From Balneicella halophila (lineage in GTDB: Bacteria > Bacteroidota > Bacteroidia > Bacteroidales > Balneicellaceae), in contig NZ_QENZ01000005.1 in NCBI RefSeq assembly GCF_003096835.1, positions 1 through 64,000 on the forward strand: a DNA stretch of 64,000 bases, in the 5' to 3' direction. Shown in pieces: positions 1-64,000 of the stretch. A program made the translations under genes and the position numbers. The notes beneath the pieces are model-generated. The model did no database searches and was not told where the DNA came from. It saw nothing but the letters and a program-made list of their open reading frames with translations. Every line of letters starts with the position of its first letter. Position 1 is the stretch's first letter.

Positions 1-112
1 TATATGTAATTGGCATAGCACTGCGATGATATAGCATTTACAAAAGGACGGGAATTTGAGTGAAGCGAAAATGTAGGAATTTTGTTCGCCGCAGGCGAAT
101 GCTATATCATCG
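1..112 (-). repeat. ORF-less mini-cassette, copy 2 (cut by window edge)
   Basis: This 112 bp stretch is repeated almost exactly at 855-966 (I see two substitutions). It contains a 15 bp perfect inverted repeat, CGATGATATAGCATT at 24-38 against 98-112, and a smaller hairpin TTCGCC-GCA-GGCGAA at 85-99. On the minus strand the arm at 98-111 stands where a cassette start is expected and the arm at 25-38 where its matching inner site is expected, so this looks like a cassette with no reading frame. Its own attC-like tail lies beyond the window. Copy 1 occupies 685-965. Confidence 0.6.
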
Positions 113-240
113 TGTTTGTGTATGGCTTCGTTGCGGAAAATCAGCTATGATTTTTCGTCGTAAAACGAAGATAGCAAATTGCAAGGAATTTTCGGCAGAA
201 AATTCAGCCGCAATGAGCTATACACGGTGTTGTGTGCCGT
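111..240 (-). repeat. attC-like palindromic site after the DUF3276 cassette
   Basis: The outer stem pairs GTGTATGGCTTCGTTGCGG (from 117) with the complement of CCGCAATGAGCTATACAC (208-225). The inner cassette-specific motif GTTGTGTGCC (229-238) is the exact reverse complement of GGCACACAAC at 675-684, at the start of the same cassette. The gene's stop codon (218-220) lies inside the site, as is usual for integron cassettes. On the minus strand the predicted junction is at about 111. Confidence 0.65.
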
Positions 241-655
241 ATTTTTCTTTCAATTCAAGTTTTTTTATTCGTGACCTAATCGCTCCGCTATTCCGTCCGA
301 ATAGTTCAGTTAGTTCGGTTACACTTTTACCTTCGCAATACAGCAATTCAAGTCGGTTGTCATCTTCATCAGTCCACGGATGGTATGCGTTCCGATGCGT
401 TTTTCTTTTTTCGTCCAAAGAATAACTTTTTTCATCAGTCCGAATTTTTTCCGCTACTTCCGCTATTTTTTTCGCTAGTTTGTCAATTCCTTCGTCAAAT
501 ACAATTATTTGGTGTCGTTCAAATTCAGTTTCACCTGTTCGTTTACTTTCAGAGATTTTTAAATATTTGTCGCCCCCTTTGGTAGTTTTTACGTCCAAAA
601 AATAAGTCCGATTTCCCGCTTGAAATTTGGTTGAGAATATGTTTTCGTTTTTCAT
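218..655 (-). CDS. PUR/DUF3276-like protein with C-terminal HTH (cassette gene)
   Basis: 145 aa. Residues 1-70 resemble the Bacteroidota PUR-alpha-like family DUF3276, which binds nucleic acid (ENIFSTKFQAGNRTYFLDVK, then ISESKR and the FERHQIIVF strand). Residues 92-135 form a Myb/SANT-like helix-turn-helix (PWTDEDDNRLELLYCEGKS, then LFGRNSGAIRSRIKKLEL). I infer a DNA- or RNA-binding regulator; the target is unknown. The start ATG at 655 lies 20 nt inside the cassette boundary at 675-684, and the last codons run into the attC-like site, so the C-terminus is partly encoded by recombination-site sequence. It is the only gene of its cassette. The domain pairing is unusual to me: DUF3276 proteins are normally single-domain. 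Confidence 0.7.
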   Translation of the reverse strand: MKNENIFSTKFQAGNRTYFLDVKTTKGGDKYLKISESKRTGETEFERHQIIVFDEGIDKLAKKIAEVAEKIRTDEKSYSLDEKRKTHRNAYHPWTDEDDNRLELLYCEGKSVTELTELFGRNSGAIRSRIKKLELKEKYGTQHRV

Positions 656-684
656 TTACGGTCAGTTTTTATATGGCACACAAC

Positions 685-965
685 GCAGTGCTATGTGTAG
701 TTGTCTGTTTTTTTGTGAAGATAATTAAAATCGTTAGATTTTATATTTTGGGAACAAAAAAATAGCAACCAATTGCATATAGCTAATGATGTGTAGCGTA
801 AATCACGCCTTGGCGGCGTTGTTTGATGATAGTGTTTTTTTTAGCTAATAGAGGTATATGTAATTGTCATAGCACTGCGATGATATAGCATTTACAAAAG
901 GACGGGAATTTGAGTGAAGCGAAAATGTAGTAATTTTGTTCGCCGCAGGCGAATGCTATATCATC
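685..965 (-). mobile_element. ORF-less mini-cassette, copy 1
   Basis: This module is bounded on the right by the junction at 965/966 and on the left by the junction at 684. It contains no plausible gene. The arm AATGCTATATCATC (952-965) is matched by GATGATATAGCATT (879-892), and an attC-like tail follows, with the 12 bp perfect stem CGCAGTGCTATG (684-695) against CATAGCACTGCG (868-879). The segment 855-966 is repeated at 1-112. I read it as a non-coding cassette that was duplicated in the array. An 11 bp hairpin around ACGCC-TTG-GCGG sits near 807-820. Confidence 0.55.
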
Positions 966-1155
966 GGTTAGTGTATGTGGAGTGCGGAATTAAAAGTGAT
1001 GAACTTTCAGTTACGCACGGAGCCAATTCGTTTATTCAGTATTTCAAATTTTCCGTCAATCGTCAAAGACGAATTGGCGGTGTTGCAACGAAGAACTGCG
1101 GTTGAATTACCCGCTGAAACCCGCATTACATTTACACTTTGTTGTGCGTTCGTAC
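966..1155 (-). repeat. attC-like palindromic site after the OLD-ATPase cassette
   Basis: The outer arms are GTGTATGTGGAGTGCGG (971-987) and CCCGCATTACATTTACAC (1120-1137). A second inner stem, GCCAATTCGT (1022-1031) with ACGAATTGGC (1069-1078), makes a long branched hairpin. The motif GTTGTGCGTTCGTAC (1141-1155) is the cassette-specific inner site, and its partner GTATGACGCACATC at 2712-2725 is imperfect (GAT in place of GTT at the junction). The ATPase stop codon is 3 nt away. Confidence 0.6.
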
Positions 1156-1158
1156 TTT

Positions 1159-2679
1159 TTAAATGTCCTTTATAAATTCTCTCATTTCTCCAATTGATTG
1201 TTGCAATTGTTCATTTGTAAATCTTAAATTTTCGTTATTCTCTGGATGATGGATTTGATGTCGAATATATTCACTTATAATTTTTTGTTCCTCCTTTACA
1301 CTTCCATCTTTGCACTGCCTTTTATAATTCATCGTCGCTTTTCCATTTCTAAATTCGGTTAATAGCTGTTCACTCTCAATAAAACCATAAAGTTCATTGT
1401 GATATTCATCGTTAGATTCGTCAAAAGCCAAATAATTTACTTCATTTAATGATGGATAAGGCAAATCTCCTCTTTCTATACTTATTACTTCTATTCCTTC
1501 TCCATTTTTAACTAGTTTCAAATCTTCAAATTCTAATAATTTTACAATTGCAGGACTATGTGTTGTCATAATAACCTGGGTATTATCTGAATTGGAAAGC
1601 TCTTTAAACGCTTCAATCAACTTTCGTTGATGACTTGGATGTTGTGAAGTTTCTGGTTCTTCAATTGCATAAATGATACTTGGAATATTTTCCTCATTTT
1701 TTCTCCTTTCAGCCTCCGCTCTGAAAAAATTTAAAAGAATAAGTCTCTTAATGCCACTCCCTCTTTTATTAATTGGGATATCTTCGTCACCTGTAATTGA
1801 TACGCTTTTAAATACATCTATCCATTTTAAACTGTCAGGGCTTGGGATAACTGGATTAAGACTTTGAGCAATTTCGGGATTCATTTCATTCAGCTTTTCT
1901 AAAGTTTTGCTGGAAACTTCCGTTAATTTCTTTTCCACTTCTTCAGCAACTTTGTCCAAGCTAGCTTTTAATTCTGCATCTTTAAGTATTTCTTGGACTG
2001 CAATTTTCATAGGATTTTGAACTTCACTATCTCCATCACTATTTTTTCTATCTGACTGAAACAAGGAATATAATGGCAAATAGTTTTTAAAATTTTCCCA
2101 ACTGTTTTTAGCGTCAAGTTTGCCAAGTTCAATTTCTACTTCTCCTAACTGTAAATCATTTGAATAAAAATCCCAAATTGCTTTCCTTATGACTGCATTT
2201 TTTGTTTTATCTGCACACTCAATTTCGTCTGTGAGCATTTTTTTTAGGTCTGCATTCTTTTTTAATAATAAATCAGAACAATTAGGATTTGTAGGATGAT
2301 TTGCTTTTATAAATACTTTTTCTTTACCTGCATTGGGATAAACTTTAATGATTTCAAGAGTTCCATCGGGTTGAAGTAAATATTCTTCTTCGAGAGTCGT
2401 TGGATTTGTTGCATCAATTGTTAAACTTTCTGGTAGTTCTTCAAAAACCACACTAATCTTTATTTCTGTATTTCCATTTTCTTTGCAATGTTTATTTACA
2501 TCATCCTTATCAATTTTTATAACACCTTTATTTTCATTGAAAAAGATGTCTAATGCCTCAAGAATTGTTGATTTTCCAATATCATTTTTTCCAACAAAAA
2601 CGCTCAAATTCCCAAATTCTATTGTTGTCTCATTTTCGTAACCTCTGAAATTCTCTAATTTGATTTTTTTGATTTTCAT
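1159..2679 (-). CDS. OLD-like AAA ATPase (cassette gene)
   Basis: 506 aa. The N-terminus is the SMC/RecF-type ATPase half seen in OLD-family proteins: KIKLENFRGYENETTIEF, a P-loop variant GKNDIGKST (about residues 30-38) and later the Walker B segment IYAIEEPETSQHPSHQ with the H-loop MTTHSPAIV. OLD ATPases are common in phage-defence loci, alone or with a nuclease or helicase. No TOPRIM nuclease motif (DGD-type) is apparent in the C-terminal 100 residues, so it may be an ATPase-only member. It is the single gene of its cassette, with the start 33 nt from the 5' boundary and the stop next to the attC-like site. A defence role is inference from family and context. Confidence 0.8.
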   Translation of the reverse strand: MKIKKIKLENFRGYENETTIEFGNLSVFVGKNDIGKSTILEALDIFFNENKGVIKIDKDDVNKHCKENGNTEIKISVVFEELPESLTIDATNPTTLEEEYLLQPDGTLEIIKVYPNAGKEKVFIKANHPTNPNCSDLLLKKNADLKKMLTDEIECADKTKNAVIRKAIWDFYSNDLQLGEVEIELGKLDAKNSWENFKNYLPLYSLFQSDRKNSDGDSEVQNPMKIAVQEILKDAELKASLDKVAEEVEKKLTEVSSKTLEKLNEMNPEIAQSLNPVIPSPDSLKWIDVFKSVSITGDEDIPINKRGSGIKRLILLNFFRAEAERRKNEENIPSIIYAIEEPETSQHPSHQRKLIEAFKELSNSDNTQVIMTTHSPAIVKLLEFEDLKLVKNGEGIEVISIERGDLPYPSLNEVNYLAFDESNDEYHNELYGFIESEQLLTEFRNGKATMNYKRQCKDGSVKEEQKIISEYIRHQIHHPENNENLRFTNEQLQQSIGEMREFIKDI

Positions 2680-2724
2680 ATTAATCTAAATTGGTTAGTA
2701 TGGACGGTTTAGTATGACGCACAT

Positions 2725-2923
2725 CGTTTGTGTATAAGAACAGTAGGGCGGAAAATACCCGCTAACTATTCGGTTGAACACAAGCCGAATTTTTAAATTT
2801 TTCTTATTACTTTTCTTTTCTCAATAAGCCAAATTTAAAAATTTGGCGACCTCGAAATACGCCCGAACCATTCGGTTTTGCTACAATTGCCCTATTGTTT
2901 TTATACGTTGTTACCTGTAGTGC
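2725..2923 (-). repeat. attC-like palindromic site after the MBL/membrane-protein cassette
   Basis: The outer arms pair TGTATAAGAACAGTAGGGC (2731-2749) with GCCCTATTGTTTTTATACG (2890-2908). The inner part has a second palindrome near 2783-2846 built from AAATTT-rich arms. GTTACCTGTAGTGC (2910-2923) matches the reverse complement of GCATTACAGGTAAC (4384-4397) at 13 of 14 positions, which ties the two ends of this cassette together. The hydrolase stop codon abuts the site at 2924. Confidence 0.65.
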
Positions 2924-3877
2924 TTAGGTGTACTGTTGATTATAAGTACCACTTCCATCGGCATTTATCTCAAACGTTATGTTCCCTTTATACCTTGTTG
3001 ACCAAACGTGGTCGGAATATTGTCTGTAGCTATTTGTGGCATCGGTTGAAGGTTTTTTTCCAACCGAAACTATAGTATATGTAGGATTCATTAATTTTAC
3101 GGCTGGTTGGTAATATCCACTTTTTCTACCGTGATGCGAGGCGTCCAAAACGGTTACATCTTTTATTTCGTCCTCATAGTTTTCAACTATATATTCCCAA
3201 GTTTCTTTTTCAGCATCGCCACCAAAAATAAATTTACGACCGCCATATTTTATTAATAAAACATAGCTCATAATATTTTTATTGTTTTTTTCTTGAGCAA
3301 GTTTTACCAATTCAGGTGTTGGTGATAATACAGTAATATTATCTTCGTTCAAATATTGTCTTGTATCTCCAGCAAAAGGTCTAATAACTGTTACACCATC
3401 CACAGGATTGCTCTTACTATCTCTAAATTTTTTAAGAAGTTTCCAATCATCTTTTTGCTTTTCGGAAAGTTTCGATTCGTCAACAGTAAAATTATTTTTT
3501 GCACACCAAATATTGTACACTGATTTTTGTTTAAATAGCTCACTCATTCCAGTAAAATGGTCAGCGTGAGGATGAGTTTGTACAAATCTAAAAACAGATG
3601 AATAACCTAAGTCAGAAATATATTGAATAGGGTCGGTAAGAGATTTTTTTACACCTGCTTTTTCCATTAAATTATCGGCAGACAAACCACCTAATAAGTA
3701 ATTTAATTCATCACTTGAACTTAATCTTGACAAAGATTCCTTTATCAATTCACTCTTGGTGTCATCATCAAATTCAGACGAACGATTTATATCAATTATC
3801 ATCAACCTATTAGTGTCTAAAAATTCAATTACTATTGTGTCTCCGTGTCCTACATTTAGATGATGTGTTTTTATCAT
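2924..3877 (-). CDS. ComEC/Rec2-type metallo-beta-lactamase-fold hydrolase (cassette gene)
   Basis: 317 aa. The fold is shown by the N-terminal strand HHLNVGHGDTIVIEF, the metal-binding motif THPHADHFTGM (about residues 100-110), the GGDAEKE aspartate and the later DASHHGRKSGY motif, all typical of the soluble MBL domain related to the ComEC C-terminus. It has no signal peptide or membrane segment, so it is probably cytoplasmic, with two metal ions. Its partner upstream is a four-helix membrane protein only 2 nt away, so the two are one unit. MBL proteins paired with membrane proteins occur in defence and DNA-uptake settings. The substrate cannot be read from the sequence. The start is ATG at 3877. 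Confidence 0.75.
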   Translation of the reverse strand: MIKTHHLNVGHGDTIVIEFLDTNRLMIIDINRSSEFDDDTKSELIKESLSRLSSSDELNYLLGGLSADNLMEKAGVKKSLTDPIQYISDLGYSSVFRFVQTHPHADHFTGMSELFKQKSVYNIWCAKNNFTVDESKLSEKQKDDWKLLKKFRDSKSNPVDGVTVIRPFAGDTRQYLNEDNITVLSPTPELVKLAQEKNNKNIMSYVLLIKYGGRKFIFGGDAEKETWEYIVENYEDEIKDVTVLDASHHGRKSGYYQPAVKLMNPTYTIVSVGKKPSTDATNSYRQYSDHVWSTRYKGNITFEINADGSGTYNQQYT

Positions 3878-3879
3878 AT

Positions 3880-4368
3880 TCAGTCTTTATTAGCTTTTAT
3901 TCTCTTGTTAATATACTCAGTTTGTTTTTTATAAGAAAGAATGTAAATTATTATAATAAAAATTGTTAAACCTGAAGTAGTATATATATCTGGAATATCA
4001 AAGTAATCGTCATATTCGCTGTAAATTTTGGTGAGAAGTAGGCAAAATCCCAATGAGATAAGTGTGCGATAAGTGTTATTAATTTCTGAAAAAAGGTTGA
4101 TTTTGTCATCTTTTTTTGAAGAATAAACAAGATCTTTATAATTAGAAAACTTGACTAATTTACTTTTCTTTAAAACTTTTTCAATCCACAATGAACCTAT
4201 TCGGCTAATTGTCATTCCCATAAAATAATATAGAAAAACTCCTAAAATTATATTTTCTACTTTAAAATTGTAGATACTCCATTTAGTAGCAATTACTGCA
4301 AAAAGAACTCCCGGAAAAAGGTAGTTGAAAAGATTATAGCTTGTTATTTTACTTACTATGTCTGTCAT
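3880..4368 (-). CDS. small multi-pass membrane protein, partner of the MBL hydrolase
   Basis: 162 aa, family not recognised. Hydrophobic segments lie at about residues 12-30, 38-58 (LGVFLYYFMGMTISRIG), 104-114 and 133-146, with a charged cytoplasmic loop (KKSKLVKFSNYKDLVYSSKK) between the second and third. The tail is lysine-rich. It is the first gene of a two-gene cassette, 16 nt inside the boundary motif at 4384-4397, and is followed after 2 nt by the MBL-fold hydrolase. It may anchor or gate its partner at the membrane; that is inference. Confidence 0.65.
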   Translation of the reverse strand: MTDIVSKITSYNLFNYLFPGVLFAVIATKWSIYNFKVENIILGVFLYYFMGMTISRIGSLWIEKVLKKSKLVKFSNYKDLVYSSKKDDKINLFSEINNTYRTLISLGFCLLLTKIYSEYDDYFDIPDIYTTSGLTIFIIIIYILSYKKQTEYINKRIKANKD

Positions 4369-4396
4369 TTCGGTTGGTTGCTCGCATTACAGGTAA

Positions 4397-4528
4397 CGGT
4401 TGGTGTATGAAGCGTTGGGCATTTCGAAGCACTTTACTGTCAAACCGCTACAAAGTTTATTAAATGTAACGCCCTTGAAATTAGCACTATCCGCCCAATG
4501 ATTTATACACTTTGTTAGCAACTGGGCG
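4397..4528 (-). repeat. attC-like palindromic site left of the metal-resistance module
   Basis: The arms GTGTATGAAGCGTTGGGC (4403-4420) and GCCCAATGATTTATACAC (4493-4510) pair well, with a central loop that is similar in sequence to the loop of the site at 20081-20211 (shared GAAGCACTT, TTGTTAAATG-like and TTGAA-TT-AGCAC blocks). GTTAGCAACTGGGCG (4514-4528) is the inner motif; its partner, CGCCTTGTTGCTAAC, is 12.6 kb away at 17170-17184 (13 of 15 match after inversion). Confidence 0.65.
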
Positions 4529-4549
4529 TTGATTCTTCCAGTCTGTTTT

Positions 4550-4633
4550 TCAGTCATTTAAGGTTTCTTTAATTGTCTTTTCAATCTGCACAAAACTGTC
4601 AACGGAGCGCAAATTTATTTTGTTTTTTTGTGG
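4550..4633 (-). pseudogene. possible 3' remnant of the original cassette gene
   Basis: Just upstream (minus strand) of the attC-like site, a frame ends in VDSFVQIEKTIKETLND followed by TGA (4550-4552), at the same distance from the site as real cassette genes. It reads back only about 28 codons and has no start. This may be the tail of a cassette gene interrupted by arrival of the metal-resistance block. A chance frame cannot be excluded. The rest of 4529-4762 holds a terminator-like hairpin and a larger structured repeat, listed separately. Confidence 0.25.
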
Positions 4634-4645
4634 GAGGGCAACCCT

Positions 4646-4670
4646 AAAACCGCCCTTAAAGGCGGTTACT
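4646..4670 (-). terminator. candidate terminator of the metal-resistance operon
   Basis: AACCGCC (4648-4654) pairs with GGCGGTT (4661-4667) across a 6 nt loop. On the minus strand it is followed by TTTT, and it lies downstream of the last gene of the metal block. The T-run is short, so termination strength is uncertain. Confidence 0.4.
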
Positions 4671-4679
4671 TGGGCAGGC

Positions 4680-4745
4680 TTTGTAAGCTCTTTGGCAAGT
4701 TTTGGTCGTGCGTTGGCTCGTGGGGCTTGCCAATGTGCTTACAAA
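4680..4745. repeat. structured hairpin repeat A, left flank of metal island
   Basis: TTTGTAAGC (4680-4688) pairs with GCTTACAAA (4737-4745), and inside it GGCAAG (4694-4699) pairs with CTTGCC (4726-4731). The loop carries TTGGCTCGTGGGG. A related copy in the same orientation lies at 17005-17071 with compensatory changes in the stem. No gene overlaps it. The function is unknown. Confidence 0.55.
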
Positions 4746-4762
4746 TAGGGAGGGCAATTCCA

Positions 4763-5422
4763 CTATCCTCTTATGGTTTTGCCCAATGCTTCTAATAGTT
4801 GTGGATTGTCCTCTAAACCAATCTTTGCTACGGCATAGAACTCACTCATCCAATCATCTATCTTTGCAAATGCTGCATCTTTGCCTTTGGTTGCATCTTG
4901 TGATTCCCCTTTTTCTTTCAGGTAAACTGCTCTTGCCGTTTCTAATTCAGAAATCAATGTGTTTGCCGCTGTCAAGTCGTCAACGGAGATTTTTAAACGG
5001 GATAATTTACCTTGAACCGCTGTATCGGCTGATGCCACGGAATAAAATTTCTTTGCAGCTTCTAACCATTTGATATAAGTCCGTGGCATTGTTCCAGAAA
5101 TTGCCAATTTGTCAGCGGTTAATGAATCGTTACGGAATACAACTTTTGCTTTCTTGCGGTGAATGTTGAATGTATCCTCCAATTGTTCCTTTTTACTTGA
5201 AAAATCGGCGTAAGCGGCAGATGTTTCATCGTCTTCGGTTTTGTTTGCATCGTATGCAGTTCGGGTTTTTGTTAGCAATGCTTTGCCGTCTGCGATAACT
5301 GTTGAATCATAGCCTAAATCTGCCATGATTGCTGAAATTTCAGGTTGGGTTTCTGCATTTTCCAAAGCTACCCGGTACAATTCCAAGGTTGCTGTGTCTG
5401 TAAGTTTTGTGCGTGATGCCAT
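4763..5422 (-). CDS. helical protein of unknown function, metal island
   Basis: 219 aa, rich in A, K, D and T, without signal peptide, cysteines or membrane segments; it appears almost entirely alpha-helical (for example TKLTDTATLELYRVALENAE at the start and EQLEDTFNIHRKKAKVVF in the middle). I recall similar uncharacterised proteins in Bacteroidota but cannot assign a role. It is the last gene of the metal-resistance series and is separated from it by a 300 bp gap with 21 bp tandem repeats, so it may have its own promoter. ATG start at 5422. Confidence 0.65.
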   Translation of the reverse strand: MASRTKLTDTATLELYRVALENAETQPEISAIMADLGYDSTVIADGKALLTKTRTAYDANKTEDDETSAAYADFSSKKEQLEDTFNIHRKKAKVVFRNDSLTADKLAISGTMPRTYIKWLEAAKKFYSVASADTAVQGKLSRLKISVDDLTAANTLISELETARAVYLKEKGESQDATKGKDAAFAKIDDWMSEFYAVAKIGLEDNPQLLEALGKTIRG

Positions 5423-5460
5423 AATTTAATTTTTAAAGGTTTATAATTAATTACATTTGG

Positions 5461-5660
5461 TTTTTTCGCTTTTACAATTTTGTTTTTCAGTTTTACAATT
5501 GCGTTTTCCCCACTCACATTTTCTCTTTTCTTATTTGGAATTGTATTTTCCGAACGTACTGCAATATTTTCCTTACTTGCAAGTCTATTTTTCCTTTCTA
5601 CTATTGCATTTTCCAAACTTACACCTGCTATTTTTCAACTTGATTTTGTGTTTGTAAAAC
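5461..5660. repeat. degenerate 21 bp tandem repeats with phased T-tracts
   Basis: About nine units of 20-22 bp follow one another, each starting with a run of four to six T and ending in a mixed segment, for example TTTTCCGAACGTACTGCAAT and TTTTCCTTACTTGCAAGTCT. On the minus strand a TTG-initiated frame (5368-5616) reads as heptads of the type xENAIVx, but it overlaps the start of the next gene and lacks a credible start. The 21 bp period is two helical turns, so the T-tracts face the same side of the DNA; an intrinsically curved upstream region is likely. Confidence 0.6.
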
Positions 5661-5727
5661 TAAATGTTAAATATAACGAAAATACTTTTTGTTAGAACTC
5701 AGTTGTACTTCCATTTGTTAAAAATAA

Positions 5728-5934
5728 TCAGCAGCAACTTTCATTCTTTTGAATGGAAGGGCATTTTGCCGAACCATACGAACAATACACACAGCAATCT
5801 CCCTGTTTTGGTTTCAGAATGGTATGGCAATTTTCACATTTATAAAAGAATTGGCAAGAATCCATGGGCATGGTTTCTTTCTTCTGAAAGTCACAATTTG
5901 GACAGCTTATTATTGACTCTAAAATTACTTCCAT
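5728..5934 (-). CDS. GDCCVxC-motif small cysteine-rich protein
   Basis: 68 aa with four CxxC-type pairs: CPNC (11-14), CENC (33-36), GDCCVYCSYGSAKCP (45-59) and a terminal CC. This is the GDCCVxC family (some members are selenoproteins; here all positions are encoded as cysteine). These proteins sit with heavy-metal or mercury-resistance genes and probably bind or relay metal ions through a zinc-ribbon-like fold. It follows the CDF transporter by 2 nt and is clearly in the same operon. Start ATG at 5934. Confidence 0.8.
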   Translation of the reverse strand: MEVILESIISCPNCDFQKKETMPMDSCQFFYKCENCHTILKPKQGDCCVYCSYGSAKCPSIQKNESCC

Positions 5935-5936
5935 AT

Positions 5937-6731
5937 CTATTTTCCAAGTTTTAATATCCTGAAAGCCCCCCTGACCACAATTAAAAAAACAATTGCACCA
6001 ATGATTAAATCAGGATACTTTGATTGGGTCAACAAAACCAATACTCCTGCTGCGATAACACCAGTATTGATAATAATATCATTCGATGTGAATATCATCG
6101 TGGCTTTCATGTGTGCTTCTTCACTTTTTGATTTTTGTAATAAATAAAGGCAAACGGAATTGGCAATTAATGCCAATATGGAAACAATAATCATGGTTTT
6201 GAAATCCGGCACAGCTTCGAAACTGATAAATCTGCGTATTACTTCTATAAGCCCAATCAATGCTAAAGCCAGTTGAAAATAGCCACTCAGCTTTGCCACT
6301 TTTTTCTTACGGAACACAGTTGAACCGACAGCCCAAAGGCTAAGACCATAAACAAGTGCATCTGCCAGCATATCCAACGAATCGGCAACCAAACCCATAG
6401 ATTTAGAAATAAAACCCGTGGTAATTTCAATAATAAAAAATGCAAAGTTGATAATCAAAACCGTCCAAAGGAGTTTCGATTGTACCGATGAATTGTCCTT
6501 GAATTCATCCGCTTGGACAACAATTGTTTCTTGGAGTTGCGACCCTAAATTGAGTTCTTTCAGGTGATTCTCAATTTCAGAGCTTTCTTCAGAATGAAAG
6601 ACAGTAAGTTTTCGGTTTTCAATATCGAACACCAAACTTTTAATCATGGAAAGCCCTTCGAGTTTCATCCTGATAAGGGTTTCCTCGGAAGGGCAATCCA
6701 TTTTGGAAATTTTAAAGGTGCTTTTAAACAT
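5937..6731 (-). CDS. CDF-type cation efflux protein with N-terminal HMA-like domain
   Basis: About 264 aa. Residues 1-65 form a small HMA-like domain with the motif KMDCPSEE and LVFDIENR. The rest is a cation-diffusion-facilitator core: helices start near SKLLWTVLIINFAFFIIE, the metal site HxxxD/DxxxD-type is seen in SMGLVADSLDMLADALVYG, and later TMIFTSNDIIINTGVIAAG. It exports divalent metal, probably Zn, Co or Cd, across the inner membrane. The first ATG (6743) and a second ATG (6731) are both possible; I prefer 6731, directly before FKSTFKISKMDC, because the paralogue at 7190-7558 begins at the equivalent place. It overlaps the end of the DUF302 gene. Confidence 0.8.
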   Translation of the reverse strand: MFKSTFKISKMDCPSEETLIRMKLEGLSMIKSLVFDIENRKLTVFHSEESSEIENHLKELNLGSQLQETIVVQADEFKDNSSVQSKLLWTVLIINFAFFIIEITTGFISKSMGLVADSLDMLADALVYGLSLWAVGSTVFRKKKVAKLSGYFQLALALIGLIEVIRRFISFEAVPDFKTMIIVSILALIANSVCLYLLQKSKSEEAHMKATMIFTSNDIIINTGVIAAGVLVLLTQSKYPDLIIGAIVFLIVVRGAFRILKLGK

Positions 6732-7110
6732 TGTGAATGACATGTTTTAATTTTTGTTGAACCTCATTTGCAACACCTGCCAATTTTTCATTTTCAACAG
6801 ATTGCATTGATGCCATCGGGTCAACGGCAGCAATTTCTGTTTGGTTTTCTGAAATTTGTTGCACGATTACATTGCAAGGCAACATCGTACCGATTTTATC
6901 TTCTTCCTGTAATGCTTTGTAGGCAAAAGCAGGGTTACACGCACCAAGTATGCGGTACTTTCTGAAATCTACCCCCAATTTTTCTTTTAGTTTTTCGTGT
7001 ATGTTGATTTCAGATAATACCCCGAAACCCTCCTTTTTGAGTTCTTCTGTTACCCTTTTTACTGCTTCTTCAAAAGAGCAATTCAATGTTTTTTCAAAAT
7101 AGTATTTCAT
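6724..7110 (-). CDS. DUF302 family protein
   Basis: 128 aa matching the DUF302 fold: YYFEKTLNCSFEEAVKRVTE at the start, then KYRILGACNPAFAYKALQEE and LPCNVIVQQ with the conserved cysteines. These single-domain proteins of unknown activity are regularly found in metal and sulfur-stress operons of Bacteroidota. There is no signal peptide, so it is probably cytoplasmic. The last codons overlap the start of the CDF gene, which implies co-translation. Confidence 0.85.
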   Translation of the reverse strand: MKYYFEKTLNCSFEEAVKRVTEELKKEGFGVLSEINIHEKLKEKLGVDFRKYRILGACNPAFAYKALQEEDKIGTMLPCNVIVQQISENQTEIAAVDPMASMQSVENEKLAGVANEVQQKLKHVIHNV

Positions 7111-7189
7111 CGTTTTTGCTTTTAATGTGAATTATTTAAAAAAGCAAGTTGCCCGATATATTAAGGCAACCTGCCCTTAAAGTTATAAA

Positions 7190-7558
7190 TTATTTTTCTC
7201 CATTTCCCAAACCCGTTTTCACACGGTACCCCTTTTCAATATCGGAAATATAGATTAGGCCATCGTCCGGATTTAGTGTACATCCGTATTCACAGATTAT
7301 AGTACAAATAGTATCAACATCTTTATTTTCTGCTACATTCTCAAGTTTCGCAATCTCACTATCGGTAACAGAAAATATCTGCGAAACAAATGCTTTTTCA
7401 TCTTGCAGTTTCCCTGTGCCTTCTGCCGAGGAGAGTGTAATGTTCTCAATATCGAACACCAAATTTTTAATGTGGGAAAGCCTTTCGAGTTTCATTCTGA
7501 TATGGGCTTCCTCGGAAGGACAATCCATTTTGGGAATGTGAAATGAACATTTTAGCAT
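7190..7558 (-). CDS. HMA-PII chimeric protein
   Basis: 122 aa made from two pieces found elsewhere in this operon. Residues 1-35 copy the HMA-like start of the CDF transporter (MDCPSEEAHIRMKLERLS, LVFDIEN). Residues 41-122 copy the C-terminal part of the PII protein at 10080-10409 (SAEGTGKLQDEKAFVSQIFS, DGLIYISDIEKGYRVKTGL). The join falls at NITLS/SAEG. The first beta-alpha unit and the start of the PII T-loop are replaced by the HMA module. It lies 4 nt after the P-type ATPase stop. It may be a metal-sensing PII derivative or a by-product of recombination; the frame is intact. Confidence 0.75.
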   Translation of the reverse strand: MLKCSFHIPKMDCPSEEAHIRMKLERLSHIKNLVFDIENITLSSAEGTGKLQDEKAFVSQIFSVTDSEIAKLENVAENKDVDTICTIICEYGCTLNPDDGLIYISDIEKGYRVKTGLGNGEK

Positions 7559-7562
7559 ATGA

Positions 7563-10067
7563 TTACTTTTTGTACGCCAACAACCTTAGTGCATTAAATA
7601 CCACAACAAGGGTTGAACCTTCGTGAATGAGCACGGCAATACCGATGCTGGCTAGGCCAAGGATGGTTGCAGGAATAAGTAGAGCTACGACACCCAGGCT
7701 AATCCAAAGGTTCTGTTTTATTATACCTTTTGCCTTTCTGCTCAGTCCAATAGCAAATGGAAGGGTTTCAAGTTTGTCGCCCATCAGGGCAATATCAGCG
7801 GTTTCGAGTGCCACATCAGAACCGGCCGCGCCCATGGCTATGCCCACGGTGCTGTTGGCCATTGCGGGGGCATCGTTCACGCCATCGCCTACCATTGCCA
7901 CCTTCGATTCCTGCTTTTGTAGTTTCTTTATGGCATCTACTTTTTCCTCTGGCAACAGGCTGCCCCAGGCATCGGTCAAGCCTATTTCTTTGGCCACGGC
8001 ATCGGCCACTTTCTGGTTGTCGCCCGTGAGCATGACCATCCGTTTGATTCCGATTTTCTTTAATTGTTCTAACGTGCTTTTTGCTTCTGCCCTCGGGGTG
8101 TCCATTAAGGCGATGATGCCCACATAATCGCTGTTCCGGCGAATTAGCATGGTGGTATTCCCTCCAGCTTCAAGGGCTTTTATTTCATCTACAATCTTTT
8201 TTGAAGGTTTTTTATCATCGAGGGCTTCATACAGTTCCAAATTGCCTATATATACTTTATCATTTCCCAGCGTTGCTTTTATGCCTTTTCCCAAAACGGC
8301 TTCCAAATCAGTGGCCTCGGGAATACTATCTCCTTCCAAACGCTTTTTGCCGTCCCTGACCACCGCCTTTGCCAAGGGGTGGTCGCTTAGGTTTTCTACG
8401 GCAATTGCCATTTTCAGCAATTCATTCTCATCGGTATTGTTCAGCGGAATTACTTTAGTGAGTTTTGGTTTGCCTTCAGTCAGAGTCCCGGTTTTATCGA
8501 ATGCCAGGGCGGTTAAAACACCCAGGTCTTCCAACGGCCGCCCGCCTTTGATAAGCACCCCGCTTTTGGCAGCCCTGGCCACCCCACTCAGTACGGCACT
8601 CGGCGTGGAGATGGCTAGCGCACAAGGACTGGCGGCTACCAGAACGGCCATGGCCCTGTAAAAGCTGTCGCTAAAATTTTCATCAATAACCAAAAAAGCC
8701 CCGAGCAATAACACCACCAATCCCAAAACGGAAGGCACAAAGTATTTCTCGAACTTGTCGGTAAACCGCTGGGTGGGCGATTTCTGCGTTTGAGCTTCAT
8801 TCACAAGCTTTACCAAACGGGAGAGGGTAGAATCTTTGGCTTCCTTAATGACTTTAACTTCTAATGTGTTGTTGCCATTGATTGTGCCCGAAAAAACCCT
8901 GTTTTCATCACTGATGTCTTTTTCGTTGTAATAGTCTTTTTCTTGGTCCTCCACCGGCATTTTATCCACGGGTACACTTTCGCCCGTTATTGGTGCCTGG
9001 TTCACGCTACTTTTGCCGCTAACCACAACCCCATCGGACGGAATTTTAGTGTTGGGCTTCACGACGATGATGTCGCCGACACTCAATTTTTCTATGCCTA
9101 TCTCTTCTGTTTTCCCGTTCTTCTTTCGTAACGCAGTTTTGGGGGCGAGTTTGGCCAAAGCAGCAATAGATTTACGGGCTTTGTTCATGGCATAATGTTC
9201 GAGTGCATGCCCCATGCTGAAGAGAAACAACAACAAAGCACCTTCGGACCATGCGCCCAAAATAGCCGCACCAATGGCGGCAACGAGCATCAAAAAGTCA
9301 ATTTCAAATCCACCTTTAAATACGGTTTCGACTGCTTCTTTGGTGGTGTAGAAACCACCAAAGAAATAAGCCCCGATGTACAGCGACAGGCTTACCCACG
9401 AGGGGAGAGCATCCACGAAAGAGAAGCCAAAACCAATAGCCAGCAATATTCCCGAAAGGATAGAGAAAATCAACTCCGTATTTTTGCCAAAAAGGCCGCC
9501 ATGGGCATATTCATGTTCTACATCACCTTCTTCATGTTCAGGCTTCTTTTCAGACTTTTGGTCTTTCTGCGGCTTCTCTGTTTCTTTGATGCTGCGTAGA
9601 TATTTTTCGGCATTTACGGCAGTATCCGGTATGTCGAGGCCTTCTTTTTGCAAAGCTTTAATAATTGTCGCTTCATCAAGCTGACTTCTATCGAATTCAA
9701 CACGTACCATTCCCGAAGCAGAAACCGATGCTTCAATCATACCGTTTAAGTCGCTAAGATTGCGCTCGATACTGCGCGCTTGGCGAGAATGGCGGATGCC
9801 TTCTACTTCGATGAGCTTGTGTGCGATTTTTTCGGTAATGGACGCACCAGTTAGTCGGGCTATTGAACGTACGCGGTCAATGGAAATCAGTTCCGGGTTA
9901 TAGTGAAAACAGAGTTGGGGCACGCCCTTATCTGCAGCTTCTAAAACATGGACTTTTTCCAGACCCTTTTGCTCCTGAAGCAGTGAGATAAGCTCCTGAA
10001 CGCATTGGTCTTTTTCGTTTGGCACTTCGGGCAAAATGAGTGGTATTTCTATTTTTAGTTTTTTCAT
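7563..10067 (-). CDS. P1B-4-type heavy-metal ATPase (Co/Zn/Cd export)
   Basis: 834 aa. Residues 1-155 are two degenerate HMA-like units without CxxC. A His/Glu-rich linker (EHEEGDVEHEYAHGG) precedes the first helices. Catalytic hallmarks are TGES in the actuator domain, DKTGTLTEG for phosphorylation, HPLA in the nucleotide domain and GDGVNDAPAMA. The transmembrane metal site is SPC (AASPCALAIS) rather than CPC, and the last helices carry HEGST; this combination is typical of subtype P1B-4 (CoaT/CtpD). The gene is visibly richer in G+C than the neighbouring chromosome, suggesting transfer. It is followed after 4 nt by the HMA-PII chimera. Confidence 0.9.
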   Translation of the reverse strand: MKKLKIEIPLILPEVPNEKDQCVQELISLLQEQKGLEKVHVLEAADKGVPQLCFHYNPELISIDRVRSIARLTGASITEKIAHKLIEVEGIRHSRQARSIERNLSDLNGMIEASVSASGMVRVEFDRSQLDEATIIKALQKEGLDIPDTAVNAEKYLRSIKETEKPQKDQKSEKKPEHEEGDVEHEYAHGGLFGKNTELIFSILSGILLAIGFGFSFVDALPSWVSLSLYIGAYFFGGFYTTKEAVETVFKGGFEIDFLMLVAAIGAAILGAWSEGALLLFLFSMGHALEHYAMNKARKSIAALAKLAPKTALRKKNGKTEEIGIEKLSVGDIIVVKPNTKIPSDGVVVSGKSSVNQAPITGESVPVDKMPVEDQEKDYYNEKDISDENRVFSGTINGNNTLEVKVIKEAKDSTLSRLVKLVNEAQTQKSPTQRFTDKFEKYFVPSVLGLVVLLLGAFLVIDENFSDSFYRAMAVLVAASPCALAISTPSAVLSGVARAAKSGVLIKGGRPLEDLGVLTALAFDKTGTLTEGKPKLTKVIPLNNTDENELLKMAIAVENLSDHPLAKAVVRDGKKRLEGDSIPEATDLEAVLGKGIKATLGNDKVYIGNLELYEALDDKKPSKKIVDEIKALEAGGNTTMLIRRNSDYVGIIALMDTPRAEAKSTLEQLKKIGIKRMVMLTGDNQKVADAVAKEIGLTDAWGSLLPEEKVDAIKKLQKQESKVAMVGDGVNDAPAMANSTVGIAMGAAGSDVALETADIALMGDKLETLPFAIGLSRKAKGIIKQNLWISLGVVALLIPATILGLASIGIAVLIHEGSTLVVVFNALRLLAYKK

Positions 10068-10079
10068 ATTCTTTAAATA

Positions 10080-10409
10080 TTAAAACCCGTTTTCCAGTCC
10101 TGTTTTCACCCGATACACTTTTTCAACATCGGAGACATAAATTAATCCATCGCCTGGATTTAATGTTTTACCATATTCCGAAATGATGTTTATTACCGTA
10201 TTTATCTTTTCTTTTGCTACTACCATTTCAATTTTTGCCGTTGGGCTATCGGTTATGGAGAATTTTTGGGAAACAAACGCTTTGTCATCCTGAAATTTCC
10301 CTGTCCCTTCTGCAGTAGAAATGGTCATGTTTTCAAACCCAGCATCTTTTAAATGCTGAACAATTTCATTCACTTTATTTGGTCTTACAAATGCTTTTAT
10401 TTCTTTCAT
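10080..10409 (-). CDS. PII signalling protein of the metal-efflux-associated group
   Basis: 109 aa. It has the PII fold pattern (MKEIKAFVRPNKVNEIVQHL, then the T-loop region and the C-terminal DGLIYVSDVEKVYRVKTG). A tyrosine-type GlnB uridylylation site is not evident in the T-loop. PII proteins encoded next to CusA/CusB genes have been described as a separate group (PII-NG) thought to adjust metal efflux rather than nitrogen use. It lies between the adaptor and the P-type ATPase with gaps of about 12 nt, so it is in the operon. Its C-terminal part is duplicated in the chimera at 7190-7558. Confidence 0.85.
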   Translation of the reverse strand: MKEIKAFVRPNKVNEIVQHLKDAGFENMTISTAEGTGKFQDDKAFVSQKFSITDSPTAKIEMVVAKEKINTVINIISEYGKTLNPGDGLIYVSDVEKVYRVKTGLENGF

Positions 10410-10422
10410 AATTTCCTTATTT

Positions 10423-11715
10423 TTAATGTTCGTGTTCAGTTTCTTCTTTTTTCATATCGGCCAATAGATAGTAAGCCGCATTTAAAACCACCTGTGTGTT
10501 TTCAGGTAAGGAGTTAATCAGTTGTATTTCTGTATAACCTTCGTCTTTTAAACCGGGAATGACCTCTACCATTCTGAAAGCCATCTTTTCTTGAGTTGCA
10601 TCATCATCGTCTGCATCGCCATGTTCATGCCCCTCATGATTTCCTTCTTCAACTTGTGCTTCTTTATCCTCATCGTGTCCGGCATGTTCGGTTTCGCTGT
10701 GCCCTTGTTCTTCAATAGCTTCATTGTCCAAAATAAAAATGAAGGATTTTGTCCCTTCGGAAACAATGGCATCGTTGGGCAAAGCCCTGGTATATTTTTC
10801 ATCTGTATGCAAATGCCCCGAAATGTACATGCCGGGTATAAGCCCAGAAACTTTTTCATTGATTTTTGCATGGATATGAACTGCCCTTGAATTGGCCTCA
10901 AACTCTTTTCCAATGGCAAAAACGGTTGCTGTTAACTCTTCTCCCGGACGGTTTGAAACCGTGAAATGCACTTTTTGGCCTTCTTTTACCAGATGCACAT
11001 CTTTTTCATAAACCATAAAATCGGCATGGATTGCACTATTGTCGGTTATTTCAAGGAGTATGTCTTTTGCATCAACGTAAGTTCCAACTTTTATATTTAT
11101 GTCATTTATAAAACCGTTAATAGGCGACAGAATACTTATTGTGCTTGAAATCTCACCTTCTTTAACTTTATCAGGAGAAAGGTTCAACAACTGCAATCGT
11201 GATTTTAAGCCTTCATATTTAGCCTTAATTGTATTGTATTCAGATTTTGTTTGCTGATAATCCCTACCAGCTCCCACATTATTCTCGAAAAGCTCTTTTT
11301 GGCGTGCATACTCTTTTTCGATAAATTCGAGTTTGCTGGATATTTCAGCAAAGCCCTCCTGTAAAGAGATATAATCGGGATGTTCGAGCACTGCCAGTAA
11401 TTGACCTTTTTTTACCCTATCGCCATGAAAAACATTAATTGTTTTTACATTGCCACCAATAATGGCTGTAACTTCGGCACTGCCTGACGGGGGGACTTCC
11501 AACTGACCATTTGACTTTACAAGCGTTGTTAGATTACGCATTTGAAAAGACCCCAATTTTAAATTTAGGGCTTCACGTTGTCTGGCATTTAAAACTACTG
11601 CCCCTTCAACACCATGCTCTTCATGTTCCTCACCTTCATGGCTATCTTTTTTTTCTGAATTACACGATAACATTGTAGCCACCATGATAAATGCTAAAAA
11701 TATTTTTGTCTTCAT
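10423..11715 (-). CDS. RND efflux periplasmic adaptor (CusB/CzcB family), lipoprotein
   Basis: 430 aa. The start MKTKIFLAFIMVATMLSC is a lipoprotein signal with the acylated cysteine at residue 18. It is followed by a His/Glu-rich stretch (HEGEEHEEHGVEG) and the membrane-fusion body: lipoyl half-motif VFHGDRVKKGQLLAVLEHPD, alpha-hairpin, and beta-barrel. A second His-rich insertion (HSETEHAGHDEDKEAQVEEG) near residue 340 probably binds metal. It bridges the inner-membrane pump to the outer-membrane channel, both encoded by the next gene upstream. Confidence 0.9.
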   Translation of the reverse strand: MKTKIFLAFIMVATMLSCNSEKKDSHEGEEHEEHGVEGAVVLNARQREALNLKLGSFQMRNLTTLVKSNGQLEVPPSGSAEVTAIIGGNVKTINVFHGDRVKKGQLLAVLEHPDYISLQEGFAEISSKLEFIEKEYARQKELFENNVGAGRDYQQTKSEYNTIKAKYEGLKSRLQLLNLSPDKVKEGEISSTISILSPINGFINDINIKVGTYVDAKDILLEITDNSAIHADFMVYEKDVHLVKEGQKVHFTVSNRPGEELTATVFAIGKEFEANSRAVHIHAKINEKVSGLIPGMYISGHLHTDEKYTRALPNDAIVSEGTKSFIFILDNEAIEEQGHSETEHAGHDEDKEAQVEEGNHEGHEHGDADDDDATQEKMAFRMVEVIPGLKDEGYTEIQLINSLPENTQVVLNAAYYLLADMKKEETEHEH

Positions 11716-11733
11716 TTTATATAATTTTTTCGA

Positions 11734-14700
11734 TTATTTACCTGTTAAATATTTCAATTGGGCAGATAATTCATTGTACTCCGCCTGTTGCATTAAAAAA
11801 TCTTGTTTTGTACGTATCGCCGCTTCAGTATTCTGAATAAATTGAACGTAGTCGATACTGCCAAGACGGTACGCTAGGTTGGAAGCCTGAATTTGTTCGT
11901 CGGCCAGAGGCAATGCTTCTTTTTGATAATAGTTGATAACCTGTTGCAAAGTAAGGTAACGGCTAATTTGCTGGTTGTACCCGGCTTTCAGTTCCAGTTC
12001 TTTTTGCTGGTACTGCTGGTTTGCAATTTGGAAGTCGATTTTTGCAGCTTTGGTTTTGCCCGATTGTGAAAAGAAAGCCAGCGGGACAGAAATACCTGCT
12101 TCCCAACCATAAAACCCTGAATTGCCGTCAACCGATTGCCACTTATAACCCAAGTCTAACTTTGGAAGGAAATTGGCTTTTTCCGCTTTCCATGCCGATT
12201 CTGCCACATCAATCCCGGTTGAATAATAATTCAGCAGCGGGCTTTCGCTCAATGAATCAATTTCGGAAACTATATTGAAAGCATACTGCCCCAAATCCTG
12301 TATGTTAACATCTACCGCAATCGGGTATAATAGGTATTGATTCAGAATTTGCAAGTTTGCCAAATAGTTGCTTTCAGCTTTTTTTAAATTTACCTGCAAT
12401 TCTTTGTACTTAGCCGAAGCGGAAAGGTATTCAATCTTAGAAGTAGCTTGTGTTTTGTACCTCAATTCAGCGGCTTTTTGAAAATCGGCGTACAAGGTGT
12501 CAAGGTCTTTAAATAGCTGCCATTGCTGTTTGGCATGGACTGCATTGTACCAGGCAAGACTAACATCACGAGCCAACGAGTATTCCGTAAGTTGCTGACC
12601 GGATAAAGCTTGTTGGGTACGGCTGTTTGCAAGCTTGCTTTTAGCCGGTATGCCGAACAGGTCAATGTCTGTTTGTCCAATCCCGATTTTGTTTTGAATA
12701 CCCGGTGCGTTGTTGCCTACTTCTTCTTTCCCGGTATAAATCGAAGTCGTTCCCAGTTCGTATGCCGTAGCTTTTAACGCTTCCTGTTTGTCGACTTCCA
12801 ATTGGGCTGCCTTAATTGCCGGATAGTTTTCTTTTGCCCTTTCAATGGCTTGTGGCAATGTTAACGCAGAATCCTGCGCATTGGCATTTCCTGAAATTCC
12901 CAAACCTGCAATCACAACAAGAACGGTAAACATCCCTAAAGCTGTTTTTGGCATTTTTATTTTTTTAACGCCACTTTCAACAAATTTATAGAGAATGGGC
13001 AGCACAATAAGCGTCAACAAGGTTGATGTCAACATTCCTCCAATCACCACAGTAGCCAGAGGACGTTGAACTTCTGCTCCTGCCGACGTGGAAACCGCCA
13101 TAGGCAGAAAGCCCAGAATATCGGTAGATGCTGTTAACAGTATTGGTCGGATACGCCTGATAGAACCTTTTATAATAATATCATTGATATGGAGTTTCCC
13201 TTCTGCCTTGAGTTCATTAAAACCCGATATGAGGACTAATCCGTTTAACACAGCCACACCAAACAAAACAATAAATCCCACTCCGGCAGAAATACTGAAT
13301 GGCATATCTCTTAAGTATAATGAGAATACACCACCTACAGCGGCAAATGGTACAGCTACATAAATCATGAGGGTTTGTTTAAACGATTTTACCGCAAAAA
13401 ACACCAACATGAAAATTAATGCTAAAGCGAGTGGAACTACCAGAGTCAATCTTTTTGAAGCTCTTTCGAGGTTTTCAAATGCTCCCCCATACCGAATATA
13501 ATAACCCGTCGGTAGCTCCAAATTTTCATCTAAAGTTGTTTGAATTTCCTCTACGAGCGACTTAATATCCCTGCCTTCAACATTAATCCCCACATAGGTA
13601 CGCCTGTTGGTATTGTCACGGCTAATTTGCATCGGCCCCGGCTGGTAACTTATTTCAGCCACTTCTTTTAAGGGAATTTGATTACCATCGGGAAGATTAA
13701 CAAATAAATTCCTGATATCGTCAATACTTGTGCGGTGTTCTTCGTCCAATCGCACAACAAGGTCAAACATCCGCTCGCCTTCGTAAATGCTTCCGGCAAC
13801 ACCGCCACTAAAAGCAGTTTCAACGATAGTATTAAGTTCTTTAATATTCAAGTTGTACCGACCAAGCTTATTTCTATCGTAATTAACCGTAATCTGAGGT
13901 AATCCTCTTGTTGCTTCAGCTTTCACGGCTGCAATACCATCAATTCCAGAAATTAACCCGGCAATTTCTTCTGCTTTGTCAGCCAGCATTTCCAAATCAT
14001 CGCCATATAGTTTAACGGCAACATCCTGACGAATACCAGTTAGCAATTCATTGAAGCGCATTTCAACGGGCTGGCTAAATTCATAATTGATACCGGGCAA
14101 TACGCTCACTTTTTCTCTCACCTTATCAATTAATTCAGCTTTTGATTCAGCTTTTGTCCACTGGTCTTGTGGGGTTAATATCACAAAAATATCAGCAATA
14201 TCAATTGGCATCGGGTCCATGGGTAAATCTGCCACCCCAATTCTACTTTGGATACTTTCTATTTCATCGGGGAAGTTTTCCAGAACAATTTGTTCCAGAC
14301 GAGTTGAAGCTTTAGTAACCTCAGTTAAGGAAGTTCCCGGCTTTAAAAAAGCCTGAAAAGCAAAATCGCCTTCATCAAGTTTGGGAATAAACTCAGCCCC
14401 CATTCGTGTAAACACGAATCCCCCTGAGATTAACAAGACCAAAGCGATTACAATAACAATCCGGCTTCTTTTCAGTGCCCATACAATTACAGGAGTATAT
14501 ATCTTTTCAAGTTTTCCAATTATTTTATCTCCCCATGATTTTTTATCTGTTTTAGGCGGCTGAATAAACAGAGCTGCCATCATAGGAATATATGTAAGAC
14601 ACAATACTACCACGCCCAATACAGCAAAACCAAATGTCATTGCCATAGGGATGAACATTTTACCTTCGACACCTTGCAAGGCTAATACGGGTATAAAAAC

Positions 14701-16074
14701 AATCAGAATTATGAGCTGCCCAAAAAATGCTGAGTTCATCATTTTACTTGCCGAATTATAGGCAATTTCATTGCGCTTGGTCTGGTCAAGTTTTGTGCCT
14801 ATAAGGTTCTTTCGATGAAGGTAAAAAATCATACTTTCAACAATAATTACTGCTCCATCTACCAATATCCCAAAATCAAGTGCCCCCAAACTCATCAGGT
14901 TTGCCCACACCCCAAACAGGTTCATCATAATAAATGCAAATAGCAAGGCCAGCGGAATGGTTGATGCCACAATTAAACCGCCCCTTAAATTCCCGAGGAA
15001 TATAACCAGCACAAAAATAACAATCAGCGCACCCAACGACAGGTTTTCGGCAACGGTAGATGTGGTGCTTTTAATGAGCTTACTGCGGTCAAGAAAAGGT
15101 TTAATTTCAACACCATCAGGCAGTGATTTTTGAATTAAGGCCATCCGCTCTTTTACATTCTTAATCACATCGTTTGAGTTTTCGCCTTTCAGCATCATCA
15201 CGATTCCGCCAACGGCCTCTCCCTTTCCGTCTTTGGTAAAAGCACCATAACGGACAAAACTTCCGAATTTCACTTCTGCTACATCCCTGATGAAAATGGG
15301 TTGCCCGTCAATGTTTGCAACCAACGTATTTTTAATATCATCCAACGAACGCATCAACCCTTCGCCACGGATAAAGTTGGCCTGAAAATTTTTCTCGATA
15401 TATGCGCCGCCTGTGTTCTGATTGTTGTCGTCAAGTGCTTCAAAAATATCCGAAATGGCTAAACCCATACTTCTGAGTTTATCAGGATTAACAGCGACTT
15501 CGTATTGTTTACCCCTGCCCCCAAAAGAGTTTACTTCTACCACTCCGGGCAGCATAGCCATTTGTCGTTTTACAATCCATTCCTGCATGGTGCGCAGTTC
15601 CATGTCGTTATAAACGGTATCGTAACCGGGTTGCACTTCAAGCGTGTATTGATAGATTTCGCCCAAACCCGTACTTATTGGAGCCATAAAAGGCTGTCCA
15701 AAACCATCGGGAATTTTTTCTTTTACTTCTGCCAAGGCTTCACTTACCAATTGCCGGGGTAAATAGGTTCCCGCACTTTCTTTAAAAACAATGGTAACAA
15801 CAGAAAGCCCAAAACGTGACACGCTTCGTATTTCAGTCACATCAGGGAGGTTTGCCACGGCTAATTCTACCTGATAGGTTACAAACTGTTCAATGTCTTC
15901 TGTACCCAAATTGGGTGCAGTTGTGATTACCAATACTTGATTGTTTGTAATGTCAGGTGTGGCGTCAAGCGGCACTTTGGTCATAGAATATATTCCGCCA
16001 ATAATCAGTCCGATTGTCATCAGCCCGATAAGTGCCTTATTCTTTATTGAAAAGGATATTATTTTGTTTATCAT
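11734..16074 (-). CDS. CusA/CzcA heavy-metal RND pump fused to a TolC-type channel
   Basis: About 1446 aa. Residues 1-1040 form a heavy-metal RND pump (MINKIISFSIKNKALIGL, VPLDATPDITNNQV, LDFGILVDGAVIIVESM and the second-half TM block). After a second signal-like helix (FTVLVVIAGLGISGNANAQ) the last 400 residues are an outer-membrane factor domain (LPQAIERAKENYPAIKAAQ and periodic coiled-coil segments). Such fusions are known in Bacteroidota; how the channel half reaches the outer membrane, perhaps by cleavage at the NANAQ site, is unclear. I choose ATG 16074 rather than the upstream frame start, because MINKIISFS is the family's normal beginning. Confidence 0.9.
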   Translation of the reverse strand: MINKIISFSIKNKALIGLMTIGLIIGGIYSMTKVPLDATPDITNNQVLVITTAPNLGTEDIEQFVTYQVELAVANLPDVTEIRSVSRFGLSVVTIVFKESAGTYLPRQLVSEALAEVKEKIPDGFGQPFMAPISTGLGEIYQYTLEVQPGYDTVYNDMELRTMQEWIVKRQMAMLPGVVEVNSFGGRGKQYEVAVNPDKLRSMGLAISDIFEALDDNNQNTGGAYIEKNFQANFIRGEGLMRSLDDIKNTLVANIDGQPIFIRDVAEVKFGSFVRYGAFTKDGKGEAVGGIVMMLKGENSNDVIKNVKERMALIQKSLPDGVEIKPFLDRSKLIKSTTSTVAENLSLGALIVIFVLVIFLGNLRGGLIVASTIPLALLFAFIMMNLFGVWANLMSLGALDFGILVDGAVIIVESMIFYLHRKNLIGTKLDQTKRNEIAYNSASKMMNSAFFGQLIILIVFIPVLALQGVEGKMFIPMAMTFGFAVLGVVVLCLTYIPMMAALFIQPPKTDKKSWGDKIIGKLEKIYTPVIVWALKRSRIVIVIALVLLISGGFVFTRMGAEFIPKLDEGDFAFQAFLKPGTSLTEVTKASTRLEQIVLENFPDEIESIQSRIGVADLPMDPMPIDIADIFVILTPQDQWTKAESKAELIDKVREKVSVLPGINYEFSQPVEMRFNELLTGIRQDVAVKLYGDDLEMLADKAEEIAGLISGIDGIAAVKAEATRGLPQITVNYDRNKLGRYNLNIKELNTIVETAFSGGVAGSIYEGERMFDLVVRLDEEHRTSIDDIRNLFVNLPDGNQIPLKEVAEISYQPGPMQISRDNTNRRTYVGINVEGRDIKSLVEEIQTTLDENLELPTGYYIRYGGAFENLERASKRLTLVVPLALALIFMLVFFAVKSFKQTLMIYVAVPFAAVGGVFSLYLRDMPFSISAGVGFIVLFGVAVLNGLVLISGFNELKAEGKLHINDIIIKGSIRRIRPILLTASTDILGFLPMAVSTSAGAEVQRPLATVVIGGMLTSTLLTLIVLPILYKFVESGVKKIKMPKTALGMFTVLVVIAGLGISGNANAQDSALTLPQAIERAKENYPAIKAAQLEVDKQEALKATAYELGTTSIYTGKEEVGNNAPGIQNKIGIGQTDIDLFGIPAKSKLANSRTQQALSGQQLTEYSLARDVSLAWYNAVHAKQQWQLFKDLDTLYADFQKAAELRYKTQATSKIEYLSASAKYKELQVNLKKAESNYLANLQILNQYLLYPIAVDVNIQDLGQYAFNIVSEIDSLSESPLLNYYSTGIDVAESAWKAEKANFLPKLDLGYKWQSVDGNSGFYGWEAGISVPLAFFSQSGKTKAAKIDFQIANQQYQQKELELKAGYNQQISRYLTLQQVINYYQKEALPLADEQIQASNLAYRLGSIDYVQFIQNTEAAIRTKQDFLMQQAEYNELSAQLKYLTGK

Positions 16075-16146
16075 TTGATTTCTATAAATTTTTAATGTGA
16101 ATACGATTAATAATAATGATATGAGCAAATTGTTAAGATGAAACGA

Positions 16147-16446
16147 TTATATTTTGGGAGGTTGCCAGATAGAAGAAAAATGATTTGAAAATCTTGATTC
16201 TTTGAAAGTAATATTCAAAGCAACCACTTCAACATTGGACAATAAACCATTAAAAAAAGATGGGAAAGAAAGTGTTTGGCAACAATGACAAAAACAAAAA
16301 GGGGAACATAAATCAACATCACTTGTGTGATTTTGGCTTTGTTCCGCCAATTCCAAGGTGGCAGAATTTGTGCCAGCATGTACATCATTGCAAGGTATGG
16401 CTGTTAAAACCATTACATACACTGATAATATTACTGCTATATATTT
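16147..16446 (-). CDS. DUF6660-like Cys/His-rich secreted protein
   Basis: About 99 aa from MKYIAVILSVYVMVLTAIPC, a signal peptide or lipoprotein-like start. The mature part has the cluster LCSPFCFCHCCQ, a likely metal-binding site; this arrangement (secretion signal plus CxPFCxCxCC) fits the small DUF6660 family that precedes CusA-type pumps. The upstream frame extends further, but its first 46 residues overlap the Fur-type gene and look non-coding. A periplasmic metal-binding role is inferred. Confidence 0.7.
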   Translation of the reverse strand, partial: KYIAVILSVYVMVLTAIPCNDVHAGTNSATLELAEQSQNHTSDVDLCSPFCFCHCCQTLSFPSFFNGLLSNVEVVALNITFKESRFSNHFSSIWQPPKI

Positions 16447-16519
16447 CATCTGCAAATTCTTATTTCTAATAATTACAACTACAAAAATACTATATAGTTC
16501 GTGCAACCGAGTTGCAAAC

Positions 16520-16933
16520 TTACTTTTTGCAATTTGAACAAATACCTTTGACAACAAAGTTTGCACTGGAAAATTCAAATCCATTGGGTAAGTCTGGCTG
16601 GGGAACAGGTAAATCTTTCATACAATACGTTTTTCCGCATTTGTTGCATAAAAAATGAACATGTAAATGTTCTGGTTCGCAAGTGCAAAAATCTTCGCAA
16701 AGTGCGTATCTTAAAGAGCCAGAGCCATCTTCAATTGAATGAATGAGTTGATGTTCCTGGAAAGTTTTTAAAGTTCTATATAACGTTGCTTTATCAGCTT
16801 TTTCAAATTTTTGTTCTAATTCAGGCAAACTAATAGCCGTTTTTTGTTCTGTCAGAACTTGTAAAACCAACTGTCGCATTGCGGTTGGTTTGATATTTTT
16901 CAAGTTGAGTTTGTTGTCTATTTCCTTTTTCAT
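16520..16933 (-). CDS. Fur-family transcriptional repressor
   Basis: 137 aa from MKKEIDNKLNLK. The winged helix is seen in TAMRQLVLQVLTEQKTAISLPELE and KATLYRTLKTFQEHQLIH; the metal-binding C-terminal half contains CEPEHLHVHFLCNKCGKTYC and the final CSNCKK, giving two CxxC pairs. It is the first gene of the metal-resistance series and probably represses it, with release by metal. The frame extends 16 codons upstream, but the ATG at 16933 fits the family length. The operator would be expected in 16934-17000; no clear palindrome was found there. Confidence 0.85.
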   Translation of the reverse strand: MKKEIDNKLNLKNIKPTAMRQLVLQVLTEQKTAISLPELEQKFEKADKATLYRTLKTFQEHQLIHSIEDGSGSLRYALCEDFCTCEPEHLHVHFLCNKCGKTYCMKDLPVPQPDLPNGFEFSSANFVVKGICSNCKK

Positions 16934-17004
16934 TTTACTAATTTCAATAATCTCGGTTTGTTCAAAGCTCAAATGTAACAATTAAGCACCGGTGCGTAGG
17001 CAGA

Positions 17005-17071
17005 ATTGCAGCTCTTTTACAAGCCTTTGGTTTGGGTGTTGGCTTGTGGGGTCTTGGAAATGTGCTGCAAT
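17005..17071. repeat. structured hairpin repeat B, right flank of metal island
   Basis: ATTGCAGC (17005-17012) pairs with GCTGCAAT (17064-17071), and CAAG (17020-17023) with CTTG (17053-17056). The loop carries TTGGCTTGTGGGG. The sequence matches repeat A at 4680-4745 at roughly four of five positions and in the same orientation, while the outer stem differs by paired changes. No gene overlaps it. It lies just upstream of the Fur-type gene. The remaining part of 17072-17169 shows only a G-run and an A-rich stretch. Confidence 0.55.
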
Positions 17072-17183
17072 GTGGGTCAGGGTTTCCCTTCTTCTTTTTG
17101 CGGGGGGAGAAAAAACAAAATAAATTCCTCCAAGTTTGCACCGAACTTTTATAATTGCATGTCTTTTTTCGCCTTGTTGCTAA

Positions 17184-17367
17184 CGGTCTTGCTAAGTTGC
17201 GTGGGCGATTTAAAAGAATTTACTATCCAAATCGCACGAAAGCAAGCCGAATAAATTTGTTTATATTTTTTTGCAAACCAATTTATATGGCTTGCTGGTG
17301 TTTCTTAATTGAACTAACTCTCAAGCAACTCGTCACCGCCCATGAAATTTAGCTTTTGTTATATGGC
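17184..17367 (-). repeat. attC-like palindromic site after the Ere-like cassette
   Basis: GCTAAGTTGCGTGGGCG (17191-17207) pairs with CGCCCATGAAATTTAGC (17337-17353). The centre carries further inverted pieces. GTTATATGGC (17358-17367) is the exact reverse complement of GCCATATAAC at 18630-18639, the other end of this cassette. The junction G of the next module is at 17184. The stop codon of the esterase-like gene is 4 nt outside the motif. Confidence 0.65.
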
Positions 17368-17371
17368 GTTT

Positions 17372-18613
17372 TTACTTCATTTCTTCGATTGGCACTTGTT
17401 CTTTAGATTCTCTTATCAATATTGCATAATCTATGAATTGTAAAGTATTTTTTCCTTTTAGTTTTCTTGTATTATGGTCTTTAAGAAACATTTTAATCTC
17501 TACTAAATCTGTCTCATGTGAATAAGGTGAGTTTTTTTGATTAAGTTTAAACAAAGTCAAATCGGAAAGACTTGCCTTTTTCAGATTTTTAATTCCTTTA
17601 AAATACTCTTTCCAATAATCCGAAATTCCGTAACCTGCTTTAGTTGTATAGCTTCTATAATTTCCGTCTTCATCATATTTTTTGTCCCAAAGAACTTTAC
17701 TTTTTGTTAAATATCCCATTATTGTAATTACGTTATTTCTCTCGTAAACATTGTTTTCGATTAACCGAGTGAAAAATGAAGGATAATTTCCTTCACGTTC
17801 TTTTTGAATATGGAAGTAACCATATTTGGCAAATTGTTTCTTATCTGATAAGTTTAGTTTTTTATGCAAATACATATAGTTTGCAAAGATGATTTTTTCT
17901 CTTTCTCTTTTCTCTTTAAAATTGTAATTGATATTACCAATAATATGATCAAAATCGTCAATATCAGTAATTAACTCCTTGTATTTTTCTTTATTAGAAA
18001 GATAATCTTGAACAAATGATTTAACTATTGAGTTTATTTCTTTGTTCCATATTCCAAAATCTAGATCAACTTGAAGGTTTACTTTTTTCAAATTTTCTCG
18101 TTCATTCCAACTGTTATCATCTTTTGTGAGGTGTAAAATGTGTTTTATTGGAAAACGATATTCGTTTACAACGTCACAGCCAATAACTTTAATTGATTTA
18201 TTTGGATATTTTAAGTTTAATTCACGAATGTTTTTCCAATGATTAAAAGTTTCGATTGTTCCTTCTTGAGAAACTATAGTTTGAAAAGAAAGAGTAAGTT
18301 CCTTTAATAATTTCTCATTCCCTGTTTTAAGGTATTCTTGAAAATAATATGCTTGGCTGTAATTCGTTTCAATTATATAGTAATCCAAAAGATTTTTTTC
18401 TACCAATGAACTTACCAAACTTAATTCTGCGTCATACGTTTTCGCACTTCCGTGTAATGCTCCAAAACCAATAATGTTAAAATCAGTTTCTGTTATCATT
18501 GGACTATCTGTTCTCAAATCAACCCTATTATCAGATAGATAATCAGTATTTTTTTGTCCGAAAATTGCTTGAACGAATAATATAAATAGAATAGTTAATT
18601 TCGTTTTTATCAT
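17372..18613 (-). CDS. erythromycin-esterase-like secreted protein (cassette gene)
   Basis: 413 aa from MIKTKLTILFILFVQAIFGQ, a clear signal peptide. The region IIGFGALHGSAKTYDAE, then LLDYYIIETNYSQAYYFQEYL and IKVIGCDVV, follows the pattern of EreA/EreB-type hydrolases (G-H-G, an acidic E after it, and the strand ending in GxD). Overall similarity is weak, so the substrate may not be a macrolide. The frame also opens at 18634, but that ATG is formed by the cassette junction itself; the ATG at 18613, directly at the signal peptide, is more credible. It is the sole gene of its cassette. Confidence 0.6.
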   Translation of the reverse strand: MIKTKLTILFILFVQAIFGQKNTDYLSDNRVDLRTDSPMITETDFNIIGFGALHGSAKTYDAELSLVSSLVEKNLLDYYIIETNYSQAYYFQEYLKTGNEKLLKELTLSFQTIVSQEGTIETFNHWKNIRELNLKYPNKSIKVIGCDVVNEYRFPIKHILHLTKDDNSWNERENLKKVNLQVDLDFGIWNKEINSIVKSFVQDYLSNKEKYKELITDIDDFDHIIGNINYNFKEKREREKIIFANYMYLHKKLNLSDKKQFAKYGYFHIQKEREGNYPSFFTRLIENNVYERNNVITIMGYLTKSKVLWDKKYDEDGNYRSYTTKAGYGISDYWKEYFKGIKNLKKASLSDLTLFKLNQKNSPYSHETDLVEIKMFLKDHNTRKLKGKNTLQFIDYAILIRESKEQVPIEEMK

Positions 18614-18638
18614 TGTGTCTTTCTTAAATGCCATATAA

Positions 18639-18767
18639 CGGTAAATTGTATGGTTAGCTGTGGTTTTTCGGGCGATTTCCTTTCCGCATACACACCGCTT
18701 TGAGGCGTGTGGGGGGCGCTGAAACGACCACTGCGCCCACAGTTAACTATACAAAATGTTATGTGGC
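18639..18767 (-). repeat. attC-like palindromic site after the 415-aa cassette
   Basis: TGTATGGTTAGCTGTGG (18648-18664) pairs with CCCACAGTTAACTATACA (18737-18753), and the middle holds CACACCGC with GCGTGTGG. GTTATGTGGC (18758-18767) is the exact reverse complement of GCCACATAAC at 20072-20081. The stop codon TAA of the preceding gene is contained in this motif. The junction for the next cassette is at 18639. Confidence 0.7.
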
Positions 18768-20006
18768 GTTATTATGTTCATTTTCAATTCCTAACAATCT
18801 AGCAAATTCTAGTTTTACAGGATTCATAAACGCAGGTAGTTTTTGCTCAATTGAATCTGCATTCATGATAGAAGCGATATATTTAAAATCATTAATTTTC
18901 TTTGTATCATAGCTACGGGACTTAATAGATAGCTGATTGTCAATCATAAAAAATGATAGAATCTCATTTTTTGCATGTTTAATTCTTTCTTTACTATCAA
19001 GATTTTTTATATCACTAACACTGTATGCATACATTTCAGTAACAAAGAGAATATTGACTATATCATCTTTCTCTATTCGTTTTGCGATTTCATTAAACTT
19101 CCTGTATACTGTAGTTTTGATTGAAAACTCAAAACTATTTAATTCAAAAGTGTTATCACTGTATACTATCATACAAGTCGGCATTAGTTTGTTTTGCATT
19201 TGGAAAATCACTAAATGCATTAATTCAAACTTGCTTAAAATATCTCCATCAGACTTGAATTGATTTAAATTTTCAATAGAAGCTCTGTGTTTCCTATCTC
19301 CAGTAGTCAATGCAATTCTAGATGCTTTTTCAAATTTTTCATTTTTACAATTGAAGACATAATCGTCTACAAAAAGAAAATCTTTTGGCACTCGATAAAA
19401 ATTCATCTTTTCTATTCTTCGTTCCAGCTCTTCTGATAAAATACAATCTTCATTCAACACCTTTTTCATACCAGACAAAAGTTGTTTCATTTGTGTTATT
19501 CCTAAAATAAAATTATCGTATAAGTCTTTTGTATGTCCTCGCTCATAAAACATGAACTCTACAGAAAAGAAGACTTCTATTTGACCTGAATTTAAAAATA
19601 TCTCCCTTAATGATTCGACTATAGATGAGAATTCTACATCATTTTCAATCGTAAAAATAAACTCTGGTAGGGTATAGATACTCTTACCTGAATAGATGTT
19701 GATTACTATTCTTTTTTCTAAATCAAATGGTTGTTCTTTGGTTATATTATTCCGTTTATCTATAAACCATTTACCCACATCATAAATAAAAAATTTATCT
19801 CGTAGTTGCTCATAAACAGAACTAAATTCCGTTTTAGCCAAAGATTTTTGCAAAACAAATGTGATGTTTCTGTATTCTGAAAAAAAATTATCTAAGTGGC
19901 TTATATTATCGAAGAAGTTTGACCCTTTTTCAAATTTTTCCAAACTGCTTAAAGCACTATAAAATTTATGTAAGGCTGGATATAGTAAACCTCTTGAATT
20001 TTTCAT
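18759..20006 (-). CDS. unknown 415-aa protein (cassette gene)
   Basis: Family not recognised. It has no signal peptide and no convincing membrane helix. The first 100 residues are helical (LHKFYSALSSLEKFEKGSNF, then DNFFSEYRNITFVLQKSLAK) and contain WFIDKRNNITKEQPF, which resembles a HEPN-like RNase motif region in which the usual histidine is missing. The second half alternates beta strands and helices (KLMPTCMIVYSDNTFELNSF). The gene ends inside the attC-like site, and its ATG lies 66 nt inside the cassette boundary. A defence or stress role is possible from cassette context only. Confidence 0.65.
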   Translation of the reverse strand: MKNSRGLLYPALHKFYSALSSLEKFEKGSNFFDNISHLDNFFSEYRNITFVLQKSLAKTEFSSVYEQLRDKFFIYDVGKWFIDKRNNITKEQPFDLEKRIVINIYSGKSIYTLPEFIFTIENDVEFSSIVESLREIFLNSGQIEVFFSVEFMFYERGHTKDLYDNFILGITQMKQLLSGMKKVLNEDCILSEELERRIEKMNFYRVPKDFLFVDDYVFNCKNEKFEKASRIALTTGDRKHRASIENLNQFKSDGDILSKFELMHLVIFQMQNKLMPTCMIVYSDNTFELNSFEFSIKTTVYRKFNEIAKRIEKDDIVNILFVTEMYAYSVSDIKNLDSKERIKHAKNEILSFFMIDNQLSIKSRSYDTKKINDFKYIASIMNADSIEQKLPAFMNPVKLEFARLLGIENEHNNAT

Positions 20007-20080
20007 TTAATCTATATTGAATATATGTTTATGCCTAATAATCGATTTAATTGCAATGCTGTTTTTTTAATGCCACATAA

Positions 20081-20211
20081 CGGTTTGTGTATGGTTAGTG
20101 GCGGATTTAGAAGCACTTAACTTTCGGTTTAGCACTTGGTTTGTTAAATGCCAAAACCTTGAATTTCAGCACGAAACCGCCATTAACTATACACTTTGTT
20201 GTAAACAGTGC
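20081..20211 (-). repeat. attC-like palindromic site after the LtaS/DgkA cassette
   Basis: GTGTATGGTTAGTGGCGG (20087-20104) pairs with CCGCCATTAACTATACAC (20178-20194 area). The stem is interrupted by a small asymmetric bulge next to the junction, reminiscent of attC. GTTGTAAACAGTGC (20198-20211) matches the reverse complement of GCATTGTTTACAAC (22582-22595) at 13 of 14 positions. The loop sequence resembles that of the site at 4397-4528. Confidence 0.7.
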
Positions 20212-20212
20212 A

Positions 20213-22177
20213 TTATTTTTTTAGTTTCATTAATCCATTTTTATATCGATAATCATTTGTTTGATAATAAGAAATAATATCTTTTAATTGTATTGAATCT
20301 TCTTTTTCAGGATTTAAAGTATTGGTTATTTTTTCATAAGTATAAAAAGATACTTTCTTTTGGTCGCCTAATACAGTTAATTTATTTCCTTTTAGCAACC
20401 CAAGTTTTCTGTAATTTCCAAAAAACGCTCTTTGTTCATTCTCTTTAATTGTATTTATATCTTTCCCGTAAAAATTAGATGTGTAATTCCAACCTAAATA
20501 TCCAAAAAGTGTTGGAAATAAGTCTATTTGCGAGGTCTGTTTTTCAATTTTACTTGGTTCTATGTTTGGTAGATTATAAATTATTGCTGGAATATGGTAT
20601 TTATCAACATTCAATTCCCATTTTCCAGCAGAACTTGCACAATGGTCTGCCATAAATACAATTACAGTATTATTATACCAAGGTTTGTTTTTAATTTTGT
20701 TGATAAACTCTCCAATCGCGAAATCTGTATATTTTACTGCACCATTTCTTCCTGTTCCAGATGGAATATCAATTTTATTGTTAGGGTATGTATATGGTCT
20801 GTGGTTTGAAGTAGTCATAATAAAATTAAAGAACGGTTTTTTATTAGAATAACTTTTATCCGCTTCCTTTATTACTTGTTTATAAATATCTTCATCACAA
20901 ACGCCCCAAGCATTTTCAAATTGAATCTCATTATCTTTTATGTTTGTTCTTTTTGCTGTAAAAGAATCTCCAAAAAGATAACCTCGACCTCTATCTACAA
21001 TGTCAAAACCATTACCGCCAAAAAAGGTATTCATATTGTCAAAATAACCATCTCCACCATAGAAAAAAGTTCTTGAGTATCCTTTTTCTTTAAAAACATC
21101 ACCAATATTATACAAATTTGTGTTGTCTTTTCTTTTCACAATGCTTCTTCCAGGTGAAGGAGGAACAGATAACATAATTGCTTCCATTCCTCGAACTGTT
21201 CTTGTTCCGGTTGCATATAAATTCTCAAAAGAAATACTTTGGTTTATTAAAGAATCTAAATTAGGTGTTATGTTATTTTTATTACCAAAATTGTTTAAAA
21301 AATCTGCATTAAAACTTTCCAAACAAATAAAGATAACATTGGGTTTTATTTCTGTTCTATAACTTTTTATTGTTCGTTCAATACTATTTGGCTCGTTTGA
21401 AAATAAGGTATCATTTTGTGTTATTAATTTTTGTTTCAAATCTTTAAAAGAGTATTCTAAATCTTGAGTTTTATAAAAATCTGTATAACTCAATTCATTA
21501 TTTCTAAAAGCAGCGAAAAAGGAATAAATTCCCGCTTTTGAAATTTCGTTTTCGTATCTGTTTTTAGACCACTCAGCATCTGTATTACTTATATAAAAAC
21601 CAAAAAACAAGGGGATTAACAATCCTATAAATAATAATAGTTGCTGTTTTTTAGTTATTTTTAAAGAAAAAGTATGTGTAAAAGCTTTTTGTTTTTTTAA
21701 AATAAAATATTGTAAAAATACCAAAAGAAATATGATAAGTAAAAGCAATGGTATTGGATAAGATTGATTGATGTTTTCTACCACTTCATAGGTGTAAATT
21801 AAATAATCTACTGCAATAAAGTTAAATCTATTTTGAAACTCCTCCCAAAAAGTGAATTCTGCGAAAAATGAAAAGGTTAGTATTATTGTTGTTATAAAAT
21901 AAAACGTATAGGTAAATAATTTATCAAAAATAGTTCCAACCCATTTATTAGGAAAAAGTATTAAATAGGTAAAGTAGATAATCGTAAAAAATGAAATAAC
22001 GCCAATGTCAAAAAACAGCCCGAAAAACAAAGTTTTAAAAAAAGCTATTATAGAAAAATCTATATTACTAAATGACCAAATATAAAGTACTAACCTTACA
22101 ATAAATGATATAATTAAGAATTGAATAATAAAGAAATATACAAGCGATAATCGATTGTTTTTAAAGATTTTAAACAT
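20213..22177 (-). CDS. LtaS-like membrane sulfatase-family phosphotransferase (cassette gene)
   Basis: 654 aa. Five hydrophobic helices occupy about residues 10-180; the rest is a periplasmic alkaline-phosphatase-superfamily domain with CLESFNADFLNNFGN, NLYATGTRTVRGMEA (nucleophile threonine), FIMTTSNHRPYTYP and FMADHCASS (metal-binding DH). These are marks of LtaS/MdoB-type phosphoglycerol transferases, which move phosphoglycerol from phosphatidylglycerol to a glycan and leave diacylglycerol. The next gene upstream in the same cassette encodes a diacylglycerol kinase and overlaps by 8 nt, which suits recycling of that product. The acceptor in a Gram-negative host is unknown. Confidence 0.8.
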   Translation of the reverse strand: MFKIFKNNRLSLVYFFIIQFLIISFIVRLVLYIWSFSNIDFSIIAFFKTLFFGLFFDIGVISFFTIIYFTYLILFPNKWVGTIFDKLFTYTFYFITTIILTFSFFAEFTFWEEFQNRFNFIAVDYLIYTYEVVENINQSYPIPLLLLIIFLLVFLQYFILKKQKAFTHTFSLKITKKQQLLLFIGLLIPLFFGFYISNTDAEWSKNRYENEISKAGIYSFFAAFRNNELSYTDFYKTQDLEYSFKDLKQKLITQNDTLFSNEPNSIERTIKSYRTEIKPNVIFICLESFNADFLNNFGNKNNITPNLDSLINQSISFENLYATGTRTVRGMEAIMLSVPPSPGRSIVKRKDNTNLYNIGDVFKEKGYSRTFFYGGDGYFDNMNTFFGGNGFDIVDRGRGYLFGDSFTAKRTNIKDNEIQFENAWGVCDEDIYKQVIKEADKSYSNKKPFFNFIMTTSNHRPYTYPNNKIDIPSGTGRNGAVKYTDFAIGEFINKIKNKPWYNNTVIVFMADHCASSAGKWELNVDKYHIPAIIYNLPNIEPSKIEKQTSQIDLFPTLFGYLGWNYTSNFYGKDINTIKENEQRAFFGNYRKLGLLKGNKLTVLGDQKKVSFYTYEKITNTLNPEKEDSIQLKDIISYYQTNDYRYKNGLMKLKK

Positions 22178-22538
22178 ATGTTAAGATATAAGGTAAGTAT
22201 GTTATTATGAAAATTATTAGAAAAGTAAGCATTGCAAATGTTACTGCGCCAGCAGAAATATCTTTGATAAAGCCTATTTTTGGGTGGTGTTCTTTATGTA
22301 TAAAATCTGCTGTTTTTTCTACGGCTGTATTCATTCCTTCTATACTTAACACTAATCCCATAGCAAAAGTTTGATTTATCCAGTCTTGTTTTGAAATACC
22401 TAAAAGAATACCTAAAATTATAATACCTAAAAAAATGATTGATTGTGCAATTATACTATGTTCTGTTTTAATTAGTAAAAAAAATCCTTTTATTGCATAT
22501 TTGAAACTTTTCAATCTTCCTTTTAAAAAAATATTCAT
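22170..22538 (-). CDS. diacylglycerol/undecaprenol kinase (DgkA family)
   Basis: 122 aa, three membrane helices. The sequence follows the family: RLKSFKYAIKGFFLLIKTEHS, then VLSIEGMNTAVEKTADFIH (the conserved E and N-T-A-E-K catalytic region) and KDISAGAVTFAMLTFLI. It phosphorylates diacylglycerol or undecaprenol at the inner membrane. It is the first gene of the cassette nearest the recombinase, 44 nt from the predicted insertion point, so a promoter at the attI-like region would drive it first. Overlap with the sulfatase gene suggests translational coupling. Confidence 0.85.
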   Translation of the reverse strand: MNIFLKGRLKSFKYAIKGFFLLIKTEHSIIAQSIIFLGIIILGILLGISKQDWINQTFAMGLVLSIEGMNTAVEKTADFIHKEHHPKIGFIKDISAGAVTFAMLTFLIIFIITYLPYILTYV

Positions 22539-22581
22539 TTTTGTTTAGTGTTAATTTTATTGAATGCAGAATTACCTTCGC

Positions 22582-22758
22582 GCATTGTTTACAACACACA
22601 AATATACGCAATTCCTCTAAATTATATGCATAATTGTTGAAATTTTGTATTTTTATTGATTATCAGGCGTCTATGAGAATATTTCATATGCGTATTTTGC
22701 GTAACAATTGTTGCGTATTATATGTATCTTTACCATCTGATATATAAAATGCGTAGTG
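22582..22758. other. attI-like recombination region between cassettes and recombinase
   Basis: GCATTGTTTACAAC (22582-22595) is the outer end of the first cassette; the predicted junction G is at 22595. To its right, before the recombinase gene, lie three TGCGTA repeats and the imperfect palindrome TTGCGTAACAATTGTTGCGT (22697-22716), plus the inverse motif TACGCAA near 22605-22611. These could be binding sites for the recombinase. The region separates divergently transcribed units, as attI does in integrons. Confidence 0.5.
22599..22606 (-). promoter_or_regulatory. candidate cassette promoter (Pc-like) at the attI edge
   Basis: On the minus strand this reads TATATTTG, a perfect match to the Bacteroidota -7 element TAnnTTTG. 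It is only 4 nt from the predicted insertion point, so transcription would start almost at the first base of the inserted cassette. A clear -33 TTG at the best distance is not seen. Confidence 0.4.
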
Positions 22759-23829
22759 ATGGATTTAGAAAAGTACAGGTTTAAGCAGGGAACTTGCAAA
22801 GGTAAAAATGTAATTTGGATTGCTTTTCCATATTCTGTAAAATTGAAAGATGACTTGAAAAGGCGCTTTCCTTCGGCTCGGTGGAGTGTCACAAATAAAA
22901 TGTGGTATTTAACTGATTTGCCATCAGTAAGAAGTGTGCTAAATATTAAGCAGAGAGAAGAGGTAGGAGAGTTTTACAAATCAAAAATACTTCCCGTTAA
23001 TCAGCAAGCGTTGAATAGTTTTATTCATCAATTGAAGTTAAAAGCATATAGCCGAAATACCATTCGTATTTATGTCGCTGAATTCACACATTTATTAGAA
23101 TTATTAAAAAATAAAAATGTAGATGAATTAACGTCTGAACAACTAAAATCATATTTTCTTTATTGTATCAATTCGCTGGGAATGAAAGAAGCGAAAATGA
23201 ATGGCAAAATAAATGCTGTTAAATTTTATTATGAAAAAGTATTGCATCAGCCACGAATGTTTTTTGATATTCCTCGACCTAAAAAACCACAAGTTTTGCC
23301 AAAGATGTTGAGTAAGAGTGAAATTAAAAAGATTTTTAACCAAATTGAAAACCGTAAGCATTTATTAATGTTAAAATTGTGCTATGGAATGGGCTTGCGA
23401 GTCAGTGAAGTGGTTAATTTAAAAATTCATCATATCGATAGTTCACGGATGCAAGTTTTAATAGGAGGTGCAAAGGGTAAAAAAGACCGCTATGTAAATT
23501 TACCTGAGTCAGTATTGGGATTGCTTCGGGAATATTATTTAGAATATAAACCTAAGGATTGGCTCTTTGAAGGGCAGTATGGAGGACAATATTCTGCACG
23601 TAGTGTACAGGCTGTTTTTAAAAAAGCGATGAAAAAAGCCAATATACATAAGCAGATAGGTATCCATGGATTACGACACAGCTATGCTACTCATTTACTG
23701 GAAAGTGGTGCAGACTTGCGATTTATACAGGAACTTTTGGGACACAATAGCATTAAAACTACACAAGTTTACACGCATGTAACAAATACCTCAAAATCAA
23801 AAGTAAAAAGTCCGTTAGATTCACTCTAA
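22759..23829 (+). CDS. tyrosine recombinase, IntI-like, of the cassette array
   Basis: 356 aa from ATG 22759 (a GTG one codon upstream is possible). Residues about 1-65 form a small extra domain (FPSARWSVTNKMWYL recalls HARP-type motifs). A SAM-like core-binding domain (ALNSFIHQLKLKAYSRNT) follows. The catalytic set, numbered from the GTG, is R215 (GMGLRVSEV), K240 (GAKGKKDRY), H304-R307 (HGLRHSYATHLLESG), H330 (LLGHNSIKTTQ) and Y339 (VYTHV). The last residues KSPLDSL resemble the IntI tail, but the 15-20 residue IntI-specific insertion expected near residue 265 is absent. It is divergent from the cassette array, which fits an integron integrase. Confidence 0.85.
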   Translation: MDLEKYRFKQGTCKGKNVIWIAFPYSVKLKDDLKRRFPSARWSVTNKMWYLTDLPSVRSVLNIKQREEVGEFYKSKILPVNQQALNSFIHQLKLKAYSRNTIRIYVAEFTHLLELLKNKNVDELTSEQLKSYFLYCINSLGMKEAKMNGKINAVKFYYEKVLHQPRMFFDIPRPKKPQVLPKMLSKSEIKKIFNQIENRKHLLMLKLCYGMGLRVSEVVNLKIHHIDSSRMQVLIGGAKGKKDRYVNLPESVLGLLREYYLEYKPKDWLFEGQYGGQYSARSVQAVFKKAMKKANIHKQIGIHGLRHSYATHLLESGADLRFIQELLGHNSIKTTQVYTHVTNTSKSKVKSPLDSL

Positions 23830-23937
23830 AGAAGTATTTTTTAACAAAATATTATAGATTTGGTTTATATATTTTAATATTTTACAAGATTTTACATTTA
23901 TTTTGTTGTAATATTAGGTAGTGTCAAATATTAGCGG

Positions 23938-24154
23938 TACGTTTGCACCATAATATAAAAGACACCTATTTAAGTCCGTTTACAATACAATTAGTTTTAT
24001 CGAGTTTTACTCATCTTTCCAATTATATTTTCACAACAACTTTACCAATAGCGTTTCTGAAAAGAATGGATGTTTCCATTGTAAGATCGCAAATCATTAT
24101 GTGTCTTTTTATTATAGAAAATAATAATTAATAAAACATTTAAAATTAAGTAAA
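23938..24154 (+). promoter_or_regulatory. csp promoter and long 5' leader
   Basis: TACGTTTG at 23938-23945 matches TAnnTTTG and would give a leader of about 200 nt before the cold-shock gene. Long leaders that refold with temperature are known for csp mRNAs. A short hairpin AATGGA-TGTT-TCCATT occurs near 24064-24079. The segment 23830-23937 is very AT-rich and I see nothing else in it. Confidence 0.4.
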
Positions 24155-24346
24155 ATGCAAGAAGGAACAGTAAAATTTTTCGACACAACAAAAGGATTTG
24201 GATTTATTACAGCAACTGAAACAGGTGAGGACATCTTCGTTCACAACTCAGGTTTAGTAGATGATATCCGCGAAAATGACAAAGTACAGTACGAAACTGA
24301 ACAAGGAAGAAAAGGTTTAAACGCAGTTAACGTTCAAGTACTGTAA
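24155..24346 (+). CDS. cold-shock protein (CspA family)
   Basis: 63 aa, a complete single cold-shock domain. RNP1 is KGFGFITA (residues 14-21) and RNP2 is DIFVHNS (27-33). It binds single-stranded RNA or DNA as a chaperone. It is monocistronic, with a strong hairpin terminator 50 nt downstream. A second small hairpin (GCTTTATC with GATAAAGC, 24366-24388) lies between the stop and the terminator. Confidence 0.95.
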   Translation: MQEGTVKFFDTTKGFGFITATETGEDIFVHNSGLVDDIRENDKVQYETEQGRKGLNAVNVQVL

Positions 24347-24394
24347 TTAAGTAACCAAAATAAACGCTTTATCTTTACATGATAAAGCATAACT

Positions 24395-24426
24395 AAAGAC
24401 CATCTGAAAATGATGGTCTTTTTTTG
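24395..24426 (+). terminator. intrinsic terminator of csp
   Basis: AAAGACCATC (24395-24404) pairs perfectly with GATGGTCTTT (24412-24421) and is followed by a run of T. Confidence 0.85.
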
Positions 24427-24442
24427 TGCAATCAAGTGTTTG

Positions 24443-25368
24443 TTACTGTTTATTTTTTGCTTTGATAAAATCTGAAATAAGGAAACTGAGAAATTCTCCC
24501 ACTTGAGTTCTCGTTAGTTCATCGGAACTTATAGCAGGTGCACCTTCGCAGATATGCAAATAGCTTGTATTTTTGTTTTGTGCCATATACGAAGTGAAAC
24601 GCCGTGCTTGCTCGGGAGTGAAACCACTCGGAGTTATGGCACTGCTAGGAAATCCCTGTATAGAGTCCAAGTCTATTTCAATACCATAGGGTTTTTCACT
24701 GATAAACATTATTCCTCGCTCTAGTTCCGCATCAAAATCACGTGATTTGTATATGGCGATCTGCTCAAATGTATTGAGTTTGAAATTGTCATTTTTAGCA
24801 ATCGTGTCAAAAATATACTGTGGCGTTCTTCCAATTTTCTAAGATCTGTATGTGCATCTAGATTGACCACGTTTATCGGCGTTTTTTTGGCTAACGATAA
24901 TCCTTTCAGGTTGCCATAAGCATTGTTGTGCCCACCACCTACAATAATAGGAGTTTTCTTGCAATCAATGATTTGCTGAACCAAACTGGAAACTTCATTA
25001 TCAATTTTTTTGACCAATGCATCTCCTTCTTTTTTACTCATATATTCAAAGTCCATTACGTCTTCGAAAAAGTCCAAGTGCCCTAAGATTAGGATATCTT
25101 TACCTGTAATAAATTGGTTTTCTTGAATGTTGAGCAATGAAGTAAGTGCAGGAGTGTAAGCGGAGTACGCACCCCCAACTCAACGGTTCATTCGCACACC
25201 GATATCTTCCGGAATACCAAAAAGAACATATTTATAAGGAGACCTTTTTAGTTCTTCGAGATAATCTTCTTGATTCTTGATCACAGAAACAACTTCGCCT
25301 AATTTTACTTCTCCTTTTCGTGGTTTTATAAATGAATTTAACTCATGTTGGGTAGTTATGTGCAACAT
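24443..25368 (-). pseudogene. decayed arginase-family (formimidoylglutamase-like) gene
   Basis: Three pieces of one arginase-fold protein lie in order. The N-terminal 62 residues end in GIPEDIGVRMNR followed by an in-frame TGA (25180-25182), and the same frame continues with VGGAYSAYTPAL. The middle has the metal-binding motifs IVGGGHNNAYG and NVVNLDAHTDLRK. After LEERHS the frame changes: FDTIAKNDNFKLNTFEQIAI continues in another frame to EIDLDSIQGFPSSAITPSG and the stop. The second metal half is incomplete, so residues are missing at the join. A functional enzyme is unlikely. Confidence 0.85.
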
Positions 25369-25392
25369 GTTATCCTGATTTTTAGAAATTGA

Positions 25393-26808
25393 TTAGAATA
25401 ATTCGTTTTTCTTATTGGCTTCGTCAAACTTGGCTTTCATAGTCGGATTGCCATGAGTGAGTTTTTTTATGGTAAGGTCATCAGCTTTATTGTTTGCCAG
25501 ACGCAGGTTGTTCTCAGAAGAGAGCAATGCTTCTTTCGTTTTTTGCAGATGATTGATTGTTTTGTCTATTTCATCAATTGCAGTTTTAAACTTGCGACTC
25601 GCTAAGTCGTAATTCCTTGCAAATCCTGTTTTAAAAGCATTTATTTTTTCTTCAAAATTGGTAATGTCGATGTTCTGACTTCTCATCAGATTGAGTTCTG
25701 CTTTGTATTTTAAAGAATTCATGGCCGCATTACGAAGCAAGGTGATGATTGGGATAAAAAACTGAGGACGAATCACATACATCTTTGGATATTTGTGCGA
25801 AACATCTACAATTCCTTGGTTGTAAAATTCATTATCAGCTTCGAGAACAGAAACCAAAACTGCATATTCGCAATTTTTCTGATTACGATCTTTATCTAAT
25901 TCTTTAAAAAAATCTTCATTTTTCTTTTTAGTAGCCGTCTCATCACCTTCGTTCTTCATTTCAAACATAATGGAGATGATTTCATTACCCTCATTATCTT
26001 CTTCTTTGTAAATGAAATCTCCTTTACTGCCTTGCCTTGCATCATTATCTTTTTCAAAATAAGCATTAGGGAAGGCTGTGGCTCGGATTTTATTAAACTC
26101 AATTTCACAATGTTGCTCTAAATTTTCGCCTAACATCTTTGTTGATTGCCTTACTTTAAAATCTTTATAGAATGCAACTTCTTCTTCTTTTGATTTTAAT
26201 TTAATTTCGTATTTTTCAGTCAATGATTTTTCGAGCAGTTGTTGTTCTATTTCCTTACTTTTTAAATGGCTGGCTAAATCGTCACGTTCTTTTTCTATGG
26301 CTTTGGTAGCTTCCGACACTGCTAACTGTTTTTGTACTTCCGCATTCGCTATTTTTGACTGCAAAGTTGCTAGTTCAGACTCTTTTTGTGCTAGTTTTTC
26401 TTTAAGCAGTTCCTCTGTTTTTGCTTTGGCATCGGTGAGCTCTTTTTCAATAGCCTTTGTAGCTTCTGATACTGCTAATTGCTTTTGCACTTCGGCATTG
26501 GCCATTTTAGATTGCATCTCTGATAGTTCGGACTCTTTATTCGCCAGTTTTTCTTTAAGCAGTTGCTCAGTTTTTGCCTTTTCTTCGGTGAGTTCTTTTT
26601 CAGTTCTCGCTAAATGCTGTTGAAATTTCGATCGTTGCTTTTCCTCAGCGAGCTTTATCGCATCATTTTTTTCTTTTTCGGCAAGATGAAGACGCTCCGT
26701 TAGTTCTTTGTCAAATTGATTGTCTCTTACTTGTTTTAGAATCGACGCAAATCCTGCTTCGTCTACTTTAAAAACTTTTTTGCAATTTGGACAGATAATT
26801 TCGTTCAT
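25393..26808 (-). CDS. DUF2130 protein with internal coiled-coil duplication
   Basis: 471 aa. It begins with a CPNC knuckle ([10 protein letters not shown]), followed by a long coiled coil (about 30-215) and the DUF2130 domain ([20 protein letters not shown], then [20 protein letters not shown] and [16 protein letters not shown]). Residues 71-121 and 122-172 are a tandem copy of the same 51-residue segment. The DUF2130 fold has a nuclease-like EMKN/K pattern in the core, but its role is not known. ATG at 26808, no clear operon partner; the adjoining arginase remnant is on the same strand. Confidence 0.85.
26293..26598 (-). repeat. 153 bp tandem duplication inside the DUF2130 gene
   Basis: Two in-frame copies of a 153 bp unit encode the repeated coiled-coil segment KTE(E/Q)[19 protein letters not shown]. 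Length is a multiple of three, so expansion or contraction would keep the frame. Confidence 0.75.
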
Positions 26809-26984
26809 CTTCTTCTAAATTTATACACTTACATTTTAGCAAATTTACCGAAATTTGAGAGAATTGTCGTTTATTGCTTTAAAAAAAATGATTGACTACG
26901 AACTAAAACTGGTAAGAAAAGTATTTTTTAATATCAATCTCAGCTTAAATTTGTCTAATTTTGTTCTTTATAGCTAGATATCTT

Positions 26985-28475
26985 ATGAAAAAAGCATGGT
27001 TAATACTTTTTATTGCAGCTTTGATAGGTGTGGGCTTACGCTATGCTTTTCCAAAAGATGCTTTACTGCCTACAGAGGAGAAAAAACATATCGACGAACT
27101 TTTAGCTGAAACTTTAAAAGAAGTAGAGAATGTCACTGTGGGTGATACTACGGTCGTTATAGTAGAAAATAAAGCTGTAGAGCAGAAAAAGGACGAACAA
27201 AAGTACAAAATACAGCCAGAAGATAAGTCTTTAGTTAAGGAAAACACCTTGGTTGGGTTTTTTGAGAAGTTGAGGGAACTTGAACTGCACAATAAAGGGC
27301 AGATTCGGATTGCTTTCTACGGCGATAGCATGCTTGATGCTGACATGTTAGTAATGCAGTTTAGACATTATCTTCAAAAACGATTTGGTGGCAAAGGGGT
27401 AGGCTATGTACCCATAACGTCTGTTTCTGCAGCTGGACGGTACAGTGTCAAACATTCTTTTTCCAACACCTGGAATAAACAAACATTTCTAAAAAAGAGA
27501 GATACTATATTTCCCTATGGAATTAATGGAGAGAGTTTCTTTGTTGGCGATACAGCTACAATCCAAGAAGCTTATGTTTCCTACAAAAGAGGACCGGCGT
27601 ATAAGGAATTGAGTTTAGTAAATCCTAAGTTGTTTTATGGTAAACGTAAGGTTTATGATAGCTTAGAACTTGCAACTCCAGAAGTGCATGTTCTCACTGA
27701 TGAAAATGAAATGGCGGTTTCATTAGACGGAAAGCGTTCTGTAAATATCATCGACTTACCTAATTATCAAAAAAAAATAGTTATTACTGTGAATGATCAA
27801 GGTACATTACCTCTATATGGCGTTTCATTTGCATCTTCAACGGGTATTATTGTTGATAACTTAGCAGTGAGAGGCAACTCGGGGCTTCCGCTCACACGAC
27901 TTCACACAAGTTTGATGAGAGAGTTTAATCAGTATCTTGATTATGATTTAATTATTTTGAGCTATGGTACTAATGTGTTTTCACCAACATATACAAAAGG
28001 ATTCAGATGGTATAGCAGACGTATGAGCAGAGTAGTAAAACATCTGAAAAATTGTTTTAATGACGCTAATGTGGTGATTATGTCTATGGCAGACAGAGCT
28101 TTTAAAGATGGCGAAGAAATGCAAACCCCTGCTGAGCTACCACTGTTTATCCGCGAGCAGAAAAGAATAGCTGATAGTACACAATCCGCATTTTTTAATC
28201 TTTATGCAATGATGGGTGGTGCAGGCAGTATGAAAGAATGGGCAGATGCCGAACCTCCGTTGGCAAATAAGGACTATACGCATTTTAATTCCAAAGGAGC
28301 GGAGAAAGCCGGACGTATGTTGTTTGACTGGATGATGAATGCATATCAGCGATATAAAGAGGAAAATCCCCTGCAAAACATTTCTGAAGAAAATTTGGAT
28401 TTAAATAATAATAAAGTATCCCAAGCATCTGAGGTGTTACCAATTATTGAAACACATTCTAAAACTGCACAATAA
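26985..28475 (+). CDS. SGNH/GDSL-family hydrolase, exported
   Basis: 496 aa from MKKAWLILFIAALIGVGLRY, an uncleaved signal anchor. Block I of the SGNH fold is RIAFYGDSMLDADMLV, with the catalytic serine; block III is YDLIILSYGTNVF; block V is KDYTHFNSKGAEKAGRML (D-xx-H). Such proteins in Bacteroidota deacetylate cell-wall or surface glycans. I start at ATG 26985, because the upstream frame begins with TTG and TAATTTTG at 26956-26963 looks like its -7 element. The stop TAA overlaps the nadD start (TAATG), so the two are co-translated. Confidence 0.8.
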   Translation: MKKAWLILFIAALIGVGLRYAFPKDALLPTEEKKHIDELLAETLKEVENVTVGDTTVVIVENKAVEQKKDEQKYKIQPEDKSLVKENTLVGFFEKLRELELHNKGQIRIAFYGDSMLDADMLVMQFRHYLQKRFGGKGVGYVPITSVSAAGRYSVKHSFSNTWNKQTFLKKRDTIFPYGINGESFFVGDTATIQEAYVSYKRGPAYKELSLVNPKLFYGKRKVYDSLELATPEVHVLTDENEMAVSLDGKRSVNIIDLPNYQKKIVITVNDQGTLPLYGVSFASSTGIIVDNLAVRGNSGLPLTRLHTSLMREFNQYLDYDLIILSYGTNVFSPTYTKGFRWYSRRMSRVVKHLKNCFNDANVVIMSMADRAFKDGEEMQTPAELPLFIREQKRIADSTQSAFFNLYAMMGGAGSMKEWADAEPPLANKDYTHFNSKGAEKAGRMLFDWMMNAYQRYKEENPLQNISEENLDLNNNKVSQASEVLPIIETHSKTAQ

Positions 28476-29050
28476 TGAAAATAGGGTTGTTTTTTGGTTC
28501 ATTTAATCCTATCCACGTAGGACATCTTATTATCGCTAACTACATTAAAGAATATAGTGATTTAGACAGAATTTGGTTTGTCGTAAGTCCGCAAAATCCA
28601 TTAAAGAAAAAAGCTTCCTTATTAGATGATTATCACCGATTGGAGTTAGTGAATCGTGCTGTGAAAGGATATGATGATTATGAAGAATCATCCATAGAAT
28701 TCAATCTGCCAAAACCATCTTATACAATAGACACCTTAGTTTATATGAAAGAGCGGTATCCTTCTCATGATTTTCAAATCATTATGGGAAGTGATAACTT
28801 GAAGCATTTTCACAAATGGAAAAATTTTGAAATTCTATTGCGCGATTATGAAATTATCGTTTATCCTCGACCGACTTTTGATGTGGCAGATTTTAAATAT
28901 GAAGGAAATCTAAAAGTGGTAAACGCTCCACTGATGGAGATTTCTTCATCGCTGATACGTAAAATGTATGCAGAAGGTAAGGATCCTTCTTTCTTCTTAG
29001 CACCTTCTGTGTATCAATATATTGAGGAAATGCATTTTTATGGAGCCTAG
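28475..29050 (+). CDS. nadD: nicotinate-nucleotide adenylyltransferase
   Basis: 191 aa, the usual length. The nucleotidyltransferase motif is GLFFGSFNPIHVGHLIIAN; the second motif is ISSSLIRKMYAEGKDP. It converts nicotinate mononucleotide and ATP to deamido-NAD in NAD synthesis. The start overlaps the stop of the SGNH gene, and its stop region overlaps the MATE gene on the other strand by 4 nt. Confidence 0.95.
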   Translation: MKIGLFFGSFNPIHVGHLIIANYIKEYSDLDRIWFVVSPQNPLKKKASLLDDYHRLELVNRAVKGYDDYEESSIEFNLPKPSYTIDTLVYMKERYPSHDFQIIMGSDNLKHFHKWKNFEILLRDYEIIVYPRPTFDVADFKYEGNLKVVNAPLMEISSSLIRKMYAEGKDPSFFLAPSVYQYIEEMHFYGA

Positions 29051-30366
29051 CTAACAAGCTGGGGTTTGTACCTCTTGCGGAAATCCCAAACCAATCCTCC
29101 TGCACGTATAAGCATCCATACGAAAAAAGCAGTCCAGATGGCATAAAGCTTCCAATCTAAATAATCAAAGAAAAGCAGAGTAGGAACGAAGCCAATAAAA
29201 GTAGCTGTCAAAAGAAGATTTCTTAACAAGGCTGCTTTGCCAAGCCCTTTGTACATCCCATCAAATAGAAAAGCAATAGCATTGATAGGTTGCATAATAA
29301 TAACGACCCAAAAAACTTCTTCAAATAGTTCAATAATTTCAGTCTGATTTGGAGCAAACCATTCTCCAATAGATCGATAGAATCCAAAATAAAATGCCAT
29401 TAAAACTAGCGTAACTATAACCATGCTTTTTGAAAGATCGATACTTAATAACCAGAGACTTTTATAGTCTTTAGCACCTAGTAATCTACCAGATATAGCA
29501 TTGCCAGCATTCGAATAACCATCTAAAATAAATGCTGAGAGCAACCATATTTGCATTAAAATAGACTGCGTATCGATATATGCGGCTCCGTAAGATGTGG
29601 CATAGCGACTCGCGAGAAATAAAGCAATATTTAAAGAAGCCGTTCTGGCGATGAGGTTTAGTGTCATTCCTATAGCTTGAGGCATCAGAGGATGCAGTTT
29701 CAGCCTAAGTCGTAGTCGGAAAGGAGTTTTTGTAAATAAATAAAATAAAGCAAGCAAGAACATCACGCCTTGAGCTACTAAGCTTGCGTAAGCAATACCT
29801 TTAACATGCATGTCTAGTTGCAGAGCAAAGATATAATCTAACACAATGTTTAATAAGCCACCTGTTATGCTAATAGTCATCGCCCAAGAAGTGTTTTGCA
29901 ATCCTCTAAAGGCACCAAAAATAGTGAATGTTAAAAGCGTAAGAGGATATCCCCAGGCTCTTATTTTATAATATTCTTCACAATAATCGAGGACTAAACC
30001 TTTTGCAGCATAGATTTTGAAAATTTCTCGAGCAAAAAAATAGGTGCTACTCAATATAAGGATGCTTATCACAAAATTCATCCAGAATATCTGACTGAAT
30101 AAGGGACGTATGCCATTTATCTTACTAGCACCGTATGCTTGGGAAACGTAGGCAGAGATTGCAGATTTTGTCTGTGCAAATATCCAAATCAAAGTTGACA
30201 AGAAAGCACCAACTAAACCCACACCTGCTAGAGCAGCGACAGTGTCTGTGGGTAAACGGCCTGCAACAGCCGTATCCGTTATCGAAATAAGAGGTTCAAC
30301 GATACCCGCGAATATGGCTGGAATAGCGAGTCTATTAATTTCTTTAAAGGATACTTTAGCAGTCAT
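29047..30366 (-). CDS. MATE-family efflux transporter
   Basis: 439 aa with twelve predicted helices. MATE hallmarks are IPAIFAGIVEPLISITDTAVAG, AQTKSAISAYVSQAYGA and the central AFRGLQNTSWAMTISITGG; closest in pattern to the DinF branch. It exports drugs or metabolites against an H+ or Na+ gradient. I use ATG 30366, because the longer frame begins with TTG inside the promoter. The TACCTTTG element at 30380-30373 ends only 6 nt before this ATG. Confidence 0.9.
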   Translation of the reverse strand: MTAKVSFKEINRLAIPAIFAGIVEPLISITDTAVAGRLPTDTVAALAGVGLVGAFLSTLIWIFAQTKSAISAYVSQAYGASKINGIRPLFSQIFWMNFVISILILSSTYFFAREIFKIYAAKGLVLDYCEEYYKIRAWGYPLTLLTFTIFGAFRGLQNTSWAMTISITGGLLNIVLDYIFALQLDMHVKGIAYASLVAQGVMFLLALFYLFTKTPFRLRLRLKLHPLMPQAIGMTLNLIARTASLNIALFLASRYATSYGAAYIDTQSILMQIWLLSAFILDGYSNAGNAISGRLLGAKDYKSLWLLSIDLSKSMVIVTLVLMAFYFGFYRSIGEWFAPNQTEIIELFEEVFWVVIIMQPINAIAFLFDGMYKGLGKAALLRNLLLTATFIGFVPTLLFFDYLDWKLYAIWTAFFVWMLIRAGGLVWDFRKRYKPQLVS

Positions 30367-30372
30367 AGACCG

Positions 30373-30380
30373 CAAAGGTA
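30373..30380 (-). promoter_or_regulatory. promoter -7 element of the MATE gene, probably leaderless
   Basis: Minus strand TACCTTTG matches TAnnTTTG. The ATG follows after 6 nt, which would put the transcription start at or next to the start codon. Confidence 0.5.
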
Positions 30381-30457
30381 GAAAAAATGAAGTTTTCTGA
30401 AAACTAGGTGGTGATTAACACTTATTTAGAACTTATAACAGACTCTTTGTTTGACTT

Positions 30458-30473
30458 TGGCACAGCACTTGCA
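30458..30473 (+). promoter_or_regulatory. sigma-54-type promoter
   Basis: TGGCACAGCACTTGCA fits TGGCAC-N5-TTGCA, with the GG and GC doublets at the right spacing. It lies 35 nt upstream of the small lipoprotein gene. No enhancer site was identified. Confidence 0.7.
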
Positions 30474-30507
30474 ATGGTATTATTGAAATTTTAAAATTTA
30501 AAAAGAC

Positions 30508-30882
30508 ATGAAAAAAGCATTAAAATTATTTGGAATTTTGAGTATTGCATTATTATTCTTAGCATCATGTGATGACGATGATGATCCTAAAGATAATAAC
30601 GTTTTTGTTGGAACCTATGAAGGTGCGATTGGCTATACCAACGGTGATGAGTCAAAGAGTAATGATAATGGTGAAGTAACTGTTGTGAAAGTTGGAGACA
30701 AATACAACTTCCGCTTTTCTGATGGAATACCTTCCATAAAAGATGTCGAAATCGAAAAAGGAGAAAACAAATTTGAAATAGATTGGACAGAAGGTAGTAT
30801 TATAACTATTGATGAGTCAAATTTAAATATCAAAATGTATAAAGACGGTGAAGCTTGGACAGCCAACTGTAAAAGAAAGTAA
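30508..30882 (+). CDS. small lipoprotein of unknown function
   Basis: 124 aa. MKKALKLFGILSIALLFLASC is a lipoprotein signal with a lipobox LASC, followed by five aspartates (CDDDDDP). The mature part looks like a small beta-barrel (VGTYEGAIGYTNGDE, DKYNFRFSDGIPSIKDVEIE, SNLNIKMYKDGEAW). No family assigned. It stands alone between a sigma-54-type promoter and a perfect terminator, so it is probably induced under a specific condition. Confidence 0.8.
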   Translation: MKKALKLFGILSIALLFLASCDDDDDPKDNNVFVGTYEGAIGYTNGDESKSNDNGEVTVVKVGDKYNFRFSDGIPSIKDVEIEKGENKFEIDWTEGSIITIDESNLNIKMYKDGEAWTANCKRK

Positions 30883-30907
30883 GTAAACATTAGTTTTTTA
30901 GTTAGTA

Positions 30908-30937
30908 AAAGAGGGGTAATATTACTCCTCTTTTTTT
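30908..30937 (+). terminator. intrinsic terminator of the lipoprotein gene
   Basis: AAAGAGGGGTAAT (30908-30920) pairs with ATTACTCCTCTTT (30921-30933), with one G-T pair, then a T-run. Confidence 0.8.
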
Positions 30938-31014
30938 ATGTGAAAAATAATGAGTTTAAGAAAAATTCTTTGTTATTAATTTCTTAGAATTATAGGAATT
31001 TATTGACAATGGCT

Positions 31015-31043
31015 TTGGTTGCTATTGAAATGCCTTATCTTTG
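31015..31043 (+). promoter_or_regulatory. Bacteroidota-type promoter of the UvrD/PcrA helicase gene
   Basis: TTG at 31015-31017 and TATCTTTG at 31036-31043 are 18 nt apart, close to the -33/-7 consensus. The GTG start follows 26 nt later, with AGGAG just before it. Confidence 0.6.
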
Positions 31044-31069
31044 AATCTTGAAATAAAAAAATAGCAGGA

Positions 31070-33370
31070 GTGGATTATTTACAGGATTTAAATGAAGAGC
31101 AAAGAAGAGCGGTTGAGCACATAGATGGAGCTGCATTGGTGATAGCCTCTGCAGGGTCTGGGAAAACTCGCGTGCTTACCTATAGAATTGCACATCTTAT
31201 TGCAAATGGAGTGACACCCCACAATATTTTGGCATTGACATTCACCAACAAAGCGGCTCGCGAAATGAAAGAAAGAATTGCAAAAATCGTTGGTTATGAC
31301 TATGCTGCAGGTCTATGGATGGGGACTTTTCACTCAGTCTTTGCTAAGATACTCCGCTATGAGGCTGAAGCAATAGGTTTTAACTCTTCGTTTACTATTT
31401 ACGATGCGACTGATGCAAAAAATGCTGTAAAGCTCATTATTAAATCCCTGCAATTAGATGATTCCGTTTACAAACCTGTAGCTATTTACAATAGAATTTC
31501 TGCAGCTAAAAATAATCTTATCACTGCTTCAGCTTATCAAAATAGTCCGCATATACGTGTAAGAGACGAAGCTGCAAAACGTCCAAGAACAGGAGAAATC
31601 TATGAAATCTATGCTAATAAATGCCGAAAAGCGAATGCAATGGATTTTGATGACCTTCTATTGTACACTAATATTTTATTTAAAAATAATCCCGAAATAC
31701 TGGCGAAGTATCAACAACGTTTTACACATATATTAGTAGATGAGTATCAAGATACGAATATGGCGCAATATATGATTATAAAAATGCTTGGACAAGTTCA
31801 TAGAAACGTTTTTATGGTTGGGGATGATGCTCAAAGTATCTATTCATTTCGTGGAGCTAAAATTGAAAACATTCTGAACTTTAGAAACGATTATAAGGAT
31901 GCTAAACTTTTTAAGTTAGAAAGAAATTATCGTTCTTCTCAAAATATAGTCAATGCAGCCAATAGTGTTATTGCACGAAACAAAGAGCAATTAAAGAAGG
32001 AAGCCTATTCTATGAATGATGAAGGGAGTAAGGTGAAAATAATTAAAGCCCTCACTGATAATGAAGAAGGTTTTCTTGTAGTTAAAGAACTTTTTAATCA
32101 ATACCATCAAGGTGATAATACATATGAAGATTTCGCAATACTATATCGTACTAATGTTCAGTCACGTATTTTAGAAGAAGCTTTGCGTAAGCATAATATT
32201 CCATATAAAATCTATGGAGGCTTATCATTTTATCAGCGAAAAGAGATTAAGGATATGTTGGCTTATTTGAGATTGATAGCTAATCCTAATGACGAAGAAG
32301 CACTTCGCAGAGTGATTAATTATCCAAAGCGTGGTATCGGACTCACAACTATTGATAAAGTGGTAAATATTGCGACCTCTGAAGGGAAAAGTATGTGGGA
32401 AGTGTTAAGTAATATAAGTGCTTATCGTGATTACTTTAACTCTGGAACGATTAAAAAATTGTACGATTTTGTGCAACTTATCGAAAAATATCGAAAAGAT
32501 CTAGAAGAAACTTCAGCTTTTGAATTAGCCAAAGATGTTGCCTTACAAACAGGTATTTTACAAGAAATGCGAGTTGATAAAACTCCCGAAGGAATTTCTC
32601 GGTATGATAACTTAAACGAATTGCTTAATGGAATTCAAGAGTTTTCCGAAACTGCACAAGAAGAAGATAATGAAGACAATTTAGCCAGTTATTTGGAAAA
32701 TGTTGCACTCTTAACAGATATGGATAAAGATGAAGGAGACGATAAGAATCATGTTTCTTTGATGACTGTACACGCCTCTAAAGGTTTAGAATTTAAAAAT
32801 GTATTTATAGTCGGTTTGGAAGAAAAACTTTTTCCTTCTGATATAGGTGGTGATATTACTGAGAAAAGTTTAGAAGAGGAACGCCGGTTGTTTTATGTTG
32901 CACTTACTCGTGCTAAGGAACGTGCGTGCTTGTCCTTTGCAGTTACGCGCTACCGCTGGGGAAATGTGCATCAGGAAAATCCTAGTCGTTTTCTCTTTGA
33001 ACTTGACGAGAAATATTTGGAACAAGATTTAAAAGAATTGACTCATCGTCCAGCTTTTCTTTCGCGGAGCAATACTTTTGGTAAACCCAAATATCAATCA
33101 TCGAAACCAAGCTATGCCAGTGGTGTTAATACTAACCGTCCAGCACCAAGATTTAAAAAACTATCTAGCACTACAGCCCCATCCAATTTTAAACCTGACG
33201 AGGCATCTGCTTTCGAACCCGGTATGCGAGTCATTCACTCCAGATTTGGCGCCGGAGAAATTATGAAAATTGAAGGGGAGGAGCAAAACAGAAAGGCTAC
33301 GGTAAAATTTATCAGTTTTGGAGAAAAAACCTTGTTGTTGAAATTTGCAAAATTGCAGATTGTAAAGTAA
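31070..33370 (+). CDS. UvrD/PcrA-type superfamily 1 DNA helicase
   Basis: 766 aa. Motifs in order: I ASAGSGKTRVLTYR (about 27-40), Ia ALTFTNKAAREMKE, II LVDEYQDTNMAQ, III VGDDAQSIYSFRGA, IV RNYRSSQNIVNAAN, V MTVHASKGLEFKNVF and VI YVALTRAKERACL. The C-terminal 60 residues form the Tudor-like RNAP-binding part (GMRVIHSRFGAGEIMKI). It unwinds DNA 3'-5' in repair and transcription-coupled processes. GTG start at 31070, supported by AGGAG at 31066-31070 and by the usual first residues DYLQDLNEEQRRAV. Confidence 0.95.
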   Translation: MDYLQDLNEEQRRAVEHIDGAALVIASAGSGKTRVLTYRIAHLIANGVTPHNILALTFTNKAAREMKERIAKIVGYDYAAGLWMGTFHSVFAKILRYEAEAIGFNSSFTIYDATDAKNAVKLIIKSLQLDDSVYKPVAIYNRISAAKNNLITASAYQNSPHIRVRDEAAKRPRTGEIYEIYANKCRKANAMDFDDLLLYTNILFKNNPEILAKYQQRFTHILVDEYQDTNMAQYMIIKMLGQVHRNVFMVGDDAQSIYSFRGAKIENILNFRNDYKDAKLFKLERNYRSSQNIVNAANSVIARNKEQLKKEAYSMNDEGSKVKIIKALTDNEEGFLVVKELFNQYHQGDNTYEDFAILYRTNVQSRILEEALRKHNIPYKIYGGLSFYQRKEIKDMLAYLRLIANPNDEEALRRVINYPKRGIGLTTIDKVVNIATSEGKSMWEVLSNISAYRDYFNSGTIKKLYDFVQLIEKYRKDLEETSAFELAKDVALQTGILQEMRVDKTPEGISRYDNLNELLNGIQEFSETAQEEDNEDNLASYLENVALLTDMDKDEGDDKNHVSLMTVHASKGLEFKNVFIVGLEEKLFPSDIGGDITEKSLEEERRLFYVALTRAKERACLSFAVTRYRWGNVHQENPSRFLFELDEKYLEQDLKELTHRPAFLSRSNTFGKPKYQSSKPSYASGVNTNRPAPRFKKLSSTTAPSNFKPDEASAFEPGMRVIHSRFGAGEIMKIEGEEQNRKATVKFISFGEKTLLLKFAKLQIVK

Positions 33371-33592
33371 TTGAATGTAAGAAAGATTTCTAGTAATCAG
33401 ATAATTTTACTCTGTGGTGGAATTAGATACAAAAATCAAAATACAGGAAGAAAAAGTATTGATTAGAGTAGATTTAGGTTATTATATTTTATCCGATCTA
33501 TCATTCCAAAAAGTAATTAACAAAGGGAGGTAAAAAATGAAAAAGCTGTTACCTTTGTAATCCACAAAAAAATAAAAGTACCAATTATCAAG

Positions 33593-35131
33593 ATGGCAAA
33601 GCAACAGCAACAAAAGAAAAAGTACGTATCAATAGACCAATTAGCAAGCCAAATCGGCAAAGTGCCACCGCAGGCTATCGAAATAGAAGAAGCAGTTCTA
33701 GGGGCTCTGTTATTAGAAAAAGATGCTGTAGTTGCCGTCGGCGATATATTAAATGCAGACAGCTTTTACAAGGAAGCACATCAGCATATTTATAATGCTA
33801 TTTTTAGTCTCAACAGAAAGGGAGAAAATGCTGATATGCTTACCGTAGTGGAAGAATTGAAACGGATGGAACTTTTAGAAGCAGCAGGAGGTGCGGCTTA
33901 TGTGGCACAGCTAACAAACAGCGTAGCCTCTGCGGCTCACGTAGAAACACATGCTCGGATTATCCATCAAAAGTTTATCCAAAGAGAATTAATTAGAGTT
34001 TCTTCTGAGATTCAGACTGATGCCTATGATGAAAGCGAGGATGTTGCTGAATTACTTGATAAAGCGCAACAAGATGTCTTCGATATTGCTGCCGGAAATA
34101 TTCGTACAGAGACAAAACCGATAAAACCACTCATTGATGAAGCTTTAGATATTGTGAAAGAGTTGGCAAACCGGGAAGATGGTTTGAGTGGTGTGCCTTC
34201 AGGATTTACAGAACTTGACAGGATAACTGCAGGTTGGCAAAACAGTGATTTGGTTATTATTGCTGCCCGTCCCGCTATGGGAAAAACTGCATTTGTGCTG
34301 TCTATGGCTCGCAATATGGCTATTATTCACAAAGCTCCTATTGCCATTTTTTCTCTTGAGATGTCTTCTATTCAGTTGGTAAATCGTTTGATTGCAAGTG
34401 AAACGGAACTAGGCTCTGAGAAATTGCGTAGCGGTGATTTGAAAGCTTATGAATGGGAGCAATTAAATTCAAAGATTAAGGATTTAGTGGAAGCGCCTAT
34501 TTATATCGATGATACTCCGGCCTTATCTATTTTTGAGTTAAGAGCAAAGGCGCGGAGACTTAAGCAACAATATAACATCGGCTGTTTGGTGATTGATTAT
34601 TTGCAATTGATGTCAGCAGGAAATGTAGGCAGAGGTAATCGGGAACAAGAAGTTAGTCTCATTTCTCGTCAGTTAAAGATTATTGCTAAAGAATTAAATA
34701 TTCCAGTTATCGCATTATCACAGTTGAATCGTGGGGTTGAGCAACGTGCAGATAAGCATAAAAAGCCTATGTTGTCAGACCTTCGTGAGTCTGGAGCCAT
34801 AGAGCAAGATGCCGATATGGTGCTATTCATTCACCGGCCCGAGGTTTATGGTAAGACTGATGATGATAATGGTAATTCCCTTATAGGAATAGCTAATATT
34901 ATTATAGCTAAACATAGAAATGGTGCTATTGGTGAAATCTCATTGAATTTCCGTAAAGAATTAGCTAAATTTTCAGATTTAGAAGATAAGGACTACAGTG
35001 ATATAGCTAGATTTGGTTCTAGAATGAATGATAATGATGATGGTGGAGATACTGTATTTGATACCTCGCCCAATGATCATGCAGATTTTGAAAACTTCAG
35101 AAATCAAGAAGATGAGAATACACCTTTCTAA
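33593..35131 (+). CDS. dnaB: replicative DNA helicase
   Basis: 512 aa. N-terminal domain from PPQAIEIEEAVLGALLLEKD; the C-terminal RecA-like motor has Walker A AARPAMGKTAF (about 222-232), Walker B VIDYLQLMSAG and the arginine-finger region LRESGAIEQDADMV. The tail is acidic (NDDGGDTVFDT). Intein absent. It forms the hexameric fork helicase. The 33371-33592 gap before it holds one short frame (GTG at 33414, about 39 codons) that I do not trust. Confidence 0.95.
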   Translation: MAKQQQQKKKYVSIDQLASQIGKVPPQAIEIEEAVLGALLLEKDAVVAVGDILNADSFYKEAHQHIYNAIFSLNRKGENADMLTVVEELKRMELLEAAGGAAYVAQLTNSVASAAHVETHARIIHQKFIQRELIRVSSEIQTDAYDESEDVAELLDKAQQDVFDIAAGNIRTETKPIKPLIDEALDIVKELANREDGLSGVPSGFTELDRITAGWQNSDLVIIAARPAMGKTAFVLSMARNMAIIHKAPIAIFSLEMSSIQLVNRLIASETELGSEKLRSGDLKAYEWEQLNSKIKDLVEAPIYIDDTPALSIFELRAKARRLKQQYNIGCLVIDYLQLMSAGNVGRGNREQEVSLISRQLKIIAKELNIPVIALSQLNRGVEQRADKHKKPMLSDLRESGAIEQDADMVLFIHRPEVYGKTDDDNGNSLIGIANIIIAKHRNGAIGEISLNFRKELAKFSDLEDKDYSDIARFGSRMNDNDDGGDTVFDTSPNDHADFENFRNQEDENTPF

Positions 35132-35859
35132 AAGAACTTTATATTCCGAACCTCTTTCTCTGTAAGCATTCGCCAATGACCTCTTTTTAGATTCTTCTTG
35201 GTAAGTCCTAAATATAACACTCTATCAACACGTGCTACTTTGTAACCTAAGCTTTGAAAGATTCGTTTTACCACTCTATTCTTATGAGAAAGAATTTCTA
35301 TGCCCACAACTGATTTATCGACCTGTTTTACCCATCGAATGTTTGGCACTTCTATAAGTTCTCCATTTATTCTTATTCCTTTCTTGATTTTCTCCAGATC
35401 TTTTTCTTGCAGAGGCTCATTTAGTTGTACTTGAAAAACTTGTTCCTTTTTGTAAGTGCTAGCCATCAGTTTTTTGGTTAATTCACCATCATTAGTAAAC
35501 AACAGCAAACCAGTGTCTTCTCTGTCCAATTGTCCTACAGGGTAGATGCGTTCTTTGCAAGCCGTTTTTACGAGTTGCATCACATGACGAGGATCATCTA
35601 TGTTTTTTACTGTAGCTATAAAACCTTTAGGCTTATTCAGTAAAACGTAAAATCTTCGACGAGCTTGCAATTTTTTATTATCCCACTGTACCGTATCAGT
35701 ACGACTTACTTTAGTGCCAAGTTGCGTGACTACCTCACCATTTACACGTATTTTCCCTTCTTTAATGAGTTGATCAGCTTCCCTGCGAGTACATACTCCA
35801 GCATTGGCAATATATCGGTTCAGACGAATCAGACGATGGGTGTATTTGTGCTCTGGCAT
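35128..35859 (-). CDS. 23S rRNA pseudouridine synthase, RluB/RluE/RluF family
   Basis: 243 aa. S4 domain (HRLIRLNRYIANAGVCTRRE) followed by the catalytic domain with GQLDREDTGLLLFTNDGEL (catalytic aspartate), and KVARVDRVLYLGLTKKNLK near the end. It modifies a uridine of 23S rRNA (RluB-type most likely). I choose ATG 35859, because the promoter element TACCTTTG at 35882-35875 lies inside the longer frame that starts at 35892. The gene overlaps dnaB tail to tail by 4 nt. Confidence 0.9.
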   Translation of the reverse strand: MPEHKYTHRLIRLNRYIANAGVCTRREADQLIKEGKIRVNGEVVTQLGTKVSRTDTVQWDNKKLQARRRFYVLLNKPKGFIATVKNIDDPRHVMQLVKTACKERIYPVGQLDREDTGLLLFTNDGELTKKLMASTYKKEQVFQVQLNEPLQEKDLEKIKKGIRINGELIEVPNIRWVKQVDKSVVGIEILSHKNRVVKRIFQSLGYKVARVDRVLYLGLTKKNLKRGHWRMLTEKEVRNIKFF

Positions 35860-35874
35860 AGGATATTTTTTTTG

Positions 35875-35882
35875 CAAAGGTA
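35875..35882 (-). promoter_or_regulatory. promoter -7 element of the pseudouridine synthase gene
   Basis: Minus strand TACCTTTG, 15 nt before ATG 35859; it decides the start codon. Confidence 0.5.
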
Positions 35883-35942
35883 CAATATCCATCGATATAT
35901 AGATATGTTCTAAAGTATTTTTTTAGAACAGTGAATTTCTGT

Positions 35943-35950
35943 TATATTTG
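35943..35950 (+). promoter_or_regulatory. promoter -7 element of mdh
   Basis: TATATTTG matches TAnnTTTG; a leader of about 45 nt follows. Confidence 0.45.
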
Positions 35951-36002
35951 TTGAGACATTTTAACACAATAAAATATTTAAAACTCATTTAAAAATACAG
36001 AT

Positions 36003-36938
36003 ATGAAAATTACAGTCGTTGGTGCAGGAAACGTAGGTGCTACTTGTGCAAATTGCATTGCTCAAAAAGATCTAGCAAATGAACTAGTTTTAGTCGATAT
36101 CAAGGAAGGTTTAGCAGAAGGTAAAGCTTTGGATATGTGGGAAACTTCTCCAATTAATTATTATGACACCAGAGTAAAAGGTGTAACTAATGACTATGAA
36201 GCTACTGCTGGTTCTGAAGTTGTCGTCATTACTTCTGGTATTCCTCGTAAGCCAGGAATGAGTCGCGCTGACTTGATTGCAACGAATGCAGGAATCGTGA
36301 AGTCAGTAACTGAAAATGTAGTGAAACATTCTCCAGATGCAATTATTATTATTGTTTCGAATCCATTAGACGTAATGACTTACGCTGCTTATTTGACATC
36401 AAAGAAAGCATCGAATAAAGTGTTTGGTATGGCAGGAGTGTTGGATACAGCACGCTACCGTTCTTTCTTAGCTGAGGCTCTTGATGTTTCTCCTAAAGAT
36501 ATTCAAGCACTGCTAATGGGAGGACATGGTGATACTATGGTTCCACTTCCACGTTATACTACAGTGAGCGGTATTCCTTTGAAGGAGTTAATTGATGACG
36601 ACAAATTAGAAGCTATCATTGAACGTACGAAGACAGGTGGTGGAGAACTAGTAAATCTTATGGGAACTTCTGCTTGGTATGCACCGGGTGCTGCTGCTGC
36701 CCAAATGGTTGAAGCTATAGTGCGTGACCAAAAACGTATCTTCCCAGTATGTGCTTACTTGAATGGTGAGTATGGTATGAAAGATATTTATTTGGGAGTT
36801 CCTGTAAAATTAGGAAGAAACGGTATCGAGGAAATCATTGAAGTGAAATTGAATGAGGAAGAAAAAGCACTTCTAGATAATTCAGCAGAGGCTGTAAAAT
36901 CAGTGATGAAAGTGCTTGACGAAATGGATATGTTCTAG
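36003..36938 (+). CDS. mdh: malate dehydrogenase
   Basis: 311 aa, LDH-like MDH type. NAD-binding VVGAGNVGATCANCIA, substrate arginines in SGIPRKPGMSRADL, catalytic histidine in LMGGHGDTMVPLPRY. It interconverts malate and oxaloacetate. It is monocistronic with its own terminator. Confidence 0.95.
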   Translation: MKITVVGAGNVGATCANCIAQKDLANELVLVDIKEGLAEGKALDMWETSPINYYDTRVKGVTNDYEATAGSEVVVITSGIPRKPGMSRADLIATNAGIVKSVTENVVKHSPDAIIIIVSNPLDVMTYAAYLTSKKASNKVFGMAGVLDTARYRSFLAEALDVSPKDIQALLMGGHGDTMVPLPRYTTVSGIPLKELIDDDKLEAIIERTKTGGGELVNLMGTSAWYAPGAAAAQMVEAIVRDQKRIFPVCAYLNGEYGMKDIYLGVPVKLGRNGIEEIIEVKLNEEEKALLDNSAEAVKSVMKVLDEMDMF

Positions 36939-36960
36939 AATATCTAATAATAAAATCAAT

Positions 36961-36999
36961 AAAAAGGGGTTGTTTTGTACATCAAAATGCCCTTTTTTA
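36961..36999 (+). terminator. intrinsic terminator of mdh
   Basis: AAAAAGGG (36961-36968) pairs with CCCTTTTT (36990-36997); an inner TTTTG/CAAAA pairing extends the stem. Confidence 0.75.
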
Positions 37000-37033
37000 T
37001 TAAATAATCATATTCGAAATTAAGATTATTACG

Positions 37034-37396
37034 ATGACAAAACTTTTATTAGTACAATATCCCAATTGCAGTACTTGTCGTAAAGCAAGCAAGTGGCTGG
37101 CAGATGATAATATAGATATTGAGTCAAGACACATAGTTGAAGACACTCCCACAAAGGATGAACTCGCTGAATGGATTAATCGCAGTGAGCTTCCAGTAAA
37201 GAAATTTTTTAACACTTCCGGAAAGGTTTACAGGGAAATGAATTTGAAAGATAAGGTAAAGACCGCCTCAGAAGAAGAACTAATAAAACTCTTGGCTTCA
37301 GATGGAATGTTAATAAAGCGTCCTATTGTTGTTGCTGATGATTTTGTGTTGGTAGGATTTAAAGAAGAAGAATGGAAGGAGAAGTTGCTAAAATGA
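37034..37396 (+). CDS. ArsC/Spx-family thioredoxin-fold protein
   Basis: 120 aa. QYPNCSTCRKASKWLAD has the CxxC variant of the YffB/Spx branch, and KRPIVVADDFVLVGFKEEEW matches the family end. It may act as a glutaredoxin-like reductase; arsenate reduction cannot be assumed. The stop overlaps the start of the aspartic protease gene (ATGATG). Confidence 0.85.
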   Translation: MTKLLLVQYPNCSTCRKASKWLADDNIDIESRHIVEDTPTKDELAEWINRSELPVKKFFNTSGKVYREMNLKDKVKTASEEELIKLLASDGMLIKRPIVVADDFVLVGFKEEEWKEKLLK

Positions 37397-37800
37397 TGAA
37401 AATCCCTCTGGAAATTCTCACTCTCGAGGATAATAGCTACCACCTTTTAATAGATGTATTAATAAATGATGAAATTCATGGTAAAATGGTGGTAGATACA
37501 GGAGCTTCACGAACGGTGATTGATGCTACTTTGGCATTTGCCATTGATGAACTAAAAGAAACACCCTATACCAGTGGAATTGGGGGACAAGTTGATGTAA
37601 CTTTTACCACATTGAACAGCTTAGCACTTGGAAATTTCCTAATAGAGGGTGTTTCCTTAGCCATGATTGATTTATCAACAGTAAATGAGGCATACAAACA
37701 AGTGTCAATAGAACCTATTATTGGACTTCTGGGTAGCGACTTGTTATTAAAATATCAAGCAAAAATAGATTACAAAGAAGCTAGTTTATATTTAGAATAA
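37393..37800 (+). CDS. retropepsin-like aspartic protease
   Basis: 135 aa from ATG 37393. One copy of the catalytic motif, MVVDTGASRTVID, and a distal hydrophobic-G segment PIIGLLGSDLLLKYQ fit a single-lobe clan AA protease that acts as a homodimer. No signal peptide. The start overlaps the previous stop by the ATGA arrangement, which favours this ATG over the one 21 nt upstream. Confidence 0.8.
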   Translation: MMKIPLEILTLEDNSYHLLIDVLINDEIHGKMVVDTGASRTVIDATLAFAIDELKETPYTSGIGGQVDVTFTTLNSLALGNFLIEGVSLAMIDLSTVNEAYKQVSIEPIIGLLGSDLLLKYQAKIDYKEASLYLE

Positions 37801-37885
37801 AGCTTTGGAAGTTATTTTCTAAAAAAATAAATTATCTTTGTGAGTTGAAAAAATACAATAGTATAACTTAAAACTTATATACAGA

Positions 37886-40852
37886 ATGCAAAACAAAGGA
37901 TTATTCCTCACGCTTATCATAGCGGTATCATTAGCATGCTTGTATGCATTATCTTTTACCATGGTAACCAAAAGTGTGGAAAGAGATGCTAGGAGCTACG
38001 CGTCGGGAGACTTACAAAAAGAAAAACATTATTTAGACTCTATGTCTTCAAAGGAGGTTTATCCTCTTTTAGGTTACACTTACAAAGAGAGTAAAGAGCG
38101 TGAGATTAATTTGGGACTAGACTTACGTGGAGGTATGAACGTAACTATGGAAGTGGCTGTGCCGGATATCCTTGTTGCACTTTCAGATCATAGTAAAGAT
38201 GAGAACTTCAATAAAGCTATCGCCTTAGCTAAAGAGGAACAGAAAGAAAGTCAAGCAAACTTTATCGATATTTTCCAAAAGCATTTTGAAGCTATTGCGC
38301 CAAATGCAAAATTATCTTCGATTGATATCTTTGGTATGCGTCTCAAGAAACAAGGCGTAAACGAAAATACAAGTAATGATAAGGTGGTTAGTATTTTGAA
38401 AAAGGAGGCTGAAGCTGTTATTGACAATACCTTTAACGTTTTGCGTACTCGTATTGATAAGGTAGGTCTTACTCAGCCAAATATTACAAAATCTGATATT
38501 GCTGGTCGTATTGTGATAGAGCTTCCGGGGGTTAAAGATCCGGAACGAATTCGTAAATTATTGCAGGGTGCTGCTAATTTGGAATTTTGGGAAATATACT
38601 CAGCAAATGAAATATACCCAATCCTTTCCATGGCCAATAATAAATTGATAGAACTGAAAAGCTTAGAAGCTACTGGAGAAGAAGAGCTAAGCGAAGAAGC
38701 TGATAAAGTTGAGGAAGTTAATGAAGCAACAAATACAGAAACTTTGCAGTTAGATAGTCTTTCATTAGGTTTGGAAAATGAAAAAGGAGAAAAAATTGAT
38801 GAGGTAAACAATCCATTATTTTCATTAATGTCATATCAGATGCAAGGTGGAGTCGTTTCTGTTAAGGCTAAAGATATGGATAAGGTTCAAGAATATCTTG
38901 ACCTGCCACAGATAAAAGAATTGTTTCCAGCTAATATGAAAATATTGTGGAGTGGACAGTCTGTTGAACAAGGAGGAGAAGAGTTCTTCGACTTATATGT
39001 TGCAAAAGTGAATACACCAAACGGACAAGCTCCTCTTACAGGAGATGTTATGGTAGATGCTTCACAAAGCTACAGCAATAGAGGAGGAATCAATAGTCCA
39101 TCTATTAGTATGACAATGGATAGTGAGGGAGCGAATATTTGGTCAAAATTGACACGTAAAGTAGCTACAAACTATGCTGGAGCTCAACAACCGGGACAAA
39201 TCGCCATTGTTTTGGACAATTTAGTGTATTCAGCTCCTTCTGTAAGAGAAGAGATTAACTCACGTACATCTGAAATTACAGGTACATTTACAATTCAAGA
39301 AGCACAAGATTTAGCAACAAAATTAAAGTCGGGTAAATTGCCGGTTCCAGCACAAATTGTTTCGGAAGAAATTATTGGGCCATCATTAGGTAAAGAACAA
39401 GTGAAATCAGGAATGTATTCATTTATCATAGCCTTTGTTTTGGTTTTGGTTTATATGTTCTTTTTCTATAGTAAAGGGGCTGGTTTAGTGGCAAACATTG
39501 CTTTGGTCGCTAACGTATTCTTTGTGTTTGGAGTTTTAGCTTCGTTTGGTGCAGTGTTAACGCTTCCAGGAATTGCCGGTATCGTCTTGACTATCGGTAT
39601 GTCTGTAGATGCAAATGTACTTATTTATGAACGGGTACGAGAAGAGTTAGAAGCCGGAAAGCACATCAAAAAAGCTGTTTCAGATGGCTATAAAAATGCT
39701 CTTTCAGCAATTATTGATGGTAACGTAACTACTTTCATTACAGGATTAATATTGTTTGTATTCGGTTCAGGACCTATCAAAGGTTTTGCTACCACTTTGA
39801 TGATTGGTATTGCGACATCATTATTTTCAGCTATTTTCATTACACGTATTATAATAGAGAACAGATTATCTAAAGGAAAGAGTATTACGTTCTTTACAAA
39901 AGCAACAGAAAATTGGTTGAAGAATACAAAAATTAATTTCTTAGGAAAACGAAAGATTGCTTATATCATTTCCGGGATTCTTATCACAATAGGGTTGATT
40001 TCTTTAATGACGAAAGGTCTAAATAAGGGTGTTGACTTTACTGGAGGGCGTACCTATGTGGTGAAGTTTGATAATCAGGTAAACACGCATGACCTTATAA
40101 AATCTTTGCAAGATGTTTATGAAACACAGCCAGAAGTGAAAACATACGGAGGTAATGATCAAGTAAAAATTACTACTAAGTATAGAATTGATGAAGAAGG
40201 TTCAGAGATAGATGATGAAGTGGAAGCGTTACTTTATGAAGGATTAAAACCTTATCTTACTGAAGGCACAACTAAGGCAGATTTCTTAGAAAACAATAGA
40301 ATAATGTCTCAGAAAGTAGGACCAACTATAGCTGATGACATCAAACGTGATGCTCTGATAGCTACTGGCTTTGCCCTGATATTTATTTTCTTGTATATCT
40401 TAGTTAGATTCCGTAACTGGAAATATGGATTGGGTGCTGTAGCAGCCTTAGCACATGATATTATTATTGTACTAGGATTATTCTCTGTTGCTTATGGATG
40501 GTTACCTTTCTCTCTAGAGATTGATCAAGCCTTTATAGCTGCAATACTTACCGTAGTTGGTTATTCTATTAATGATACTGTAGTCGTATTTGACCGCGTA
40601 CGTGAATACATTGGGTTACATCCACGTGCTAAAGAGTATGAGGTAGTAAATAGTGCATTAAATAGTACATTGAGACGTACCTTCTCAACCTCACTTTCAA
40701 CTTTTGTTGTGTTATTAGCAATTTTCTTGTTTGGAGGAACTTCTATCCAAGGATTTATATTTGCATTGCTTATTGGAGTTATTGTGGGTACTTACTCATC
40801 ATTGTTTATTGCTTCACCAATATCTTATGATGTAGCAAGGAAGAAGAAATAG
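37886..40852 (+). CDS. secDF: protein-export membrane protein SecDF (fused)
   Basis: 988 aa. SecD half: LGLDLRGGMNVTMEV, the P1 head domain, and six helices with VLTIGMSVDANVLIYERVREEL. SecF half: KGVDFTGGRTYVVKF and VGYSINDTVVVFDRVREY. It uses the proton gradient to pull proteins out of the Sec channel. Fusion of SecD and SecF is normal in Bacteroidota. A glutamate-rich insert (EEELSEEADKVEEVNEATN) near residue 275 is lineage-specific. Confidence 0.95.
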   Translation: MQNKGLFLTLIIAVSLACLYALSFTMVTKSVERDARSYASGDLQKEKHYLDSMSSKEVYPLLGYTYKESKEREINLGLDLRGGMNVTMEVAVPDILVALSDHSKDENFNKAIALAKEEQKESQANFIDIFQKHFEAIAPNAKLSSIDIFGMRLKKQGVNENTSNDKVVSILKKEAEAVIDNTFNVLRTRIDKVGLTQPNITKSDIAGRIVIELPGVKDPERIRKLLQGAANLEFWEIYSANEIYPILSMANNKLIELKSLEATGEEELSEEADKVEEVNEATNTETLQLDSLSLGLENEKGEKIDEVNNPLFSLMSYQMQGGVVSVKAKDMDKVQEYLDLPQIKELFPANMKILWSGQSVEQGGEEFFDLYVAKVNTPNGQAPLTGDVMVDASQSYSNRGGINSPSISMTMDSEGANIWSKLTRKVATNYAGAQQPGQIAIVLDNLVYSAPSVREEINSRTSEITGTFTIQEAQDLATKLKSGKLPVPAQIVSEEIIGPSLGKEQVKSGMYSFIIAFVLVLVYMFFFYSKGAGLVANIALVANVFFVFGVLASFGAVLTLPGIAGIVLTIGMSVDANVLIYERVREELEAGKHIKKAVSDGYKNALSAIIDGNVTTFITGLILFVFGSGPIKGFATTLMIGIATSLFSAIFITRIIIENRLSKGKSITFFTKATENWLKNTKINFLGKRKIAYIISGILITIGLISLMTKGLNKGVDFTGGRTYVVKFDNQVNTHDLIKSLQDVYETQPEVKTYGGNDQVKITTKYRIDEEGSEIDDEVEALLYEGLKPYLTEGTTKADFLENNRIMSQKVGPTIADDIKRDALIATGFALIFIFLYILVRFRNWKYGLGAVAALAHDIIIVLGLFSVAYGWLPFSLEIDQAFIAAILTVVGYSINDTVVVFDRVREYIGLHPRAKEYEVVNSALNSTLRRTFSTSLSTFVVLLAIFLFGGTSIQGFIFALLIGVIVGTYSSLFIASPISYDVARKKK

Positions 40853-40885
40853 GAATAAAAACATTAATAAGATGTATGTTTCTAG

Positions 40886-40914
40886 GGAGTGTTAATTTTT
40901 AACACTCCTTTTTT
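40886..40914 (+). terminator. intrinsic terminator of secDF
   Basis: GGAGTGTTAA (40886-40895) pairs with TTAACACTCC (40899-40908), followed by a T-run. Confidence 0.85.
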
Positions 40915-40987
40915 ATTCTATGAAAAAAACTTATCTTAGTAAAATGTTAAAAAAGGTTATTTTTTGAATTTTAAGAGTATCGGATTT

Positions 40988-41002
40988 TGGCATAGTATTT
41001 GA
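40988..41002 (+). promoter_or_regulatory. sigma-54-like promoter of the OmpA-family gene
   Basis: TGGCATAGTATTTGA resembles TGGCAC-N5-TTGCA with GA in place of GC at -12. It is 42 nt upstream of the start and similar in sequence to the site at 30458. Confidence 0.4.
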
Positions 41003-41043
41003 CTTTATGTTTATTTAATTATTAATACTTAATAAAAAACTTT

Positions 41044-42165
41044 ATGAAAAAGATTAATTTATTACTTACAAGTGTGGCCTTATTTATTGGCTCATTCGCA
41101 TTTGGACAGAGTTTTGATGAGAAACTACCATCAAACCCTACACCTGGCAAATGCTATGTTAAATGTATTACTCCTAATGTATTCGAAACAAAGGAAGTAA
41201 CCATCCAGACTGCTCCTGAATATACAGTTTTAAAGATGGTTCCTGCTGAATTTAAGACAGAAGAAGAAACTTTTATGTCTAAGCCAGCTTACAAAGAATA
41301 TACATTTACTCCTGCAACATTTAAAACGGAATATGTAACTGTAAGAGTTGAGCCAGATTATAATAAAGTGAATATTATTCCTGCTAAATTTAAGCCTAGT
41401 TCTGAGGAAATTGAAGTTTTCCCAATGGTAGGGAAATGGGAATATGGTACATTGCCAGGTTGTAAATCAGCTAATCCTGAAGATTGTAGAACTCTTTGCT
41501 GGAAAGAAACTCCTGCAAGATATAAAACTGTTCCTACTAAAGTTTTAGATACTGATGCAACGAATACAACTACTTTAGTGCCAGGGAAAGATAAGAAATA
41601 TCCAATCCTTGTTATGGACGTTCCTGCACAAGTACATGAAAAAACAATTCCTGCTGAGTATAAAACAGTAACTAAGCGCGTGAAAGTTAAAGACGAAACT
41701 GTAGTTGAAGAAAAAATTCCTGCTGTTTACAAGACTGAAGAGATTCAAGTATTAAAATCAAAAGGTGGTGTAACTGTTTGGGAAGAAGTTGACTGTGGAT
41801 TGTTAGATTACAGTTTATTACCAATTTATTATGATTTGAATAGCGCTAGATTAAGAGAAAGTTCTAAAGCGATTATTGATAGCAAAATCTATAACGTAAT
41901 GAAGCAAAAGCCAAATGTATCTGTAGAGATTGCTTCTCACACTGACTCTAGAGGAAATGCAGCTTTCAATAAAGATCTTTCACAAAGACGTGCACAGTCT
42001 GTTGTTGATTATTTAGTTTCTAAAGGAATTCAAAGAAATCGTTTGGTTGCTAGAGGATTTGGTGAAACTCGTTTAGTAAACAAATGTTCTGATGGTGTTG
42101 ATTGTACTGAAACACAACATCAACAAAATAGAAGAACTGAGTTTAGAATTATTGGTGCAAACTAA
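41044..42165 (+). CDS. OmpA-family outer-membrane protein with repeats
   Basis: 373 aa. Signal peptide MKKINLLLTSVALFIGSFAF-GQ. Residues 45-235 are degenerate repeats of about 22 residues with the pattern (V)PAEFKTEEE...KPAYKEYT. The C-terminal OmpA domain is complete: PIYYDLNSARLRESSKAIID, IASHTDSRGNAAFNKDLSQR, and NRRTEFRI at the end; it binds peptidoglycan. The repeats presumably sit in the periplasm or at the surface. Monocistronic. Confidence 0.85.
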   Translation: MKKINLLLTSVALFIGSFAFGQSFDEKLPSNPTPGKCYVKCITPNVFETKEVTIQTAPEYTVLKMVPAEFKTEEETFMSKPAYKEYTFTPATFKTEYVTVRVEPDYNKVNIIPAKFKPSSEEIEVFPMVGKWEYGTLPGCKSANPEDCRTLCWKETPARYKTVPTKVLDTDATNTTTLVPGKDKKYPILVMDVPAQVHEKTIPAEYKTVTKRVKVKDETVVEEKIPAVYKTEEIQVLKSKGGVTVWEEVDCGLLDYSLLPIYYDLNSARLRESSKAIIDSKIYNVMKQKPNVSVEIASHTDSRGNAAFNKDLSQRRAQSVVDYLVSKGIQRNRLVARGFGETRLVNKCSDGVDCTETQHQQNRRTEFRIIGAN

Positions 42166-42187
42166 TAATAAGTTCAATAAAATATTA

Positions 42188-42217
42188 AGAGCGATGAGAC
42201 TTCATCGCTCTTTTTTT
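42188..42217 (+). terminator. intrinsic terminator of the OmpA-family gene
   Basis: AGAGCGATGA (42188-42197) pairs with TTCATCGCTCT (42201-42211), then T-run. Confidence 0.85.
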
Positions 42218-42238
42218 ATAATATGGTTTTATTATTCT

Positions 42239-43447
42239 CTATTTTATTTTAGCTAAATAAGAAAATGCTATCCAAGCCATAGTACCCATTGAAGTCTTCA
42301 GTGCATTTGCGTCCCCTAGAAATTTAGGAGTATGCAGACTAGATGATTCATTTTGATGTGCTGGTTTTATCCCAAACCGATAAAATGTAGCAGGATATTT
42401 TAAGGTGTAGAAGCCAAAATCTTCACCAGCCATTCTCATAGGAAGTTCAACAACATTCTCATTGCCTAAATAAGCTTTAGCTTCGCTTTGAGCTAATAAT
42501 GTAAAATCTTCTCTGTTGGTCACTGCTGGATATCCATGACTAATGTTTACTTCACAACTAGCTCCGTACACTTTAGCTGTGAGCTCAGCAGTATTCCTTA
42601 TCAGGTTTTTTGCCTCATTTCTCCATTCTTCATTCATACAACGAAGAGTTCCAGCAAGTTTTACCTCATTAGGAATTACATTGGTTGCACCGTCTGCGAT
42701 GAATTTGCCAAAAGAAATTACGCTAGGAGGTAGTACAGGGTTCTTTCTTCTACTCACAATATGCTGTAAAGACACAATTATTTGTGAAGCAGCCAAAACA
42801 GTATCATTGAGTTGGTGGGGGAAACCTGCATGACCACCTTTACCTTTTATGGTAAGATATATTTCGTCAGCAGATGCCATATAAGGACCGGCTCTAAATC
42901 CTATTTTTCCTGTTGTTACTTCCGGGTCTGTATGTTGACCCACAATCCAATCAATATTGTAATTCTCCAAAATGCCTGACTCCATAATCATTTTAGCACC
43001 TGAGGGCATGTATTCTTCCCCAGGCTGGAAAATAAGAATAACTTTACCTTTGATTTTATCTTTAAGTTCTTGTAAAATTTTAGCAGTGCCAAGCAGGGAA
43101 GCTGTGTGCATATCATGACCACATGCATGCATCACACCATTTGTTTTTGAGCGAGGGCTATGGTTCTCATCTTCTTGTATTGGAAGTGCATCCATATCTG
43201 CACGTAGCGCTATGGTCTTTCCAGGCTGGTCTCCTTGAATTTCTGCAATTACTCCCGTTTCAATGATTCTTTTACTGTTGATGCCATACTCAGCAAGTTT
43301 ATTTTCAATATATCGAGCAGTGTTGTATTCCTTAAAGGAGAGTTCAGGGTGCTGATGTAAATAATGGTAAATGTCTATGACTTCAGCTTCATGAGTTAAG
43401 GCTAATTGTTTGATAGACTTTATAAAATCTTCGTGGCGAGATGGCAT
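42239..43447 (-). CDS. M20-family amidohydrolase
   Basis: 402 aa. Metal ligands in GVMHACGHDMHTAS, LIFQPGEEYMPSGA and RMAGEDFGFYTLKYP; the dimerisation domain lies between. It hydrolyses N-acyl or N-acetyl amino acids; the exact substrate (hippurate, diaminopimelate or other) is not visible. Cytoplasmic. The gene is alone on this strand. Confidence 0.9.
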   Translation of the reverse strand: MPSRHEDFIKSIKQLALTHEAEVIDIYHYLHQHPELSFKEYNTARYIENKLAEYGINSKRIIETGVIAEIQGDQPGKTIALRADMDALPIQEDENHSPRSKTNGVMHACGHDMHTASLLGTAKILQELKDKIKGKVILIFQPGEEYMPSGAKMIMESGILENYNIDWIVGQHTDPEVTTGKIGFRAGPYMASADEIYLTIKGKGGHAGFPHQLNDTVLAASQIIVSLQHIVSRRKNPVLPPSVISFGKFIADGATNVIPNEVKLAGTLRCMNEEWRNEAKNLIRNTAELTAKVYGASCEVNISHGYPAVTNREDFTLLAQSEAKAYLGNENVVELPMRMAGEDFGFYTLKYPATFYRFGIKPAHQNESSSLHTPKFLGDANALKTSMGTMAWIAFSYLAKIK

Positions 43448-43492
43448 AGTATTTGATTTCTGTACAGAACAAAACTATCAAATATTAATTAA

Positions 43493-44557
43493 ATGAAAAA
43501 GCGGATTATCATATTATTAACTTTCTTTTTGCCAGTTCTTGTTTTTGGGCAACAGGAAGTGATGAAATTTAAGAAAACAACTCATGATTTTGGAACGATT
43601 AAAGAAGAGGGCGGATCTGTAACTCATGTTTTCGAATTTGAAAATATAGGAGAAATTCCAATCTTGATTAGAACTGTAGAGGCATCGTGTGGTTGTACTA
43701 CGCCTGCATGGACTAAGGAACCTGTGCTTCCTGGTGAAACAGGTATAGTGAAAGTTACTTACAATCCAATAAATCGTCCGAATAAGTTTACGAAAACAGC
43801 AAATATTACCACTAATGTGGGTAGTAAACGATTGATTATTAAAGGATTTGTAACGCCTAGACCTAAGAGCTTGTCCGAATTGTACCCAAAGAAGATGGAA
43901 CAATTGCGTTTAAAGACGTCATATGTTATGTTTAATGAAATAGGCAACGGTAAAGTGGGGAAACTTATGGTAGAAGCTGTAAATGATAGTAATGATATTA
44001 TAAAAGTAAAATTTGGAGACACTCCATCGTATATTACAGTATCCATCGATAAAGTAGAATTAAAACCCAAAGAAAAAGCAACTATTGAAGTCATATACAA
44101 TGCTAAACAAACCAATTTCTGGGGATTCCATAGTGATATAATTCCTGTATATGTTGATGAGGTTGTAAAATCGTCTAATAGTTTGATAGTAACCGCTACG
44201 GTTATCGAAGATTTTTCGGATTGGACTGATGAACAAATTAGTAATGGTCCCGTAGTGGGAATTGACAAGCTAGAAGCACAGTTTGTCTCTGCATTGTCAG
44301 GTGACTTATTTAAAGCTCAATTTAAAATAACAAATGTAGGAAAACAACCCCTCATATTACGAAAAATCGATACATCTTCTGACTTCTTGGAAGTAAAACC
44401 TACTAATACTGTTATTCAACCGAATACTCAGGGATTACTAAATGTTACTTTTAAAACAAAGGGAAAGAAAGGTTACCAAAATCAACAGATAACCATTATA
44501 ACGAATGCACCTGAATTACCTGTATTTAATCTGAGAGTGAGTGGTTTTGTAGAGTAA
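43493..44557 (+). CDS. DUF1573 protein with two Ig-like domains, exported
   Basis: 354 aa. Signal peptide MKKRIIILLTFFLPVLVFG-QQ. Residues 25-120 are a DUF1573 domain (THDFGTIKEEGGSVTHVFEF, EASCGCTTPAWTKEPVLPGE), and a second similar fold lies at about 255-350 (FKITNVGKQPLILRKIDTSS). A periplasmic or surface adhesion-like fold is expected; the role is unknown. Confidence 0.85.
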   Translation: MKKRIIILLTFFLPVLVFGQQEVMKFKKTTHDFGTIKEEGGSVTHVFEFENIGEIPILIRTVEASCGCTTPAWTKEPVLPGETGIVKVTYNPINRPNKFTKTANITTNVGSKRLIIKGFVTPRPKSLSELYPKKMEQLRLKTSYVMFNEIGNGKVGKLMVEAVNDSNDIIKVKFGDTPSYITVSIDKVELKPKEKATIEVIYNAKQTNFWGFHSDIIPVYVDEVVKSSNSLIVTATVIEDFSDWTDEQISNGPVVGIDKLEAQFVSALSGDLFKAQFKITNVGKQPLILRKIDTSSDFLEVKPTNTVIQPNTQGLLNVTFKTKGKKGYQNQQITIITNAPELPVFNLRVSGFVE

Positions 44558-44584
44558 TGAAACTTAATCATTAAAAGTTAAAAG

Positions 44585-44618
44585 AAAGGATTGTCTTTTT
44601 TTAGGCAATCCTTTTTTA
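44585..44618 (+). terminator. intrinsic terminator of the DUF1573 gene
   Basis: AAAGGATTG (44585-44593) pairs with CAATCCTTT (44606-44614), then T-run. Confidence 0.8.
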
Positions 44619-44658
44619 TTTGTAGCCTTATTTTGTATCTTCGTACCTTGTAATACAT

Positions 44659-45759
44659 ATGACAATGGCACACATAGAAGATAAAGAAGATTACAAAAGT
44701 TTGGGAGTGATGAAGGGGGTTGAAACACCACCTGTTGTTAATCCTAAAGCCTTAGAACGTGTTAGGAAAATAAAGAGGGTGAAACTTAACTTAGAAAGCC
44801 TTGTTCAAGGAATTCTTGCTGGTAGGTCCGATGTTTTAGCACGTGCTATAACTTTGCTTGAAAGCACAAAGAAAGAGCATAGAGCATTAGCGCAGGAGGT
44901 CCTTGAAAAATGCCTCCCTCACACAGGTAAGGCACTTCGCATAGGTATTACAGGTGTGCCTGGTGCAGGGAAAAGTACATTTATTGAAGCTTTTGGTAAA
45001 ATGCTTACAAAACAAGGCTATCGTATTGCTGTGCTAGCCATTGACCCTAGTAGCCAAAAATCTAAAGGAAGTATTTTGGGTGATAAAACTCGAATGGAGG
45101 AACTTGCCGGTGATTCAAAAGCATTTATTCGTCCCTCACCATCAGGAACGTCATTAGGAGGTGTTGCTCGGAAAACTCGAGAAGCGGCTTTGTTTTGCGA
45201 GGCTGCCGGGTATGATATCGTACTGATAGAAACTGTTGGTGTCGGGCAGTCGGAAACCGCAGTGCATTCTATGGTGGATTTCTTCTTGTTATTACAAATA
45301 GCTGGTGCAGGAGATGAATTGCAGGGCATAAAGCGAGGCATCATGGAGATGGCTGAGTTGATTGTAATAAACAAAGCTGACGGAAATAATAAACAGAAGG
45401 CTGCACTAGCCAAAGTTCAGATTGATAACGCATTGCATTTGTTTCCACCACCAGATTCAGGCTGGTATCCAACATCTATGACTTGTTCTTCCATAGATAA
45501 AAATGGAATCCCGGAAATATGGGAAAAAATACAAGATTATTTTGAGTTTACGAGAGCTAATGGATACTTGAATGCTCGACGTCGCGAACAGGCAATTTAT
45601 TGGATGCACGAGTCTATCAATGAATATTTGAAAGATGACTTTTTCAATGATGAAGTGGTGAAAAAGAATTTACCTATTAAGAAACAGCAAGTGCTCAATA
45701 ATCAATTGAGCTCATTTATTGCAGCCAATCAGTTATTTAAAGAATATAAACGTAGATAA
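44659..45759 (+). CDS. meaB: methylmalonyl-CoA mutase-associated GTPase MeaB
   Basis: 366 aa. P-loop GITGVPGAGKSTFIEAFG, then AIDPSSQKSKGSILGDKTRM (switch) and IETVGVGQSE, NKADG for guanine. MeaB protects and reloads the B12-dependent methylmalonyl-CoA mutase. No mutase subunit is in the window. lpdA follows after 24 nt. Confidence 0.9.
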   Translation: MTMAHIEDKEDYKSLGVMKGVETPPVVNPKALERVRKIKRVKLNLESLVQGILAGRSDVLARAITLLESTKKEHRALAQEVLEKCLPHTGKALRIGITGVPGAGKSTFIEAFGKMLTKQGYRIAVLAIDPSSQKSKGSILGDKTRMEELAGDSKAFIRPSPSGTSLGGVARKTREAALFCEAAGYDIVLIETVGVGQSETAVHSMVDFFLLLQIAGAGDELQGIKRGIMEMAELIVINKADGNNKQKAALAKVQIDNALHLFPPPDSGWYPTSMTCSSIDKNGIPEIWEKIQDYFEFTRANGYLNARRREQAIYWMHESINEYLKDDFFNDEVVKKNLPIKKQQVLNNQLSSFIAANQLFKEYKRR

Positions 45760-45783
45760 AAATTCAATTATAAACTTAATGTT

Positions 45784-47175
45784 ATGAAATATGATTTAGT
45801 CGTAGTAGGAAGTGGCCCAGGAGGTTATGTTGCTGCTATTAGAGCGTCTCAATTGGGAATGAAAACAGCCGTGATAGAACGTGCAGAGTTAGGAGGGATT
45901 TGTTTAAATTGGGGATGTATCCCAACAAAATCTCTTATGAAATCTGCACAAGTGTTAGATTATGTTAAACATACAGAAGAATATGGAGTGAAGGTAGAAG
46001 GTGCTACTGCTGATTTTGAAGGTATCGTAAAACGCAGTAGAGGTGTTGCTGATAAAATGAGTGGAGGAATTCAATATTTATTCAAAAAGAATAAAATTGA
46101 CGTAATCAACGGTTTTGGGAAATTAAAATCCAAAGGTGTCGTTACTGTTACTAATGATAAAGATGAGACTCAAGATGTTGAGGCTAAGCATATTATTATT
46201 GCTACGGGTGCTCGTTCTAGAGAGTTGCCTAATCTTCCGCAAGATGGCGAAAAAGTCATTGGTTATCGTCAAGCTTTGACACTGAAGAAAATGCCGAAAT
46301 CTATGTTAGTCGTAGGTTCAGGAGCTATCGGTTCGGAGTTTGCTTATTTTTATGCATCTATGGGAGCAAAAGTGACTCTTGTTGAGTATTTGCCTAATAT
46401 TGTACCATTAGAAGATGAGGAAGTTTCTAAACAACTAGGACGTTCCTTTAAGAAAATGGGCATAAAAGTAATGACTAATTCTTCTGTTGAGAGTTTAGAT
46501 ACTTCGGGAGACTTGGTGAAAGCGCAAGTAAAAAACAAGAAAGGAGAGATGGAAGAACACGAAGCTGAGATTGTACTTTCTGCTGTAGGTATTGCGCCTA
46601 ACACTGAAAATATCGGCTTAGATGAATTGGGAATTGAAACGGAGAGAGGAAGAATTAAAGTGAATGACCATTATGAAACTAATGTTGAAGGTATTTATGC
46701 TATCGGTGACGTCATTGAAACAGCTGCCTTAGCACATGTTGCTTCTGCTGAGGGTATTCATTGTGTCGAAACTATCGCAGGCGAGAAACCTGAAAAGATT
46801 GATTACACTAACATTCCAGGATGTATTTATACAAGTCCCGAAGTGGCTTCTGTTGGAATGACCGAAAAGAAAGCAAAAGAGGAGGGTTACGAGATTAAAG
46901 TGGGTAAATTCCCATTCTCTGCCTCAGGTAAGGCAAGTGCTGCCGGTGCTAATGAGGGTTTCGTAAAACTGATTTTCGATGCTAAGTATGGAGAATTGCT
47001 AGGTGCACATATGATTGGTGCTAATGTAACTGAAATGATTGCTGAATTAGTACTAGCAAGAAAGCTGGAAACTACAGGGCACGAAATTATCAAAGCAATT
47101 CATCCACACCCAACAATGTCTGAAGCAGTGATGGAGGCTGCTGCAGCTGCTTATGATGAGGTGATACATATCTAA
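45784..47175 (+). CDS. lpdA: dihydrolipoyl dehydrogenase
   Basis: 463 aa. FAD motif VVGSGPGGYVAAIRASQLG, redox disulfide GGICLNWGCIPTKSL, NAD motif VVGSGAIGSEFAYFYASMGA, and C-terminal HPHPTMSEAVMEAA with the catalytic His-Glu. It is the E3 component for 2-oxo-acid dehydrogenases; E1/E2 are not in this window. Confidence 0.95.
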   Translation: MKYDLVVVGSGPGGYVAAIRASQLGMKTAVIERAELGGICLNWGCIPTKSLMKSAQVLDYVKHTEEYGVKVEGATADFEGIVKRSRGVADKMSGGIQYLFKKNKIDVINGFGKLKSKGVVTVTNDKDETQDVEAKHIIIATGARSRELPNLPQDGEKVIGYRQALTLKKMPKSMLVVGSGAIGSEFAYFYASMGAKVTLVEYLPNIVPLEDEEVSKQLGRSFKKMGIKVMTNSSVESLDTSGDLVKAQVKNKKGEMEEHEAEIVLSAVGIAPNTENIGLDELGIETERGRIKVNDHYETNVEGIYAIGDVIETAALAHVASAEGIHCVETIAGEKPEKIDYTNIPGCIYTSPEVASVGMTEKKAKEEGYEIKVGKFPFSASGKASAAGANEGFVKLIFDAKYGELLGAHMIGANVTEMIAELVLARKLETTGHEIIKAIHPHPTMSEAVMEAAAAAYDEVIHI

Positions 47176-47202
47176 TAAATAGTATTTTTACATACAATAA
47201 AT

Positions 47203-47247
47203 AAAAGAATTACTGGGAACCTTGAGTTTTCGGTAATTCTTTTTTTA
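47203..47247 (+). terminator. intrinsic terminator of lpdA
   Basis: AAAAGAATTAC (47203-47213) pairs with GTAATTCTTTT (47233-47243), 19 nt loop, then T. Confidence 0.7.
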
Positions 47248-47293
47248 TAGGTTTCTGTAAATTTTAAATCAACCTCAAAAAGAATTTTCTCAG

Positions 47294-47301
47294 TATCTTT
47301 G
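47294..47301 (+). promoter_or_regulatory. promoter -7 element of xseA, possibly leaderless
   Basis: TATCTTTG ends 4 nt before the ATG at 47306, so transcription should begin at about the start codon. Confidence 0.45.
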
Positions 47302-47305
47302 CTAA

Positions 47306-48667
47306 ATGGCAAATAATTCTATCTCACTACTCGAATTAAATCAAAAAATTAAGCAAGGAATTGAAGGGCTTTTCCCTTTTCCTGTGTGGGTAGTTGCTGA
47401 AATAAGTGAATTAAATGTTAGAAATCATTGCTATTTGGAATTAGTAGAGCGCGATGAGTCAACTGACCGTATTGTAGCTAAAAGTAGAGCAATGATATGG
47501 TCATATACTTACAATCTATTAAAGCCTTATTTCGAGACAAGCACAGGTTATGAATTGAGTGCAGGATTGAAAGTGATGGTGCAAGTGGAGGTGCAACATA
47601 GTGAACTCTATGGACTAAGTTTGAGCATCAAAGACATAGACCCCAATTATACCTTGGGAGATATGCAACGTCGAAAACAGCAGATTATTCAACAACTAAA
47701 GGATGAAGGAATTTTAGAGATGAACAAATCTTTAGAATTTCCACTTGTACCTAAAAATATTGCTGTTGTTTCTTCTGAGAAAGCCGCCGGCTATCAGGAT
47801 TTTATAGAACAATTAACCAGTAACGATTCGGGTTTTAAGTTTCATATTCAGTTATTTCCAGCTATGATGCAAGGTGAGCAAGCAAGGTTTACAATAATGC
47901 AAGCTTTAGAAAATATCTATTGCTATGAAGAAGTGTTTGACGTTGTTGTAATCATTCGTGGTGGAGGTGCAGTTTCTGATTTGTCTTGTTTTGATGATTA
48001 TGAATTAGCAGCTCACGTAGCTCAGTTTCCTCTTCCCATTCTTACAGGTATTGGGCACGATAAGGATGTGTCAATAGTTGATGAGGTTGCCCATTTAGCA
48101 TTAAAAACACCGACTGCAGTGGCTGCATATCTTGTTAATAGTTTTGAGTCGAGAGAACTAGAAATATTTTCGATGATAGAATCGTTTGCTGTAGCCATAA
48201 ATAATCATCTTGACGAACAGCAAGACCTGATTTCGGGATACTATAATTCGCTGAAATATACGTTGCCTTCATTGCTAAAAGAGACTAAACAGGAACTTGC
48301 AACTATAGCAAAAGACCTAAATTATATACTGCAGGATAAATTATCCTTTGCAATAAATAGGCAAGAACATTTAAAGCAAAAACTTCAATATGCACTCAAG
48401 CATCAAAAAGTCAAAGAATGTGAACAAATAGCTTACTTAGAGCGTAAGTTGGTACACCGAACTCAGCAATATCTAACAAAGAAAGAAGATGATATTAATC
48501 ATAAAATGCAATTGATGGAATTGGTTTCTCCGCAAAAAATATTAGAAAGAGGCTATAGCATTACTATTTTTGATGGGAAAGTAGTGAAAGACGCTACAAA
48601 GCTTACCAAAGATGATGAAATAACAACACAACTTGCTAAGGGGAAAATAAAAGCAACTATTAAATAA
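47306..48667 (+). CDS. xseA: exodeoxyribonuclease VII large subunit
   Basis: 453 aa. OB-fold start (ISLLELNQKIKQGIEGLFPF, WVVAEISELNVRNHCYLEL), catalytic region IAVVSSEKAAGYQDFIEQL, VVIIRGGGAVSDLSCFDDYE and LTGIGHDKDVSIVDEVAH; C-terminal coiled coil. It degrades single-stranded DNA with XseB. The small-subunit gene xseB, often next to it, is not found downstream. Confidence 0.95.
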   Translation: MANNSISLLELNQKIKQGIEGLFPFPVWVVAEISELNVRNHCYLELVERDESTDRIVAKSRAMIWSYTYNLLKPYFETSTGYELSAGLKVMVQVEVQHSELYGLSLSIKDIDPNYTLGDMQRRKQQIIQQLKDEGILEMNKSLEFPLVPKNIAVVSSEKAAGYQDFIEQLTSNDSGFKFHIQLFPAMMQGEQARFTIMQALENIYCYEEVFDVVVIIRGGGAVSDLSCFDDYELAAHVAQFPLPILTGIGHDKDVSIVDEVAHLALKTPTAVAAYLVNSFESRELEIFSMIESFAVAINNHLDEQQDLISGYYNSLKYTLPSLLKETKQELATIAKDLNYILQDKLSFAINRQEHLKQKLQYALKHQKVKECEQIAYLERKLVHRTQQYLTKKEDDINHKMQLMELVSPQKILERGYSITIFDGKVVKDATKLTKDDEITTQLAKGKIKATIK

Positions 48668-48712
48668 TATTTTATCTTTGTATAGAAACATCCTGTAGAA
48701 ATAACGAAGTGT

Positions 48713-49369
48713 ATGGAATCTATAGCATCAGAAAAACTCAAAAAACTTATTAATACTCTTAACTCAAGAACACAATGGAATAGTGCATCCGTGGTGGGAG
48801 TCGTTGAAGAAATGAGAATTGATGAAAAGGATATTTATTTGTATCAGCAATATACTCACGACCCTAAATTGAGCTATGGAAGAAAACAAATTTATGCAAA
48901 TGAACTTTACCAGATTTATCTCATGTCATGGAATCCTGGTGATGCTACTGCTATTCATGACCATGGGAAAACGGGTTGGGGCTGTGTACAATTTCTTGGA
49001 GAACTCGAGCACAGAGAATACCTCATAGAAACAAACTGTCTTAAACTAAAAGAGAAAGATACCATATTAAAAGACGTCATTGTGCCCATTGATAAAGATC
49101 TTATTCACCTGATGTCTAATGCTGAGGAGGAACGAGTGTGCTCATTGCATATTTATGGAAATAATAATGAATGCGTAGAAGATAAAAAAGCCAGTATCTA
49201 CCAGCCAGAGTTTAAACGAAAAGTAATAACTTCAGGTACTGCTTATTTGAATATGGATGACAATGAAGTCTTTTCTACTGGAGAAATGCCTGATATGTCT
49301 GAAGAAGACTATAATGATTATCTAAAACTGATAACTCCATTTTATGAACGGATAGGAAAGAATATTTAG
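48713..49369 (+). CDS. cysteine-dioxygenase-type cupin protein
   Basis: 218 aa. Metal-binding HDHGKTGWGCVQFLGELEH (about residues 82-100) with a partner histidine in CSLHIYG, the CDO_I pattern. Fe-dependent thiol dioxygenation, of cysteine or a related thiol, is likely. TATCTTTG at 48673-48680 is a suitable promoter element. The gap 49370-49600 holds no gene. Confidence 0.8.
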   Translation: MESIASEKLKKLINTLNSRTQWNSASVVGVVEEMRIDEKDIYLYQQYTHDPKLSYGRKQIYANELYQIYLMSWNPGDATAIHDHGKTGWGCVQFLGELEHREYLIETNCLKLKEKDTILKDVIVPIDKDLIHLMSNAEEERVCSLHIYGNNNECVEDKKASIYQPEFKRKVITSGTAYLNMDDNEVFSTGEMPDMSEEDYNDYLKLITPFYERIGKNI

Positions 49370-49600
49370 AAGCGGTAGCTTTTCCGTAATTTGCAACCAA
49401 AGTCTCGCTTTCCGTTACTATCTTTTTTGCCTCCACACCAATTACCTAACAAAAAAAGGATTACCACTGCAATCGGGGCTATTTATTGGTAGTTTGTTTG
49501 TCTTTATCATAGAAAATCGAACTGACAAAGGCTATATTCCCTCTTGGAGAAGGGAGATTGATTATTTTCCCTTTTATTTTTTCGTTCTTTATGATTATTA

Positions 49601-49608
49601 TACCTTTG
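49601..49608 (+). promoter_or_regulatory. promoter -7 element of the TonB-receptor gene
   Basis: TACCTTTG matches TAnnTTTG, 34 nt before the ATG. The upstream 230 nt show no cobalamin-riboswitch box that I can recognise. Confidence 0.45.
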
Positions 49609-49642
49609 CGACGATTCAATAATTAACTAAAACAAATTTTTA

Positions 49643-51709
49643 ATGAAAAATGCAACTAAACCAGTTGCAGTTGCTCATTTTAAAAGATGGAAAAACCAAG
49701 CTTGTGCTGTTTTTAACAGCTTAGGCAAAGAGGTTAAAGTAGGCGTATTACTTGTCGCTTATATGACTTCTTGTCCATCTACAGGTGTATTTGCCGAAGA
49801 GCCACAAAAGAAACTTCAACCAAAAGAAGATGAGGTTACTTTAGAAGAAGTGGTAGTAAGTGCACAGAGGAGTACTGCAACTTATGCAGACATTGCAAGA
49901 GTAGTGTCTGTAATCACAAAAACAGAGATTGAACAAGCAGGGGTACAAAGTATCAACGAGCTGTTAGAGTTCGCACTTAATGTAGATGTGCGACAGAGAG
50001 GACAGCACGGCATCCAAGCCGATATTACCATTCGCGGTGGCTCATTTGACCAAGTCTTGGTTTTACTCAACGGAGTCAACGTTTCCGACCCACAAACGGG
50101 TCATCTTAGTTTAAACCTTCCCGTATCTTTAGAGGCTATTGAGCGTGTAGAAGTCATCTCAGGTTCTACTTCTCGTATCTATGGACCTAATGCTTTTACA
50201 GGAGCAGTAAACTTCATCACAGGTAGTTATGAGGACAACGTCGCTATTGCTAAACTTGAAGGAGGGGAACATGGTTTATGGAATGGTAGTCTCACCACAA
50301 CTTTACAAGGAAAGAATGCTCGTCATTTATTATCGTTAGGTTATAAAACCAGTGATGGCTATATCACTAATTCAGATTATAAAATGATGAATTCTTTTTA
50401 TCAAGGACAATATCAAGCGAAAAAAGCAAAATACGATTTACAACTAGGACGTACATCACGAAATTTTGGAGCCAATACATTCTATACACCTAAATATCCT
50501 AATCAATATGAGGATGTACAAACCAATTTTATTTCAGCCAAAGCGACATTTGAAGGGAAGGTAAAGTTTACCCCAACGGTATATTACCGCCGACAAACTG
50601 ACCGTTTTGAGTTGTATCGAGATATGAAAGATGCTCCGTCATGGTACAAAAAACATAATAATCACGTGACTGATGTGTATGGTCTAAATTTAAATGCTTC
50701 ATTTAGTTGGGCATTAGGAAAAACAGCTATCGGTGGAGAATTTCGCAGTGAAAACGTACTGAGCAATGTACTTGGAAAGCCTCGTGACAAAAAACGCGTA
50801 CATGGTGAGGCAAATGCGTTTTACGATAAAGAAGACGATAGAAATAACATCAGTTTATTCCTAGAACATACCATTGGACTTTGGAATGATAGATTTACAG
50901 CTACAGCAGGAGTAATGGCTAACTATAATGATTCGTTTGAGGATGAATTATCTTGGTTTCCGGGCGTAGATGTTAGTTTAAAGCTTACTGATAACTGGAA
51001 GCTATATGGTACAGCAAATAAAGCACTACGCTTACCTACATTTACTGACCTTTACTACAATAGTCCTACCCACAAAGGAAATATTGATTTAGTTCCTGAA
51101 GAGGCGACTTCTTATGAAGTAGGAATAAAATATTCCGGAAATGGAATACAAGCCCACGTAGCTTATTTCTTTAGAGCAGGTGAAAACCTGATTGATTGGA
51201 CTAAAGAAAAAACTACAGATGATAAATGGGTTGCTCGAAACTTTACGGATATAGATATGTCCGGTTATGAAGCATCATTTAAGATGAGACCTTTTTTGTG
51301 GAATGAAAAATGGGATTTCTTACGAAGTATAAACTTAAGCTATAGTTTCACAGATGTTGATAATGTGGAATCCCAGCGTATTTCAGCCTATGTTTTAGAC
51401 CACTTAAAACATAAATTTGATGGAGAAATTACTTTAGGCATTATGAAAAATTTATTTTTTACAACCCATGCTTCATGGCAAGATAGAGCTGGTTCTTTTG
51501 GATATTATGCCAATCCAAAAGCTACCTCAATAGAGAAAGAGTACGCTCCTTTTTGGTTGCTCAATAGCCGTTTGACTTGGCAAAAAGAAAACTACGAATT
51601 GTACCTGCAAGCTTCCAATCTCTTGGATAATGAATATTACGACATCGGAAATGTAGTACAACCGGGACGTTGGATTACTGCTGGCGCAAAAATCAAATTG
51701 TACTTGTAA
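49643..51709 (+). CDS. TonB-dependent outer-membrane receptor
   Basis: 688 aa. The N-terminus is long: FKRWKNQACAVFNSLGKEVK precedes the hydrophobic part VGVLLVAYMTSC, an extended signal peptide seen in some Bacteroidales receptors. Plug domain: LEEVVVSAQRSTATYADIAR, then INELLEFALNVDVRQRG and the GSTSRIYGPNAFTGAVNFIT motif. The barrel ends in ITAGAKIKLYL. BtuB-like overall; the ligand may be cobalamin or, given the neighbouring bioB, another cofactor. bioB follows after 72 nt. Confidence 0.85.
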   Translation: MKNATKPVAVAHFKRWKNQACAVFNSLGKEVKVGVLLVAYMTSCPSTGVFAEEPQKKLQPKEDEVTLEEVVVSAQRSTATYADIARVVSVITKTEIEQAGVQSINELLEFALNVDVRQRGQHGIQADITIRGGSFDQVLVLLNGVNVSDPQTGHLSLNLPVSLEAIERVEVISGSTSRIYGPNAFTGAVNFITGSYEDNVAIAKLEGGEHGLWNGSLTTTLQGKNARHLLSLGYKTSDGYITNSDYKMMNSFYQGQYQAKKAKYDLQLGRTSRNFGANTFYTPKYPNQYEDVQTNFISAKATFEGKVKFTPTVYYRRQTDRFELYRDMKDAPSWYKKHNNHVTDVYGLNLNASFSWALGKTAIGGEFRSENVLSNVLGKPRDKKRVHGEANAFYDKEDDRNNISLFLEHTIGLWNDRFTATAGVMANYNDSFEDELSWFPGVDVSLKLTDNWKLYGTANKALRLPTFTDLYYNSPTHKGNIDLVPEEATSYEVGIKYSGNGIQAHVAYFFRAGENLIDWTKEKTTDDKWVARNFTDIDMSGYEASFKMRPFLWNEKWDFLRSINLSYSFTDVDNVESQRISAYVLDHLKHKFDGEITLGIMKNLFFTTHASWQDRAGSFGYYANPKATSIEKEYAPFWLLNSRLTWQKENYELYLQASNLLDNEYYDIGNVVQPGRWITAGAKIKLYL

Positions 51710-51781
51710 GTCATATCATGCAAACAATGTCTCTCGCTCACAAAACACGGGTGAGAGCATTGTTTCTAAAATCATTATCTT

Positions 51782-52756
51782 ATGAATGAAATACGTAACA
51801 ATTGGACTGCCGAGGAGGTTGCTGAAATCTATAACTTGCCTCTACTTGATTTGGTTTTCAAAGCATCACAAGTGCATAGGAAATACCATAATCCACGAAA
51901 AATAAATATGAATACCCTGATTTCTGTACGGACAGGAGGTTGTTCTCAGGACTGTAAGTACTGTGCACAGTCGTCTTTTTATGATACAGAAGTGCAACGA
52001 GAAAGAATGACGCTAAAACAAGTGTTGCTTAATGCTAAGAGAGCGAAAGAAAATGGTGTGAAGCGTGTTTGTTTGAGTTCTTCAGGACGTGATGCTAATA
52101 ATGATAAGCAGTTCGATGAAATAGCTGAAATGATTACGGAAGTGAAAAAGATGGGGTTGGAGGTTTGTTGTACCATGGGAATGCTCAATAAGGATAAAGC
52201 GAAACGATTGGCAGACTTGGGTATTGTAGCTGTAAATCACAACTTAGATACTTCAGAGTCGTATTATCCAGAGGTCACTACAACTCGAACCTATGCTGAA
52301 AGATTGGAGACTTTAGCAAATCTCCAAGAAGCTGGCGTTAACTATTGTTCCGGAGGTATTTTGGGTATGGGAGAGAGCGTAACAGACCGTGCTGAAATGC
52401 TCCGTACCTTAGCTAATCAAGATAAGCATCCTTATAATGTGCCAATTAATGCACTCGTACCTGTAGCAGGGACACCGTATGAAAATAATGGAGTCATAGA
52501 TATATTCGAAATGGTGCGAGCTATAGCTACAGCTCGGATTCTCATGCCAAAAGCTGTGGTGGCATTTGCAGCTGGACGGACCCACTTTAGTAAAGAAGGA
52601 CAAGCATTATGCTTTTTAGCTGGAGCCAATTCTATATTTTTTGGCAGTAAATTACTAACCGTTGATAATGTAACTATCAACGAAGACAAGTATTTACTCA
52701 ATCTTCTCGGTTTGGAAACTACAAAATATGAGGAATTAACAACTGTGGACATCTAG
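51782..52756 (+). CDS. bioB: biotin synthase
   Basis: 324 aa. Radical SAM cluster in RTGGCSQDCKYCAQSSFYD (CxxxCxxC), further BioB marks VKRVCLSSSGRD, CCTMGMLNKDKAKRLADLG, VNHNLDTSESYYP and ILMPKAVVAFAAGRTHFSKE. It inserts sulfur into dethiobiotin. No other bio genes are in the window, so this may rely on distant genes or on imported precursor. Confidence 0.95.
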   Translation: MNEIRNNWTAEEVAEIYNLPLLDLVFKASQVHRKYHNPRKINMNTLISVRTGGCSQDCKYCAQSSFYDTEVQRERMTLKQVLLNAKRAKENGVKRVCLSSSGRDANNDKQFDEIAEMITEVKKMGLEVCCTMGMLNKDKAKRLADLGIVAVNHNLDTSESYYPEVTTTRTYAERLETLANLQEAGVNYCSGGILGMGESVTDRAEMLRTLANQDKHPYNVPINALVPVAGTPYENNGVIDIFEMVRAIATARILMPKAVVAFAAGRTHFSKEGQALCFLAGANSIFFGSKLLTVDNVTINEDKYLLNLLGLETTKYEELTTVDI

Positions 52757-52867
52757 CTTCAAAATTTTAGTCTTGAATTATATATAGATTCACTTTCGAA
52801 TAGAGAATTTTTAAGTTGTGTATTCAGTAAAGAATACGCAACTTTTATTTAAAAAACAGATACTATT

Positions 52868-54005
52868 TTAGTTGTCTTGATATTCTAGAAATACGGTTGT
52901 GTAATTCTCAAAAACTGACGGTGCTATAAAAATTGTTTTGAAACGAGCTTCAAAAATAGTATTGTCTCTTATTACTTTATTCTTTGTTAATACTAATGCT
53001 TGTGGATGCAATTTGATGTACTGAATAAGTTCAGTTTCATCATTCATAACATGAAAGTTTCGTTGATAGTTTATATTAAATGCTGGGTCATAGGTTTTGT
53101 AGATAATTAAATTATTATTTTCTATTAATGAGCCAGCTTGTACTACTGGAGTAATTTGCGTTAATTTGGGATAAATAACATAGAATATAGATAAACCTAT
53201 CATTATCCAAAGAATGGCTAAAGAAAATATCCATCTTAGGTTGTTTCTTTTAAGATATTGAAGCCAAATGTAAGCCAAAGCAACAAGTATTATTAAGAAA
53301 TAAATGATAGATAAGTTGAATTGATAATCCTTTAATAGGGAATGATTAAATAAAACATACAATGCTACTGATACTGCTAAACTCACTAAAGTAATTAGTA
53401 CTAAAGACAATGAATTGTACCAACTTTTCATATTTTGTTGGTAATTCATCTCATTTAAAAAATAGGCTATTAGAATAGCTAAAAAAGGCATTGCTGGAAG
53501 TGTGTAATTGGGTAGTTTGGTTCCAGAGATGCTAAAAAAAAGAATAATCACTGTACTAAGTACAAAACAGTAAGCTATTAAATCATTTTCTTTTCGAAAT
53601 TTCCAACCCTGCCAAAGACTTTGTGGAATGAAAGTTCCAAAAGGGAAGAGTCCGAGCACAACAAATAACCATGTTATTATAAATAAGCCACCATGACCCT
53701 CCATCTCACTACTAAATCGGTTGATGTTATGCTTTATGAAAAAACCTTCAGTGTACGCTCCTTGAGTTTCGTAATGAATCCAAATAAACCAAGGTGTAGC
53801 TAATAACAAAACGAATAATCCTCCTAATATAGGTTTATAACTAAAGATAGAAAGTGATTACCCTGAAACATTTCTCTTGCTGCTTCAGCATTTTTTGCTT
53901 CATCTAAAATAGTAATAGGATAACCCCATATATTCGCAATGCATAATAATAAACTAACTACAAAACCAAATAAAGAGGTAACTTAAACTTAATAAACACG
54001 CGCAT
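52868..54005 (-). pseudogene. decayed ArnT-like glycosyltransferase family 39 gene
   Basis: The intact part (313 aa, 52868-53809) begins at ATPWFIWIHYETQGAYTEGF and carries only the C-terminal membrane half. Upstream, in shifted frames, are the N-terminal marks IANIWGYPITILDEAKNAEAAREMFQG, which hold the DE motif of the family. The segment between (roughly 150-200 residues in homologues) is missing, and there are frame changes at about 53850 and 53970. The gene transfers sugars from a polyprenyl carrier and cannot work in this form. Confidence 0.85.
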
Positions 54006-54060
54006 AATTTTAAGGTATATTTGAAAAGCTTTTATAGAGTACTAAATTACACTTTATCAA

Positions 54061-55023
54061 GTGAATTCAAACACTAGTCCATTTATATCTATTGTAATTC
54101 CTGTTTATAACGAAGAAGAAAATGTAAAATTGCTTTCAGAACGTATATCTGAAGCTATGAGCGACTTTAATTATGAATTAATCTTGGTAGATGACGGTTC
54201 TACTGATAGAACTAGGTCAAATATCAAAGTAATAGATAATCCGCATTTAATTCTAGTCGGACTGAAAAAAAATTACGGGCAAAGTTTAGCTCTAGCCGCT
54301 GGAATAGATTTAGCAAAGGGAGATTATATCGTTACGCTTGATGGAGATTTGCAAAATGATCCTAGAGATATCCCAATGATGATAGAAAGGATACAAAAGG
54401 GTGATTTTGATGTAGTAACAGGCATTAGACACAAAAGGAAAGATAAATTCTTGAAAACAATCCCTTCTAAAGTTGCAAACTTCATGGTTCGTAAAGCGAC
54501 CAAAATGAATATTAAAGACAATGGTTGTGCATTAAAAGTGTTTAACAAAGAAACGGCTAAGGAATTAAATCTATACGGAGAAATGCACCGTTTTATTAAT
54601 TTGTTAGCTTTTTTGAATGGTGCAAGAATTTAACAAGTTCCAGTTCGTCATCATGCTCGTCAATTTGGAAAATCAAAATATGGTTTAGGTAGAACGTTTA
54701 AAGTCATAAACGATTTAACTTTGATAATTTTTCTCAGGAAGTATTTGCAACGACCCGTTCATTTGTTCGGAAATGCAGGACTTATTGCATTATCCCTTGG
54801 GAGTTTAGTTATGCTATGGCTGCTGGTAGTGAAATATATCTTAGGAGAAGACATCGGTTCACGACCTCTTTTAATCATAGGAGTTATGTTACTTTTAGCA
54901 GGAATTCAACTTATTAGTGTAGGTATTGTTGCTGATTTATTAATGAAAACTTATTATGAATCTCAACATAAAAGGCCCTATGCTATCAGAAAAATTACAG
55001 AAATAAAAAAAAGAGTAGCCTAA
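54061..55023 (+). pseudogene. DPM1/ArnC-like glycosyltransferase family 2 gene with in-frame stop
   Basis: The catalytic part is intact: IVIPVYNEEENVKLLSERI, LILVDDGSTDRT, DLAKGDYIVTLDGDLQNDPRD and the end NLLAFLNGARI. Then TAA (54631-54633) interrupts, and the same frame goes on with QVPVRHHARQFGKSKYGLGR and two C-terminal helices (FGNAGLIALSLGSLVMLWLL and LLIIGVMLLLAGIQLISVG). GTG start at 54061. It is next to the broken GT39 gene, which uses the product of such enzymes. A recent loss of one pathway is the simplest reading. Confidence 0.8.
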
Positions 55024-55349
55024 AAATATCTTCATTTTAATTAATAATTTAAAGCTTCAAACCTTTGAGTTAACACAAAAATAGAATCTAAAATAAGGAA
55101 TTCAATCAAATGAGATTTTAACTAGTAAATGCTAAACAAGTAGAGCAGATATTATTGTTAGTTTAGAATTTATTGAATTAAGACTCTCTATTCATTGAAA
55201 AAACTGCTGTAAAGCTAATTTTAAGCTATTCAATATAATCATTTGAAAACTTACATTTGCACTGCAAAATATAAAGAGTATGTCTAGTTATTATTCATAC
55301 TATATTATAATGATTAGTGCATCCTTTAGCACGTTTAAACAGCCATGCT
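55024..55349. other. AT-rich gap with a single promoter candidate
   Basis: No gene, RNA or repeat recognised. TACATTTG at 55252-55259 is a -7-type element for the next gene, with a leader of about 85 nt. Confidence 0.4.
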
Positions 55350-56525
55350 ATGAAAATACCTCGCAAAAAGACTATTAGGCAATCAGATTTTTTATTGAAG
55401 AGACGTTATGAAGCTTTTGTTTTTTTAATATTGTTTTTTGGTTTTTTTGCTTACCTCAGTCATCATATGGGAATGAGTAATATGTTAAACACATTGATGA
55501 ATACCGCTTGGGACTTACTTCTGAATACGGTTTTTTTCATTATGGGAATTACAGTGCTTTCTGGTGCCTTAGGTCGTTTATTTATTGAATTTGGTGTGGT
55601 TCGTCTTTTAGAGGTCATTTTAAAACCATTTATGAGACCTATTTTTAATCTTCCTGGTGTTGCTGCTCTTGCAGGATTGATGACGTTTTTCTCAGACAAT
55701 CCCGCAATTATCAGTCTGGCAAATGATAAAAACTATAAAAGTTATTTTAAAGAATATGAGTTGATTTCACTGACGAATTTTGGGACTGCTTTTGGTATGG
55801 GGCTTATAGTGATAACTTTTATGTCTGGATTTGGCTATTTCAATGCCGCAATGGTGGGCTTAGCGGGGACAGTAGTGGGGGCTGCAGTTTCTACTCGGTT
55901 GATGCAATATTTAATTAAAGACAGGAAGGAAGTTGATACTGTAGTTGATGAAGAAGAGCAAGATGACGAAGTTGAAATATCATATAAAACAGAGGGTGGT
56001 GTATTTTTGCGCTTTCTCAACTCTATTTTAGATGGAGGGAAAGAAGGAGTAAATTTGGGTCTAGCAATTATTCCTGGAGTTTTAATTATTAGTTCTTTGG
56101 TAATGATTACCACATTTGGACCTAAAGATCCTACTATTGGGTATCAAGGATTAGCCTATGAAGGAGTGCCTGTATTGCCTGAAATTGCAGGAACTATTTG
56201 GTGGTTTTTTGAAGGTTTGTTTGGGTTTGAACAACCCGAATTGATTGCTTTTCCTATAACATCTTTAGGTGCTGTTGGTGCAGCTTTATCTTTAGTGAAA
56301 GCTTTCATGGCTGAAGGATATGTGGGAGCTAATGAAATTGCAGTTTTCACCGCGATGGGAATGTGTTGGAGTGGTTATTTGAGTACGCATACGGCTATGC
56401 TTGACTCGCTGAATTTTAGAAGTCTAACATCAAGAGCCCTACTTTCACATACAATAGGAGGTATAGCTGCAGGTACTTTTGCACATTGGCTCTATGTGTT
56501 ACTCCATTATTGGAATTTCGTATAA
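55350..56525 (+). CDS. nucleoside-recognition (gate) domain membrane protein
   Basis: 391 aa from ATG 55350. About ten helices. Gate-domain segments: NTVFFIMGITVLSGALGRL, LAGLMTFFSDNPAIISLAN and a second copy in the last third (ITSLGAVGAALSLVKAFMAE). An acidic cytoplasmic loop (VDEEEQDDEVEISYK) sits in the middle. The family includes spore-maturation and ion/nucleoside transporters; substrate unknown. The upstream GTG in the same frame is less likely. Confidence 0.8.
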   Translation: MKIPRKKTIRQSDFLLKRRYEAFVFLILFFGFFAYLSHHMGMSNMLNTLMNTAWDLLLNTVFFIMGITVLSGALGRLFIEFGVVRLLEVILKPFMRPIFNLPGVAALAGLMTFFSDNPAIISLANDKNYKSYFKEYELISLTNFGTAFGMGLIVITFMSGFGYFNAAMVGLAGTVVGAAVSTRLMQYLIKDRKEVDTVVDEEEQDDEVEISYKTEGGVFLRFLNSILDGGKEGVNLGLAIIPGVLIISSLVMITTFGPKDPTIGYQGLAYEGVPVLPEIAGTIWWFFEGLFGFEQPELIAFPITSLGAVGAALSLVKAFMAEGYVGANEIAVFTAMGMCWSGYLSTHTAMLDSLNFRSLTSRALLSHTIGGIAAGTFAHWLYVLLHYWNFV

Positions 56526-56578
56526 ATGGATAGAATTAAGAAGTCAAACATTCTAATTCACCAAATTCCGTCTAGTTT

Positions 56579-58237
56579 TTAATATTCAAAAGAGCTACCC
56601 CCGAGAAATTCTCGAAGTAGGGAAGTCGGAGGGATTTCATCTGCCAAAATAGGAACAAAAAAGCTGAAAAATTTCAATAGTCGCTGTGCCTCAGAGTATT
56701 CTTTACAATTTGAGGAGACTTCACGTAAAATAGGCTCTGCGTATTGTTTTAGAACACCTAACTCGTAGGGGAGAGCAGAATTAAACATAATATTAGCTTC
56801 ATTCATATATGGGATAACGTGTTTCTTTTCGCCACGTCTCACGCTCTCCCAACGTGATATAGTGTCTTTGGCAGAATATCCACGATAATTATAATCTCTT
56901 ATAATTCGGCGAATTAGTCTATTTTCAAAACTTGGAATACGGTTATCTCTATCGATATTAATAGATGCTAAAGCAGAAATATAAATTTTGTATTTTAATT
57001 TATCGTCAATAGCTTCAGTAAGGCGAGGATTCAATGCATGAATGCCCTCAATGATAATGACATTCTTCTTTGAGATACTTAAGGTTTCACCAGTGTACTG
57101 TCGTTTTCCTTCTTGGAAAGAAAAACGAGGAACTTGAATTTCTTTCTGTGCTATTAAATCTGTTAAATCCTGATTAAATTGTTTTAAATCAACGGCCTCT
57201 ATAGTTTCAAAATCGTATTCGCCGTTCTCATCTTTAGGATTAAATTCCCGATCGACAAAATAATTATCTGTAGAAATATTGACGGGTCGTAAACCATTAG
57301 CACGTAGCTGTATGGACAATCTTTTGCTAAATGTTGTTTTTCCGGAAGACGATGGACCAGCTATAAGAATTAGCTTTGTTTTCTTTCTCAAATGATATAT
57401 TTCATCAGCTATACGGGCAATTTTCTTTTCATGTAGAGCTTCAGATATTTTGATGAAGTCACTGATACTCCGGTTAATTACAGTATCATTAAGAGTACCA
57501 ACATCAGTTACTCCTAATATTTTGCCCCATCGTTTAAACTCGTTGACTACAGCAAATTTTTGAGGCTGTTCTATAAATTCAGATGTTTCTTTAGGATTAC
57601 TTGTTTTAGGAAGAAATAATAGCATACCCTTATAATGATGCACCAAATTGAATACTTTTACTGAGCCTGTAGAAGGTGCAAGGGCATTATAATAATAGTT
57701 GACTTCTCCGGCTAATGAATAAACAGAATTATAAAGATTGCCTCGTGTTTTCAAGATAGATACTTTGTCTAATAAACCTTGTTTTGCAAATAAGTCAATA
57801 GCTTTTTCAGTTTGTATTTCCTCGCGGATAATAGGTAAATCCTGATCAATAATAGCTTGCATTCGCAGTTTTATAGCAGCCACTTTTCCGTTATCTAAAA
57901 CAAGTTGCTTGTTGGCAAAGCGACAATAGATACCATTATGAACACCATGTTCTACTTTTAACTTTTCTTTAGGATAAAGTTGACGTGCTGCCACATAGAG
58001 AATGAATGATAGTGTACGCTCATAAATATCCATCCCAATGGTCGAGCTAGCATCCAAAAACTTTAGTGTTTTAGGTTTGAAAACCTCGAAATCCATATTT
58101 TTTAAGGTATTGTTGACTAAGACTCCGATCACATTCATCTCAGGCACAATGTCTCTTGCGATATCAATAAGAGTCGTTCCCAGAGGAAATTCCTTCGTTA
58201 TTCCGTTGTTTTTACAAAGTATTTTTATTTTTTTCAT
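56579..58237 (-). CDS. nucleoside kinase with TGS domain
   Basis: 552 aa. A TGS-like N-terminus (ILCKNNGITKEFPLGTTLID) and a threonyl-tRNA-synthetase-type second domain precede a uridine/PRK-type kinase: LILIAGPSSSGKTTFSKRL (about residues 287-305), VNISTDNYFVDRE and VIIIEGIHALNPRL. This three-part protein is common in Bacteroidota and Firmicutes. It probably phosphorylates uridine or cytidine. It is 9 nt downstream of the serine hydrolase gene on the same strand. Confidence 0.85.
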   Translation of the reverse strand: MKKIKILCKNNGITKEFPLGTTLIDIARDIVPEMNVIGVLVNNTLKNMDFEVFKPKTLKFLDASSTIGMDIYERTLSFILYVAARQLYPKEKLKVEHGVHNGIYCRFANKQLVLDNGKVAAIKLRMQAIIDQDLPIIREEIQTEKAIDLFAKQGLLDKVSILKTRGNLYNSVYSLAGEVNYYYNALAPSTGSVKVFNLVHHYKGMLLFLPKTSNPKETSEFIEQPQKFAVVNEFKRWGKILGVTDVGTLNDTVINRSISDFIKISEALHEKKIARIADEIYHLRKKTKLILIAGPSSSGKTTFSKRLSIQLRANGLRPVNISTDNYFVDREFNPKDENGEYDFETIEAVDLKQFNQDLTDLIAQKEIQVPRFSFQEGKRQYTGETLSISKKNVIIIEGIHALNPRLTEAIDDKLKYKIYISALASINIDRDNRIPSFENRLIRRIIRDYNYRGYSAKDTISRWESVRRGEKKHVIPYMNEANIMFNSALPYELGVLKQYAEPILREVSSNCKEYSEAQRLLKFFSFFVPILADEIPPTSLLREFLGGSSFEY

Positions 58238-58246
58238 ATATTATTT

Positions 58247-59590
58247 TTAATCATTAGGAGGTAAAGCATTCATAATCTCTTCCATTAAATTTTCATATCG
58301 TCCATGTTTGTAATTACTATAATCAGTTTCTCCTAAGCGAACTATAATTATATTTTTTATAGGGTCAATGTATAATATTTGATGCATAATTCCTAATGTT
58401 TGAAAACGTCCTGTCAGTACAGAGAGTTCCCATCTACATTCATTTATATCTGTCCAATTATAATGTTTTTGACAATATTTTATATATTTTTTATTTGTCC
58501 AGTCTTTTATACAACTTTTAAAAATATAATAGCTTGTATTATAGCGTTTGTTAGCATAGACATTTTCGTATCGTTTTAGAGCTTGTAAAGAGTCTGTAAA
58601 ATAAGGAATTCCTTCTTCATCAGTTCCTGCTATAAACCCATTATACCACTGATAGTTGTAATTGTTATTTTTCGGATAATTTGTTAAGGTAGCGTCAATC
58701 CAATTTTCGGATACGATTTGTTGGTCTTTAAATTTCCCTTTATTAAGATATAGACGACCAATTTTTGCCAAATCAATTGCTGATAAATTCAATCCGCAAT
58801 AAGATTTTGCAGAACGATGTCTTTTATCATCTAATGACCATGAACCTTTATTTTCCATTTGTAGAGGTTTCCATACTTTTTCTTCAAAATATTCTCCCAA
58901 ATTTTTACCTGTAACTTTTTCAACCACTATTCCGAGCAAAGCTGTTTGAGCACTTTGGTATGTGTGATAAGTTCCCGGTTTGTGTGCAAACTTCATACGC
59001 TTCAATTTTCCTAATTGGTTTGTTCCGTAGTATAATCGAGCCATATCAGACAATGGACTGCTATAATTTTCATTAAAGTCTAACCCTGCCTGCATATTTA
59101 GAAGTTGCTTTATAGTAAGTTCATTAAATTCAGGGGCTTTGTTGCGTAATTCAGGAACATATTTTGTGATAGTATCATTTACACTTTCGATTAATCCTTC
59201 ATCAATGGCAATGCCGACAAGTAGCGAAGTTACTGATTTTGAAATGGAAAATAAAGTTGTGTAGTCAGAGCGTTTATAGCCGTTGAAGTTGCCTTCATAT
59301 AAAATGGTATCGTTTTGTATAACAATGAATTGGCTTGTTTTTGTTCCTTTAAGAAGTTCGTCTAATGTTTCTTTCTCACCCTTTGCATTTTTAAAGAGCA
59401 TTGTATCTAAAAGATTTACCTTTTTAGGACAAAAAGAGTATTTCTTATTATTTTCTTTAAAATCGTAAGTTGGGAATACTTTATAATCGTCAATGTCAGC
59501 GTCCCAGTAAATGGCTTCTCTCGTAAGAATAGTACAAGAAGTTAGCACTAAAAGAGTAATTAAATAAGGTAATTTTTTCATAGTTTTCAT
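58247..59590 (-). CDS. beta-lactamase-fold serine hydrolase, lipoprotein
   Basis: 447 aa. Lipoprotein signal ending in LLVLTSC. Active-site motifs SxxK in TLFSISKSVTSLLVGIAI, and YxS-like in GTYHTYQSAQTALLGIV. Class C/EstB type; it could be a peptidase or esterase and need not cleave beta-lactams. ATG 59590 or 59581. Precedes the nucleoside kinase by 9 nt. Confidence 0.8.
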   Translation of the reverse strand: MKTMKKLPYLITLLVLTSCTILTREAIYWDADIDDYKVFPTYDFKENNKKYSFCPKKVNLLDTMLFKNAKGEKETLDELLKGTKTSQFIVIQNDTILYEGNFNGYKRSDYTTLFSISKSVTSLLVGIAIDEGLIESVNDTITKYVPELRNKAPEFNELTIKQLLNMQAGLDFNENYSSPLSDMARLYYGTNQLGKLKRMKFAHKPGTYHTYQSAQTALLGIVVEKVTGKNLGEYFEEKVWKPLQMENKGSWSLDDKRHRSAKSYCGLNLSAIDLAKIGRLYLNKGKFKDQQIVSENWIDATLTNYPKNNNYNYQWYNGFIAGTDEEGIPYFTDSLQALKRYENVYANKRYNTSYYIFKSCIKDWTNKKYIKYCQKHYNWTDINECRWELSVLTGRFQTLGIMHQILYIDPIKNIIIVRLGETDYSNYKHGRYENLMEEIMNALPPND

Positions 59591-59764
59591 ATTCTTTTTT
59601 CTTCTTCAATAGTCCATAAAAATACTAAAAATGTAGTAGTAATGTTTTTTTCATTTTGTAGCGGTAGGTTTTCCCTATTTTGAGTCACATTACCACTTTC
59701 TGTTTCTATTATTTAATATTATTGACGGGCATTTCACTAAATACTAACACCTAAAAGCTAAAGC

Positions 59765-62590
59765 CTATTTAGAACCGTTCATGTATTTCCCCAAATGAAA
59801 ACCTGTGTAAGAATCTTTTTTCTTTATAATCTCTTCCGGTGTGCCTTCAAAAAGGATTTGACCACCATCTTGACCACCTTCTGGTCCTATATCAATAATA
59901 TGGTCAGCCATCTTTATGATGTCTAAGTTATGCTCTATAATAATCACTGTATTTCCTCGCTCCATGATTTTATCAATGACTTTTAGCAAGATACAAATAT
60001 CTTCAAAATGTAAGCCTGTTGTGGGTTCATCAAGGATATAAAGCGTATTGCCGGTATCACGTTTTGCTAATTCTGTAGCTAATTTCACCCGCTGTGCTTC
60101 ACCACCAGACAAAGTCGTAGAGGATTGCCCTAACGTAATATAACCTAGACCTACTTCTTCAAGTGTCTTTAGCTTATGATGTAGCTTGGGAATATTCTCA
60201 AAAAACTCTACCGCTTGTTCTATTGTCATCTCTAAAACATCACCTATAGATTTTCCTTTGTAACGAACTTCTAGGGTCTCTCTATTGTAGCGTTTTCCGT
60301 GGCAAACATCGCATGGCACATAAACATCAGGCAGGAAACTCATCTCTATCGTCCTAAGACCGGCACCTTGGCAAACTTCGCAACGACCGCCTTTTACGTT
60401 GAACGAAAAACGTCCTGCTTTATAGCCTCTAATTTTAGACTCGGGAAGTTGCTCGAATATTTTTCTAATATCAGTGAATATATTTGTGTAGGTCGCAGGA
60501 TTGGAACGTGGGGTGCGACCAATGGGCGCTTGATTAACCTGGATTACTTTATTGATATTTTCAATTCCCTCAATTTTTTCATAGGGCATAGGATTGGTAA
60601 TTGCTCGGTAAAAATGATGAGACAGAATAGGATAGAGTGTTTCATTGATTAATGTAGATTTTCCACTACCTGAAACACCGGTTACGCAAACTAATTTACC
60701 TAGCGGGATGCTCACAGATACATTTCTCAAATTATTACCAGTACAATTAATTAGGGTTATATTTTTCCCTGAACCTTCACGCCTTTCTTCTGGAACAGGT
60801 ATATACCGCTCTCCTTTAAGATATTTAGTCGTTAATGTATCGTATTTTAAAAGCTCTTTATAACTTCCTTTAGCTACAACTTTTCCACCGTGTCTTCCTG
60901 CTCGTTCACCCATATCGATAATATAGTCAGCACTTTCCATCATTTCTTGGTCGTGCTCTACTACAATGACCGAATTTCCTTTATCTCTAAGCTGTAAAAG
61001 CGAATGTATCAATTTATCGTTATCTCTCTGGTGCAAGCCAATACTTGGTTCGTCTAATATATATAAAACATTTACCAATTGTGAGCCAATCTGCGTTGCT
61101 AGTCGAATACGCTGTGCTTCACCACCGGAGAGACTTGCTGAAGGTCTGTCAAGTGCCAAGTAATAAAGTCCAACATCAAGTAAGAAATCTAAACGGGTAC
61201 TTATTTCTTTCAGAAGTTCTGTGGCAATTAACTTTTGTTTTTTTGTAAGATGTTTAGGTAACTCTTTAAGCCATTCTGCAAAAGCACCTAAATCTAATTG
61301 AGCAAGTTCCGAAATGTTTTTGTCATAAACCTTAAAATGTAATGACTCTTTCTTTAATCGCTGACCTTTACATTTAGGACAAACTTTATTTTCTACAAAC
61401 TGTTCGACCCATTGTTGCGCTTTTTTTGAAGTTTTGTTAGAATTTTGACTTTTAATATAAGATATAATTCCATCAAAAGTTATCATATAGTTGGCTGAAC
61501 TCCCAAGAGGGGTATTTTTCAATTTCAAAGGCTCTTGAGAGCCATTAAGAAGGACTTCGAGAGCTTCTTCTGATAATGATTCAATAGGGTCATCAATTGT
61601 GAAACCATATTTTTTCCCGATAGCTTCAAATTGCCAAAACAATAGTGCATTTTTGTATTTACCAACGGCTACAATTCCACCTTCTCTTATACTTAATTTT
61701 TTATTTGGAATAATTTTTTCTACTGCAATATCATCTACTCGACCTAAACCATTGCATCGGCTACAGGCACCTCTAGGCGAGTTGAATGAAAAGGAGTGGG
61801 GTGCTGGGTCTGCATAAGCGATTCCTGTCGTTGGGCACATCAGCGAACGACTGTAAAAGCGAGGTTGCTCACCTTCTTTATCTAGTGCCATCATTACACC
61901 CTTTCCCTGTTTCAATGCTGTTTTGACAGAGCTTTTTAATCTATCGTGCTTCTCGTTTGTAATCTTCAATTTATCAACTAGCAGCTCGATATCATGAGTC
62001 TTGTATCTGTCAAGTTTCATTGCAGGTAAAAGTTCAACAATCTCACCATCTATACGAGCATGCAGAAATCCTTGCTTACGAAACTGTTCAAAAAGTTCAC
62101 GATAATGTCCTTTTCGACCTTTTACTATAGGACTTAATAAATAAACAGGTTTACCCTCAAAATCCTTAATAATCATATCAATGATTTGCTCTTCAGTTTG
62201 CTTTACCATCGGTTCGCCAGTTTTGTAGGAATAGGCGATTCCAGCACGTGCATAGAGCAATCGCAGGAAATCATAAAGCTCAGTTACAGTACCTACTGTA
62301 GAGCGCGGATTTTTATTCGTTGTTTTCTGTTCAATAGCTATAACAGGACTTAAACCTGTTATTTTATCGACATCAGGGCGTTCTAGTCCGCCTAGAAACT
62401 GTCTTGCGTAAGCGGAAAAGGTTTCGATGTACCGACGTTGTCCTTCTGCATATATTGTATCAAATGCAAGTGAAGACTTTCCACTGCCACTAAGTCCTGT
62501 AATTACAGTGAGTGCATTGTGCGGTATTCGCACATCGATATTACGAAGATTATGTTCTCTCGCCCCAAATACTTCAATCCAATCTTGCAT
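59765..62590 (-). CDS. uvrA: excinuclease ABC subunit A
   Basis: 941 aa. Two ABC modules: Walker A TGLSGSGKSSLAFDT and TGVSGSGKSTLINETL; signatures LSGGEAQRIRLA and LSGGEAQRVKLA. Zinc knuckles CSRC, CPKCKGQR, CEVCQGAG and CDVCHGKRY. It recognises DNA damage in nucleotide excision repair. It starts 6 nt after the lytic transglycosylase stop, so the two are probably one operon. Confidence 0.95.
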   Translation of the reverse strand: MQDWIEVFGAREHNLRNIDVRIPHNALTVITGLSGSGKSSLAFDTIYAEGQRRYIETFSAYARQFLGGLERPDVDKITGLSPVIAIEQKTTNKNPRSTVGTVTELYDFLRLLYARAGIAYSYKTGEPMVKQTEEQIIDMIIKDFEGKPVYLLSPIVKGRKGHYRELFEQFRKQGFLHARIDGEIVELLPAMKLDRYKTHDIELLVDKLKITNEKHDRLKSSVKTALKQGKGVMMALDKEGEQPRFYSRSLMCPTTGIAYADPAPHSFSFNSPRGACSRCNGLGRVDDIAVEKIIPNKKLSIREGGIVAVGKYKNALLFWQFEAIGKKYGFTIDDPIESLSEEALEVLLNGSQEPLKLKNTPLGSSANYMITFDGIISYIKSQNSNKTSKKAQQWVEQFVENKVCPKCKGQRLKKESLHFKVYDKNISELAQLDLGAFAEWLKELPKHLTKKQKLIATELLKEISTRLDFLLDVGLYYLALDRPSASLSGGEAQRIRLATQIGSQLVNVLYILDEPSIGLHQRDNDKLIHSLLQLRDKGNSVIVVEHDQEMMESADYIIDMGERAGRHGGKVVAKGSYKELLKYDTLTTKYLKGERYIPVPEERREGSGKNITLINCTGNNLRNVSVSIPLGKLVCVTGVSGSGKSTLINETLYPILSHHFYRAITNPMPYEKIEGIENINKVIQVNQAPIGRTPRSNPATYTNIFTDIRKIFEQLPESKIRGYKAGRFSFNVKGGRCEVCQGAGLRTIEMSFLPDVYVPCDVCHGKRYNRETLEVRYKGKSIGDVLEMTIEQAVEFFENIPKLHHKLKTLEEVGLGYITLGQSSTTLSGGEAQRVKLATELAKRDTGNTLYILDEPTTGLHFEDICILLKVIDKIMERGNTVIIIEHNLDIIKMADHIIDIGPEGGQDGGQILFEGTPEEIIKKKDSYTGFHLGKYMNGSK

Positions 62591-62596
62591 TGTCTT

Positions 62597-63559
62597 TTAA
62601 TTATTATATGTTGAATAGTCGAAGTCAGCCCATCCATCAGCTGGCACTTCAAAATAATAAGTCTTTTTATTTTTATTCTTTAGGTAACTCTGTCTCAACC
62701 AAGGATTGAATTCCTTTAAGATAGGGTAATTAATTCCATTTCGCTTAGCCCAAATAGCCAAATCTTCTATTTCAGAATCTACAACTATTCTTTTGGTTGG
62801 TATAGGTTGATACAAATCATTAGGATGGAATTTAAATCCATATTTACCTGGATTCTCCAATATCGTTTTTAATGCTAAAATTCGGTAAATGTATCTTCCC
62901 GTTTCTGGGTTTAACCGTAAATCATAATAGTTAGAGGCATTTTGCCGTTTCATCTGTCTGCTTATCCCTGCAAAACCCGCATTGTATGCAGCAGCAGCTA
63001 AAGTCCAGCTACCTAAATCAGCTTTCCCTTTTTTTAGGTAATCGCATGCGGCGCGTGTAGCTTTCTCAATATGATAACGTTCATCTACTTCACTGTTAAC
63101 TTCCAATCCATATTCACGACCAGTTGATTTCATAAATTGCCATAGTCCAGCAGCACCAGCAGGTGAAACAATCGTAGGGATCAATCCGCTTTCAATAATG
63201 GCTATATACTTGATATCGTCGGGCATTCCTTCCTCTCTAAGAATTTTTTCTATTAAAGGTATAAAACGGGCAGAACGCTTAATTAGAAGCAATGTTTGTG
63301 ATTGCCAGTAGGTGTTCACTAATAATTCTCTATCTAAAGCTTCTTTCACATACCAACGATTTAGTGGAGCACTTTCACCAGCAAAATCTACAGGCGATGG
63401 TACTTCAAGAGCATAGACATTATAGTTTTGCATATATTCGCTACTGCTTGATGAGGAAACTAGTTGATTGTTGTCATTTACAGCGCTGTTAAAAATAAAC
63501 AAAACACTGCCTAATAGCAATATAAGTAATGATATGCTAATGATTTTATTATATTTCAT
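62597..63559 (-). CDS. MltD-like lytic transglycosylase
   Basis: 320 aa. Membrane anchor or signal IISISLLILLLGSVLFIF. SLT domain: IAIIESGLIPTIVSPAGAAG with the catalytic Glu, LWQFMKSTGREYGLEVN and LAAAAYNAGFAGISRQMKRQ. It cleaves peptidoglycan with anhydro-muropeptide release. TATATTTG (63597-63590) is a plausible -7 element. No LysM domain, so shorter than E. coli MltD. Confidence 0.9.
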   Translation of the reverse strand: MKYNKIISISLLILLLGSVLFIFNSAVNDNNQLVSSSSSSEYMQNYNVYALEVPSPVDFAGESAPLNRWYVKEALDRELLVNTYWQSQTLLLIKRSARFIPLIEKILREEGMPDDIKYIAIIESGLIPTIVSPAGAAGLWQFMKSTGREYGLEVNSEVDERYHIEKATRAACDYLKKGKADLGSWTLAAAAYNAGFAGISRQMKRQNASNYYDLRLNPETGRYIYRILALKTILENPGKYGFKFHPNDLYQPIPTKRIVVDSEIEDLAIWAKRNGINYPILKEFNPWLRQSYLKNKNKKTYYFEVPADGWADFDYSTYNN

Positions 63560-63605
63560 AAGGTCATCTTATTAGTCCGAAACAATTTACAAATATAATC
63601 AAAAG

Positions 63606-63649
63606 AAAAATGATTGCCTTCCATATTTATAAGGAAAACAATCATCTTT
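63606..63649 (-). terminator. terminator of the acyl-CoA ligase gene, possibly bidirectional
   Basis: AAAAATGATTGCCTTCC (63606-63622) pairs with GGAAAACAATCATCTTT (63633-63649) with small mismatches; T-rich on both sides. Confidence 0.65.
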
Positions 63650-63669
63650 TATTTGAAGGACTTCAGAAA

Positions 63670-64000
63670 TTATTCCTTGTCTTTTTTGTATAAAAATCGT
63701 TTAATTTTTTGCGTAGGAGTCTTTTCAAAAGGATCATGTTGCAATACCATCTTTTGAATTTGTGAAAACTTATTCAGTTCGTTATTGACCTTGACTTTCA
63801 TTTCTTGCAAAATTTCTTGAGATTTTTCCTCAAGATACTGTTTGGCGTCATCTTTCTTCTGAATAGCATCTGTTTTGAATGTTGACATGTTCGACTGAAT
63901 ACGCTTAACTCGTTTTTCAAGTTCATCCATATTCAAGTGTACCATTGCCACTAACTTACCGCCAATCTGTGTAACTAATGATTCTGAAACTAATTCATCT
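63670..64000 (-). CDS. C-terminal end of a long-chain acyl-CoA ligase (partial)
   Basis: The frame is open to the window end. The visible end, KMVLQHDPFEKTPTQKIKRFLY, is the conserved last segment of AMP-forming acyl-CoA synthetases, preceded by VSESLVTQIGGKLVAMVHLN. The active-site domains lie outside the window. Helical insert of charged residues (KKDDAKQYLEEKSQEILQEM) is typical for Bacteroidota members. Confidence 0.8.
   Translation of the reverse strand, partial: DELVSESLVTQIGGKLVAMVHLNMDELEKRVKRIQSNMSTFKTDAIQKKDDAKQYLEEKSQEILQEMKVKVNNELNKFSQIQKMVLQHDPFEKTPTQKIKRFLYKKDKE

Follow-up and report, generated by a model that had tools for sequence, protein, structure and literature searches.

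An integrase without the IntI-specific insertion and its attC cassette array in Balneicella halophila

The integrase gene and the cassette array

The window considered here is the whole stretch of 64,000 nt analysed from Balneicella halophila (contig NZ_QENZ01000005.1, positions 1 to 64,000). It carries on the forward strand an integrase gene (22759..23829), an intact and real ORF of 356 aa, whose product includes an N-terminal domain (residues 1-61), a core-binding domain (about residues 84-165) and a catalytic domain, and ends with the tail KSPLDSL. Pfam assigns Phage_integrase (E=1.6e-41) and SAM_4, the latter beginning at residue 85, and the catalytic residues identified by alignment are R214, the lysine hairpin 239-242, H303xxR306, H329 and Y338. 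A preliminary description of the gene had pointed to extra N-terminal residues ahead of the core-binding domain; indeed, about 80 residues precede SAM_4, and the first 61 model as a compact beta-beta-alpha-beta-beta-alpha domain (pLDDT 88).

The integron integrase profile TIGR02249 gives the protein 201.7 bits, under its curated cut-off of 265, and aligns in two pieces (2-176 and 239-315 of 315) with 60 nt of the gene between them. Profile positions 177-238, where the IntI-specific insertion resides, are replaced by only 20 residues, and the KSPLDSL tail fully matches the last profile positions. In a common alignment, the stretch running from VNLPES to HGLRHSYAT counts 66 aa in the window integrase and 66-70 aa in about 100 relatives versus 108 aa in seven IntIs including IntI1. 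The missing insertion, of about 42 residues, is absent from all of these aligned relatives. Profile and alignment uphold the first reading of the tail and catalytic block as IntI-like, and the absence of the IntI-specific helix near residue 265 had been placed correctly. The nearest NCBIfam profile is archaeal XerA, with 210.6 bits and a cut-off of 220 that is not reached. A full structure model, built with five sequences and of moderate quality (pLDDT 71), has VchIntIA (PDB 2A3V) as its best fold match by Foldseek (E=9e-14), Xer coming second. The membership test places the recombinase outside the strict definition of IntI; the element behaves like an integron and has integron sites.

Within the window, the integrase gene stands at the head of a genuine cassette array. 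On the reverse strand, 163 nt upstream of the gene, an attI-like core (22586..22595, GTTGTAAACA) forms the start of the first cassette, the G|TT crossover being expected between 22595 and 22594. The attI-like region from this core to the start codon (22596..22758) includes ACACAAATATACGCAATT, which adjoins the core and is kept in the clade. A candidate Pc promoter on the reverse strand (22599..22606, TATATTTG) fits the -7 box of Bacteroidota (TAnnTTTG) and would point into the cassettes; by eye, the TATATTTG box adjoins the core in most loci. All cassettes and attC sites of the window lie on the reverse strand. Cassette 1 (20081..22594) encodes a diacylglycerol kinase (22170-22538) and a sulfatase-family protein (20213-22177) and ends with an attC of 124 nt (20078..20201; covariance model E=2e-20). 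Cassette 2 (18639..20080), with a 415-aa protein of unassigned function (18759-20006), and cassette 3 (17184..18638), with a 420-aa protein devoid of Pfam match (17372-18634), follow with attC sites of 126 nt (18636..18761; E=7e-16) and 181 nt (17181..17361; E=2e-7), respectively. Farther left, close to the contig start, the array displays attC sites at 4394..4517 (124 nt; E=1.5e-21), 962..1144 (183 nt; E=9e-6) and 108..232 (125 nt; E=3e-10), together with an ORF-less cassette copy of 282 nt (685..965) joined at the attC crossover and a second, partial copy (1..111) within which the contig breaks.

In integrons, each cassette begins, just past the crossover, with bases complementary to the core of its terminal attC. 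This signature is complete in the window, where the attI/cassette 1 junction, cassette 2 and cassette 3 each match their own core at 7/7 positions. The match averages 5.29/7 in 56 pairs of neighbouring sites, most of them from relatives, versus 2.52 for permuted pairs, with a maximum of 3.05 in 500 permutations, and the control comparing the two ends of the same site gives 2.46/7. For the attI core and the nearest attC in 11 loci of the clade, the mean is 5.4/7, a value reached by 0/2000 permutations. An element end 160 nt upstream of the gene, with a mobilizable unit downstream, was also considered and rejected, the supposed end being the attI core matched by the first attC.

Other features of the window were recorded along with the array. 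The region 5937-16584 (reverse strand), attC-free and located between the attC sites at 17181 and 4394, contains metal-efflux type genes and is perhaps an insertion into the array. The block 1162-4368 (reverse strand), between attC sites, encodes an AAA ATPase near AriA/OLD (PADLOC E=1e-80), an MBL-fold protein (PDC-M48B) and PDC-M48A (E=5e-57), and represents a candidate defence system. Downstream of the integrase gene, an inverted repeat (23918-23966) is not an attC according to the covariance model. Adjacent ORF fragments at 24443-25368 (reverse strand) resemble by eye a broken gene of the formiminoglutamase/arginase family, a coiled-coil-like ORF includes a tandem repeat of 153 nt in two copies 80% identical (26288-26593), and a Flavo-1 RNA (RF01705, 56.8 bits) is found at 49397-49484 (reverse strand).

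Beyond the window, the covariance model finds 28 attC sites in the genome. The attI region and codons 1-31 of the integrase gene are repeated (94%) at C5:369579-369835, where the gene is cut after codon 31 and followed by a second array of seven attC sites; this second attI copy adjoins a VIT/CCC1-like gene. The genome contains the ORF-less cassette of 282 nt (GATGATATAGCATT...CACTGC) at 25 places, joined at the attC crossover wherever inspected. The start of this cassette complements its own core, with GAT/ATC in place of GTT/AAC, and many contigs of the genome end within it.

Structure and strand asymmetry of the attC sites

Four of the window sites (20078-20201, 18636-18761, 17181-17361 and 4394-4517) were found by a scan for [TC]AAC..GTT[AG] cores and stems. 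They share one orientation, and all score above the best of 40 whole-window shuffles. The covariance model was seeded with 30 aligned sites, three of them from the window and found earlier by the independent scan, and it recovers six sites in the window. Among these 30 sites, the proposed stem is paired in 91% of cells versus 62% after shuffling and 33-41% when slid, and 167 cells are changed on both sides versus 60 in shuffled sets. In total, 141 distinct attC sites were collected in 1.41 Mb versus 0 in shuffles. Their arms are long, with about 18 pairs, and the unpaired spacer is asymmetric, with 1-3 nt on one side and 4-6 nt on the other.

Most stems are unbulged. Indeed, 104/141 sites, including all four scanned window sites, have no bulge within the first 15 pairs, and the extrahelical bases of the bottom strand by which canonical attC sites are recognized are missing from these 104/141 sites. 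For the remaining 37/141, allowing one bulge in the first 15 pairs improves the alignment; extrahelical bases are thus not wholly absent, and the site scans prefer long unbroken stems, which biases these counts against bulged sites. The canonical control from the same phylum is a weak one, limited to four attC sites, all of them bulged. Applied to 13 canonical IntI loci of the same phylum, the covariance model returns only two weak matches.

The two strands of the unbulged stems are not equivalent. Departures from Watson-Crick pairing with top-strand A-C, seen as G-T on the bottom strand, number 183, versus 20 with G-T on the top (p=4e-34), and they cluster around stem positions 8 and 13. The bottom strand gives the more stable fold in 44/59 sites (p=1e-4). 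Both the mostly unbulged stems and the A-C/G-T positions are consistent with an enzyme in which no I2 helix reads extrahelical bases.

Relatives of the integrase and their distribution

A FastTree phylogeny nests the window integrase within the attC-bearing family. IQ-TREE separates this family, IntI (support 100) and Xer (99), the monophyly of the family relative to IntI being weak (SH-aLRT 73). The window integrase groups with the family and IntI, apart from the XerC and XerD of the sampled genomes. It had been anticipated that a firm placement in XerC/D, with no cassettes near relatives, would speak against an integron-like recombinase; the placement found is another one, and cassettes occur near relatives as well as in the window.

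At E<=1e-50, relatives of the integrase are present in 129/393 genomes of the order to which the window belongs, and attC sites are detected by the covariance model in 228/393. Both occur in 112 genomes, the integrase only in 17, attC only in 116 and neither in 148, giving an odds ratio of 8.4 (Fisher p=5e-17) that serves as a guide only, related genomes not being independent. For some of the 116 attC-only and 17 integrase-only genomes, another enzyme, the strict threshold or gaps in draft assemblies have to be invoked. Canonical IntI exceeds the cut-off in 105/395 genomes of the phylum, and a single genome among those with a match belongs to the class of the window. The own genome includes no IntI over the TIGR02249 cut-off and possesses separate Xer proteins forming their own branch. 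When viral contigs were searched with the window integrase, no relative was found.

The position of the array differs between members. In the clade of the window, the array lies upstream and is divergent, whereas in much of the wider family it lies downstream and runs in the same direction as the integrase gene. In a scan limited to TAAC..GTTA cores at high threshold on one side each, which misses the upstream arrays of the window's clade, 46 attC-like sites were found downstream of relatives versus 8.7 in shuffled sequences, and 6 versus 4.7 upstream, mostly of 123-128 nt. Contig breaks fall within 500 nt of the 3' end of relatives in 37/98 cases versus five at the 5' end (p=4e-7), and repeats are therefore suspected at the 3' ends.

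On the plasmid NZ_CP041688.1 of Chryseobacterium SNU WT5, a relative annotated as an integron integrase is followed by three attC sites in the same direction, which suggests from the sequence a plasmid-borne integron of the insertion-less type. Two other relatives (L026 and L027) adjoin mobilization-type genes and also have attC sites upstream. A truncated recombinase beside tet(X3), on plasmid pHH1107 (L148, 4052-4717) and in Acinetobacter, is a relative with 50% identity, and the covariance model finds no attC near it on the tet(X3) plasmid.

Recombination without the I2 helix

What is observed comprises the integrase-attI platform with its attC sites and cassette-end signature, a second array, and an aligned family that lacks the insertion throughout. 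On this basis, the protein is very probably the integrase of a type of chromosomal integron found, as sampled, in Bacteroidia, and recombines folded attC sites with attI. Canonical IntI binds the folded bottom strand of attC, with the I2 helix docking an extrahelical base (PMC3053210, PMC7790495). In the proposed mechanism, the window integrase itself would carry out the reaction, joining folded attC sites of about 125 nt to the attI located just upstream of its own gene, so that cassettes would accumulate in an array running away from that gene on the opposite strand. By analogy with known integrons, the bottom strand would be the folded substrate. Recognition would then depend on the hairpin shape, on the asymmetric unpaired spacer (1-3 nt versus 4-6 nt) and on two conserved positions (bottom-strand G-T, top-strand A-C), in place of the extrahelical bases that the I2 helix docks.

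A different recognition of folded single strands had been suspected from the start. The part of this idea that stands is that an insertion-less recombinase sits with folded attC-type sites, whereas the suggested role of a HARP-like N-terminal domain as the reader is not supported. That this domain replaces I2 as the single-strand reader is unlikely. It is a common feature, a W..W motif being seen ahead of the core domains in 54/112 sequences of the family set, some of which show by eye several similar segments, and it bears a weak resemblance to HARP, with the profile matching 1/22 family members (E=0.07) and the HARP structure 4o66 at E=0.46. However, a PDB fold search with the domain model gives no match at E<0.3, and a relative of 283 aa without this domain (L061) heads an array of many attC sites, so that the domain is not needed in general for an array. 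The HARP resemblance is a weak sequence lead, and neither profile nor fold searches bring out HARP. DUF5710, to which the domain is nearer than to HARP, matches it in 11/22 members (best E=4e-6).

Ordinary tyrosine recombination, in which the integrase would use attC and attI in double-stranded form and the hairpins would be a by-product of inverted arms, is improbable. A family without I2 would suit such a reaction, since this helix is held to be an innovation for single-strand recombination (PMC7790495), but the arms of about 18 pairs covary strongly between sites of different sequence, meaning that shape is kept rather than sequence, and the strand-specific A-C/G-T pattern is understandable if a folded strand is used. 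Very improbable is the view that the protein is a lone Xer-type recombinase, or serves an integrative mobilizable element as its integrase, and that the attC arrays are remnants mobilized by a different, canonical integrase: the short, Xer-like catalytic domain, the archaeal XerA profile and the two relatives beside mobilization-type genes would agree with it, but the genome has its own Xer proteins and lacks IntI over the cut-off, cassette 1 is attached to the attI-like core adjoining the integrase gene, the scarcity of canonical IntI in the class (one genome in the phylum sample) is at odds with attC in 228/393 genomes of the order, and the mobilization-linked relatives carry upstream attC too.

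The integron reading places the element between known systems. With IntI, as represented by VchIntIA (2A3V), IntI1 and TIGR02249, the window integrase shares the catalytic block and the C-terminal SPLD tail, and with IntI systems an attI beside the gene, attC arrays and the cassette-end signature; it differs by the lack of the I2-helix insertion, the extra N-terminal domain, a separate branch and a score under the TIGR02249 cut-off. Like chromosomal integrons such as the Vibrio cholerae superintegron, the system includes dozens of similar attC sites of about 125 nt, unidirectional cassettes with unknown and candidate defence genes and, in the window's clade, a divergent integrase gene. Unlike them, its integrase is I2-less, its sites are mostly unbulged with G-T/A-C positions, and a downstream array in the integrase direction is usual for much of the wider family. 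XerA, XerC and XerD have a catalytic domain of similar length, but they form their own branch and are encoded by separate genes in the same genome.

Integrons are considered to have become possible once a tyrosine recombinase gained the I2 helix, with intermediates lacking (PMC7790495). In surveys requiring the IntI domain, Bacteroidetes appeared as carriers of cassette-less integrases and of one complete integron, in Salinibacter (PMC9024848). A survey (PMC8138268) notes that the insertion is not fully conserved within the integron-like subgroup of tyrosine recombinases, to which the insertion-less family members may belong; the passages covered describe no cassette arrays for members without the insertion. 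In the literature covered, from which preprints and most subscription papers are absent, no description was found of insertion-less integrases with attC arrays in Bacteroidia.

Bacteroidota with helix-less integrases seem to run integrons differently. We lean slightly towards the view that Bacteroidia own a large integron class with I2-less single-strand recombination, mostly without extrahelical bases and with a strand choice set by G-T wobbles that turn into A-C mismatches on the opposite strand; recombination of single-stranded cassettes would then predate I2 or have had a second origin. If this is true, widespread I2-less integrons would open the origin of such recombination to direct testing, and a major phylum would be found to have an overlooked system of gene exchange, present also on a plasmid and with a candidate phage-defence cassette.
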